Shown here: piece after piece, positions 1 through 64,000 of the stretch
Layout: every line of letters begins with the position of its first letter
Numbering within the stretch: the stretch's first letter is position 1
From: Apostichopus japonicus
Taxonomy: Eukaryota > Echinodermata > Holothuroidea > Aspidochirotida > Stichopodidae
DNA: 64,000 nucleotides
Assembly: GCF_037975245.1 (NCBI RefSeq)
Contig: NC_092574.1
Location: 25,898,713 to 25,962,712 of the forward strand
Reading direction: 5' to 3'
The notes under the pieces: model-generated
Database searches by the model: none
What the model saw: only the letters and a program-made list of their open reading frames with translations
What the model was told of the DNA's origin: nothing
Program-made: the position numbers and the translations under genes

Positions 1-177
1 TTTCACAGGTAACTTTCAGGCGATGCTCATGACGATAATGCAGGTTCCAAGCTTAATTTCGACAGAATAGTGGGCCCAGCTATCCGTCTGCGCTGCAATG
101 CGCTTCAGTTTTAGTTTTATAGTTCTTTGGTCCAGGGTGACCAATACACAACCGCGTGCGATGTACAGCCTTACATA
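1..177 (+). repeat. Truncated copy of a THAP-exon/intron segment
   Basis: Positions 1-177 closely match 31658-31829. In that second copy the first eight bases are the end of a THAP-type coding exon, followed by a GTAACT splice donor. The window therefore opens in the last codons of a duplicated THAP-like first exon (1-8) and its intron. Similarity stops at about 177. A stop codon and small indels make an intact exon beyond the donor unlikely. This looks like a segmental or transposon-borne duplication; the cause is unknown. Confidence 0.6.
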
Positions 178-2510
178 CCAATTCCACGAACACCGATAAG
201 TTTTAGCATTCCATATGTCCACTGTATCATCTATGTATATATAAGTTAGTACAGTGACGCAGGACTTAGACTTTCCCTCTGATTGTCATCAACAAAGCCT
301 ATAATTTTATTCTGCTAGTCACTTTACAATCTACATATCTATACATCTCATGTGACACACAACAAACAGCTCCAAGGCGTTGAAAATATGTCCGAATGAC
401 TGTACTGACGCATATCACAAAGCATAGCTGACGTATGCAATGACGTATATACTAACTCGGTTTTTTATTTGGGTAATATTGGTGAAGAATCAGATAATGT
501 TACGAAGTAAAGGAAATGATTTAAGGAAACCGTTGTAATGTTTAAAGATGATGAGGCATTTTAGAGTATTTTAACCTTCATTCATTTTTACTGTATTCTG
601 TATCAATACTGAATCATCGCTGCATTTGCGTAAGATGTTATTTGAATTTTTGAGGCGATATATTGAACAGCGCAGAATTTAAGGCTTCCGAACGTGATAT
701 CTATTCACACTCCGTTCGCGAGATTTATTTAGAAAACAACTGTGTCTCGTTTGCCTAATTAGCGGGTAATTTAGAGGTAGGTCTTGATAAATTATTACCG
801 AACAACTTGTTTCCATAGAATTAATCTCGCAGGATTTATTCCTCTTCTCTGATCCTTACAACCTTTCCCTCCTCTCTGATCCTCACCCCTTCCCCTCCTC
901 TCTGATCCTTACACCCTCCCATCTTTTTTTATCCTTACAACTTTGCCTTCCTTTCTGATCCGTACACGCTTCCCCTCCTCTCTGATCCTAACAACCTTTC
1001 CCTCCTCTCTGATCCCCACACCCTTCCCCTCCTCTCTCTGATCCTAACAACCTTCCCCTCCTCTGTGATCCTTACACCCTTCCCTTCCTCTCTGATCCTA
1101 AAAACCTTCCACTCCCCTCTGATCCTTACACCCTTCCCCTCGTCTCTGATCCTTACAACCTTCCCCTTCTCTCTGATCCTTGCAAGGACGTGGACGTGTA
1201 TGCATAGCTTTGAGGCAGTTTTATAGCAAAAGATAACAATTGGCGTTAAGCATCTTCAATCAAGTGCAAAAGCCTCAAAGACACCCCACTAAAAATGAGG
1301 ATTAATTTTTTGAGGGGACAATAATGAAGGTTTTATTGTTTCTTTCTTTGATTTAGACTTGATCATTTTGTTTCTGTATTGAGAGAGCGAGCGTAACAGC
1401 GTAATATCACCATGCCAATTCCACGAACACCGATAAGTTTTAGCATTCCATATGTATCATCTATGTAAATATCTATTCCACTTCTATTCCACATCTATTC
1501 CACTGTATCATCTATGTAAATATAAGTTAATACAGTGACGCAGGACTTAGACTTCCCTCTGATTGTCATCAACAAAACCTATAATGTTTTTTTACCCCCA
1601 GTCACTTTACAATCTATGAGGTTATATCTCATGTGACACACAAAAACCAGTACAGCTCCAAGGCGTTGAAAGTATATCTTAACTGACGTATGCAATGACA
1701 TAAATCAATCTCGCGAATGGTGTGTGAATATTTGAGTTCACCCTAGGGGGTTCGTTAGACGTTTCTGAAAGTCAAAACTAGAGTACTTTTGTTGAGCTAA
1801 CATCTGATAAGTCATATAATTTAATAATGTGCAAAGGTCGTACCTATAGACAAACTCTTTTCGCGTTCCATACGCATATGTTGTCATAGTAGTACCGTAC
1901 CATGCATGTGATACTTGATCTTTTGCGAAGCACTGTTATGCGTATTATAGTATAATAATGACTCATATAGTGTCTCGAAAAGTTGTGGGTTCGTGGACAA
2001 ATCTGACATCCACAGGGGGTTCGTGGGGGGATAAAATTAGGGAAACCCTGCTCTAAATGCCTCATCATTTTAAAACATTACAACGGTTTAAAATAATATA
2101 AAAAGACGGAGTTAGTATACTAACTCCGTTTTTTAAATATATTTTTTGCATAATATTGTTGAAGAATCAGCTAATGTTATGATAAAAGGTAATGTTTAAT
2201 GAAACCGTTTTAATGTTTTAAAATGATGAGGCATTTTAGAGTATTTTAACCTTTATTCCTTTTAACTTTATTCTGTATCAATATTGAATAATCGCGGCAT
2301 TTGCGTAAGATTTTTTGAGGCGATATATGGGACAGCGCAGTGTTTAAGGCTTCCGAACGTGATATCTATTCACACTCCGTTCGCGAGATATATTTAGAAA
2401 ACAACTGTGTCTCGTTCGCCTAACTAGCGGGTGATTTAGAGGTATAGGTCTTCATAAATTATTACAGAACACCTTGTTTCCGTAGAATTAATCTCGCAGA
2501 ATTTATTCAA
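178..2510. repeat. Local duplication with a foldback junction
   Basis: Two diverged copies of a noncoding block lie here. Positions 178-470 match 1414-1720, and 480-835 match about 2158-2505; both contain the same run about a brief inverted-repeat-bearing segment and a closing stretch near 'TTAATCTCGCAG'. The second copy is interrupted by about 380 bp. That insert ends in an inverted copy of the 530-560 sequence (2050-2095) followed by a 24-bp perfect palindrome centred near 2115. No coding potential is seen. Confidence 0.7.
842..1183. repeat. Pyrimidine-rich ~28-bp minisatellite
   Basis: About a dozen imperfect copies of a unit built around CTCTCTGATCCTTACA plus CCCTTCCCCTC. The units vary by substitution and small indels. 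The block is almost purely C/T on the plus strand. It sits between the two copies of the local duplication and has no coding content. Confidence 0.85.
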
Positions 2511-2996
2511 TGTTGGTCATCTCCCAGTAAAATACAATTGCTGCTAAAGCCATAGTATTGTTTTGATGTACTCAGTGAAGCCATAAATTATGTTTCGCAG
2601 CTCCGGGAAACTATATGCTTGAGAAACAATAATAGTACTAAACACATAAAAATCTTATGGACATGACTTTTAAGGTTTAACATTTGCATAATAATTAAAC
2701 CCATTGTTTACAAAACAAAGTTGACCATTCTGAGGATGCCATTCTTGTGTCTCTTATGCATTTCCATGTCAAAAATAATGAATTTTTAAATTTGGGGCTA
2801 CTGCTCAACACAAATACCTCCCATTGACTGTCCTTAGAGAGGTAAAAAGCATTCTTAAAGTAGGGGCACTAGAAGTTTAAGTAGGGATACAATACTCGTG
2901 TCCTTTAACTTGGTAAGGATTTTAACAATTGCTACTGACACAAAATGTGGGGGGTGGGGTCAGTATCGACTGCACGGGATGGGGAGGGCACTGGTC

Positions 2997-3392
2997 CCGT
3001 TTACCGGTGGCGGAGCGTCCATACAGTCAGGGGGCGAATGACCCCCTGACGGACTCAAATGGACTGCTGGCGCCCTTTTCAGCTTTTTACCACTTTTTTA
3101 CTTATTCGCGATTATTGAATTTTTTCTTGCGCTCTCATCAACATATTGACATTTGTCACATTTTGTTGGTGTAATTTGGCGATGACACCTATTTAGTCTT
3201 CGTTTATCTGTAAATTAGCCAGGCCCGGAGAAGGTCATTTCCGGCGATCTAGGGAGTATCTTTACTCAAAAAATTTCTTTCCGCTACGCGCCAACCTGTG
3301 GTGGCGCTCCGCTTAAATAGTGTCGAAAGCGCCCCTACAGACCATTCTCGCCCCTCCTGACCAATACCCCTAGCTCCGCCACTGCCGTTTAC
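2997..3392 (-). mobile_element. hAT-type MITE, copy 1
   Basis: A ~380-bp noncoding element (3005-3384) ends in terminal inverted repeats of the GTGGCGGAGC / GCTCCGCCACTG type. It is flanked by an 8-bp direct repeat, CCGTTTAC, at 2997-3004 and 3385-3392. It is the reverse complement of the copy at 8822-9221 over nearly its whole length. Eight-base target duplications and CAGNGGCG-type ends are typical of hAT transposons, so the class assignment is well supported. No transposase is present. Confidence 0.85.
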
Positions 3393-4012
3393 CCTACCTG
3401 GCTATATGGGCCTACTTCCAGATTGTACTTTTGTTCACCAGACAAAGTGAAATTAAACTCAAAAGGAGATTTGCTAGTTCTCTTTTTATTTCGTTGCTCA
3501 TCTCTCCATATCTCTTTCTCTTTTTCTCAGTCCTTTTACAAGTTGTGTTCTGTCTTACATTGATTTCCCACTCAACCTTTCTCTAAGAACAGTTTACAAC
3601 TCACAACTGTATGTAGAAACACACTATTCTTTAACTCAATATAAACTTGAGTTACATAGCAAAACAGAATGGTTGGGCAAATAATAGGATGGCATTTTGA
3701 AAGCATTTGCCTATTACATAACTTAGCAGGTGCAAAATTTCGATACTGCTTTACTCTCTAGAACAACCTTTAACAACCTTCTAGCAAATTTCAATTTCGG
3801 ATCATACCGACGCCCTTTAATGTACCTCTCATTTGCGGCCGAAAGAAATATATAAGTTGAATTTAACACTTCGTACACGCGATGAAGATACCATCGTTGT
3901 ATGATGCTCGGAATACCAGGCCCTGAGTAAGTTATCTACGTGGGCAATCAAAACAACGTAAGTGACTTTACTTTCAGCGGCCTCTTTGGCGGATTTATAA
4001 TAGGCTATACTA

Positions 4013-4528
4013 TGAATTTCACCTGCAATTCAACTTAGGACGATAGGCTACAATAAATTCCCCTTGCAATTCAACTTAGGACGATAAGGGAATAATCAAT
4101 TCCACTTGCAATCCAGCTTAAGATGATAAGCTACAATTAATTTCACTTGCAATTGAACTTAGAACGATAGGTTACAGTTAATTTCACTTGCAATTCAATT
4201 TATAATAATATAATAATCAGCAGTTATATTTACGACGCTTAAGCGACCACAAATGTGGGAGAAACCAGCCAGGGGTTTATGGATTACAACTTACACGTCG
4301 GGTGGCTTCCAATTAAGCATTTTAACTCAAATTTGGAATCTTTTTCAATTTGGAAACCCAATTCAGACGGGAAAATTGTAGATTGTTCTTGAATAAAAAA
4401 CCCAACTTAATATCACCCAGCCGGGTATCGAACCCAGAACATGCCGATTACTGAGCCTTATGAATACGCCTCACTGCTTAGGACTTAGGACGATAGGCTA
4501 CAATTAATTTTACTTGCAATTCAACGAC
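4013..4528. repeat. ~43-bp tandem repeat split by a SINE-like insertion
   Basis: About four and a half copies of a unit built around ACTTGCAATTCAACTTAGG plus ACGATAGGCTACAATTAA occupy 4013-4205. A further copy lies at 4482-4528. The intervening 4206-4480 is an insertion, so the array existed before the insertion. Confidence 0.75.
4206..4480 (-). mobile_element. tRNA-derived SINE-like insertion
   Basis: Read on the minus strand, 4414-4477 carries a tRNA-like head with a recognisable B box (GGTTCGATACC). The opposite end (about 4206-4260) matches, inverted, a segment at 15218-15290 ending in 'AATAATCAGCAGTTAT'-type sequence. A tRNA-like promoter, a shared tail and insertion into a tandem array together suggest a SINE. 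I did not find clear target duplications. Confidence 0.5.
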
Positions 4529-5207
4529 TCTCTTGTAAGATGCGGCTGTCGTGTGTGCTGCCAGGCCACCCTGCAGCCACCACAGGATTCTATACTTAGC
4601 ATCACAGACTAGTTGCAAACTGATGCGGTAAACATATATAATGATAATAAACAAATGTACAAAGGAAATTGCTTTACAAGTAATATCATCACATTTATTG
4701 ATTTTCTTTGGCATAGTGTTTGGTGAGTTTGCTCATGAAAGTTTTGTTATCCTATGGGCACCATATATTCCATGAAATAATTTTTGTTTCAGTTATTGAA
4801 TTTTTACAAAATTTGACGAGTAAGTGGGACCTATTTTGAAAGAGACCACTTAAACAATAAGAATCACTGCTCATCTTTTTGTTCTTGTAACTTATTGCAT
4901 CGTTGATTTTTCATTCCTGGCAACAGTTGCCATGGTAACAGTTAATTTTCCTGCGTAACTACCATTCGGAGGGTCACCCATGGTGGGGTACCCTAGGGTG
5001 ACCAGAAATCCATGACTGTGGGAGAGGTAAAACTGTGTTTGTGTGGGTTGGTGTGTGGGTCATTGTGTGGCTGGGTGTTTGTGTCATTGCTTGTGTGAGT
5101 CATTTGTGTGTGTACAATTTTGTCAATAACGCCTAAACGAGTGGGCCGAATTTGTTCAAACGTAGTGGAAAGGTAACCCAGGGTCAACCCTTAAGGTGGG
5201 TCTGTCA

Positions 5208-5790
5208 CTAGTTTAGATAAGCTCGAAGAAATAGAAATACATTAGGCATAAACCTACCTTTGCGATTCACATAGACATACTCAGTAGGTCCAAGAATCAC
5301 ACCATGGACTCTAATATGGGTGCCATCTATCGCTTCTACAACATGTGGAAATCCTCGCACAGCCATGAAGGCCCTCTGGTTTCGTTGCAATCCATCAGGG
5401 GTTGTTGGACATTTTATGAATCGACTGCAGTCCGCAGAGAGCATTTGTCACTGGCCTGCTAGCTCGACATGCTGTTGGCAATCTAACATCATTGGGCTAA
5501 GCACCTGGGTCATCTGTCAGAGACCAATGCCATAAGAACCGCAATGCAATAAAAAACCTGCAGGATTGGTGGTGGTGCTTGCCCTCGCCTTGTAGCATGC
5601 TGTATAGTTGCTCCTGCAGCAAATCTATTATGTTCAGCTGGCATGCAAGTCTGCTGACACGATATACTTTGCATACATTTTTTGGTCAGTCAAAAGATCC
5701 AGTGGGGTTAGCTCTGTCTCTAACTATTCTCTCCCTACGTAGAATACGTCGGTGTTCCCTCTCAGGCAGCCCAAATAGCCATATACATAG
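5208..5790 (-). pseudogene. Harbinger (HARBI1-like) transposase remnant
   Basis: The minus strand encodes recognisable parts of a PIF/Harbinger DDE nuclease. The clearest stretch (5208-5444) contains GFPHVVEAIDGTHIRV, where the Asp of AIDGTH is the expected first catalytic residue, and then YVNRKG. Upstream, in another frame, is a region like the N-terminal half (LLQEQLY...FFIALRFLW, then a stop). Frame changes and stops show it is dead, and the later catalytic Asp and Glu lie outside what remains. Such nucleases excise DNA transposons; no intact partner or element ends were found. Confidence 0.75.
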
Positions 5791-5800
5791 CCATATTTGA

Positions 5801-8170
5801 TATACAAGCTAACTCACACATACTGAAACATGTAAAACTGGCAATGTTTTGGGGACTTTTTTAACCGCCAAATTCACATGACACACTTTTTTAGGTGTAC
5901 TGAAGATTATTTTTAAAGCTAGGAACGATTTCAGTACAGAAATAGTTATGCATTCTTCTTAAATTGATTTATGAAATAGTAAGAAAGAAAATTGTTCCTC
6001 AAGTTAATAACAATTATCGTCTTAGGAGCAATTATTATAATTCCGAATCATTTATGAAATAGAGCCCAGGTGACTTTGATCCGTGTCAGTTACATGTGAA
6101 CTTGTCTAACTTTTCACTGTATGATCTGGTGGGGGGGGGGGCTATAGGGGGCGGATGCCAGTGACACAAGAAGACTAAAACAAACACTAAACCTGTTCTC
6201 TACTTTATATCTTGCAACGATATAATTAACTCGTTTCTCTTAACTTGCAACGAGCGTTATTAAAGTAAAATAATGAAATAAAAATATAGAACTGACTTAC
6301 AACTAATTTACTCCCAGGAGAATCCTTAATTAATACCAAGTTTTCCCCAAAGATATAAAACAAAACATTAAACATATCCGATTAAAACACAAACAAACAC
6401 ACACCCACAAATGGTGTAATTAACCGCTTAATTAAGTAAATTGTTAACAGGATTCCTCTCTACTTCCAGAAAGTAGGCGTCAACGATCTCCTCAGAGTCG
6501 ATCTCAAAGTTAGTACAGTCTTTGAATATGCGTTTCTCTCTTCTGGGTTTTAAGTAATATAGCCACGATTATGGGCTCTGCTAATGAAAATAACATTTTG
6601 TGAAGATGATGCTCTCCCTTGAAATGGCTTTAGCGAATAAAAGCTATAAAAGGATAAATGTGTCGGTTTCCTCGTAAAAGAATGTACAGTATGTCGACAG
6701 AATGATAAAACCAAAACTACGGTATGGAATGTTTCCCCGAAAGGTAATTAGGGAGGTATAGTGAAGAATTTGATATGCATAGACTCCGGATGTGCGACCT
6801 GAATAATTTTCAGATGACATTGCAAAGGTCCTACCTGTAACGCGTAAAATTTGTCACAAGGGTTCTACTCGCGTAATGGGTAAGGTTGGCATGTTATATA
6901 CATTTTTGAGTAGCCAAAGAAGAACTTTATATCATAATACATAAAATATAAATGTTTCTTTTACGTCTTCTGCCATGCAAGCAGTTATTTTCGTTAAATA
7001 TATATTTCCTTTCCTTATTTTCTTTTAATTAAAAGCCAACTTACCATACCCCTACCAACATAATGGACTAACCTATAAGCTTCAGGTAAATGGACTATTG
7101 TATGAGTGGTTACCAATTTCTGTATCAAACACGACATGTTTTAACATTAAAAGACATGTTAACTACATAATGTTATGAACATTTACTAATTGAATATAGT
7201 ACGGTACCAAGTATAAATTTCATATTCCTTTGATAATTTTATTCTCAGTACCTTGACAAACAGTGCAGACTCTATGATTTTAGTCACAGCAGCCTTTTTG
7301 AGAAGCCATGGCCTAACGGTCGCTGGCCAAAGATTTGTACCAACGAAGTCTAAGGCTTTGAGTACAGCGTTTCTGTATGTTGCCTTTCGTGCTTACACGT
7401 TATCCTCTCCTATCCCACGATTTCCTTATTTCCCAGTCACCCATCCCATAATCTCCTTTCGTGTGACAGGTTGACGATACAAAACAGGCCAAGTAGACGA
7501 GGTCAATTAACCAAGAACAAGGTTTAATGAGAGAAACTTAAAAAGAAACGCGTTAATAGGAAAAAAAGTTAGAAATAAGACAGAATTATAAAAGAGAGAT
7601 GGAATGACATATGAAAATAAAACAATGTTATCCAGTCAACACCCTGGTTACAAGTGTAACCAGAATGATCCTATTATCCAACTGGTTGTAACCACATATA
7701 TCTCTTATGTCAACTGGTTGTAACCCGATTGCCAGAGAGTACGACTAGTGCCGGATTCACACCCTTTGGTGCCAAATAGCACAATATAATCTCCCCTCCC
7801 ACCCCAGCCCCTCCCCCGCCCCATCTTATGAGTTTTGCCGATACAAAAATATATAGTTGATATATCTTGCCTGTACGAGGAATGTGCATGGAGGCTCCTT
7901 GACCTTGGGGGTCATTGCGCCTGCTTAGGGGGGGGGAGGGGGGCACAGAACGTGGAGGGCCCTAGATTCACGACATGAAGGGAGTGATACAAGCTTACAA
8001 CTAAACGTAAATTGCAGCTTTCACAATATTCCAGCCCTGGGTTCTCTACAAGCATAAGGCTAAACATAAGTAATATAAATGATGAAACATGGATGTATAT
8101 GATACATATTATGCCTGAAACACAAGCCACTTTAAGACTTCTCAGCTAATGTTTCCGTTGAACTCTAGGG
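5801..8170. other. Intergenic region downstream of gene B
   Basis: No gene is recognised here. It is AT-rich with a poly(G) tract near 6131 and another at 7927-7945. Short open frames have no recognisable domains. The last part probably contains the 3' untranslated region and polyadenylation signals of gene B, whose stop codon is at 8171-8173, but I cannot place the transcript end. Confidence 0.5.
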
Positions 8171-8376
8171 TTATTTATTATCCATAGCAATGTTCTCATC
8201 CGTTCGATTCGACGAGACCTGATGTTTACCATGGGGCTTGATGACGTCACCGACATTCTCTTGGACAATTCCTTTCCTTCGGCGTCGAGATACTGTCGCC
8301 AATATACAATCTATGAATTCGAAAATGGTTACGATGCTAGCTCCACCGAATAGACCCATATATGCGCCAATGTCAC
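8171..8376 (-). CDS. Gene B exon 10: TM2, selectivity filter, C-terminal tail
   Basis: The acceptor is the ttcaatTTCAG-type AG just after 8376. It begins with DIGAYMGLFGGAS, the pre-TM2 segment and filter, then TIFEFIDCILATVSRRRR. The cytosolic tail ends ENIAMDNK before the stop at 8171-8173. The tail is about 29 residues longer than in gene A. Confidence 0.9.
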
Positions 8377-11300
8377 CTGAAATTGAAAGAACCACAAGGA
8401 TGGATAAAAATGGAAGACAAATGGAAAGGAATAAAACCGAAATGAGGAATTACAATGGTTTGCTATAATATAATAATTTCGTTTCGTTTAGTTTATTTGT
8501 TTTTTTTCACAACATATATACAACAAATGTAGCGAATAATGAGAGTTATGGAATGTGAAAGGAAGTGCATCAAGAAATCCCTGTGGGCTTATCTAGTGTT
8601 ACACTCCCTTTACATAGAGTACACAAATAACTTACAAAAAAGAATGAAGAAAAGAACTAAGACAAAGAGAGGCAAAAGAAATGAAGGAAAGAGGAACCTC
8701 AATCTCAGTATAAGTTGAAGTAAAATCTCTTTAATTTGTATTTAAACGAATTTCGAAAAGGCAGTGTGACCTGATATTAAGAAGCAAAGAATTCTATCTG
8801 ATGCTTGTACGATGTCGATGGCAGTGGCGGAGCTAGGGGTATTGGTCAGGGGGGCGAGAATGTTCTGTAGGGGCGCTTTCGACACTATCTAAGCAGAGCG
8901 CCACCACAGGTTGGCGCGGAGCGTACAGAAATTTTTTGAGTAAAGATACTCCCTAGATCGCCGGAAATGACCCTTTCCGGGCCTTGCTAATTTTCAGATA
9001 AACGAAGAATAAATAGGTGTCATCGCCATTTTGTCAGAAAATTACACCAACAAAATGTGACAAATGTCAATAGGTAGATGAGAGCGCAATAAAAAAGTCA
9101 ATAATCGCGAATAAGTAAAAAGTGGTGAAAAGCTGCAAAGGGCGCCAACGGTCCATATGAGTCCGTCAGGGGGGGGGAGGGGGGACATCCGCCCCCTGAC
9201 TATATCGACGCTCCGCCACTGGTCGATGGCTATATTTTCCTACATTGGTGTGAATGCGATTAGGGCGTAAACTTTGTATGTGTCGTGTGTTCTAATTGTG
9301 AATGGCATGGTTGTGAACAAGGAAATTGTCGAAAGCAGGTGGGACCTGTCCATAAATAGCTCTATAGGCAAATGTGACTACATATACATTTATTAAATCA
9401 GGGAGCTTGCGGATGTTAAGATCTTTGAAAAGTTTACTTCTATGTTCATTGCAATTGACAAATAAAACGTGTCTAATTGCTCTTTTTTGAAGAACAAAGA
9501 GTTTTTTTTCAGCATGTGTGACTGGTACCAGACAATACTAGTATGCAGTATGTAAACTGTGGTGCGATTAAAGTAAGATATAACGAACGCAAAATTCTCT
9601 TGGGTAAAACATGCTTAAGTTTTGAGAGAAAGCCACAGCCCTTAGGAGTTAAATAATGGACGTAGCTACTTACTGTTTAGCATAAAATACACACTGGAAC
9701 AAAAGAATCATGACAGCTGTTTTTAACCAGAAATATAAGCAACTCAAAAGAATCTTTGATTTCTAGTTCCATCTTTTCATTTGACCATTGTTATAGCACT
9801 AAGGTTCTTGCACTAATTTTGATGCACATATCAAGTGTAAACTTTATTCATAATATTTGAGGTTGGAATTACTAAGGTTTACAGAATTTGCAAAATGGAT
9901 GCACATATCAAATATTAACTTCAACTATCCTTTATTAACATTGTCCTGCATGCCGTTTAAAGGAACGTTGCAAGGTATGAAGAAGGCATATGGCTGCAGA
10001 GGGTGGAAATGTATAGCCATGCAAGCGCCGCTACACAGCCCTTTAATTATCACTAGCAAATTATGAAACGCCAAAATGCATGAAGTTCCGAAAGCCTATC
10101 CATGTTCAGGCGGACGCTATATATATTCACTGATATATGGCTGATGTAAATATAATGTGTTGCTACTATTAATGGACATATATACTCGGTATCATTTTAC
10201 AAACTTGAGCAAGGTTAGAGCGTCATTGTATAAGACGTATTGCAGAACCCTAAGATATTGAATATTGCACACTGCGCATACCCCGCGCTAACTGCAGAAA
10301 GCTAACAGCTAAAGAAAACAGAAAAACTAACAAATACTATGCTGATCTGTATACAAGGTAAGATACATGATATATGCATTATGTTGCTGTGTAAATACAT
10401 GATTCGTTAACAACAGCGGCACATATCCATACCAGCTACACATTAAGGCACGTTACCGACAAATGAGTAAACCAGTATGGACCCATGATCTTATACGGCA
10501 TGGGTATATCTCTCTGAACACATGCATATCCGATGACCGTTTCGGCGTTCAATATACAGAAGGGCAGTAGAGTGGATGGTTTTTTGGATGAATGGAGTTA
10601 CAAGATGTGATGGATTTTAAGTCACTTGAGAGGTGGACTCGAGATGAGAGTCAGAGATATTTCTATTTAGAAATAATGTAAAGATAGAATGAGTGGAAAC
10701 GCTCAAATAGATTGTCTTAAAATGAAAGAATGGACTAGTAGCAAAATTAACTTCAAGATTTTCAAATTTCGTTCACTTGTCACATAAGTATAATATACAT
10801 GTATGTTAGTTAAAAGACTTGCACAAGATGGCATCTCGAACATGTGTTCACTTAAGTAGCGTCCCCTATCATTTTTTAACTTTCCTTCCACATCCCCCCC
10901 CACCGTTCCTTGGGCCTTTCACCCCTACTTTAAAACACACATGCCATACCTTTTGTCATTCGTGACTTTCTCAGTCCTGAAGGAAACTCTCTAAAATTGT
11001 ACAGATTGAAAACATTCGATCCTAAACTTTTGATAGAATTCTATGTTGTGACGATTCACTAACGCTACGATTTTAATGGCGTATGATTGGTCATGAGGGT
11101 ATGAATTTAAAGAAACAAAGCCAAGAAATACTTGTATGCCGCTAATATCACACTTATAAATCAACATATGACTCAATTATTTCAACTGTGTAGGAAAAGT
11201 GACGCACATAAAGTATAACTTGTTCCAAAGTTACTCTCCAATTTCAATTCGCTATGGCTTAAATTTTAATCCGTAAAAAGATTAATATCATTTGATTTAT

Positions 11301-14300
11301 CTTCTAGAACGTCCGATGATATTTGTGACCATTGTTCTACAAAAAGGGAGGTCAGTTTAAATTGTAAAAGAATCATTATGTATGAACCGGGAGAGGAGAG
11401 GGGTGGAGGTGAGTGAAGAACTTACTCTGTAGGGCGAAGTAATCATAACTCGGGGTTTGTGACAGTTCTTCAATCCCAAGAACATCGAAAAATAAGTTCA
11501 ATTCGAGAAAATTTGATCTGAGGAATCAAAAGAGAAAATTTTAATAAAGACAGAAATTTGACTTAAAATTTCAAGCGTTCGATTTTAAGAGGGGGGGGGG
11601 GGGTAGAGGAGGGGGTAATTTAATACATATTGTCCTGAACAACATAGAGTGAAGTTTGTCAGTTAAGCATTTTCGTAGGCAACGAATGATATATGTTTCT
11701 TTTTTTTTCTTCTTTTTTTAATTCATGACGTAATGTAAAATATTAAACCAGCTGTTTGTGTTTTAAATGTAACGTTTCATTTTAAGGCAAAACATGAAAT
11801 AAAAATATTGTAAACTTTTATGCATAATTGATGATTTCAAATGTTTTAATGCTTTTAGATCATCTAAGGATCTTCATATTTATTTTCTAGTTTTTGTTTC
11901 GTCCTTGCCCTATAGAAAAAATCCAAAATATGTATTAAATTAGATATATCAAATATATATTAAGCTTACCGCAAGAAATCTGTTGTCTTATTTAAATTAT
12001 TTGCTATGTAGGTTGCTTCGAAATCTGAAGGCCATAGAGTGAACGATATTTTCATCTCATACGCCTCCTCCTTGCAAGGAAGGGAACACTCACACGATGA
12101 GCATAGATCCGTGATGTTATCTAATATGATAGTGACCGAAGTAACAAAGATCGTAATCTTCACATTGCATCATCACGCAATAAGACAATATAATATGTTA
12201 ATATATGCAATGGATAAAGAAGAAAAAGATGACCAATACACTGATTTCTAAAAGTTGTGACATGCACTGTAGTCATGAGGGAGTCCCATAACAACACCCT
12301 GCTGCAACGTGCTATATGTAATACCCTATAGTACTTCACTTCAGTATAAAAGCTATTGAAATTTATGGTGTCAAATTATGTCAACAAAATTCTCTGTTGA
12401 CCTGTTAAATTATATTCTAAAAATTGCGTGCCACAATTAATGTTTATCTATTCATACCAAATTGGTCACTTTCCAAGGCCGTCAGGGGGAAAACAAGAAA
12501 AGACAAGAAAAAAAGTCATGGAGTTCCATACCCTCCATGTGATAGTTGTTGGTTTGGTCTATCCTGGATGCAATTTGTATCAACAATAATTGATACCATT
12601 ACAATGACGATTTTTGAGTCCCCAAGTTTACTTCGACTAAAATAGATATACAAGTTTTCAAAAGGATTTTTTTTTTTTAAGGTTATTAAGTTTGAAATTA
12701 TATTTTCACACATTGAGGTGTATGTGTGTTATATGAGACAAGCGTATATGTCTCACAAAGAAAGAAAAAAATGCTTACAAGTTGAAACCTAACCACTATT
12801 ATATATGCTTACCAGGTATCCTACCATCAATATGTTAGATGTTAGCTTGGGCTACCATGCTTGTCACTTGAGAGAACAAAACATGTAAATAGCCTCCTAC
12901 CGTTACAGTTTTGAATTTTTGTGTCCCGTTTCACGAACGAACTTTTAACATTTCTTTCCTCTTTAGAATGAACCTGGGCACGAAAAACCAAACAACAGAA
13001 CGACTGATCCGCTCTCAACCCCAGCCCCCTTTACATCAAGACTGTGACTGTGTAATGATCGTGAGGAGTGTATTACGATTGCCCTACAAGGGGAAACATC
13101 ATGATCTCAGACAAAATGTCGAGACTTACACATATTATTAGTCCCTAAGTTTAGCCTGCTAAAATAGATATAAAACTTTTCAAAAGTATACATTTTTGTT
13201 GGTGAGGTTATTAAGTTTAAAAATCTTGTTTTCATAGATTGAGGTGTACTACGTGTGTTATATTATACAAGGGTATACCTCAATACCTAAATCTTTGAGA
13301 ACGTTGAGTGCCTACCAAGGCTGATTGTTTAGGATAGGAGTAATACTGCAGACCTTTGATTTCTGCAGCTTTTGAACGGACTAAGCGTATATCCATACAC
13401 ATATATATACGTATTATTCTCATTGTTGTATGTTTACCAATCCATGACGTCACGCCATCTTGAGCGTTTATAAGGAATGACGTAACAAGTACAGCGCCAG
13501 ATTTTAATATGCATCAAGGGGCACTGCATATATATTCAGTATTGGGTTTTAAACTTTTAAGTTTTAACGCTTCATCGATCTAAATATATGCAGAATATTA
13601 CTATTTTACAACTATTAATAAAGGCATTATCTTGCAACATTTTGCTTAACTTGGAAGAAAATGCAACTTACTTATTGCTGGGAAAACACATTCCAGAATT
13701 TCCCTTAAATTGCAGAGTTCTTCAGTACCTGTCAGTACCGAAGAAAAGAAAGCTTATAGGAAACAACACTGAAGCTGCAGTGAGAAAGTTTACCGTAGTT
13801 GGGTAATGAAGGAAATTCAGTTATTATGTGATTGCTTGACTGAAAAACATAATATGGGCATATGTGGAGAGTGTAATTGAGTGTGAATGCGTGAGGGGAA
13901 GGGGAGGTGTGGGTGGGTGGGTGGGTGGGTGAGGAGGTATCAGAAAAGGTGAGGAGTCTCGGGAACACGAGTGGAGATTTGTCAAGGCAAAAACGAAGGG
14001 GGGGGGGGGGTATTTTTCTGGATTTGGGATATACGGTATATTATATTTATTGTAGAAAGGATGTGATGGAGAAAGATGAGTTTTTCGTGAGAGTAATAGT
14101 TCATAGTAATCTGCTACATATCTTGAATATGCATAACCTGTATTTGCATAATCTGTTACATATGCATTCAATAGTTTTGTAATAAATTACACATTAACAT
14201 CTTCACTCGATCGTATCCTTACGAGACCGTATATATGTTCTCTCTCTCCTTTTTCAAAGATATTTGGAAGGGAAATGCTTGCTCTCGTCAATAAATATGC

Positions 14301-17300
14301 AATTTTTCTTAGAATATTCCAATAAATGTATGCCTATATAACTGTGATGAACTATATGTATGAATTGTGGCCTGCATACCTGGGAACTGATAGTATCGAC
14401 ATCCACAATACTTTGTGATACAGTCAGCTTGGCATTCATAAAAGCAGGCTTCAGCAGAATAACTGATTGAGTGTTCGAGTTTCTTATCGCCGACACAATT
14501 AGAACTAAACGGATAGGGCAAGTTTGTGCTCTGCAAGGAATGAAAATACAAAATTGCAACTTAAGATTTACTTTTAAATACCACTAATAGTCTCCTTAAT
14601 TCATATATCAGGGCTTCTCAGTTCGGCTCGCGAAAAATGTTGAAGTCTATTTCAGTCTAGCCCCCGAAAAAACGAAGAAGAAAAACACACAAACAAATAT
14701 TTCATTAATCGAGGATACGAGTGATTAGGCCACTAAGAATAGTATATCCATATACCTCGGCCTAGCCTGTAGATTGTTAATCTGACTATAGTGGCCCTAA
14801 CCAGGTCTTTTGCCTTGTCCCTTCAGAAAATTACTTGAGAAACCTTACATATTTAACATAAATTTACAACAAACGGAGCGACGGAACATCGTCAACATGA
14901 ATTCATTGATTCGACATTGATTGTAGGTACACATTATGTTATCTACTTTGTAACATCAACACGTCCCTGCACTGTCAGCGTTTCTGCATACTGTATTGCT
15001 CATCCGCGTACGGCTTTATAGGGCAGAACAGAACCCACACTCTTACACGGTCTATACTAGACACTTAAGTGATATTACGTAATTATTACTCTACATTTGC
15101 ATATAATCACACATTTTGCTTGGTGACCCCAATTTTCAACGTCATCATCTCGGTCCGGGTAACCCTCCAGTGAAGGATGCTATGGCCTGGGAGGGGGGGG
15201 GGGGGGTATATGGGGAGGATATATTTGTGGTCACATTTGTGGTAACTAATTAAGCGTCGTAAAAATAACTGCTGATTATAACTATTATTAAACTCACAGT
15301 AATATCAAATATATAATTGATTTATACCCCACGCTAGACCTACATTGATGTAACTTACATTATATGTGAACATATACCACACTTTATATGCTACTTATAT
15401 TGATATAACTTACATTAGCCTATATATGTACATAACACACATTATACTTACAGTGATATAACTTACATTATATTTGTACATAACACACATTATACTTACA
15501 GTGATATAACTTACATTATATGTGTACATAACACACATTATACTTACAGTGATATAACTTACATGATATGTGTACATAACACACACTATACTTACAGTGA
15601 TATAACTTACATTATATGTGTACATAACACACATTATACTTACAGTGATATAACTTACATTATATGTGTACATAACACACATTATACTTACAGTGATATA
15701 ACTTACATGATATGTGTACATAACACACACTATACTTACAGTGATATAACTTACATTATATGTGTACATAACACACATTATACTTACAATGATATAACTT
15801 ACATTATATGTGTATATAACGCACACTATACTTACAGTGATATAACTTATTCTGACAGATGTCTTGAAACCCGGGGAAGCAGAGATACCGAACTGACCGA
15901 CTAGAGGGAATTGTCCTTTAGGATGTACGAAGATCTAACAGGAAAAGACATGAACAAAAGAAAGGTACAAATAAGCATACATACTTAAAGGAAGTTAAAT
16001 ACCTCCATTACCACAACACGTTACCCCTGTATACATATACCCACCATCACTCTTCTCCTCCCACTCGTCTAACCTCCCCTCTACTTTCCAAGGCACATCC
16101 CCTCCCGCATGTTCATCTTTACAAATAATTCCACTACCAGAAAAGTTTGCTCAATGACGCACTATATTCCCCCTGCCTCTCCTCCTGTAAGATTTCATTT
16201 CTTTGGATTCAGTTGTAGGAACTCTTGACGTGAAATGAATGAATACCTTAAAGCCAGCACCCGTGTAATAACCCCAGAAATAGTCGTACTGCTCCGCCGA
16301 TAGTCTCAATCGCAGCCCTTGAGAACTTCCAGCTTCGGTAATCATTAACTCCGAATTAGAAATCGAGTTAAAGGTATAGCACACCTGCGTATGGAAGAAA
16401 CCAAAACACCTCCTATTATGAATTGGGGGGTTATAAAATGACAATTCTGAGGGAAAAAATAATATTGAAAATATTCCTCTAAAGTCCACTTTCTTTGAAG
16501 ATTTAAACAATAGAAGGCTCCTCTGACATAAATGTATATCTTGACGTTTCTTCACCGCTTATAGACTATTCGTATCTAGGCAAGACACGGAACGCCAAAA
16601 GGGCCACAGGAGATGATAATGATATTAGAATACATCATGTTAATATAAAGGTACTTTTGTATTACCACGTATGTAGACCGCCGCCAGTTCCTTTATACTA
16701 TCATCTTCAACTATCGATTAATATCTGGCAGTATTTCAGTAAACAAGTAGGACTTTTAATAATACCTTATATATAATGGAGAACAAACCCCAATAAACTA
16801 TAAGGGAAAGAATTAAGAGGATATTCCTTCGGCAAATGATTGTGCCAAGCTTATATAAATCACTCCTCGGGCTCCTATATTTCATGAAATAATAGAGTTT
16901 TAGGTCATTTAACAGGCAGCAAGATTTCTTTTAGCGTTTGCGCAATTGGAATCGGGTTTCCATGGAAACTTGTTTCATACCCCGAAATCGGTAATGACGG
17001 TGGTAAAGTTGTGCGCTCCACATGTTTCTTCCTGGTTCCATGTGCATTCTATTAACATATCATCTAGCTGGTGGGCCAGTTTTATGGCCACCTCCGTCAT
17101 GTTCAAGTAGTCATCCATATCGTGGAGATCCCAGTCAATATCAACTGAATCACTGGTGGACAGAGATGTTAGAACCTAGAAGTAAAAAAAAACATGTATT
17201 TAATAGAAAAGATGCAAGCATGCAGGTAATACTGGACTTTTCTTGCTATTTGATAAGCCTCCTGCGATGAACATGCGACGTATAGCCACATCCGAAAAAT

Positions 17301-20300
17301 AAACAGTTCGAAGTTAGCGGGCAAAATAGCCGATAAACCTTGGTCACTAACTGGACCAAACATTCGTAGATCCCTACACCACCCGCCCCATGTCTCGTCT
17401 CGAAGATATCATTATTGTAGCCAATGAACTAGATTTTAATGCTTTCGCAAAAAGACACGCAACTTTACTTTCCGTGTAAAACTCTTTCAGACTGGACATT
17501 CATACTTGAAATATGCATTGATAATATCCGTGTATGGATGGCAGAAAATCGATTTAGTACTAAACGATAGGAAAACAGAAGTGGTTTATTTCCACAGTAA
17601 ATTCAGAAAGGATAAGAAAGAAAAAAACATCATAACCAATTTCAGAGTCGGTATATGACTCATGTTAAACCAGTCTCCGTTGTCCGAAAATTTAGGAGTG
17701 CATTTCGATGAACTTTTCCATCTCTGGTCATGTTTCAACAATGTGCCAGTCTGCAACATACTCGTTGTACCGTATCGGTTTAACTCGTTAGCTTTTATAC
17801 CACAACAGCACAGAGAGATTGATTCGTGCATTTGTTACATCACACCTCAATTATTGTAATAGTTAACTGTATGGAACTTGAGCACCAGCAACTTGCACGT
17901 CTTTAAAGGTGGGATCGCTCGTAAATTCTGTACCTCCATGGTCCTTCACACCACCCGATTCAAAATATAATATTAATACTGCCCTCAACTGGTTCGTCGC
18001 TGTTGTCTCGTAATTTCTATTAGCAATCCCGTATTTACGGCTAGTAAGCAATAAACGGGTTTGGGTTACTAGAGCGGTGGCCTTGACGAAATTCCTGCAT
18101 AGCTTCTTGTCTGCGGCAGTGTCAGTGGTGTGTGTGTAGTGTGCATAGAAAATTCATATACTCGGCAGCACGTATGGTCACAGGTACTAGGAAGCTCAAA
18201 CTCATCACTCCCATATACTGGTTGATCTTCACTGGCTACCTGTCTCCGCACGGATTGAATTCAAGTCTCTAGTCATTACATACAAGATTATAAATGGCAC
18301 TGCTTCTCGATATAAATCTCAGCACTATGGTCAGTCGTGCGGCTCTTCCCGGGCATTGGCAGATTGCCAATCGTACCGGACAGAGGAACAGGAACAGTCT
18401 GTGGAGGTCCGGCTGGAGCCTAGCAGCTTCGTCCAGAAAACTTTTGGTGTACGATTGTTTGCTTACTTTGCACCAGATCTCTAGAATGCACTAACTAAAT
18501 GACATTAGGACAGCACCATCATTAATTGTGTTTAAATCACTTCTAAAACACACCTTTTTTGGAAACATTTTGCATTCGTGCATTATAGGGATCTTGTCAT
18601 GTTGTTTTTATTATTGTTTTAGTCATTTATATATTCTCTCAAGCACTTTCTGTACAACTTGTCAACGTCGACAATTTTTATCGCTGTTTTAATATTTTAT
18701 TTTACCGCTGTATCAACTTTATACTTAATGGTCAAGTGCTTCGAGATCATATTTTATTTAAGGTGCTATATAAGAATAAAATGATTATTAAAAATGAGTA
18801 TTATGTCACTATATATGGCAACTTTGTGGCGATGGAAATGTAACATAGGGTATCGCTGATATAAATGAAGCAACTGTACAAGAGGTGGTTATGTACGTGA
18901 TTGGGAATGAGGTGGACTAGGGTGGGTGTACACTGCTTAAAGGGGTGCGTATGATGTGTAAATGTATCTATTGAATTGATATCAGTATGACGATATATAG
19001 TTAGTAGTACATCGTCCATAAATTATGGAGAGAAATTTCCAACACTATAATTTACATTTCAGGTGGAACCCCCAAGCTCTTTCTCTCTCTCTCCACCTCT
19101 CTCCTCCTCTCTCCACCCCTCTCTCTCTGTCTTCTCTCCCTACCCGCACCCCAGCCTTACCCCTACTGACCCCACTCACCAAAAAAAGGTTTAAAATGTC
19201 GTTAAAATGAATTGTTTAATTTTAAGGAATTCGACAGAAAAATCTTTACCGAACAAAAGGTCCTGCGTAAGAATTTGATGTTCATGCTATTTGTGCTATG
19301 AAAATGTAATTTTTACTTACTTCTCGCAAAAGAGTATAATTCTGCAAATGTGATTTTCGAAATTGGTTGTAATTACAAATTGTGACGGCAGGGAATTCTA
19401 GATTATTGACATAGTTGAACATAACGGCTGTAGAAATTGGATACGAAAAGTATTTGGTCAATCCGTTGACAATTCCATAAGCGAGCCAGACAGCCAAGCA
19501 CACCAGCAAAATCAGCCAGCATATTCTGTAAATCAAAATAATTTAAAAAAGAGAGATAAATAATATAAAATAATTTTAAACTAATTCGTTAATACTGTAT
19601 CTCCAAGTTTATAATTAAACTCGGCAACAGAATGTTGACAATCATGTTTCGTTATTGTTACTATAAATTGGGTACTTTAATTGTTCGTTTTCCCTTTTTT
19701 TTTTACTTCCATTACAGAAAAAAAATGTCTTCGTTTCAAAATAACCAGACTGAGCATTCGTTTGAATTTTTTCTTTTATTATTGTCAAATTTTGTCGGTG
19801 GTGAATATTTACTTTTTCATGTTTTTTAAAATACCTGTATCTTTATGTAAGATAGATGAACACACTAAAAAGAATCATAGGATATGTTTTCCCATAGACG
19901 TAAAAAAAAAGAACAGTTTTAAGTTAAGATAATTAAATATTGAGAGCAACTGGGCCCCGGTTACATGGTAACCCGAGAATGAGAGCAGAAATAGCTGTAT
20001 ATGAATAATGGTTATAAAATGGTAATAATGCAGGTATAGAAACGAATATTCGGTTGATTCCATGGCAACCTACGAAATTATACATTGGCAAGTTAGAATA
20101 ACACTGTGGTCCGAGTATTAGATTATATAAGGGGCGGGGCTCCCTGACAACCGTTTCTTGTCGGGTAGGGGAAGTGGAGTTGGAACCTTCTAACACGGTG
20201 TAGATGACCGTTCGCTACGTACCGTGCAGTAAAGGGGCGGGGGGGGGGGGGCGTCCTGACAACCCGTTTCTTGTAGTGTAAGGGGTAAGACAGCATACAT

Positions 20301-21224
20301 TATAGCACGATGTACAAGCCCATTCGCTATATCGTACAGTCAGGGGAGGGGGGGGGGGGATCCGTCAAACAATTCTTGCAGGGTTAGGGGTAAGACAGTT
20401 TACCTTCTAGCACTATGTATATGCCCATTCGCTATATCTTAAAGTTAGGGGGGAGGGGGGTTGTTCCGACAACGATTCTTGTAGTGTTAGGGGTGAGACA
20501 TATATACCTTTTAGCACGATGTACATGCCCATTCGATACATGTATCGTAAAGTAAAGGAAGGAGGGGGGTGTCCGTCAAACGATTCTTGCAGGGTTAGGG
20601 GTAAGACAGTATACCTTCTAGCACGATGTATATGTCCATTCGCTATGCATCGTAAGGTTAGGGGTGGTCCCGACAACGATTCTTGCAGGGTTAGTGGTGA
20701 GACTATATGCCTTCTAGCACGATGTATATGCACATTCGCTATATCGTAAAGTTAGGGGGGAGGGTGGTCCCGACAAACGATTCTTGCAGGGTTAGGGGTG
20801 AGACAGTATACCTTCTAGCACGATGTATATGTCCATTCGCTATATCGTAAAGTAAGGGGGGTGGTCCCGACAACGATTCTTGCAGGGTTAGTGGTGAGAC
20901 TATATGCCTTCTAGCACGATGTATATGCACATTCGCTATATCGTAAAGTTAGGGGGGGGGTGGTCCCGACAAACGATTCTTGCAGGGTTAGTGGTGAGAC
21001 AGTATACCTTCTAGCACTAAGTACATGCCCATTCGTTATGTATCGTAAAGTTAGGGGGTCCCGACAAACGATTCTTGCAGGGTTAGGGGTAAGACAGTAT
21101 ACCTTCTAGCATGATGTATACGCCCATTTGCTACGTATCGTACGCCATGTAGAGTTGTTTCTTCAGCAAATCGGCTTGCCCTGGATTTGGTCACCTCATT
21201 GCGTTGTGGTCCCCGGTCGTTCAT
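8171..21224 (-). CDS. DEG/ENaC (ASC family) sodium channel subunit, gene B
   Basis: A complete ten-exon coding sequence of 471 codons, joined by eye: 21103-21224, 19321-19525, 16981-17175, 16247-16384, 15836-15934, 14380-14530, 13672-13728, 11970-12120, 11426-11517, 8171-8376. All phases fit and the total (1416 nt) divides by three. Residues 1-41 are cytosolic with the His-Gly gating motif at 26-27. TM1 lies near 42-62, followed by FPAVTICNYNQFR, the ASC-family signature after TM1. The large extracellular domain has Cys-rich stretches (CRYYQFP, SCECSLPC, LWPSDF). TM2 carries the GAS selectivity triplet at 415-417, then four Arg and a 30-residue tail. The family forms trimeric Na+-selective channels gated by protons, peptides or force; the ligand here is unknown. 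It is a tandem paralogue of gene A. Introns after exons 1 and 5 start with splice-donor tandem arrays. Confidence 0.9.
8690..9535 (-). mobile_element. LINE reverse-transcriptase C-terminal fragment
   Basis: On the minus strand, about 9535 down to 9235 reads LQKRAIRHVLFVNCNEHRS, then LFKDLNIRKLPDLINV and FAYRAIYGQVPPAF. This is the typical end of non-LTR retrotransposon ORF2 proteins. It has an in-frame stop and continues past the hAT MITE that interrupts it (8822-9221) to about 8690. It is a dead fragment in the last intron of gene B, read in the same direction as the gene. Confidence 0.75.
8814..9229 (+). mobile_element. hAT-type MITE, copy 2
   Basis: The element (8822-9221) has ends CAGTGGCGGAG / CTCCGCCACTG and a perfect 8-bp target duplication GTCGATGG at 8814-8821 and 9222-9229. 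It is inserted into a LINE fragment, so it is younger than that fragment. It is the same family as 3005-3384, with a poly(G) expansion near its right end. It has no coding capacity. Confidence 0.9.
11426..11517 (-). CDS. Gene B exon 9: extracellular palm/wrist strand
   Basis: 92 bp, the same length as gene A exon 9. It encodes NFLELNLFFDVLGIEE...SYDYFALQ, corresponding to the beta-strand region preceding TM2 in ASC channels. It is bounded by CAG upstream and GTAAGT downstream on the minus strand. The frame joins exon 8 through a split Arg codon. Confidence 0.9.
11970..12120 (-). CDS. Gene B exon 8: Cys-rich SCECSLPC segment
   Basis: 151 bp, matching gene A exon 8. It encodes CSSCECSLPCKEEAYEMK, then ISFTLWPSDFEA. 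The C-x-C-x3-C pattern followed by a WPS motif is characteristic of the DEG/ENaC extracellular domain. The acceptor is TTAG and the donor is GTAAGC. Confidence 0.92.
12950..13095 (+). repeat. Dispersed repeat, copy 1
   Basis: It shares a block with about 26315-26435, including GGGCACGAAAAACCAAAC and CTGATCCGCTCTCAAC and the following GACTGTGA region. It lies in a gene B intron and has no recognised protein. Family unknown. Confidence 0.6.
13672..13728 (-). CDS. Gene B exon 7: 57-bp micro-exon
   Basis: Found by comparison with gene A exon 7, which has the same length. It encodes TEELCNLREILECVFPAI after the split Gly codon, aligning with the C-x(n)-C stretch of the paralogue (PVPLCSPRQIVQCVLPAQ). 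The acceptor is GACAG and the donor is GTAAGT. It is too short to show up as an isolated open frame. Confidence 0.85.
14380..14530 (-). CDS. Gene B exon 6: ACFYEC / YCGCRYY segment
   Basis: 151 bp encoding LPYPFSSNC..., SYSAEACFYECQADCI and YCGCRYYQFP. The paired cysteines and the CGCR motif are DEG/ENaC thumb-domain hallmarks. The acceptor is TTGCAG and the donor GTATGC. It ends in phase 1, joined to exon 7 through Gly. Confidence 0.92.
15340..15835 (-). repeat. 48-bp tandem array carrying copies of exon 5's splice donor
   Basis: Nine clean copies of a 48-bp unit plus one or two degenerate ones directly abut exon 5 of gene B. The blocks complementary to the GTAAG donor start at 15447 and recur every 48 bp to 15831, which is the exon's own donor. 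On the minus strand each unit reads TAAGTTATATCACT then GTAAGTAT; the first 14 nt equal the last 14 nt of exon 5 (residues SYIT) and the rest the intron start. A second GTAAGTTAT lies 15 nt upstream in each unit. The exon's frame runs on without a stop to 15410, through every donor. Confidence 0.92.
15836..15934 (-). CDS. Gene B exon 5: HPKGQFPL / SPGFKTS segment
   Basis: 99 bp, phase 0 at both ends, the same length as gene A exon 5. It encodes IFVHPKGQFPLVGQFGISAS, then PGFKTSVRISYIT, matching the conserved 'H-P-x-G-x-F-P' and 'S-P-G-F' region of ASC channels. Its 3' end and donor are repeated in tandem in the following intron. Confidence 0.93.
16247..16384 (-). CDS. Gene B exon 4: CYTFNS / AGSSQGLRLRL segment
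   Basis: 138 bp, phase 0 at both ends. It encodes VCYTFNS, then AGSSQGLRLRLSAEQYDYFW and GYYTGAGFK. 'CYTFN' and 'G-x2-x-GL-x-L-x-L' are conserved in the family. The acceptor is ACGCAG and the donor GTATTC, weaker than consensus. Confidence 0.92.
16981..17175 (-). CDS. Gene B exon 3: finger-domain segment with TDFG
   Basis: 195 bp, phase 0 at both ends. It encodes SVDIDWDLHDMDDYLN, HQLDDMLIECTWNQEETCG and NFTTVITDFG, the conserved block preceding CYTFN in ASC channels. The acceptor is CTAG and the donor GTATGA. Confidence 0.93.
17500..18795 (+). mobile_element. CR1/L2-like LINE 3' fragment
   Basis: The plus strand carries pieces of a CR1/L2-clade reverse transcriptase in shifting frames: DNIRVWMAENR, LVLNDRKTEVVYF, SENLGVHFDEL, later ITPI and LHWLPVSARIEFKSLVITYK, then VRLFAYFAPDL near the end. 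The 3' end has the L2-like tail AAGTGCTTCGAGATC, then GGTGCTATATAAGAATAAAA and a short A/T-rich end. A stretch of about 270 bp near 17880-18160 does not fit and is probably an insertion. It lies antisense in the gene B intron between exons 2 and 3. Confidence 0.8.
19321..19525 (-). CDS. Gene B exon 2: TM1 and post-TM1 signature
   Basis: 205 bp. It begins with the first nucleotide-completed Arg codon, then the TM1 helix CWLILLVCLAVWLAYGIV. It continues KYFSYP and the ASC signature FPAVTICNYNQFRKS. The acceptor is TTTACAG and the donor GTAAGT. Confidence 0.95.
20150..21102 (-). repeat. ~94-112 bp tandem array carrying copies of exon 1's 3' end and donor
   Basis: Counting exon 1 itself there are ten copies. 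The plus-strand CTTCTAGCA-type blocks (complement of the exon end) start at 20187, 20299, 20404, 20508, 20615, 20711, 20812, 20908, 21009 and 21103. On the minus strand each unit holds about 36-40 nt of exon-1-like sequence (reading ANGHIHRARR), a splice-donor position, and about 55 nt of intron ending in a poly(C)/G-rich linker that varies in length. Most copies keep GT; those at 20711 and 20908 have GC. Reading through from exon 1 hits a stop at 21051, before the next donor. Confidence 0.92.
21103..21224 (-). CDS. Gene B exon 1: N-terminus with His-Gly motif
   Basis: 122 bp encoding MNDRGPQRNEVTKSRASRFA, then EETTLHGVRYV and a basic RIHHARR end. The His-Gly pair before TM1 is the DEG/ENaC gating motif. 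The donor is GTATAC and the split codon AG+A gives Arg, in phase with exon 2. I chose the ATG at 21222-21224 as the first in-frame Met; the frame stays open a little upstream without another ATG, so a non-coding 5' exon is possible. Confidence 0.9.
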
Positions 21225-21429
21225 GAGGCCGTTACTTTCATGTGAACAGCTGCAATCTAGACAATTCACGTAAGATAAGTTTAAACATTAATGGATTAAA
21301 GTGGCATCGTATCATGGCCTCAAAATTTGGTATAAAACTACGGCAATGCTTTAAAATGGTAAACAAACAAACTAAAAGCTTTTGGAAATTCTCTGAGAGT
21401 TTTGTAAGAGTTGTTTCATTAATATTCAT

Positions 21430-22400
21430 CGTTCTGATACTCCAGAGGAAAGCTAGTGAAGGACGGTATAGCGAAGGACGCTAGTGAAGGAAAGCTAGTG
21501 AAGGAAAGCTAGTGAAGGAATTAAGGTAGTGAAGGAAAGCTATTGAAAGAAAGCTATTGAAGCAAAGCTAGTGAAGGAAGGTAGTGAAGGAAGCTTGTGA
21601 AGAAAAGCTATGAAAGGAAAGCTAGTGAAGGAAGGTTGTGAAGGGAGGTAGCGAAGGAAAGCTATTGAAGGAAAGTTATTGAAGGAAAGCTAGTGGAGGA
21701 AGGTAGTGAAGGACGCTAGTGAAGGAAAGCTAGTGAAGGAAAGCTAGTGAAGGAATTAAGGTAGTGAAGGAAGCTAGTGAAGGGAAACTAATGAAGGAAG
21801 CTAATGAATGGAAGCTAGCGAAGGAGCTAGAGCTAGTGAAGGAAAGCTAGTGACGGAATTAAGGTAGTGAAGGAAAGCTATTGAAAGAAAGCTATTGAAG
21901 GAAAGCTAGTGAAGGACGGTAGTGAAGGAAAGCTAGTGAAGGAAAGCTAGAAGAAGAAATTAAGGTAGTGAAGGAAAGCTATTGAAGGAAAGCTAGTGAA
22001 GGAAGGTAGTGAAGGAAGCTTGTGAAGAAAAGCTATTGAAGGAAAGCTATTAAAGGAAAGCTAGTGAAGGAAGGTTGTGAAGGAAGGTAGCGAAGGAAAG
22101 CTATTGAAGGAAAGTTATTGAAGGAAAGCTAGTGGAGGAAGGTAGTGAAGGACGCTAGTGAAGGAAAGCTAGTGAAGGAAAGCTAGTGAAGGAATTAAGG
22201 TAGTGAAGGAAGCTAGTGAAGGAGAGCTAATGAAGGAAGCTAATGAATGGAAGCTAGCGAAGGAGCTAGAGCTAGTGAAGGAAAGCTAGTGACGGAATTA
22301 AGGTAGTGAAGGAAACTATTGATAGAACGCTATTGAAGGAAAGCTAGTGAATGGAGGTAGTGAAGGAAGCTAGTGAAGAAAAGCTGGTGGAGGAAACTAG
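21430..22400 (+). repeat. GCTAGTGAAGGAA minisatellite with higher-order repeat
   Basis: Roughly 950 bp of 12-14 bp units around AAAGCTAGTGAAGG and AAGGTAGTGAAGG. Variant units recur in the same order about 425-436 bp apart (compare 21593 with 22018, and 21821 with 22257), so a ~430-bp block has been duplicated as a whole. It lies just upstream of the gene B start codon. Confidence 0.9.
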
Positions 22401-22403
22401 TTA

Positions 22404-22404
22404 G

Positions 22405-22474
<70 letters not shown>

Positions 22475-22585
22475 TATATAATATATAATTGAAAACGTAA
22501 TGAGTTGGAAAATTTAGAACAGTGATTCGAACCCGGGCCTCCCGCTTTATATATATATATATATATATAAAATATATATATATAT

Positions 22586-22664
<79 letters not shown>
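22404..22664. repeat. (TA)n tracts around a SINE fragment
   Basis: Two long (TA)n microsatellites (22404-22487 and 22549-22664) flank a 59-bp SINE fragment. Long 'YIYIYI' open frames here are microsatellite artefacts. Confidence 0.95.
22490..22548 (-). mobile_element. SINE fragment, minus copy
   Basis: Its reverse complement matches the B-box region (GGCCCGGGTTCGAA) and body (ending in CCAACTCATTACG) of the copy at 24494-24614. It is internally truncated and embedded in (TA)n. Confidence 0.7.
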
Positions 22665-22666
<2 letters not shown>

Positions 22667-23790
22667 TGATTGGAAGTAAAACAGCCAATGTTTGGTTTTT
22701 GCAGAGCTTTCGAGCAAAACTAGCTCTTCTTCAGTGCATGATCACCGAAAGTGACAAGGAGTAGCAGGAATTGAAACTGTTTTATAGAGAAGATGTCGGC
22801 ATGATTGTAAAGGCAAAGCGACTTACTGATTTCTGGTGAATTGAGCAGAAGTTTTAGAAATTCGGATTATTTTAATCCGCGTTGGATTATTTTAATCCGA
22901 TTCCGTCGTAATTGTAAAGGAATTGTTTTGGTTTATCTGGGACGGCAAATCGTTTCTGATGTTTAAACCGAATGGTACCGTGGTCTTTAGGTTTAGTTCC
23001 CAGAAATTTTCTTTCGCTTTCCTAGATTTATCTGTCCAAGAATCGTTCTGGTCAATGGCAATAACACGCAAATTCTCAATTGAATGATTTTGGAGATTGA
23101 AGTGATTTGCAACAGGTTGGTAGATCTTTTTTGTTTTGATCGCCGATCTATGTTGTGTCATTCTCATTCTAAGAGTGTTTTTGACTCTCCAATGTATTGT
23201 AAGTTACAAATATTGCAGTAGATGAGGTAAATGACATTTTTGGATAGGCAGTTAATTTTGTGCCGAATTTGGAACGTGCGTTTGGTTTGGTTGCTCTGAA
23301 AGGCCCCGGTCGAATCGACAAGTAAGCACGTTTTGCAATATTGTGTACAGGGCGATGATCTTGTAGTTTGTTTTGCTTTCCCCTAATGGGGTGTCATCCC
23401 GAAAGGATGCCCGAACTAAGATATCCCGTAGGTTGCTGGGTCTTTTAAAAGCGATGACAGGTAATTCTGGGAATACTGATTTCAGGCGTTCGGTGCCTTG
23501 AAGTAGGTGAAAATTCTTCTGAATGATATTAGCCAGTGGTGGGAGACCAGGGTGGAATTCAGTAACCAATGGTACCCTTTTGGAACTGGTTTGACGAGTT
23601 TTGTACGTCAATGTTTCGGTACGGGGTTTGCTTTTAGCCTTTTTGATGGCATTTTCAATAGTACCCCGAAAATACTGTCTGTTTAGGAGGTGTTGTGACA
23701 GTTTTTTAGTGCGTGAATCAAAATCGACTTAAGAGGAGCAAATGCGTCGAATGCAAAAACCAAACATTGGCTGTTTTACTTCCAATCACT
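22665..23790 (-). mobile_element. Penelope-like element remnant between 38-bp inverted repeats
   Basis: The ends 22665-22702 and 23753-23790 are perfect inverted repeats of about 38 bp (GTGATTGGAAGTAAAACAGC at the left). The minus strand encodes the C-terminal part of a Penelope-like protein in broken frames: KRVPLVTEFHPGLPPLANII, FPELPVIAFKRPSNLRDILV, then a GIY-YIG endonuclease start (VIYLIYCNICNLQYIGES), followed by VANHFN and a PFGLN end. A stop and frame shifts show it is not active. Penelope-like elements are GIY-YIG-bearing retroelements. A hammerhead-like motif lies near 22715-22735. Confidence 0.8.
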
Positions 23791-23873
23791 TACCTAATTC
23801 AATTATTGTATCTCACTAGAGATCCAGCCTTTCTCTAAATGCAGCATAGTTGTTTAACAGTTGTTCCGTTATT

Positions 23874-23996
<123 letters not shown>

Positions 23997-24030
23997 CGAA
24001 AATCCACGTTTACTTCAAAAGAAAATATGA

Positions 24031-24267
24031 TTAGAGAAAACCAGAGAAATAAGAGATGACTCATAATTGACAAATAAGGAGTAATGATTTAGAAAATATA
24101 TTGGAATTTTCGGTACCCCTGGGACCTTCGTCAGCAATACTTTCATTCGACTGCCAAGTATTGCTGACAAAGGTCCCAGGGGGACCGAAAATTCTAATAT
24201 ATTTTCTAAATCATTACTCCTTATTTGTCAATTATGAGTCATATCTTATTTCTCTGCTTTTCTCTAA
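24031..24267. repeat. Long hairpin with ~110-bp arms
   Basis: Arms 24031-24141 and 24157-24267 are almost perfect inverted copies, each including GGAGTAATGATTTAGAAAAT or its complement. They are separated by a 15-nt loop. The hairpin is flanked by (TA)n on both sides. It looks like a palindromic foldback element, perhaps inserted into TA repeats; no protein is encoded. Confidence 0.9.
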
Positions 24268-24271
24268 TAAT

Positions 24272-24423
<152 letters not shown>

Positions 24424-24493
24424 ACAGGTTACAAACGCCTACAGTGGAATTACGACCTTCCTTACCGGTTTAGAATCTCTGGACATACAATCA

Positions 24494-24612
24494 GCGTCCA
24501 TGGCCTAGTAGGTTAGGGTGTCCGCGTACAAAGCGGGAGGCCCGGGTTCGAATCCCGGTGGAGGCTGGAAGTTTTTTCACTGTTCTTGATTTTCCAACTC
24601 ATTACGATTTTC

Positions 24613-24614
<2 letters not shown>
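24494..24614 (+). mobile_element. tRNA-derived SINE
   Basis: The head (24494-24565) folds as a tRNA-like cloverleaf. It has a 7-bp acceptor stem with one mismatch (GCGTCCA/TGGAGGC), an A box TGGCCTAGTAGG, a 7-nt anticodon loop GTACAAA and a T arm CCGGGTTCGAATCCCGG containing the B box. The body continues to about 24614 and is shared with the minus copy at 22490-22548. The mismatch, shared body and lack of a terminator make a SINE more likely than a working tRNA gene. Confidence 0.75.
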
Positions 24615-24663
<49 letters not shown>

Positions 24664-25075
24664 TATTCATTGATTACTTATTTATTAATTTTTGACAGTA
24701 TAAACGTACGACTATTAACAGCCACTCGTTCGTTTCCATTTCATACATTATCAACGGTGTACTGTGAGGGATTGCGCCATAATACATTATGATTGATGAA
24801 ATTTCCGTCACACTTTATATGAGTTTATGACAGATTGGATTGGTTCCTCGCGCTCAGTTTGAAGAGAGCAAACATATGCTGCTGGATCCATATCAACATA
24901 TATATTTATTTCCGAATTTTGAGCTTATGTAGATTCTAAATACTAGTAGCTTCTAAACTTGTATACGAATAAGTAAAGAGTTAAATTCTGTGAATAAATC
25001 TCACTGAAGAATTTCGTTTTTCCTTTTCATGTGTATGGTAGAGAGCGCATGGTCAAGATATACGTATGTGGAGAT

Positions 25076-25172
25076 AGAGGGGAGGGGTAGTGGGGGAGGG
25101 GTAGTGTGGGAGGGGGTAGTGGGTAGTAGGGGAGGGGTAGTGGGGAGGGGGTAGTGGGGGAGGGGATAGTGT
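25076..25172 (+). repeat. GGGGAGGGGTAGTG minisatellite
   Basis: Several imperfect copies of a ~12-16 bp G-rich unit. The runs of four or more G suggest G-quadruplex potential; this is inference. Confidence 0.8.
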
Positions 25173-25454
25173 GGCCTTCTGTCAATCATTAATATAACAA
25201 GATGTGTATAGAAGCAGGGGCGTCAACCATTGCGGACAGGGGGACACGTCCCCCACTTTCGGAAGGGTTGAGGGACACAATGTCAATGTCCACCCCCTTA
25301 CCCGGGGTTAGTGACTGACTCGTGTAGTCGCTAGGCCTATCAGGTTCATAATGACTCGTGTATCTCATAAAGGGAGCTCAAACATTGTGCTATGAGATAA
25401 GTAGTTATTAATGTTTTATTCTCATGTGCTCAACCCGCCTATGAAAGAGAGGCC

Positions 25455-25842
25455 ATTTCAACCAGTGGCGTAGGAAGGTATTTTTGAGTGGGGGGCTGAA
25501 GACTGATGGCCCGCCTGGGGGAAGGGTCTAAGGGGAGGGGGTGTCCCCCTCCCCTTTGGAATTTTTTGCATTTCCAGGTGGCCTCAGATGCAATTTGGTG
25601 CAATATAGCACACTTCAACACCCACTCCATTTTGTAAACTTAATTTTGTATTTTCACCTGGCCTTAGATGCAATTTGGTGCTCCAAATGAGATATTTTTT
25701 CTCATTTGGAAATGAAAAAGGGGTTTTCGGACTTGCGAAGCGGGGGGGGGGGGCGGAATGATACTTCCGCCCCTCCACATTTTTCACTGGGGGGGCTGGC
25801 GTCCCCCAGCCCCCCCCCGGTTCCTACGCCCTTGATTTCAAC
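25455..25842 (+). mobile_element. hAT-type MITE, second family
   Basis: The element (25463-25834) has ends CAGTGGCGTAGGAA / TTCCTACGCCCTTG and an 8-bp target duplication ATTTCAAC at 25455-25462 and 25835-25842. Inside, poly(G) and poly(C) blocks pair as an internal hairpin. A related internal part (the AAGGGGAGGGG...TCCCCCTCCCC block and GATGC...TGGTGCAAT) recurs at about 58440-58560. Confidence 0.9.
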
Positions 25843-28800
25843 TGCATTGAAATAAGGATTACGGATTTTATTTAAAGCGTAATTTAAATGAGGAACCGCG
25901 CCCATTAATCGCTGAGGCTATCTGCTAAGCCTGGATGCTAAGCTGCAAGTCATGTTGTTGTTATAACCATGGTACCCAGTTGACCTCAATTTTCTACTTT
26001 AGTTGCTACGAACATATGTTCACAAAATATTTTATATGTGCTTAAGTTAACTGATGCTAAGTACATGGACCGTAGCCTGCGGGAGGGGGTATCTACCCCC
26101 CCCCCCCCACCTCCGAGAGTTCTACTTCCTAGATTAAAGTAGGCCTGCGATAATGTGAATGCCTGGACAGTATCCACTATTTCATTTAGTAATATAGTGT
26201 TCATATCATTTATTCTGATGTCATTAGTCAGTAGTGTATAACGTCAAGACTCTGGGCACGTTTTGTAGGAATGGCGTTCGAAAAGAACACAAGGTAGTTT
26301 CTAAGAAAAGTCTCACAAGAAAGGACATGGGCACGAAAAACCAAACGACTGATCCGCTCTCAACTCCAGTCTCCGTGCATGAAGACTGTGAGTGTGTGAT
26401 TATCTTCAGGTGTGTAGCACAATTCCCCTAGAAGGGGAGTATAATGCTAAACATGATCTTTAGCCATGCAGAAGGCTAATTCTCATCACGTACTAAGTAT
26501 GCACGATCGCGGAGGTGATCACCGTGCCTGCTTTTTTTGGTTTTCACGAGTTTTGTTAGCATAAACAATAAATGTAGAAAGCTCATGATTTAACCTGCGT
26601 GAACAGTGCAACAGTCTAATGTGAAACTACTGTTCATAAATGTAATAATTTCCCCTATATGTTTTAGACAGGCCTATCAGTTTCATTGTTAGCCATATAT
26701 CAGTACCCAAATGTTCTAACTAAGAATATTAAGGCACAGTCCCACATCCGGCCCACCCACTCAGCTCATTTGCGACCCTCCCCTACCCCCCCCCCCTAGT
26801 TGATCCCTTTTTGGCACGTAAAACAAATAATGGTAACCGTACAAAATCCAAAACCTGAAGTCCCCATTTGGCTTCCCCTCGGCATATAGCCTACTGCCAC
26901 CATGCATGGGAATGCCCTAGCGTGCTTTATATATTCAATTACCTGTGTAAAACAATCAATAAAGCGGAGCTTATACAATAACGTGACGTCCTATTCTTCT
27001 ACAAAGTGATTTTTCTAATTAAGCTTTTTTTTTGGGGGGGGGGGAAGTGTAAATTTCTAAAACGTGCATCTCAAAATAAGAATGTTTAGATGCAACTAAC
27101 AAGACCTGGGAAATGCCATTTTCGACAATCTGGGAGGCATTTTTGCTTAGATAGTGTCATGATGGTCCCTTCTGGGAAATGGCCCACCCGCTATAAATAC
27201 CTTTAAAAAGGCCCTGGTATATTCGCACGTCAAAAGCATCCCGATGTAACATTTGGACGGTATATGTTTGCTTTTTAAATGTACATATATAATACCATAT
27301 GTGTGCATGTTGTAAACATATGTGAAACAAGATTATTTTATTCGTGTGTGCAAAGTATAAGAATATTTCCATTTTTGGTTTAAGTGTCAATTTTATTAAT
27401 CGTCTTAAAGGGCCTACGTTACACCCGGATGTTAAATAGATAAGTCTTACTGAAGTTAAGTTTAATCACTTGTCAGATGTGACTATTGTAAAATATGTTT
27501 ATGACTGACATATCAATTCAGGGACCAAACAGAAGCAAACTTGAAGATTCTAGATGTGAGTCCGCCCCCTGGACCCTTGTGGGACTTCTCCCCTGGAGCC
27601 CACCCGATCAAGGCTTTGTCGCGACACTCCTTCATTTGTATCCATGATCAGTCATTTATACCCCCCCCCCCTCACTTTTCAGTTGGGATTGACCGTTGAC
27701 GCACCTGTTTAGAAGTAATTCTTCCACGATCATAATTTATCAACGTAAATCAGTGCATGGCAGTAGACACTGAAATAAAATAACAGTAAAAGACATCGCT
27801 GTTTATTATATATTTTATATCATGTTCCAAATCAATTTCCAACTTCCGCGTTTCCACGTTACCTCTGTTGATATAATGCACCTTCTAACAACAAGAACAG
27901 CTTTTTGATATCCGTTTATATGCATGTATGTCGATACATGTATTAGCATGTTATAGTATGTTATAACTATGACGAGTTAGTGTGGTCATACTGAAGACCA
28001 ATAAAAGAAAAACCAGTGGTCGATATTGTAGGCTAATTTAACCATAGCTATGAACGTAAAGGCGCGCCTATTTTGAACGTTTTCACGCGCTAGTTTTGAA
28101 CATAGAAATGTCATTATCTAAAAATGTCGAAATTGTATCAACATGTCAAAAGCAATATAAACACGTCCAAAATTAATATCAGCATAAAATTAGGTTTGTG
28201 AGAAAAAAGAAGAGAATTATTTTTACTGACTGTTTGTCCGGAACCGTACCTTTTAAATGTGGGGTAGACCATTAATGGAGCCTATACTTGTATATTCGTT
28301 TTGCAGACATCCGCCGAATGACGCATTATGATATTCTGTTGGCATTGATAACGTTCATAAACTCGACCCATTTCACATTATGTACTCGGTAGCTACGGAG
28401 CTGCACGCAGACGTGTGGGTATATATAGCACGGAGATACACATAACATATTTGGCCTTAACCTGCAAAGATTGTACAAAATTCGATAAATCTTTTTGAGT
28501 CTGTCGATTGATTTTGAGTTTCTTTTTTTTTTTTTTTTAAATAACTGACTAATATAGAATTTTGTGTATAAGAGTATTGTATAACCTACATGTCTTTCTA
28601 CAGTTTTACTGTCTATCTTTAAGCCACGCAGCATCGTGCCATTGCGAACAAATTTTATTTCCTTATCAGCATGAATGTGGTCTATCTAGTATGCATTTTG
28701 TTACTATAAAGCAGACCGCAGAACCCGCTTCAATATATCAAATAGCATTATAAGACACAGAAGAATTGACCACTTCAAACATTTTAGCGTTGACAATCAC

Positions 28801-29085
28801 GTGCTTGACATTTTAGTGTAAGAAAAATAAATAAAGTCAGTATATTGCCTATACTATATGTATCTATAGTCCCGGCACAGTACAAACTTAATATGCGCCG
28901 TGTACTTTAGTGACTGGATATAGCCTTGCTAATTCAAGAATTGTCGATATTTAGAGATAGTGATGTTTGCATAATTGTGCAATTGTTCTACATAGGCCTA
29001 ACAGTATTATTTTTAGTCGGCACTTACTAAATTTCTGGAACGTATCTTTAAGTGTAAAATATGATTAGGCCTACATTTAGTAGGC
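25843..29085. other. Intergenic region, no gene recognised
   Basis: Contains a second copy of a dispersed repeat (26315-26435, matching 12950-13095), poly(G/C) tracts near 26094, 26787, 27040 and 27661, and otherwise unstructured AT-rich sequence. Short open frames have no recognisable domains. Confidence 0.5.
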
Positions 29086-29548
29086 ATACGTGTATGGCAA
29101 GCCATATAGGACAAACACTGCATAATATATCCGCGTATTAATTGGAATTTATACGCGTATTAATTGGAATATATACGCGTATATATTTTTAGCCAAACAT
29201 ATGGCTTAAATATATCCGCGTATTAATTCTAATATATATACACGTATTAATTCGAATATATACACGTATTAATTCGAATATATACACGTATTAATTCGAA
29301 TATATACACGTATTAAATAAAATACATATGGGGATTAAATCCAATATATGCACGGATTATTAGAAAATACACGAAAAAACATTTCCGCTCTTGCTGTGTA
29401 CATATACCAACGATAAATGTTTTGGCGGGCTCGCGAGATCGCTTCAAAAAGCGAAACTTTACACATGTAGGCTACAACACATGTATATTCGAATTAATAC
29501 GCGGATATATTATGCGGTGTTTGTCCCACATGGCTTGCCATATACGTG
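29086..29548. mobile_element. Foldback element with internal ~22-bp tandem repeats
   Basis: Inverted ends of about 60 bp (29086-29145 and 29482-29548) share TGGCAAGCCATAT, ACAAACAC and ATAATATATCCGCGTATTAA. The interior contains many ~22-bp units around CACGTATTAATTCGAATATA. It looks like a non-autonomous DNA element whose subterminal unit has expanded in tandem. No transposase or clear target duplication was found. Confidence 0.75.
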
Positions 29549-31594
29549 AGACTAAGGCTAGGTCAGTTCGTGTACTACACAAAACCATTATATCATATCA
29601 TATAGTATCACGTATATACCGGAATGCAATGGCCGGGTGACGAGTATTTATTGCTGCAAGCATGCACTGGCATTCAGTGGCCTGATTGTTAGTGGCATAG
29701 ACTAACGAAATCAGTAGTTACAGTAAAGATTAATGTACTTCAGTATGTATACCATACAGGAACGATTAAATTAGACATCGTCACGTTTGCCAACAAACCT
29801 AAATAAGTGAATCAAGCACAGAAGGTAACTGCATGTTTATATATGAGACATGTTTCTGTGTTCTTTATTAGGTTAAACTGTCAGTAACTCTCTAGGAAGA
29901 GGCATATACGGTTTGCACCACAGAGCGCTTGACGGGTATAATATATACCATCCAATAGCGTATGAATATACCACTGATTTGGAAGAATATGTCTATACAT
30001 TCCCAGCGAAAAATAAAGTTTTAATGACAGATATCACAGAGGGTCAGTTATATGCATTTCTAAAGTATTCAGTAGCATTTCAATTTCAATCAATGATGTT
30101 ACAATTAAGTAAACCACCCCTTTCCCTCCGCCACATTGGTTTACAGATAACGTAACATGTTTTGTTCTTACGGCAGTGGCATTCCATTTTAAATCACACA
30201 AACAACAAGTTACCGTCTCGCCCCCCCCCCCCATCGGGTCTCCCCCCCTCCACCTCATCGGCTCGATTCCCGGCATGCCCATGGTCACCCGTCTTGCGTT
30301 GCGGCAAGCTTCAGAGACTAGCGAGTGGCGACTACCCTTACGGGTACCCTTACACACATGTAGGCTATAGTTATTTAATCTATACTACACCCGGGTTAAC
30401 CTGCATGTAGGCTATATAAAATGTTGGGTACCTACCGGTGGTTGAACCAATGTACTGTTGGGACGAAGTAGGCCTATACCAAAACACGTACTGCAGCAAA
30501 GTCAGTTGTCGCCAACACCATTCAGTGATCAACACAGAGGTTCATACATAGATGAGCGATCGACCGACCGCTCCATTAAAACTGATTCCGCAAGAGTGAA
30601 CTTACTTGATTTTAACACTTAATATCGCAATACTCTGCATAAACTGTGGAAAATGATTGATTAGTTTATTAGCCCTCGCTTATATCAAATTATGATGTAC
30701 AGTGTTAGCCGTTCTGTGTATATAGTATAGTCTTGTACGGTCTACATATATATCTATATATAGGCCTTTATGTATTTGTATGTAGGCTTAAGTGTATCGT
30801 ATATCATGTACGCAGAGCACGACGTGTTATACTATATCTATACACATACTTCCTGTGACCTTTTGCATTCCCGCATGACTACAAGTTTCATATATCAATA
30901 AAAACCAGATCACAATAGGAAAGTTTGAAGAAAGAAGTAAACCGCTGGAAGCCGAACTAAAAGGTTTGCTTCGTCACGGTTTGTCAATTGGGGACTCGAG
31001 AATCATGAATATGGCGGATATACATAATTCCCGAAAACACTAAAAGGTTGGATGGGGGGGGGGGGGGTACCAGGATTAAGGGTATATTAGGCACTAGGCC
31101 TGCGAAGTCTTGGAAGTTAAAATTCCTCAACACTATATCTAAGCGAAGCGTCACTACATGGGTTGGTGCGTAGTACCATACGAAGAATTGTTTTGGCTAG
31201 TTTTAATTGGGTAAATACCTCCTTGATTGCGGAAAATGATACTCGTATCCCGACTCACGCTCGTATCCTGAGTCACCCGATTCACGCTTTCTCTTATATC
31301 CATCCGATATGTTATTTATGTTAGCTTTCAAAGGTACCTATACTGTAAACTTGCTGATATGAAAGCAAAACAATAGGAAAGTTGGACGGCAGCCAAATTA
31401 GAGAAAGAAAGAAAAACTGTGTTCATGGCATAGAAGTAGGGAAGGGGAGAATGACGTAGTTGGACGATCAGTGAAGCCGAGACAGTTTTGATTACGTCAT
31501 GCGCTGTTGGGCAAAAAGTCTTGTCCGGAAACGGCGCGTAACATAATTAAATCCAATGAAAGTGAACAACTGAGAAACCTTCTAATGCACTAAA
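29549..31594. other. Intergenic region, no gene recognised
   Basis: No domain-bearing frame found. It holds poly(C) at about 30219, poly(G) at about 31055, and otherwise ordinary AT-rich sequence. The last few hundred bases may contain the promoter of the THAP-like exon. Confidence 0.45.
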
Positions 31595-31665
31595 ATGGTT
31601 ATTTCTTGCTCAGCTTTTGGCTGCACCAATCGGTACAACCGTGAGAGCAACATTCAATTTCACAG
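31595..31665 (+). CDS. THAP-type zinc finger, first coding exon only
   Basis: From the ATG at 31595 it reads MVISCSAFGCTNRYNRESNI, then QFH and a split codon at a GTAACT donor. THAP domains begin in just this way: M, then Cys-x4-Cys within 'C-x-x-x-GC-x-N-R', ending near 'FHRFP', often with an intron there. The domain is a C2CH DNA-binding zinc finger found in cellular factors and in P-element-type transposases. I could not find the next exon (with the conserved W, the second CxxH and the AVPTIF box), so this may be an orphan exon. A truncated copy opens the window. Confidence 0.6.
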
Positions 31666-31829
31666 GTAACTTTTCAGGCGATGCTCATGACGATAATGCA
31701 GGTTCCAAGCTTAATTTCGACAGAATAATAGGCCCAGCTATCCGTCTGCGCTGCAATGCGCTTCAGTTTTATAGTTCTTTGGTCCAGGGTGACCAATACA
31801 CAACCGCGTGCGATGTACAGCCTTACATA
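31658..31829 (+). repeat. Second copy of the segment at 1-177
   Basis: Nearly identical to 1-177, starting in the last codons of the THAP-like exon. The two copies diverge abruptly after 31829. Confidence 0.85.
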
Positions 31830-33519
31830 TACATTATCGTGTATGTGTGCGTGTGACGTTGGCATTGCGTGTGTTTGATTACACAATGTGGTATTTTCGT
31901 AAGCCCCCATTTCTTCGTAGGCCCTAAAGTGCCTACTCTGCCTATTGGGTAAATTCGTGCCTGCGGTGTGGGGGAAGGGGGGGGTGGTGGGTGGGTTGTA
32001 TTTGTAGCACCTCTTTAACACATACAATCATGGATGGGTATGCATTTTATTTTGAATTACGTACATAACTATACGAAAATCATACAAAAGGGTTTGAGGG
32101 AATGATAAATTTGCCCTTCTTCGTTTCTTAAAACCGATATTTTTGATGTTGAAAATTCCAGATATGTAGTTAAATATCTCAGGAGAATCTTATGATGATG
32201 ACACTCACCGTAGACTACCCTATACCCCGCCCCACCCACACGCACCACATTCCCCGTCCTGACTTACACACACGCACATATAGGCTATATATTATATATG
32301 CACTGTGTAATCTCCTTTTTTTTTGTTCTCCTTCCCTATAGCTGAATTCAATGTTCTAAAGCGGATTGCTGTTATATGAAACACCGAATATGCAATATTT
32401 AAACACAAAATAAAAACAAAATGAGAGAAACATGTTTGCAGGGTTGGGTTTTATTTTTATCATTAACAATAAAAATATAAATAAAGATGTATTTGAAGGT
32501 TCTAATATTAATTCAAACTTGCAAATAGCGTGCGACCCACTCAGAATGATGACAGAAATGTTCACCTCACACGTTTTACTATTCGTCCCAAGTTTTCTAC
32601 CTAACTCAATGTGATCACGAGCTGAAGGGCATTTTCCACTCGCAAAGAATACCCCCCCCCCCCAAAAAAAAAAAAAAAAAATAATAATAAATATAAATAA
32701 AGTAATCAAAAGTAAAACGATAAATAATACGGAAATGGTCGATTGATGATAAACTATACCGTAAAGAAGGTTATGGATTATTTTAAGTCACTATAAGCGT
32801 ATCCCGAAATATACACATGTCCGATATAATGCCATTATTGTTACATGGCAAATATATATTTCTTATTTATTGTGAAAATAAAATAAATGTCCCGCTCATT
32901 TCCAACTTGTTTAAGTTGATGGCGCTACTGACCGACCGGTATTAGACTGATGATTCTTACTGGAAACATATTCTTTGATAGAGATATACCGTTTTAAGTG
33001 GAAACTTCTTTAAAACAAAATTCTTAGGAGAATCCTTGGAAGTCACTTTGCAGAATGGAAGATTTTACCTAGAGCGTTTAGGTACGTACTAAGAGTTGGA
33101 GAAGGCTATATATGGTGTTCAGCAAGGCATTTGCATAAAAATGGCATTTTTTTGTGTTAAATTCGACAACGAAGCAATGGGTGTTCTCAGGTTCATCAAT
33201 TTTATGAATAATCCTCCGTATGTTCTTTATGCAAACTTCGTGTGAGGGTCATAGTGAGATTGGGGATTCAGTGGAGGTGGGGGGTAGGACATGGGATTGG
33301 TAACAATATATCAGAGCATAGCAGTGTGTAGTAAGACAGTGTAGTACCTTCACAGCGTACTAAACTAGCATATGTGTCTTATGTTTGGTGACATAAGACA
33401 CAGTGCTTCTAGCAAAGAACGATTGTAGAAGCAATGGATTCGTATCATTCAACCTCGGGGTCTCAACCATCAAGAATGACTATGCCCACTTTCCCTTCCC
33501 GACCTACAAATTCCCTCCC

Positions 33520-34020
33520 TAACCCCTTCCCTTCCTTTTCCCTCTCGTTCTCTCAACCTCTCTCCACCCATCTCCCATCAACCCCCCCCCCCCTTCCCTC
33601 TCTCTCAGCAACAACCCTGTCCTTCCACACTCTTATGCTCTTTTCTTCTATTTGTCTTCTCACAATTTTCACCCGTTTGCCAAATCTCCTTGTTACATCC
33701 TGCTGTAGAGTTTCAGTCTCCAGCACCTCTGTCATCTCATGTAACCCTTTCATCTGCTGCTTCCTTTCATCTCACTGTCCTCTTTCTCTGTGTATATTTT
33801 ACCCTCTTCATTAGTCAATGTTCCAATAATTTACGTGTCTGTCCATCTGTCTATTTTACTTGTGTCCTCTGGTTTCGTTTCATTCCGCCTTTGATATAAA
33901 CTTTTATATATTTACCAACAATATTTTTGTTTTTTACAGCTGCAGTATGTACAGCTCCCCCCCCCCCTCCTCCTCCACCCCTCTCCACCACTCTCTCTCC
34001 ACCTCTTTCTCTCTTCAATT
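33520..34020 (+). repeat. Pyrimidine-rich region past gene A
   Basis: C/T-rich sequence (CCCTCTC, CTCTCCACC and similar) downstream of the gene A stop. Open frames here are low complexity. It may include gene A's 3' untranslated region on the minus strand. Confidence 0.5.
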
Positions 34021-34054
34021 TTCTAGTTTATTTGACTTTCAGTTATTCGACCTT

Positions 34055-34173
34055 TCAGTTTAAGTCTACTGGTCTTCGACGTCGAGATATTGTCGCTAAT
34101 AAGCAGTCTAGAAATTCGAAGATAGTTATAACGCTAGCGCCACCTAATAGGCCCATGTATGCCCCTATGTCAC
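34055..34173 (-). CDS. Gene A exon 10: TM2 and stop
   Basis: 119 bp encoding DIGAYMGLLGGASVITIFEF, LDCLLATISRRRR and a five-residue end PVDLN before TGA at 34055-34057. The acceptor is TTTCAG. The tail is much shorter than in gene B. Confidence 0.9.
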
Positions 34174-37100
34174 CTGAAATTTAAAGAACAGAAAATCAGT
34201 CACTTTATGACGATAATGTATAGAAATGAGTATTTAAATATGAATGCAGATGAACACATGAGTACAAGTTAATGCGTGGGTGGTACAACTCTGAATACCA
34301 GAGAGTCAAAGTGTGAGCGTAAATTCTACAGTGTGTATGTGAGCAAAAATGAATATGGTGAGTAGCCTACAAACATGTAAGAACCCGTGGGAGTGCATGA
34401 GTGAGTACAAAAAAATCAGTGTGTCAAAGTGTGAGAATGAGTACAATTGTGTGCATGTGATTAGAGGTGAGTATGTAGGTACCCATGAGTATGTGAGAGT
34501 ATTCTCGAGGATGTGAATAAATGTATGAAGTAAAGTGAGTACCAAAGAGTCTATGAACAACATATTATGTGAGAATGAGTACAAGTATGAGAATGAGTAC
34601 AATTGTGTATATTTGATTAGAGTACTCATGAGTATGTGAGAGTATTCTTGAGGATGTGAATAAATGTATGAAGTAAAGTGAGTACCAAAGAGTCTATATG
34701 AACAACATATTATGTGAGTAAAAATTGAATTGATGAGTATACAATATATATATATAAGTGCGTGAGTGATTGAGAGAGCACAAATCAGTATAAATGAAAT
34801 TATGAGTACAGATGAGTTTATGAGTACAACACAATTGTTAAATATACATGGAAGATCTGATTCATTCCTTTCGTATTTACAGTAACCAAAAATGTATATG
34901 ATGAGAAGCTAGAATTTGTGCATATCATTTTGATTATTTGACCAATGAGTAAAAGCTGTTTTCTCCTCTTTAAATATGTTTGCCACAACCCCTCCCGGCC
35001 TACACCTCTCCCCTCTCCAGCTCCCTCCCCACACCCCATCCCTTCTCCCACACTTCGTACCGCTATTAGGCTGTTTTTGCTCTTGCATTTAATTTCTGTA
35101 TGTGCAGTACTGCCTTACGTGTTTCGTGAATCATTGTTAAAATGAAGCTTCGAATTACTTTTAAAAACAGAATAATAACTGTCATATTATTGACTTACTT
35201 TGAAGTGCAAGGAAATCATAACTAGGTACTTGTAGAATCTGCTGATATCCGAGAATGTCGAAAAATATATTCACCTCCAGATAATTCGATCTAACATATA
35301 TATAACAAAAGAAAAGACAAAGAATATTACAATGACCTATGATTTTACTCAATTCTTTTTTTACCGAAAAATCAAGACTCGAAAATTGAAGAAAGTTTGA
35401 CCATAATCACTAAATTTCACAGTGTCATGATGTAAGTCTTATGTTATGTATCTATAAATGTATTATATTGTATTGTCTTCCACCATGACAAAGCACAATA
35501 CAGGGGGGGGGGGGTGTCATTTAAGAAGTTGACACAAAGCACTCAATCTAAATTAAAGGTTTCATTTTCAAAAATCAATTTTGTTTGTCAGGAAATTGCC
35601 TTTTAAAACACAGAGAGCAGATCTGAGATTTCAATTCCATCGATTTTGTATTTTGTTTGTTTCTTGTCGTCATTCTTGGTTGTGAAATTCATTCATGCAG
35701 CGATTCAAAACGTGTAATATATATCAGCATTGTCATGTGACTTTAGTATAGGAGATCGACTGTTTGCACGCGTTTATCAGGATCAACGCAAAAATATTAA
35801 ACAGTTAAAGACGCTGGACTTACAAGTTTAAGAAATGTGAAATTCGCTATATAATTAGAACATACCTATTTTCCCCCGTTCATTAGTAACATGGTAGTTA
35901 GTGCACATAAAAATATACCAATTACAAATGATGTTAGCTCTTTTGAATAAATAAAGATTTAAAGTTAAAACCGCAAAGTTGACAGTGGTATACAAACAAA
36001 TGTAGCTCAATGATGGATAACCTTGTTGTAGCAAGTAGGTCTCAGCCTATAGGCTAGTTTACGAAGTATCTATAATTAATACAATATGATTTACTCTGTC
36101 GGTCCATTGTCTTACACTCATATAACACACTGACTGAATTACTATACTCCCTGTACCGTTTCCTCTCCACTGTTACCATATATGTTTTTACAGAGAGACG
36201 GTTGTTTGGGGGGGGGGTGAGGGGGTGAGGGGGGCCTAGTGTTTAGCATAAAGAGGGCCTAATTAAGTGGGAATACACTGAGAAGTCAACAGTGTCTGTC
36301 TGAACCGAGAAAATGACGTCATGATCAAAGTTGCTTTAAAGCGAATTCCGTATATTTAGAAAGTGTATGTTATGACCAAAAAAAGAGGAAGGACAGAAGA
36401 AAGTAAAACAAAAACTATACAAATTCGCAATAAACACAGAAATATATATACGTTCACTTATCATGCTTTTGTTTCATACAAACATACCGCTTAATTTGCC
36501 TGACGCCATCCAAGAAGAATTTAAAAAAAAATGAACCGTATATAAGGAACGCCGTATGTGAAACAATATACTTCTAGTTGTACGGCTGTCACAACAAAGT
36601 TATTGTTTTGTGATTACCGTTGTTCGAGTGCTCTGATCTGTGATTAAAAATTAATCCTTCGCGCCCACCCCCCGCCCCCCAATAAACCCACCCCTTACCC
36701 GTTCATCTTTAACAAAATTGCAAAATATTCTGAGATTTGACGTACATGACTGAGACTGCTTACCGTATAAACTCTTTCGTGTGATTATAATATTTGGATA
36801 CTTCCTCCGTTTCAAAGTCTGAAGGCCAGAGAGCTAACGATATCTTGATGTCATAGGATTCATGCATACAAGACACTGGACAATCGCACTGAATATTCAA
36901 AACGCTAAAAGAATCTGCCAAAGAGAAAAATAAACACAGACCAGTGTATCAATGTCTGAATGTAAATAGAGTATATTCAAGAGCGTCTGTTTGGCAGAGG
37001 TCCGCGTAAAGCGATACAGCTGCCATGTACGATAAAGCAATGTGCGATCTTATACAGTTAATTCTTGATTTAATTTGTTCGCAATGACGTCATATACTGT

Positions 37101-40100
37101 CCGGTGAACAACCTCCAATCTTTACCTATTTGACTTACTGACGGCCTCCTTTATATAAACCACTCATTCTTGGCTGTGTTTCAAGAAATTAATACTTTTC
37201 AGTACTAAATTCATATGAAAATGATGCGTTATATTATCTTGTCTATATATAGTCAAATGCAGGTATCTTTCTAAACCATGATGTATAAACACACATCGAA
37301 AGCTTGATTTGCTGGCTCGCATACGGATATGACCATAATAAACAAGTTTGGGGGCGACATTTTGTTTTGAATATAATGGAAGCATTAAATATGTAATATG
37401 GTGTCACAAATGCTATAGAATATGTCTCAAGTTTATGAATTGCAATCTAAGTTTGGGGGAAAATAATCAGACTAGAGTTGATATAAAGTTAACAACCAAG
37501 GAATTGACAATTTTTATTTTCATTTCAAATTTTTATTTGTCATCATATTTGCTTTCAACATTTTCTTGCAAAACTCGTTTGATAGTCAGTGAAAGTGATT
37601 TTGTATGTAATACTTTGAAATTTATTAGTAACATGGAATGACAGACAATCAACGAATAATTCAAAAACCAAATGACTTGAACTGTTTGCTATTGTTTTAG
37701 AGGTTCTTATTCCCCTTTGGTCTCGATTAAGTAGGATTATACAATTATAACGAGTTATGTTGTTTGTTTTTACATTTTACAATCGTGTAAATGGAAGGCT
37801 GTGATATGAACTCATTTTAATCTATATAGAACATAATAACAGCGATTTCAATGTTAAAAACAAAACAGCACATTTCTCTCTAGCACTGAGAGTTTACTAA
37901 CATCTTTCTTGGCACAAACAGCATATTTCTTGTCAAGTATTAACTGCTTAGACAAACAACACCCATTCGCATAGATGAGAATTGAGCGAGCAGAAGAAGG
38001 TAACTATTAAGCGCAATATTACTTTTTGAAAATTTATTCAGCCGGGACATTTCTTTAATTGAAATGATTAATTTGTATAAACAGTTACTTACCTTGCGCT
38101 GGTAGAACACACTGTACAATTTGCCTGGGACTGCATAGAGGTACAGGACCTAGTAGTGGAAAGATAATTTTGTCTTGGAAAAGAATCCATACAGAGAAAC
38201 GGTGTTAGTAAAGCTGTTTCAAAATACACAATGATGATGATGATGATGACGATGATGATGATGATGACGATGATGATGATGATGGTGATGATGATGACGA
38301 TGATGATGATGGTGATGATGATGATCATGATGATGATGATGACGATGGTGATCATGATGGTGATGGTGGTGATGATGATGGTGATGATGATGATGATGGT
38401 GGTGATGTTGATGGTGATCATGATGATGATGATGACGATGGTGATCATGATGGTGATGGTGGTGATGACGATGGTAATGATGGTGGTGATGTTGATGGTG
38501 ATCATCATGATGATGATGATGATGATGATGGTGATGATGGTAATTGTGACGACGACGACGATGATGATGACGATGGTGATGATGATGATGGTGATGATGG
38601 TGGTGACGATGGCGATTATTGTGGTGATGCTGATGATGGCGATTAATATAGTGATGGTGATGATAATGATGATGATGTAAGGTTGTGCTAATAGTGCCTT
38701 TATGTTTCTTGCGTGGGGTTTAAAAAATGGGGAGGGGCTTGTGCAGCCCTCTACACCCGCGCCTTACATCTGGCCTGATGACATTCGCATACCACATAAA
38801 GTGAACCACTTCCTGGTAGAATCGAGGGTAAGTCAATTAAAATTAGTTACATTTATTCATCAAATTCTCGATTTAGGAGGGATATGGAGATGGGATCAAA
38901 TTGGTTTTTTTTTTTAAATATTTTTCTATAGTGTTTCATTGTCTGACATTGTAATCTCCCGTTAAGCATTTTTTCTAGTTATTTTATTTTTATTATAATT
39001 TTACATGGATACGTTAGAGTGGTGCAACCTGAAGAGTGAAATACATCTTTAACAATTCATAATTTCGTAGTGCTTTTTTTCTTTCTTGCAATAATAATTA
39101 CTATATATTCCGATTTGTGCGCGTGATCTTCTTTGAGTCACGGTCACGAGGGTGCACTAAGCTGTATGAACATACCCACCCAACTGCCAGCAACCAGACA
39201 GCTAATTCTTTTCCAATCAATTTTAACCTAATCTGTCATTTTTCAATGATCTGATATTCGAACAATCTCGCTTGTTTTGACAGTACAGTAAGTAATACTC
39301 TAATAAAAGATTTAAGAAGAAGAAAGTGGACAATTTCCGAGAGTTGTAAAAAAAGTTCCTTTTTGCCATTCCAACTGAAGCAATATGAAGTCATTCTTTG
39401 CATACATTTGTTGGTAAGTGTAGTCTCACATTCTATTTAATCTTGTATATGTACCTTTAAGTTCGTAGCTCTATTGTATGTGTAGTAAGAAGGAATGCAG
39501 TTTGTGGATCAGTTAAGTGCCTTTTGTTACAGCTCTGCTTCGGACTATTGTTAGGTTAATCAGGTTGTATTGTTAGTGTCCTACCTTAAAGTAATCTTGT
39601 TTTCTGTTACTGTAGCCTACTGTTCTGTTACTGTACTGTACTGTGCTGTACTGTACTGTTCTGTTACTGTACAGTTTATCCTCAGTCTCTGTTATACTCT
39701 TGTAGAGAGAACAAGTTGTGTGCAGCAACAGGCTGTAACGTAGGCGTAGGAGCCCAATTTGATTTGGGGGGGGGGGGGCTGTAACGACTTGCCCGAAAAA
39801 TATAAACAACATTTTTTTGCGCGCACCGCGCGTTCAACATCTTAATGTACATATCATATATATGCATGCATCGGTTATTACATCGCATGCCAATTACATA
39901 CAATCAATTGTCGTGTTATTAGCCTTCCATATTAGTTATCATTTTGGGGGAAGTAATAATACTGATAATAATAATATAAATTTAACCATTGAAAAACCCA
40001 TTGCAATTTAGTTTTCTTCAAAAGAAATTCTTAGCATATTGCCAGAATTTTCACAAAAAATTTGGTTGGGGGCTGCAGCCCCCAGCCCCACCTCCTAAGT

Positions 40101-40948
40101 CCCCGCCTCCTACGCCTATTGGCTGTAATATTCTCATCTGTCTCATGCGTATTCTCTAGCTAACTCTTAACAGCATTTACATAAACGAGACGGTAATGAG
40201 AAACTGAGACAGCAACAGGAATTTAAGAATCGTTGGGGAGGGGTGAGAGAGCGAGGGGTGGGGGCGGATGGTGAATGGAGGTCACATAGAATGCTATCGG
40301 TTAGCGCAAACGGGTTGTTTTTGGACAGTTGTGCGAATAAACTTGTGGCGATCTTAATTTTTACTAAAAACTTAATACTTAAAAAGCAAATTACCTGGGT
40401 ACTTATAATAGCGACAACCACAAAATTCTGTTACAATCTTAGCCTCACATTCGAACCAACAAGCTTCCGTAGAATAGTTAAGAGAGTACTGGAGTTTGGC
40501 GTCGGAACAGTTAGACTTGTATGGTGTTGGCAAACTTTTGCTCTGCAATGAAAAAAAAATGAAAAAGGAAGAGATGTTTTCCTTTTAATTATCATTTTCA
40601 TAACTTGATAGTTTTCTTCAACACATAACGTTGCGTTACTTGTCGACCGTTGACCGAATTACTATTTTTTGACGTGTTGTCATGCAAGCTATGTGCATCG
40701 CACACGTGGGGCAGTGACCCAGTAAAACTTACACAGTGATAAAAGGCAAAGCAAATAAGAGACAAAGAATAATATAGCACAAGATAAATATCAATTAGAG
40801 GTTGTTGAGTTCTAGAAACAGATGAGTCTTCAGAGTTGATTTGAGGGTCTCAGGGGAAGGAGAGAGCTCGATGGATTGAAGTTGTTAAGTTTGTAAACTG
40901 TTGCCGCCTTTAGCTTTATTTCAATATCTATATATATATATATATATT

Positions 40949-40981
<33 letters not shown>

Positions 40982-40986
40982 TATAC

Positions 40987-41030
<44 letters not shown>

Positions 41031-44000
41031 AAACTTAAAAGAAAGACGTTGGGACCTGTAATAATAGATAACATTAATATGCATATATCGGTAACCGAAG
41101 AACACAGTACAAATGACAAACAAAGACAGCTGGGTCACACCACTGGAATGTTCATGCCTTCTGTGGTTTGTCCTTTATATCCATCTTCTTGTCAACATAT
41201 GTTAAGCTATAATATTTCTAAGTGTAATGCTTGATGAACGACATGTATTGTGACGTTAGAGAAATACCTAATTGTTATGTTTGTTATAGAAGACACTCTC
41301 CTGATGAAGGCACCACAGCGATGAAAGAAAGCGAAAGAAAAAAGGATGATAGTTCATTGACGGAAAAAGTTCAATGTGATGAAGGTGAGTACAGGTATAT
41401 AAAGACGGGTGTTCCTATATCAGCTCTGCATCGAATTACGAGAATATGATGGAAACTGAAGGAGGCACCCACCTGAGAGAAACACAGCTGGAAGTAAGTT
41501 CTCTTTCAATATGAGGCTAACCAACTCGAAATCAGTTTTGATTCCTTAAGCCGGATCTCGAAAGAGATACATATTTAATTTGTTTTTATTATAACATGAC
41601 CTGGATCTGGCGCAGATCCAGTGCTATGCACCCTCTTTTCAACAGGAAACACACACAGAGACACAAAAAGGGTTATATAAGCACATCCATGCATGTGGAC
41701 CTATTTATAAACCTTACAATTTATAACCTAAATATGCCACAGAATATATATTTTTTCCGGCTACAATTGTAGGACCAGTCTTAGCCACCCTCCCCTCCCC
41801 CTCCCACCCCCTCCTTACATGGTAGAAGGTTTCAAAGACCGCAAGGCCACACCCCTCATTTTACTTAAAATCCTGAGTCCGCCTCCGATGACATCATAAT
41901 ATTTGATATTAATCTTCAAAATAAAAACACAGGTCATATTTTTAATTAATTACTAAGTTATCTCACACCGTACACAATCAACATGTCATCGAAACGAAAG
42001 TGAAAATAGCCTCAAAACAAAGAAGTCTTGGATACTGAGTGGTCACACTTTATTATGGTCCATTTCATGAACGTTCTTGGTATGCAAGGAGAACCCAGCT
42101 CCGCGTATACCCACTCCCATGTACTCTCCTGCCCTCTCCACTCCTATTAACTTGTACCCACTTCCATTACCCCTTCCCGTTAGCGAGTGAATTCATGGGG
42201 TACACGTCAAAGGTAGTAATTGTACAATAGGTAAACGAAACGGCTGTAATGTGAGACAAATAATAACATAGCATGAATAAGGATGTAACAAATAATATGT
42301 AAACCGTTGCCCTATATACTTACAATGACATCACTAATTCTAAAGGAGGTCTCGAAACCCGGAGAAAATGAAACGCCGAGTTGGTCCACGAGAGGGAATT
42401 CCCCTTGTGGGTGCACGAATAACTGGAACGTAGAACGTGAAATATGTGTAAGAATCATTTAATGAATTAAATCTTTGCTGTATTCATGACCCTCTCCCCT
42501 CCCCTTCCACCCCATTTGGCCCATTAAACTTTCAGTGAGTTTGTATTGGTCAAAAGTTTCCATAAGTATATAGATATTTGACGATGATTTCATATCGAAT
42601 GTGGTTCTGGTTATAAAATGTAATTGTGGTTAGTAACAGCACAATCAAGTAATGCGAAATTACCGTTAAAAAGACACTAGATAAAATATAAGTTGTTGAC
42701 CAAATAAAGGTAGCTGTTTATTGAAACATGTGATACATGATTGCGATTAATTTCTAATTTCTAATTTTTTTTACAATGAAAGCGGTTAGCTGGCTGTGCT
42801 TGCCACACCATTTCGAAGGTCACGAAAAGCAGTGCATAATGCCTTTATTTCGTCATTAATTTGTTATCACTTTGTTATAATTATGGATTCCTAATATTTT
42901 ACAACTTTCTGCATCAGGAGATATACTTTAAATCGACCAATAAGTTGAGAGAAAGCAAAAAGGCGCTTTTTCTACTTCTCTAAAATTACTTTACTTTCGA
43001 AATAAGTTCCTACAACAATCAATAAATATCCTTATGACTATTACCACCTTTCCCAACACTCTCCCCGTCCCCTCCCCTCCCCTTGCCTTACCTTAAATCC
43101 AGCCGCAGTGTAGTATCCCCAATAATACTCATCCTGTTCTGCCGATAACCTAAGCCGCAATCCCTGGGAAGCTCCCGCCTGACTAACCGTCAGCCTTCTC
43201 CCAGAATCCCTATCTCCGTTGAAAGTGAAACAAATCTATGTTGAAAAATAAAATAATTAATACGAGCATCTCGGTTTCGAACAAGAATTAATCAACTGAG
43301 CCGCTATAGTGTAGCTAATATTCTTCTTGATATATACAAGGGTAGTATATATCGTGCCACTTCAACCCCCCCCCCCCCCGTAGCCTCGACTGGGAGCCGA
43401 AAGCCCCGGTTTTTCGGGGGCTCCCGTTTTTTGGGGAGCCTTCGCCACCTTGTACAGGGAGTCTCCCGTTTTTGGGGAGCCGTTTCGGGGACTCACGTTT
43501 TTTTGTGATTACGATATAATATGATGTCATCGTTATGTTGGGAATATCCCTCTGGAAGCCGCAGGTATCCGTTTTTTTCGGGGCCGTCTCCTGTTTCGGG
43601 CTGTTTCGGAAGCCTTCGTTTTAGCTTGTAAGAGTTATAAAGAGTTATATATATATAAATATATATATTACTCTAAAGCCCGGGTCACATCTGCGCGATT
43701 CAACACGCGATTCAACTCGCAATACAATTGAAGGTTGAATCGCGTAATCAACTTGTTGCGCAATAAAAGTTGCGCCGTCGATTTGGGTTGATTTGCAATA
43801 GAGCAATGTCCTAATCAGCGCAACTTCTCAGAAGCAACTTTTCTGATGCGCGTGATTTTAGTTGCGAGTTGAATCGCGTGTTGAATCGCGCGGATGTGAC
43901 CCGGGCTTTAGTAAATATATATATTATATAATTATATAAATATGTATATTACTCTTACATATATATAACTATTACTTTATATATAGCGATCATCGCTCAA

Positions 44001-44105
44001 CGCGTGAAACTCCGAGTTACAGTATTCCACTAGTCTCAACATATTCCGCTCTGTCCCCCGGACATATATCACTCTGCGCCAAGATAGACGCCAACCAACC
44101 AACTC

Positions 44106-44170
<65 letters not shown>

Positions 44171-47100
44171 CATAACGATGACATATATCATCTAGTCGCG
44201 TTACAACTCGTTTTGCTTCAATCTCTTTCATCTTGACTTACATTGGCACCGATGCACGGTATCTTCTTTACATCTAACACTCCATACGATAAGCGTTTTA
44301 GTTTAGTGCCGCTTGACAGTTACGTAAGTTATTTGGGACAGTTCACGAAGGAAAGTACATTCTGGATATTAATTAGTGCATTGGCAGTTCTTGCAACTAT
44401 TGCTGGTTTGGTACTATATGCGACTTATGTTAGAAACGGTATAGCGCTAGGATGATATAGCGTGTACGTGTATATACATTCCCCTCTGCAGTATGTTAAA
44501 CGCATGTTAAACGCATTTGATGTTAAACGCATTGGTAGGTCTTGCAACTATTGCTGGTTTGGTAACAAATTATGGCTTCTCTTTATTAATTTGGTGGAGG
44601 CTTCAGGGGATAATTTATTCCCAAAACGGGAGACTCCCAGTACAAGGTGACGAAGGCTCCCGAAAAATATATAAAAATATTTAATAAAAATAAATGAATA
44701 AACTGGAGCCAGTACAATGTGGCGAAGGCTGCCCAAAAAAAAACGGGAGCCCCCCCCCCCCAAACGGGAGCATTCGGCCCCAGTAGAGGCTCCCATGCAG
44801 GGGAGAGGGTTACGTGGCACGATATGTACTACTGCAGCTGCAACTCCCATCAACATCCATCTAAGATTGAATATTTTACAAGTCTTTTCTATATATAGTG
44901 TTTTATTTATGAGTAAACATTATCTAATTATGCACATTGGTGATGTAAAGGGAGTGACTGCCTTATTTTCTGTTATGTTATCCATTTGTTTTCACAACCT
45001 TCGTTTAAAAGACACTGCCCACAGATTCGTGGCCTAGGGCGAATTTTTGAAATATTTTATTGTCTTCTTTGAAAATAAGAACATCACATTATGACATTAT
45101 TCATATGATATATGTGGGTTTGTATAGTTAGGGGTTAACTTGTGAAGGGCTAAATAAGACATGTTGATACTCAACACTCTACGTCATAGTTTGCACATAT
45201 TTAAATGAGTTTCCCAGATTGATCAAAACTTCAAATGTGTATCTCTTGGAAACGAAAAGATCTTTTCAAAAGCTTTAACAGATTTTGAATAAGATTATCA
45301 CACACAACAAAATGTATTGCATATGGGGCAAATTGGCTATAGGCGTCCGTAGTACTTTAATCTGTTAAATAAAGATATTGATGAAGGTGAAATGATAAAG
45401 CTCGCGAAATCTCGATTAAAGACCTTCATCAAATGTTGCTTTCTAAAGGTCTTTAAATTCCAGACATGCAAGTTTCAGTTCATTTGACTTATGAAGCATG
45501 GCGCCTTCTAATGTGCATTTGGATAATTGAAAATACTTAAAGATCAGACACTGTGTATAGGCAGAATCAAAGATAGTCAAAACCAATCAAATTGTCTCGC
45601 TTGGATACTTATAATATAGGGCTTTTTTGTGTGTGTTATGTCTTTGTTTGTTTAGAAAGAGCAAGGACAATTAATGGATAAAAAACCAGTGTCCTTAAAG
45701 GCATTGAAGACTCGCCCCAAACAGCATGCCGCCATCTTTATAAAGTTAACTTTCTGTTGCTTGCAAGTGACATTTTGTTCGTGTCGCTACAAAATGCAGA
45801 CAGTAATGAAACGTGATACCTTGTTATCTTTAGCCGGACCTGAGATGTCCATTGCTGTATCGTTTGTACACTGACTGTGGGAATTGACCGCAGCTGTATG
45901 TACTGACTGTACACTAGTGTCTATAATTACCGACGGTAGCAAGCTGTGTGTGTATTTTCTGGGAACGATGGTGGTGTCTAACACTTCTATTACACCTCAT
46001 TCGAAGTTAGGTCAGATTACCGGCATTAGACGTTTCTTTTTGCGCGAGTCTTCACACCCTTTAATATCCAGCCTATACTGATGGTTTTATCAGTTAAAAA
46101 CTGGTAAAGGTGAGTACCCGTTAATCAGTTAAAACTGATCTGTGTTATAATTTCTTAACATATGTTACATTTATGGGCAGTTGCTACTGAGGACTTACAA
46201 ACAGAAAATACGTAGCACACAATCATATACGTGATTGACTGAATTAACCAGACTACTACTCTAAAGGTTTTCACCAACAATTTCGTCCACAGTGGATGAC
46301 ACTTTACTGCCAAACGCTTTAAATCTGCAATTCGAACCATCTTTACAATATACTTACTTTTCAAACCTATATTTGTTTAGACTCCTAACCAGTCATTAGT
46401 TGAAATAGTCTTGTTAAGACCTAGTATGAACAGCCTAGTGTACCTTTCTTTTTCACAAAGCTATTTTCCTGTATCTATTTGCTGTACTGCCTAGAGAAAG
46501 CCCCCCTGCAACGCTTCGATTGATACTAGGAACAGATCATAGGGAATGTATAATACAATGTGCCAGCACATTCATGATAGGCAGAAACTGACTCTGAAGC
46601 AGGTATATAGTTTGCACGCGAGCAAAAGAGTGTTATAAATGACTTTGCCAAGACTATGGTTGAAACAGCCCTTGAATAATGAATTCGTCTGTTAGTAGTT
46701 TTTTTTTCACAGTAGTATCTGGTGACTAGTCTAACATATGTTACTGTGTTGTAACACACTTCAGTTTATACTGATTAACGGTTGTCTCTTATTCACAGTA
46801 CAAACTGATCAAGCCATGTACATTGAGTACACAGTAGCATCTGCTGACATGTATAACATGTGTTACAGTGTTATAACACACTTCAGTTTATACTGATTAA
46901 CGGTTGTCTCTTATTCACAGTACAAACTGATCAAGCCATGTACATTGAGTACACAGTAGCATCTGCTGACATGTATAACATGTGTTACAGTGTTATAACA
47001 CACTTCAGTTTATACTGATTAACGGTTGTCTCTTATTCACAGTACAAACTGATCAAGCCATGTACATTGAGTACACAGTAGCATCTGCTGACATGTATAA

Positions 47101-50100
47101 CATGTGTTACAGTGTTATAACACACTTCAGTTTATACTGATTAACGGTTGTCTCTTATTCACAGTACAAACTGATCAAGCCATGTACATTGAGTACACAG
47201 TAGCAGCTGCTGACATGTATAACATGTGTTACAGTGTTATAACACACTTCAGTTTATACTGATTAACGGTTGTCTCTTATTCACAGTACAAACTGACCAA
47301 GCCATGTACATTGGGTGTAAGATCACGTGTAAGATCCATTGTATGTTCTATCGACTAAGGACCAATATCCAGCAAAATATATCATATCAATCACTATTTA
47401 GACATTTTGCTTTGTTTGTTTTCGTTTTGACTTTCCCCCTTTATTTTGTTTGTCTATTTCTCTGACGCGGGATTGGCACTCAGAAGAGACAGCACGCTGT
47501 ATATATATCCTGTAACCTTCCGGGAACACACACTATAGTTTCATTCGCTACAATCCAGAAAACAGACAAGAAACGAGAGGAATTTGTAGTTACTCGTCTG
47601 CCTTTGATTGAATAATTTACGGATTCTACTTATGACGGTTATATCATAACCTATCATTTGTACAGACTATGACACCTCCACTTAGAACTGTGTTAAGTAC
47701 CCCTCACAATGCCCTCCCGACCCCCCCCCCCTCCCCTTTCATCAGAATAGAGGAAATTCCGGGTTGAATTGTGTACCAGTTTCTTACTAATCTTGAGAAT
47801 GTCAGATCGATTATTTTCCTGAGAATCGTGACAATTTTAGTTTGCATTTTATGGATAAACTATAAATCGGAATTGATCGTCAAATGTCGACATCTTTATA
47901 GAATTATAGTTAACAGAGAAATGGGGGTCGGTATACTCCACCCCCTTATCGACTGCATAAACAAAATGAAAAGAAGTTCTTAGCACATGTACCATTGCAC
48001 GTCTACAATTCTATAGAAATATTCTTTGTGAGGAGGCTCGGACCGTCCCAACCCTACATGGGAGTCGACCACAACGACAACAGGGCCATATCCCTCCCCT
48101 TTAAAATCATGGATCCTTTACCCCTGTTTACAGAAGAATTATTATCAGCACAGGCGTTTTCTTCATGAAAGGCGGTGGGCGGGGTGGGGCGTGTTTTTTT
48201 TTTCTTCCTCGATAGACGTAACTATTTGATACCAACCCCGAAATCAGTGATAGTAGTAGTAAAGTTCTGGGGTCCACATGCTTCTCCTCTGTTCCATGTA
48301 CAAGACAGTAACATATCCTCTAGTTGATGACCTGATGTGACGGCCACCTCGGTCATATTCCAATGATTATCATTGTACAGAGAATCATGGTAGTCCCAGT
48401 CAATATCAACGCCTTGCTTGACGACGAGAGCCAGTAGAATCTACAGAGAACGAGCAAGAAGAGAAGCAGAAGACACTGAATTGGTCAAAGAAGGTACATA
48501 TAATTAAAAAATACATATGAACAACATTTGAACATTTGAAAGTACAAATACGACACAATGATAGGATACAACAGTTATATATGGAGTGGAGTGTTAGCTC
48601 AGTGGTTTACACCGGTGCCTTTCAATCATAAGGTCCCCGGTTCGAGTCACTCCCAGATTAATGTATGTCGTCCAGTTACAGAGTTGTTGACAATTGACAA
48701 TTCATAATCATGGACGTTAAATATGAATGTGAGAGACTGACTTCGGTCAGCTTGCGGCCTTGATAAGCCAATTAGGCTTCTTCGCGAGTTCCTGCTTGCA
48801 GGAGGATCTAATATACATACATATATAACCTAAACTATATAACTAAATATAGTAAATAAGTAATACTTAAAAGGTCTTCGCTAAACATATATAAACATCA
48901 CATTTAGCATTTCAAAAAGGGAACTAAATATACTAGTAATACGTTAATAATTTCGAGGGATATCTCGGTACTAAGTTGAGAAAGTTTGTGCTAACGTATA
49001 GGCTAAGATGATTAACTTTGGAGACATACACAACCATCATATTTCGCAAGGTAACATAGAGTTTTGTAAAGAACAACTCCCCGCAAACATCTTCGCCTGG
49101 GAAATGTCCTATAGTTTGCAAGTCTTGCCAGGGAGTTATCATTCTGTGATTCTAGTATATGTCATTTATAAAGCCATTAAAGGTTCTTAAACCTGTTACT
49201 TTCTCTCAAGTTGTTTCTTTTTTCATATTTTCGAGATAGAATGGCAAATGTTGGCACTGAAACCGATTCCATTATCAGGTCGTGTTTAGACTTTCAGTAA
49301 CCAATAGATTCAGCATTTATAAAACCCACATAAACATTGTAATACAAAGCACATGTGGCTCAATGATATCAATATTTAGATTTGATCAAGTCAAGAGCCT
49401 ATCGCGTCATGCACATTAAATATGTGATATCTTCCGAATGGAATAATATTTTTTCTTAGCTCTTTTGTGACAGCCTTAAATTGATCATAGCGGTTATCTT
49501 TATCCTATATAGATATTATAATATTTGGGTTTGTGTGTTTCCTTTAAGAAATATATACATATGATGTATGACACAACCGATTTCGCATCCGTCATAGCCT
49601 ATAGATATAGACTCGAAGAGGGACCGAGAATTTGATACAGTGCAGTGTTCATTACACAAGGAGCTGTATAGCATAACGTTATACATGGAAGAAGGGGGGG
49701 GGGGGAATGTAAATCCATTTTTCCTCCCGACTGTGCAGACGACACCACTTTCAACGCGCTTGTTAGTTTCAAATTTATCATGATATTTGACTCACCTGTT
49801 GAAATACAGGATCATAAGTCTCCAGTTTAGATCTTCGAAATTGATTATAATTACAAAAGGTGACAGCTGGAAAGTCGATGGTTTTCACGTAGTTAAACTC
49901 GACAACCGTGGAAACAGGATAAGTGAAGTACTTTCTGATGCCAGACATAATGCCAAAAACGAGCCAAATGGCCATAGATATCAATAGAATGAACCATAGT
50001 AACCTGCAAAACAATTCAACAATTTATTACTCTGTTGGCTTAAATATATAAACACACATTAATTCGTCAGTTTTCAAGCTGGCTGAAGCACAGAATTTTA

Positions 50101-52331
50101 CAATTGGCATATCCTTTACCTACCCAACACGGAGTTTGGTAGCTGATGGCTTGATATATCATGGTGACTGCACATGTACATAATCATGACCGCTAAGATT
50201 TTGAGGTATAGATAAGGACCAGGCCTGGCGAGAAAAGGTAGTCTGCAGGGGGATACGACCCCGGGTAGCGATTTTTTAGCCCCAAACAGGTTTGCAATTG
50301 TGTGTAAATAGTCGTTCATGATTGGTCGGAAAAGTTACGTCATCACCATAGAAACATTCACTTCGAGGGTGCCAAAATGTCTGCATCCATTCGAGGCAAC
50401 GAAGATATAACCGTTCAAAGTCACCCGAAGCTTTTCGTATGTTTGGAATTGGTTTAGACATAATTAACACACTAGTTTGTTATGATTGTATGATCTACTA
50501 TCGATGTTTGATCGAAGTTTTCTGTGAAGGCATTATAATCGACTACATCACACAGTGAAAGTTTCGTACATGCAGGCGCGGATCCAGGGGGGTCCAGGGG
50601 GTCCGGACCCCCCTGCTCTTGGCCAAAAAAAAGAGAAAAAAAAGAGACAGAAAAAAAGAGGGAAAAAAAAGAGAGAGAAAAAATGAGAGAGAGAAAAAAT
50701 AATTAAATTAAACGCCAATTTTAAACATGTAGGACGTCAGAAGGGCGGTTAGGGCTTACAAGTCAGCCAGGTGTGTCTTTTCGGTCAAATGAACTATAGT
50801 GTGCACGCGTGCTACACGTGCAAAAAATGCCTAAAAACCTCAATTTTCAGACCGAAAAGTTTCAAAATTGAGGTGGTGTTCGAATTGTTTTGGGCGGTGA
50901 GGTGGCAGAGCGGTAGGCTGATTAGGATGCGCCAACGAATTCTTCATGAGAAATCGTTTTCTGCGGTGAGAAGGCATAAAACTGTTCTCCGATCAACAAT
51001 GGGCAAGGAACGTCTCACAGCTCTTGTTCTCATGAACACGTATTATAACACTCCTATCGACACTGACGAAGTGGTCCGAAAGTTCATTGAGAAACATCCA
51101 CGGCGTTTGTTCTCTCCAATCTACCATGAATAGATCATCAATAAAACTAGCTACCTCGTACTGATGCAGATACATTTCGAGTGAGTTTTTGTAGGTGCTT
51201 TGAATGGCTAAATTGAAGGGGGTTCCCTGTTGTACTTAAATATCCAAGAATTTCACAATGGATAGAGGGAAACCCACTCCCCTTAGACCCTAGGATCACT
51301 GGAGGCCAAACCCCTCACCCTTCCAGAATCCTGGATCCCGCCCTGCATCAAACAGTGGTGACGGAACGGGAGAGGGATTGGTGGCTAAAGGCATTATGAT
51401 TTTTGTATCATCTCAACTCATCTGATATGTATTACCATATTTCATAGATTGTTTTTTCTCATCAATTGAGAAATTGCAGACATGAGATCCATATTTTCAG
51501 GCTAGGTACATGCAGCTTAGAATACTCGGGAAGTGCCGTTTCCGGCCATCTGGGGGGGTTTGTAAAGCCAAAAATTTTATGGTACGCTCCGCGCCAACCG
51601 ATGGTGGCGCTCCGCTTAGATAGTCTTTCGATCAGGCGCGGCTGGACCAGTCAGACCCCCCCCCCCCCGTCAAAAATCCTGCATCCGCCCCTGACATGGT
51701 GCATCAAACATGTGCTGTAGATCTATATGTATTATAACTGTGTACACAGTGCAGTGACGGAAATGTATCATACTGCAGACTATCGTTTTGCGTATATTCA
51801 TTGAAGACGCGTGAACTCACGTCATGAAGTTTATATTAGCGCACCCATTCCACGAAACGAATTCCGATTTCAATAGAACTGCTCACGAATCTTAGATAAC
51901 TTAAACACGAACCCAATGGAATGTAGCGTATGTGTCATAAGTAAGGTTAACATGTGATCCAAGAAATAAAAGTAAAGTTAGGTCGTTTGAAGGGAAACCC
52001 CGTCACTAAACTTAATTAGTGTCCGTGTGTTATTCAGTGTATGTCTTCGAACTTCCAAGCGATGTTCATTATTGGTGCTGACGTAACGAGCAATCTGATT
52101 GACTGTAAACTCTGTAATTGCAAACCTGTTTGGGGAAAAAATATTCGCCCCGAGTCTCGGTCAATTCAGGAGCTCGGGGAAATATGTGATAAATAACCAT
52201 TTATTCTCACTTTAATGTTAGATTTACTTAAAAAACAAAAAACTTCCAGAAATGAGCCCGGTGACATATTTTCCATGCCAGAGCACAACATCATCATCAT
52301 CATCACCACCACCACCACCATCATCATAATT

Positions 52332-52410
<79 letters not shown>

Positions 52411-52556
52411 TTGAAAACTATATTATCATCAAGTTACCTTCTCGCCTTATGCAAACGGCTGTTCGTCACGTAACGGATGCCATGTAGTGTGGTTTCGTCA
52501 GCAAATTTAACTATGATTGATTCGTATCGTTTCGTCTGTGGTTCCTGAATTTCCAT
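34055..52556 (-). CDS. DEG/ENaC (ASC family) sodium channel subunit, gene A
   Basis: A complete ten-exon coding sequence of 446 codons: 52438-52556, 49796-50003, 48237-48440, 43092-43235, 42324-42422, 40395-40542, 38093-38149, 36764-36914, 35199-35290, 34055-34173. Phases fit throughout and the total (1341 nt) divides by three. His-Gly is at residues 25-26, TM1 near 41-60 and the FPAVTFCNYNQFR signature at about 84-96. The extracellular domain carries DMLLSCTW, TDFG, HPQGEFPL, SPGF, CGCRYY, CDCPVSC and LWPSDF. TM2 has the GAS filter at 419-421, then RRRR and a very short tail. It is a paralogue of gene B, 13 kb downstream in the same orientation. It shares exon phases with gene B but lacks its donor arrays. 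The ligand is unknown. Confidence 0.9.
34280..34830. repeat. GAGTA-rich degenerate repeat with a 144-bp duplication
   Basis: In the last intron of gene A, dense GAGTA(C/T) motifs recur. A block at about 34487-34574 is repeated at 34631-34712, offset 144 bp. Confidence 0.75.
35199..35290 (-). CDS. Gene A exon 9
   Basis: 92 bp encoding NYLEVNIFFDILGYQQIL, then QVPSYDFLALQ. The acceptor is TTAG and the donor GTAAGT. Same length and phase as gene B exon 9. Confidence 0.92.
36764..36914 (-). CDS. Gene A exon 8: CDCPVSC / LWPSDF segment
   Basis: 151 bp encoding SFSVLNIQCDCPVSCMHESY, DIKISLALWPSDFETEE and a polar end. The acceptor is GGCAG and the donor GTAAGC. It matches gene B exon 8 in length. 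Confidence 0.93.
38093..38149 (-). CDS. Gene A exon 7: 57-bp micro-exon
   Basis: Encodes PVPLCSPRQIVQCVLPAQ between split Gly and Asp codons. The acceptor is CTAG and the donor GTAAGT. The (GAT)n block begins about 80 bp upstream of its acceptor on the minus strand. Confidence 0.92.
38228..38680 (+). repeat. (GAT)n / (GGT)n trinucleotide block
   Basis: About 450 bp of GAT with GGT, GAC and CAT variants in the gene A intron before exon 7. Long poly-Met and poly-Ile frames here are artefacts of the repeat. Confidence 0.97.
39731..40128 (+). mobile_element. hAT-like MITE in gene A intron
   Basis: The element (39739-40120) has near-palindromic ends containing TAGGCGTAGGAG / CTCCTACGCCTA and an 8-bp target duplication GGCTGTAA at 39731-39738 and 40121-40128. 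Inner GGGGGG and GGGGGCTGCAGCCCCC blocks occur. It has no coding capacity. Confidence 0.88.
40395..40542 (-). CDS. Gene A exon 6: ACWFEC / FCGCRYY segment
   Basis: 148 bp encoding SLPTPYKSNC, NYSTEACWFECEAKIV and FCGCRYYKYP. The acceptor is TTGCAG and the donor GTAATT. It is one codon shorter than gene B exon 6. Confidence 0.92.
40926..41035. repeat. (TA)n tract
   Basis: Interrupted TA dinucleotides in the intron between exons 5 and 6 of gene A. Confidence 0.9.
42324..42422 (-). CDS. Gene A exon 5: HPQGEFPL / SPGFETS segment
   Basis: 99 bp, phase 0. It encodes LFVHPQGEFPLVDQLGVSFS, then PGFETSFRISDVI. The acceptor is TTCCAG and the donor GTAAGTATA, nearly the same donor as gene B exon 5 but not repeated here. 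Confidence 0.94.
43092..43235 (-). CDS. Gene A exon 4: CFTFNG / AGASQGLRLRL segment
   Basis: 144 bp, phase 0. It encodes ICFTFNGDRDSGRRLTVSQ, then AGASQGLRLRLSAEQDEYYW and GYYTAAGFK. The acceptor is CATAG and the donor GTAAGG. Confidence 0.93.
43674..43910. mobile_element. 237-bp MITE with ~49-bp terminal inverted repeats
   Basis: Ends TAAAGCCCGGGTCACAT / ATGTGACCCGGGCTTTA extend through about 49 bp with one mismatch, including TTCAACACGCGATTCAACTC. The flanking target duplication may be just TA, included in the ends. Superfamily not assigned. Confidence 0.85.
44252..44455 (+). other. Small open frame with one predicted membrane segment
   Basis: From an ATG it reads MHGIFFTSNTPYDKRFSLVP, then a hydrophobic stretch WILISALAVLATIAGLVLYA and a short end before TGA, 67 codons in all. 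Part of the hydrophobic region is duplicated out of frame at 44535-44575. It lies within the foldback region. I do not recognise the protein; it could be a transposon-carried frame or chance. Confidence 0.25.
46690..47300 (+). repeat. 122-bp tandem array, five copies
   Basis: The motif GGTTGTCTCTTATTCACAG recurs at 46780, 46902, 47024, 47146 and 47268, exactly 122 bp apart, with a diverged partial copy before it. Copies are almost identical, so the expansion is recent. On the plus strand each unit holds a splice-acceptor-like pyrimidine tract plus CACAG, antisense to gene A. It is in the intron between exons 3 and 4. Confidence 0.95.
48237..48440 (-). CDS. Gene A exon 3: finger-domain segment with TDFG
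   Basis: 204 bp, phase 0. It encodes VDIDWDYHDSLYNDNHWN, HQLEDMLLSCTWNRGEACG and NFTTTITDFG. The acceptor is TGTAG. The donor GTTGGT is unusual, but it sits at exactly the same codon as in gene B, so I keep it. Confidence 0.9.
48588..48815 (+). mobile_element. tRNA-derived SINE in gene A intron
   Basis: The head (48588-48654) has acceptor-stem partners GGAGTG/CACTCC, an A box TTAGCTCAGTGG and a B box GGTTCGAGTC. The anticodon loop appears to be eight nucleotides, unlike a working tRNA. A ~160-bp body follows, including the self-complementary CTGACTTCGGTCAG. Antisense to gene A. Confidence 0.65.
49796..50003 (-). CDS. Gene A exon 2: TM1 and post-TM1 signature
   Basis: 208 bp encoding TM1 LLWFILLISMAIWLVFGIM, KYFTYP and the signature FPAVTFCNYNQFRRS. 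The acceptor is TTTTGCAG and the donor GTGAGT. It joins exon 1 through a split Arg codon. Confidence 0.95.
50573..51345 (+). mobile_element. hAT element with transposase C-terminal remnant
   Basis: The left end CAGGCGCGGATCCAGGGGGG and right end CCTGGATCCCGCCCTG form imperfect inverted repeats of the hAT type. Inside, 50941-51132 on the plus strand reads EKSFSAVRRHKTVLRSTMGK, then ERLTALVLMN and FIEKHPRRLF, the hAT dimerisation domain at the transposase C-terminus. The catalytic part is gone. No matching target duplication is visible. This remnant supports assigning the CAGNGGCG-ended elements here to hAT. Confidence 0.8.
51633..51696 (+). mobile_element. Short hAT-end fragment
   Basis: Two hAT-like ends, CAGGCGCGGCTGG and GCATCCGCCCCTG, are only about 60 bp apart around a poly(C) run. 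Just to the left, 51530-51632 matches, inverted, the 61930-62020 region of another element (GGCGCTCCGC, ACGCTCCGCGCCAACC). Probably a deletion derivative. Confidence 0.55.
52265..52412. repeat. (CAT/CAC)n and (TA)n near gene A exon 1
   Basis: Short CATCAT/CACCAC repeats (52289-52327), then interrupted (TA)n, in the first intron just downstream of exon 1. Confidence 0.9.
52438..52556 (-). CDS. Gene A exon 1: N-terminus with His-Gly motif
   Basis: 119 bp encoding MEIQEPQTKRYESIIVKFAD, then ETTLHGIRYVTNSRLHKAR and a split Arg. The donor is GTAACT. ATG at 52554-52556 is the first Met I see before the motif. The frame is open further upstream, so a longer N-terminus or an earlier exon cannot be excluded. 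Confidence 0.88.
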
Positions 52557-55500
52557 GAGATGAATATCGGTAGATACCTTCAGGACAAATGTATACACAG
52601 ATGTCAATAGACCTACACGGTGTGCAGGAGAGGAGAATTGTGATTAAAAAGTTACTATAGGCTCTATTATATATGTATAGGTCTATATATATATATATAT
52701 ATATATGTGTATGCAAATATCCAGAAACCAAAACATGTATTCATGTACATGTAGTCAAGACATTAAGTTAATAAAGGACAACCCCTGCTGTATCTAATAA
52801 ATGTTTAACCGTCAAATGATGTGTTTATGATTTTTTCGTGTGTCGATTGATGACATTTTAATGTACTCACAAAAGAATGAAAAGAGAAACTCGAGTCATT
52901 TATCTAACAGCCCATGAAAGGAATAGTGCAGTGAACTCACCTCAAAGGCACACTGCATATATTTACTCATTGTAAAGAAGAAGGGGGAAAAAGGAGGAAA
53001 TAACAAACAGTGGCGTTTACATGAGGATGGTTTCAACACGCAATTGAATACAATATAAAGGTCCTCAGTAATTTAGCATCCTAAATATCATAACAGTTTA
53101 ACCCAAGGTACTTTCCTGGAAGGTGGCCCTTAACGAGTGCAAATTATTTTCAAGTAATGACATGGGTTTATGTAAACAATGTTAGTCCGAAGTAGGAAAA
53201 CTGTTTTGATGGAGGACGGGGAGAGGGGAGGGTGAGGGGAGGACAGTAGAGTCTAAAGGTGTTTCATACATGAGTGTTTATTACTTAACATTCAAGCATA
53301 AGAAAAAACTGAGGACCAGTTAATATGCTTATTTGTATATAATAGCTTATACGGGAACTATGAATCCATTTGGACTAAGGCAGACGCACCAATAAACTCA
53401 CTGTTGGTAACTTATCATAATCAATCCAGAAATAATCGCTTCATTTCTGTATATTAAGACAGTGGCGTCGAGGGCCATGCCGGACCCGGCAGGGGACAAT
53501 TATGATACCTGGCCTATATATGTTAGAGGTCATCTCATGCTTTGTATTTAGACCAAGATAGAGGTGGCTTTTATACACTTTTCCACATTCAAATAGAACT
53601 GATCGAATGGAAGTGGCAAACAGACCGGAGACAACAGCAAATATACTTCTCTGCATATTTATATTTACTTTATATGTTTAAACATATAGTGTAATGTACC
53701 GCACATCATGCATGGCAAACACCATATAAAGTTAAACCAGCTAAATTATTTGGATTCGTTCCAACCGTTTACCTATCCCATCATGCAATTTACACTTAAA
53801 CACTACATAACAAATGATTGAGTAAGTCAAAATCATACTTTACAATACAATCTGACAAAGATGAAAGCATATAATCAATAGACTGTAAAACTGTAATGTC
53901 AACATTATCCCTTCTTCTTGCATTAATTACAATGACAATGTCATGTACACGTCAGTTTGCTACTCAATACGACCATGAGGCTTTGTTACACAGTCAAAGT
54001 ATTTGTGTATACCTTCGGTACGTTGTTTCTTTTTTTTTCTTTTTTCCTCAATTTTATTTCGATGCCATTGTCAATTAAATTAGGCTATGACCGAAGAGTG
54101 AACGATAAAAAGTAATCTTCTTGTCAAGTTTTGTTTAACGGTCGTCTAGTGTACACATTCATGAGCAACAATAAGCTTTTAGATCTGTAGGCCTACAGCA
54201 CGTCCACAAATATAGTAATAAATCCAGCAGGTTAATTGGCATGGGCATATTGGAATCAGAGCTTAGGTTGTTGCTATCATTAGTATTGTTTCAGCTGCAT
54301 TGTGGGTATAAGAATAAATGCTTCATAGCTCTTTCGTGGGCATTGCATAATATTATCAGCATGGCTGATTCAGGTGAGACGATGTGATGCAATGATATCA
54401 TTTTGGAACTGAACGGCAATCTCCAACTTTATATATAAACTGCAATGATGACATTAGCGAACAAAACCAAACAAAAGTGATGTGAGGTATACATAAGTAC
54501 TTCTTGAAATAAATGATGTGTAACGCCAGTTTATTGGATTAATAATGTTCCACTATGTATCGTAAGGTCAAATAGATAGGCCTAGATATTATCATTGTAT
54601 CTAACATACGTTGTGGCAATAACGCGGAATGATATAGTGGAATATTTTACTTGGGTGATGGTGAGAATTAAGAAGCGCTATAGTGATATAGCAGCAGATC
54701 CCGTACCGTATACATATTGCCAATTAAATACCAATAAAACCACCGGTTAAGAGAGTCTTTAAGCAACAACTACGATGTACTGTACAAGCAAAGAGTGCAT
54801 GGGTGTCAATTATGGCTACCAATAGAACAGGAGATAGGATATGATGTGCTGGTATAGTCAAAGTACTAATATAGTGCATTACATGTGCAGATATACAAAT
54901 TGTCGGTGCAAATGTATAGGCTATATATATGAAAACAAGCAATCTTGGCGTTGAATGTGTCCGTTACGTTGCTTCAGCTGTTTTGCAGCAATTATGAAAT
55001 CACTTAGGGAATAAGAAAGGATCTTCAAGAGTAGAGAATGTTCTTATATTCATATAGGTGCCTTCATTTAGGGATACTATAAAAGTCTCGAGTTGGAAAA
55101 GTTCAACAAAATATGAAATGAAGAAAATGATTAATTATTAAGTCAGTCTATATAGGATACATATATACCATATGCATTAATGCACTTATTCGTGTTATTA
55201 ATTCAAGTTAAGTTTGCAATGTTCTGCTTCCTTGTGAGAATGCTCCGTATTGGCCTATATATAAAACGGTTAGCAAATGAGACACTTTTTGAGCGGCTCT
55301 TTGTTTTCTTATTCTAAATCGTCAGTTATGTATGTTAGATGTATGTTAGATGTATGTTAGATGCATGTAATTGAATTTTACCAGATATCTGGAGGAAAAT
55401 TCGCTTCAAACGGGTCATGTTTGAAACGTACGGTACTCGTTAAATTTGTGTGCAGTAAGATAGATATACGAAGTCATATACCGAAGAATATTTGATAAAA

Positions 55501-58097
55501 TCGTACACTGCAGTATATATTGATCTAACACAGGTAAACTTTATATACCTGAATTACTGTACACCAATCCTATAAATATGAACAAATCAAGGAAAACTAT
55601 TAAAACTGTACCTGCCTTATTAGATGACTTACATTAATATATGACATTTAAGAGGCGTCAAGAGGGTCAGGTGAGGTCAGGGGGGCCAGGTGAAGCCTCG
55701 GGGACATTTACTGTATGTCACCGGTCCGCCTATGGATCAGTCTTGGGCATTCATATTGGTCTATATATGCATTCATATAGGCGTTTGAAGATTCTTATTT
55801 CTGGTAGACGGAATTAGTTCCTGCAGTTAGATTCGTCCTTAACCCACCAGGCACCGAGGCACGGTAGTGTATAACTCACCCCACCCAACCCCACCCCATT
55901 CCACCCCAACACAATACCACTTTTGTTAGGCCTGCTTTAGATAAGCGTAGTGAGCAACAAATATTTTGTATGAAATTTCCATATTGAGACCTGTTTATTT
56001 TCCTTTTCATTTAAATGAAAGCATATACTTTAATAATACCACGATATATAGGGACTCGTCCATATTCTTTTGTACTCATGATACCGGAAATAAATCTAAT
56101 TCGTGTTATATACTATGCATGATGGACATATGGTTCTCTATATGAGTAACACGTAGCCTATACCGATGATTATGAAAGTACGGATACTCAGCCATCAAAC
56201 ATATATGTCAGAAGATTCGAAAAGTGTGTTCAGCATGAGTGGAAGAATATATGCGGGCAATAACGATGGTATGTTTATATTAAATTCCTCGTGGGTTAAA
56301 GTACCGTGTGTTACGTAGGCATCGCTGTTCAATGACATATGTACATCAATGTCTTTATATCTATATGATTGTCATAATATGGATGCTACAAAAACTAAAA
56401 ACACAAAAATTTATATATCCGTATGACTCGATTCAATTATTCCCCCTGTGTGGTTAAATCACGTGGGTGTGCAAATTTCATTTTCATGAACTTCGGATCA
56501 GGGTCCTAGCCACGGGTGGAGGGGAGGGGGAGCACCGGGATACGATATAGTTCGATTTATTTATTAAGCTTTCGTATATACAAATTATGTGGTGGTCTTA
56601 CCTTTCTCAAGGATATATAAAGGATTGAACGATAGACAATAAAATTGAGGGTGGGTGGGCCATGTGGACTTCTTCAGACTCTCTTTACACCTAAAATGGC
56701 TTACATTTTATAACACGCATACACAAAGTCGTATACACTGGCAGAGATGTAGATAAAATGATAGAAAAGTTAGCAGTATTTTACATCTAAGCACTTTTAT
56801 CTAACACAAATGTCTCTAGACCCCCTATAACGCGATGGACATCAACCAATTCATGTGCTCTCTCCCCCGCCCCACCCCACAGAAAATCGAACTCCGGTTA
56901 CGGGCCTGCTGCAGCCTATACAGGCACTGCCTCTGTTAATAAGCATTGGCTGTAGTCATTGATCGGGAGTGATCAGGTATATACGTGTAATCATGCCTGC
57001 AGTGCTCCATAGCTACTAATAACTAATACATTGATATTACATGTGCAGACGGTTAACGGTAAGGAGAAGTCGGTATCTATAGTAGTGCCCCGCATAGTGC
57101 AGCATGCGTCATGACCAAGAATGTATCCACGGAACAAAGTATATTATTCGGGTTTGGTCGGATCGCATAGGCCTACATGTATAAGCATAACCTCCCACGT
57201 ATGCGCGATATTTGGAAACGGCTGATAGCGTTAATTGCATATATACTTCATTGTTTAATGATGCGGTAACAATAACAATTCTGGATTAAATCCTTCATCG
57301 CACAAAAAAAGATATAAATTATTTCTACAATCATCTAAGCTTTCACTGAATGAAGGCTTAGAGCAGAGTTTGTCAATGGGCGATCCGCGGACCATCCTCT
57401 CGAAAACTTTCAATTCAACGCCGTTTGTAGTAATAATCATCGTCATCGCCGTCGTCGTCGTCGTCATCGTCGCCATCGTCATCATCATTATCACCATCAC
57501 TATCGACCATCGACCATCGGCCATCGACCATCATCATCATCATTATTATGTATTGATGTTTTTTTAAATTTTGTTTGTCCGTTATCACATTATGTAAGGA
57601 ATGTGCGGTTGTCAGTATAGGCTTGCTGTAAATGTTAACCTCATACTCGTACCACGGGCTATTGCACATTTAGCAAACGCATATTTTCAATGGCATAGTA
57701 GATTTACAATGCAACAGTATATGCTACAATTTACAGCGCACTAAATTAGGGAAGCCCATAATGCAGGCGGTAGACTGGAAATAAGGTTGGGACCTTACAA
57801 TGCATGAAAAAACAAACATGGACCGAATAGCCAAAACCGGAGAAATTGTGGATCTTCTACTGTCTCAAATTATTACTTAGCAAGCGCATATACCTTTATA
57901 AGGAGACCTTATAATGTACCTGTTGGGTTCGGAAAATGGGTTGATAAAACAAACATAACAACTAAACTATAAACGCACTGAAGCATGGCAATCTATACAG
58001 ACAAATTGACTGAACTGAACGGACTTACTTAAATTGAAGAGATATAATGCTGGTGATAATACGGTGTGACAGTGACCATGGTTAAGCATTATACATG
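52557..58097. other. Intergenic region upstream of gene A
   Basis: No domain-bearing frames. It contains (TA)n at 52685-52706, a C-rich run CCCCACCCAACCCCACCCC at about 55878, and a triplet repeat at 57430-57548. The gene A promoter and 5' untranslated exons, if any, should lie near its left edge, but I cannot place them. Confidence 0.45.
57430..57548 (+). repeat. (ATC/GTC)n trinucleotide repeat
   Basis: Mixed CATCGTC, GTCGTC and CATCAT units with a short ATCGACC subarray. Poly-Asp and poly-Val frames are artefacts. Confidence 0.93.
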
Positions 58098-59314
58098 CAG
58101 GGACGTAGCTAAGGCCTGATGATTGGGGGGGGTGTAGTGGCTGAAATTCCAACTGGATGGGTTTTGGAGCCAGAAAATTCCGACTGCTGCCTTGTACCCC
58201 CCCCCCCCCCCGCACTAATCGTCAACGATACGGTCAGTGTCAGTCAGACACCCTATCTCTCGCGACTGCACTTATGTTCCGAACTTTTTTCGATACATTT
58301 GTACCTTATGGGGCAAAGTTTTTGCTTATGTTGATGGCACTTTTAAGCTTCCGTAGATTAGCATTGGTGTTTTAATTGTATACCGTAGAGACAATGTATA
58401 TACCCCAACGACGTAGCCAATAGTTTGAAAGAGGGAGCACCTTTTGCGATTGATATGGGGGAGGGGTCTAAGGGGAGGGGTCTAAGGGGAGGGGTCTCCC
58501 CCTCCCCTTTGAGATATTTTTGAACAATTGAAGGTCCTTAGATGCGATCTGGTGCAATTTGTTGCCAGTTTCATCATTATCATATGATATCATATTATCA
58601 GCAGATTTTGTTTCCTGTTCGAATTCTTTTACATGTTCTTTTACATAATATACCAGAAATACATTTGACGAACTTAACTGATGGACAATATAAACTTTCA
58701 TATTTTTTAAGACAGCCAGATGTGCAGTGGCGTAAAAACAAATATTGTTATCGCCGTGTATTAGCAGTGTAATAACAACAGTTTTTAAACATATTTTGCG
58801 ACACTGAAAGGGGGGAGCAGTCGCTCCCCTGCTCTCCCTGGCTACGTCCCTGTATATCCTGAACTTACTTGAAGCTAGCGAACAGGGTCGACCCACCCAA
58901 TAGCAAAATGAATACATAAATTATCCGAATTGAAGCTGGCGAACGTTGTATTTTTTTTAGAGTATTCAAAATCATAAAAAGTTTTGTATGGTGGAGTATA
59001 AGGATCGCGAGATACAATTTCTCAATGTGACGAGGAAATCGTGGTAAATATGACTGATTAAAGGTCAATTTTGATCGAAAATTTTATGCCACTCACAAAT
59101 TACAAGAACATATGAAAATAAGAGTGCGACAGTCAGAAAAATTAGAGTGCGACAGTCGGAAATTCCGAATTGAAGCTGTCGACAGTCGGAAATTCCGACA
59201 GTCGGAAATTCCGACTGTCGCACTCAAATTTCCCAACTATCGTCATTTTTACCAAGATTGGGGGGGTGAGACACCCCCCACACCCCCCCCTCTAGCGACG
59301 TCCCTGTATACATG
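58090..59314. mobile_element. Composite hAT-like element, ~1.2 kb
   Basis: The left end CAGGGACGTAGC (58098) and right end CGACGTCCCTG (to 59306) are inverted partners, flanked by an 8-bp direct repeat TATACATG at 58090-58097 and 59307-59314. Another pair of related ends (ACGACGTAGCC near 58410 and GGCTACGTCCCTG to 58853) suggests a nested element, with a region related to the 25463-25834 MITE. At 59128-59226 copies of GACAGTCGGAAATTCCGA form a hairpin. No transposase was recognised. Confidence 0.8.
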
Positions 59315-61500
59315 TAGTAAATATATTGCCTTGTTTGTGTCTAAACTATATCATGTTTATTGTTTGTCAACTTTTGCATGTTAACGAAATGTCATAAATT
59401 GTTATTCTGTACTCTCAGGGCATTACCGTAGTAAAATGCATGATCGAGTCCGTCGTTAAGGTGCTTCATGCATACATGAACTAGAGAGTAATACTTTCCT
59501 AATGGTATCTCAGTTCTATTCACTCCCCCCCCCCCCCCGCCCCTCCCTCCATCCCTTCCCGCCCCACCAGCTTCTGGCTCAAGTAAAGAAACACGGTAAA
59601 TTACTCATTGCAAGGCTGCTATCCGTTCTGCTGTAAATTGAATCTATTTTTCAAGAAAGTTCACACACAAAAATCAGTCTCTGTATATCGACTAAAAGTA
59701 TATATCATATTACCGGAAAATTAACTCACATTTGTTTCATAAAGTAACGGACTGTCAACAGATGTTAATTAAATGTGCCTACTATAGCGATAATATAGAA
59801 ATGTGATTTTTACATAATACATAAACCATGGGAAATATCGCAGAACTATGATAGAGTATACTGTACATCTTTATATAAACATATCTACGTAGGATACGCT
59901 ATAACGGTCACACTGTGACAACATATACTAAACACTGATGTGGTGATCTCGAAAGATAAAACCGATCTAAATGAAACATATTTACTTACTTGTCGATTCA
60001 GAAAATGCTAACTACATTGAAGCCGTAAGGATCCTGTTTTGACAACCGAGAAGAAATTTCTCCAAATTACAAACGAAAGTGTTATATCGGCAGCACGTCT
60101 ACTGTCTAATATAAGAACTACAATGGTGCTAATTTTGTTACGGCATTTACAATGCCCCACAGATGTCTTGAAGCCGTACCAGCAAATTTAAGACAAGACA
60201 TTGAGCGATTAGAAGTCGGTAATGCGCGATGTGATAATACTGTTAAGAAAAAAACACAGCAGGCGATAAATATAAGGACCTTGCCGAAACAAGATGACAG
60301 AAAGGTGGAGATATATTATTGACTGCACTAACGCACGGCATCTGCTCATAAACTATCGACAGCATAGTCAGTGAACGCGAGTGACTATAAAACTATTTAT
60401 CACCTTCGTTAACACGATGAACCGAGGGTGATAATGAGTATCGGCTCATCACATTGATCTGTGTCAAATGCTCGTCTGTAATTTAACGATTAGCCTACAC
60501 CGCCCTAATTCCAATAAAAACATTCTTGTACGAAATTAAATGGCCTGATTATTTTCATGTGCTTTTTATGTATGCATTGAGTAGATCACAACTTAAGCCA
60601 TTGCCGTGGTACAAAGTTACGGCAAAATGGCATCGGGCATAATTACCGTACCAAACCAGTCTCCGCATGGGCCCATCTAATATGTAGATTCCGCAGAAGA
60701 CCCTGTAATAAACAGGTGAACCTCAGTGTGCATGCATAACATAAATTACTTCTTAAATAATACACCCTCCCCGCCCCCTCTCCCCTCCCCGGTTATCCTC
60801 CCACTCGCGAAAGAATCCTACAATGCATAAATATATCAATCATTTCGAATATTATGCAGACGATATGACAGGTATTTGTACCTCTTTCTAAACCCTTGTT
60901 CGGCTAAACCAGGTACTTTAATTTGTACTTGAAAACGTATCCGGGTCCTTCACTTCCATCCCCCCTCACCCCTTCCGTGTACTAACCCCCCCTCTTCCAC
61001 TTTGATTAACAGCCAGTATAAACACCGATAGCTTATATGTATGTTCAATAATGATCTCTTTTTGGATAAAAGTAAAAGTGAAATGATATTAATATGTTGA
61101 GGTAAAATTGCATCAGAAACATTTCTAGGTTCAGTGCAGTTTACTGTATGACGCAAGTGAAACGCTTTGAGGAAGTTAGCAATGCACTGTAATTAGTTCA
61201 TTGTACTGATCATTTTCTCGCACCGAGTTTGAAATGTAATGTCCGTGATGTTAAATGGACTGGTGGGTGAAATAAGCCAAGTGAAACATTATAAAGATCC
61301 GTGTGTTGTTTAGTTAAAGGACGCCACACAGATGTACACGAGTGGAGGAAGATATTCTTATCAGGTTGGCATATGGGATTAACTTACAGGGGGTGGGGTA
61401 GGGGAACGGGGAGGGTAGGGACGGGAGGGGACGGGAAGGGGTAGAATATGCCGATGCACGAATGCAATATCATGGAGCTATTCCGTAATAAATGTGTAAT
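59315..61500. other. Intergenic region, no gene recognised
   Basis: AT-rich with C-rich tracts (about 59525-59570, 60769-60800) and a G-rich stretch (61390-61440). No frame with recognisable domains. Confidence 0.5.
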
Positions 61501-62176
61501 GACCTATTCAAGGGCGGCGGAAGCACTTTTAATCTGGGGGGGGGGGCACCGACATCAAAGGGCACTTTGCAGAAATTCGATTCGACTGATGCAGCCTTAT
61601 ATTAAGTACCCTTTATAACTCTTATTGTATTATCTTATTTGCGTATACACATCACTCCATCAAGCCCCCCCCCCCCCCCCCTCAAGGAAAATATGCATAT
61701 AGCTCTGCAATATCCAATGAACAAATTGGGAAACAAGGAACAAGTTTTCTTTTGAGACAGAATGAGGTGAAATCATGCTAGTTGCCAATGTAGGAATCTT
61801 CCGAATTAGAGTTTATTTCTTGTTAATATCTTAACAAATTTTTGCCATTCGAAATAGCTCTGAGTTTGACCAACAGTAATTCATTAAGAGTCAGGGGCGT
61901 AGCCAGGATTTGGAAAGTTGTATGCACGACTATCTGAGCGGAGCGCCACCATCAGTTGGCGCGGAGCGTACTAGAAATTTTTTGGTTTTACGAACCCCTC
62001 AGATGGCCGGAAACGGCCCTTCCCGAGTGTTCATTCTGGTTCCCTGGCCTCTAATTGCTAACTTGGGACACCTCAATTTTTATGTAGAAAAAGGGCACAT
62101 TTTTAACCTGAGGAAAAGTGGGGGGGGGGCACGTGCCCCCTGTGCCCCCCCCGGTTCCGCCGCCCTTGGACCTATT
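61501..62176. mobile_element. hAT-like composite element, ~660 bp
   Basis: The ends CAAGGGCGGCGGAA (61509) and TTCCGCCGCCCTTG (to 62168) are perfect inverted repeats. They are flanked by an 8-bp target duplication GACCTATT at 61501-61508 and 62169-62176. An internal CAGGGGCGTAGCCAGG at 61894 is another hAT-type end, so the element may be nested or chimeric. Poly(G) and poly(C) tracts are present and no protein is encoded. Confidence 0.88.
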
Positions 62177-63319
62177 CCAATGGCAGTAATCTGAGAACAA
62201 GATCACCTCCAACTTAATGTGGACTGTTCGGTTCGTTTCATGTTAAGGCAGTATATTTCTGATGTTATGCATGTTTGCTATATATACTTAAGTTTATGTG
62301 AGTTTTTTTTTAAAGGATTGTAACATTCACAGAGCATTAAAACCGTCCAGTCCTTTGCTAAATATGATCTGCAGAAGATTGTATAACATTGTATTGCATC
62401 AAACAGGCATACTCATAACTACGTATATCTTATACATATATTGCTCTAAGCAACAACGACAACAAAAGAAGAAGAAGAAATGTCGTTCATGAATCTTCAG
62501 AAATCAACTCCAGTAGATATAAGTAAACATCAAATCATTATATAAATAAACAAATACCGCAGTGTATTTACCTTCCTTAGTTGGAGGAATGGTTCGTACA
62601 CAATTATATCAATGCTTATTTTAACAGTTACAAATAATTTGTGTGTGCATGTGATGCATGCTAAGGACACAAGCCCAAACCATCATCTTTAATTTATATC
62701 ACAGAGACCTTTGTAGTGAACAACTTTCCCAAACCACTAAGAAAAATCTTGTACCGATTGGAAGATATCCTAGTTTAAAATTTGTGTCTGAAAGCTGTCA
62801 ATTTGACAATGTTTTAAAAGTTAATCTGTGATGTCGCAGTGCCTCAAGGATCTGAACCTTTAAAAAAATTCTTTGTCTTATTTTCATATCTTAAAGTTAT
62901 AATGTTAACAATGTTGACAATGAAATCAGTGTCATCATTATGTCATGTTAAAAGCATTAATATTGTGGATGCAGCGTGTAATACCATCTCCATTACAGAA
63001 AAATAAACATTTTAATAGTAAATAAAAGAAGAAACATAAATTCAATTAAGCATAGGCTCGATAATATCATATCATTTGATATCATACAAAATGAAGGCCT
63101 ATTTTGGTCTTAGAATTATTCCAAATTAAACTATACATATGAAATCGACTTATGTTTATATCTTACTTTGGGAAGGGTATTTATTTATAGTCAAGCAACG
63201 ACTTACGAATGTTTGTTGGACTGTTGAGTCTCGTAGAGTCGCACACAGTGGCTAGGGGAAAGTTGATGAGGTCGAATTCAAGGGCTCTTGTAATTCTATG
63301 ATGACACCTGTGAAGTCAA
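62177..63319. other. Region upstream of the RAP1-like gene
   Basis: AT-rich with no recognised gene or repeat family. It should contain the promoter and 5' untranslated region of the gene starting at 63320. No TATA box or other element could be placed with confidence. Confidence 0.45.
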
Positions 63320-63677
63320 ATGGCGGCAGACGGTTCAAAAGAAAGCGAACCGAAATTTATTTTCATCTCAGATGACGGCGATGCATTAACATTCTTCATA
63401 AGACCATCGGAGACTAAATCTCGATTACGGCCGCTCATTGAGGTACTTATTTTTCTGAAAACATGTGGAAACGAATAGAATGGCTTAATTTGGAAAACGA
63501 CCGTAGCATCACTATCCATTCCAAGTATACTTTGAACAATAACCAGTTACACGAAATGAGTAACTGTGTCCTTCTGTCCTGTTTCAATTTTGTAATCTCT
63601 CTTTCTAAATTCCATATTCAACAGAACGCTGGGGGACTGGTTACAAGCAAAGCAAGACAAGGTGATGATGTCATCAG
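63320..63677 (+). CDS. TERF2IP: RAP1 (TERF2IP-like) shelterin protein, first two exons; runs past the window
   Basis: Exon 1 (63320-63442) reads MAADGSKESEPKFIFISDDG, then DALTFFIRPSETKSRLRPLI and E, ending at GTACTT. Exon 2 (63625-63677) starts after CAACAG and reads NAGGLVTSKARQGDDVI, ending in phase 2 at GTAGGT. This matches the N-terminal BRCT domain of animal RAP1: a start 'F-x-x-DDG-x-x-x-F-(Y/F)-(V/I)-RPS-x-x-K-x-RL-x-x-LI' followed by 'GGG-x-V'. In vertebrates RAP1 binds TRF2 at telomeres and also affects transcription. The Myb and C-terminal domains would lie beyond 64000. The ATG is the first in frame. Confidence 0.8.
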
Positions 63678-64000
63678 GTAGGTAGAAATTTTAGTACTTA
63701 AAATATGATAAAAACTCAAGAAAAATAAGATATTGAGCAAGTCACAATTTCTTGATCAGGACTACTGTAGGCCCCTACAGTGAGTCAGTTATTTTGACAA
63801 TAGTGGGAGTCACTGTCATGCTGCTACTCTTTTTATTGAGTTTAAATGGCCATATGTGTTATAAATGACCCAACATCTTCTTCTTGGTTCTTTCAAGTAA
63901 GGAAAGTTTGTATGACTGCTACCTATTTGTGATAAAAACACTGTTTCAATTATTCAGTGTTTAGTAACATTCCTATTGCCTTTCGCCAAGAACTTAGCCT

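Follow-up and report, generated by a model that had tools for sequence, protein, structure and literature searches.

The window, by which we mean the whole stretch of 64,000 nucleotides of Apostichopus japonicus DNA that was analysed, carries two ten-exon genes for DEG/ENaC (ASIC-like) channels, both on the minus strand: gene B at 8174..21224 and its paralogue gene A at 34058..52556. In a profile search with six gene pieces, five matched the Pfam family ASC (PF00858) at E ≤ 0.001, three of them above the family cut-off; the piece composed of exon 5 of gene B and the repeat array behind it had no PF00858 match. Among solved structures, 28 distinct PDB sequences match, with ASIC1 in first place (E 2.9e-31). 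The closest database relatives are acid-sensing-channel models from A. japonicus itself, of which P0001 corresponds to gene B and P0003 to gene A. Ten exons could be placed for each gene from these two models, the internal ones with AG before and GT after, and where the alignment is clean the exons are about 95–100% identical to the models. The exception is exon 6 of gene B (14380..14530, minus strand, starting with STNLPYPFSSNC; acceptor gcag before, donor GTATGC after), which is 84% identical to that of P0001. Another model, P0002, has a version of exon 6 like that of the window, in a shifted frame. There may be two alternative copies of exon 6 in A. japonicus; a tblastn search with exon 6 of P0001 found no second copy of gene B exon 6 in the window.

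Further repeats lie in and beside the two genes. In the third intron of gene A, a 122-bp unit is repeated five times with hardly any differences (46708..47313, 97% matches), and just upstream of exon 1 of gene B a 14-bp repeat (about 68 copies) occurs with a 439-bp higher-order repeat (2.1 copies) at 21446..22401. At 23164..23728 on the minus strand, the residues of open frames resemble part of what is presumably a retroelement polyprotein.

The donor array behind exon 5 of gene B

Exon 5 of gene B (15836..15934, minus strand) comprises 99 nt and is in phase 0 at both ends; TAG precedes 15934 and GTAAGT comes after 15836. Its 33 codons (IFVHPKGQFPLVGQFGISASPGFKTSVRISYIT) encode residues identical to the 33 of P0001. 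Donor 1, which follows the exon (15828..15835, minus strand), is the octamer GTAAGTAT and the ancestral donor; the same octamer stands in gene A at 42323. Altogether, nine GTAAGTAT donors lie in tandem on the minus strand (15444..15835), with the G of GT at 15835−48k (k = 0 to 8), that is at 15835, 15787, 15739, 15691, 15643, 15595, 15547, 15499 and 15451. A preliminary description of this DNA had announced nine in-frame donors exactly 48 bp apart, and all steps are indeed exactly 48 bp; its position 15835 is correct, whereas its range from 15447 to 15831 is off by four bases. TRF reports the homogeneous part of the minisatellite at 15421..15849 (minus strand; period 48, 8.9 copies, 96% matches, score 788). 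The unit was said to contain the last 14 nt of exon 5 together with the donor, and these 14 nt do precede all eight later donors, seven times as exact copies and once, ahead of the second donor, with a single C>T; the three bases before the main donors are ACT at eight sites and ATT at one. The second donor-like site that had been placed 15 nt away and in frame was found as well. This site, GTAAGTTA (15459..15802, minus strand; G at 15802−48k, k = 0 to 7), occurs once per full unit, is in frame in 8 of 8 and lies 33 nt past one main donor and 15 nt ahead of the next. Four units (2, 4, 5 and 7) are identical to the consensus; the same two changes are found in both unit 3 and unit 6. On the minus strand of the window, GTAAGTAT is otherwise present only at 46357 and at the exon 5 donor of gene A.

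The reading frame of exon 5, open from 15934, continues through the array up to its first in-frame stop, a TAA at 15412–15410 on the minus strand, just as previously described. Past the homogeneous part, about two and a half further units align locally with the consensus unit at 15286..15420 (minus strand; score 101); they go beyond the preliminary description. These distal units are decayed: the main-donor relics ATAAGT, GTAGGT and GTGAGT are accompanied by indels and stops, and donor, frame and length are all degraded.

When the exon-derived 14 nt were kept fixed and the other 34 were shuffled, the unit was open in 28% of the shuffles; multiplied by about 1/3 for a length divisible by three, this gives, as a hand estimate, a chance of roughly 9% for an open in-phase array. 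On the plus strand, too, one frame runs open across the unit. Selection on the open frame was considered and rejected. Only 7 of 144 single changes create a stop and none of the 48 transitions does, so nothing can be concluded from the few observed changes being free of stops. All nine donor octamers are intact, and the six variable sites among the 48 all miss the 14 donor positions; the chance of this is 0.11, and donor conservation was discarded as a signal of selection, the selection tests tried being without power. RNA hairpins bridging the donors found no support either: at z = +1.76, the array folds no better than its shuffles, 97 of 100 of which did as well or better.

Donor choice and its effect on the channel

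The NCBI model P0001, named isoform X2 and the single member examined from a cluster of six sequences, joins exon 5 directly to exon 6 (SYIT to STNL), as the use of donor 15835 would. With the array peptide as query, no protein was found at E ≤ 10 among 5022 and 3020 word-sharing candidates; these searches cover gene models, not transcripts, and 90%-identity clusters could conceal a variant. The A. japonicus model P0002, which lies on a contig of 1.39 Mb as compared with 28 Mb for P0001, continues for 15 residues past SYIT, ending in YTYN, and then enters a frame-shifted exon 6. At the protein level, the similarity of these 15 residues to the array is not significant (best coding-frame score 34, shuffled mean 38). 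By back-translated codons, the best fit of the extra stretch in intron 5 is unit 1, and its last base is precisely 15803, which directly precedes the second-type donor at 15802; the codon-level score was reached by 0 of 60 shuffles within unit 1 and by 3 of 60 over the whole intron. Both P0002 and P0005, a gene A model from a contig of the same length as that of P0002, contain frame-shifted stretches. P0002 is therefore taken as a weak hint: this faulty gene model appears to enter the array and to use the site at 15802.

The array had been suggested to be a length-variable protein switch. In such an arrangement, distal donors would be used on purpose and would add 16n (or 11+16n) residues that tune gating or surface expression of the channel. 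Every one of the nine main donors and eight second donors is in phase 0, with no stop between them, P0002 appears to use the first of the second-type donors, and eight units would bring in 8 cysteines and 6 NxS/T sequons, with one cysteine in each unit and a sequon in most. The preliminary description had located the insertion in an extracellular loop. The extracellular domain is correct; homology and a structure model of fair quality, however, place the junction in a beta-strand, close to where the strand ends. In chicken ASIC1, numbered from W288, the homologous position falls between residues 280 and 281. In the P0001 model, the junction at 267/268 is inside the strand 258–269, two residues before its end; the local pLDDT is 88 (block 261–270) and the mean only 65.1, and our reading relies on the local strand. 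This model was built on 7 of the 15 proteins found, leaving out P0002, P0005 and P0006 (faulty or an exon short), P0010, P0011, P0012 and P0014 (short) and P0015 (weak match). An insertion at the junction is present in 0 of the 7 aligned family proteins, P0002 being outside the alignment, and P0009 lacks five residues just after it. The adjacent L281, a gating residue with a strong effect on recovery and desensitisation of ASIC1, belongs to a patch that touches L414 in the desensitised state, and L281A is reported to speed both processes (PMC7041949), so changes at this place would matter. By homology and by the P0001 model, an insert would thus come to lie where a core strand ends, and 16 residues with a cysteine and mostly a sequon would be likelier to harm the channel than to tune it. 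Considering also that the array peptide is without any scoring protein, that P0001 is spliced at the first donor and that the open frame is no rarer than about 9% by chance, the switch finds little support and we regard it as unlikely. The version in which donor competition adds 0 to 8 units of 16 residues (or 11+16n), set in each animal by the copy number of its alleles, seems less probable still.

The preliminary description had also thought of decoy 5′ splice sites for U1. The extra donors could act without being spliced, by holding U1 snRNPs that promote exon 5 definition, protect against premature polyadenylation or provide a backup for the first donor. Within 15340–15835 lie 19 of the 48 GTAAGT motifs on the minus strand of the window. 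All nine main donors pair with U1 at −7.3 kcal/mol, the full second sites at −5.4 to −5.5 kcal/mol. The U1 footprint is given as 23 + 12 nt (PMC6002489). Because the 48-nt spacing exceeds these 35 nt, nine U1 particles could occupy the main sites together, and the second site, 15 nt off, could not be bound in addition. Upstream donors are described as enhancers of an authentic donor (Hicks 2010, as cited in PMC6002489), and if the P0002 sequence is right, the first donor may be altered there and a later site used. Nevertheless, we consider a docking function improbable, as the pairing of the exon 5 donor is middling (joint 8th among the 18 donors of the two genes), the octamer stands alone at exon 5 of gene A and the distal copies have decayed.

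Between two comparable 5′ splice sites, the one nearer to the intron is favoured, in a way that is not known according to PMC6002489. Applied to the array, this preference would make donor 9 (15451) the main donor and put 128 array-coded residues into the protein. P0001, however, is free of array residues, and no protein carrying them was found. In human IFI6, the form of 130 residues is said to be that of the first donor. The same form has been reported as predominant (PMC4526556). Predominant use of donor 9 is thus very unlikely in our view.

That the length of the array or the exactness of its copies results from misassembly is very unlikely. The array was read in one assembly; its unit variants, however, stand in an interpretable order that grades into the decayed units, and P0002, from a separate contig, seems to hold a sequence like that of unit 1.

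Origin of the array

Gene A was said to have the same exon and donor without an array, and this holds true: its exon 5 carries the same GTAAGTATA donor, no array follows the octamer at 42323, and a TAG stands three codons into the intron. The exon 5 ends of genes A and B align (AGAATTAGTGATGTCATT vs AGAATAAGTTATATCACT). Since gene A shares the octamer and the aligned exon end without having the array, the exon/intron junction predates the array and was then copied. Past the first 9 nt, no significant similarity is left between the intron starts of the two genes, 163 of 1000 shuffles having scored equally well.

Another donor-spanning array, likewise beyond the preliminary description, follows exon 1 of gene B (20242..21142, minus strand, detected by TRF). 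Like the array behind exon 5, it repeats the end of its exon together with the donor, here AAG/GTATAC, nine times and extends into the intron. It differs in its unit of about 96 bp, its stronger divergence (69–78 of 85 positions in common with the first copy), its broken frame and its donors, 2 of 9 of which have GC instead of GT. The spacings are 95, 100, 96, 101, 96, 107, 104 and 105 bp, and the frame is lost at 5 of the 8 steps. P0001 and P0002 both pass from the residues of the first copy (IHHARR) into exon 2. Exon 5 is thus not the only place with an array of donor copies, and such arrays can persist out of frame. Two of 14 listed arrays in the window span a donor, a count often reached under random placement, which gives a mean of 1.1 and a probability of 0.32 for two or more; the 14 were picked by hand from 51 TRF rows, leaving out di- and trinucleotide runs, duplicate rows and some short arrays.

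We propose, with a probability of roughly 0.7, that the array is a minisatellite that took its start from the junction between exon 5 and intron 5, with donor 1 dominant and the other donors as bystanders that may be used leakily. Among the three readings offered in the preliminary description, a neutral minisatellite born from a splice site is the best supported one, namely by the array-less paralogue, the distal decay, the signs of a three-unit duplication and the out-of-frame exon 1 array. A functional role for the array is not supported. The array would have started with a tandem duplication of a 48-bp segment, 14 nt of it from the end of exon 5 and 34 nt from the start of the intron. The tandem copies may then have expanded and been homogenised via unequal exchange or slippage; a duplication of 144 bp, i.e. 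three units, would leave the changes shared by units 3 and 6. The distal end would have decayed, and exon 5, judging from the gene models, would retain its original donor for most splicing, with the eight other main donors as bystanders of perhaps low-level use. Because 48 is divisible by three and no stop occurs in frame, a leak would cost 16 residues and no frameshift, and selection to remove the array would be weaker.

Creation of an intron by tandem duplication was considered and rejected. In this process, the units are expected to provide both an acceptor and a donor, and the units of the array are without acceptors. The AGs of the consensus unit are all inside GTAAGT; units 1, 3 and 6 have an extra TATAG before TG, with no pyrimidine tract by eye.

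The array among repeats that supply splice donors

Tandem alternative donors of the GYNGYN type are several donors at one exon end, a few nt apart. The array of gene B has in common with them the several donors per exon end, but its main sites are spaced at 48 nt and separated by entire repeat units. Human IFI6 (6-16, G1P3) is said to have a minisatellite of about 26 copies of a 12-nt unit, a length that keeps the reading frame, in the gene of a small protein. The sea cucumber array differs from it by its 48-nt unit, its nine good copies, its two donor-like sites per unit and its place in the extracellular domain of an ion channel. The likeness lies in a minisatellite supplying multiple splice donors, which was described for IFI6 by Turri, Cuin and Porter (1995, Nucleic Acids Res 23:1854; cited in PMC2572611, PMC4526556 and PMC3618361). 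Two downstream repeat units are reported to serve there as donors and to give rise to three mRNA species (PMC4526556). At gene B, known here from sequence and gene models, the tandem units each carry a donor and begin at the exon end, and the 48-bp unit preserves the reading frame, which is open to 15412. As to the use of more than one unit as donor, the gene models point to donor 1 in P0001 and apparently to 15802 in the faulty P0002. By its anatomy, the array is thus a further case, in an echinoderm, of the kind for which IFI6 is the direct precedent. PMC3039753 and PMC12783039 also describe minisatellites within spliced transcripts or close to them, and no donor-copying array was met among these. 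A literature search, with most subscription papers outside its reach, found no published report of the present locus.

In conclusion, nine donors with equal octamers, near-identical flanks, equal spacing and a common phase constitute a natural test of donor choice. Each choice should be visible in the mRNA as an insert of 16n codons that would escape nonsense decay, and gene B itself offers a built-in contrast in the out-of-frame array behind exon 1. P0001 and the IFI6 case point in the direction opposite to the intron-proximal preference of PMC6002489, and because of this conflict the transcripts of the locus are worth reading. If distal donors were used on purpose, a hypervariable minisatellite would directly set the length of an ion-channel protein. 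The locus is an example of a repeat that grows beside a needed splice site with no evident harm to the reading frame of the gene, and even if the array is neutral, it would still stand as another clear case like that of IFI6.
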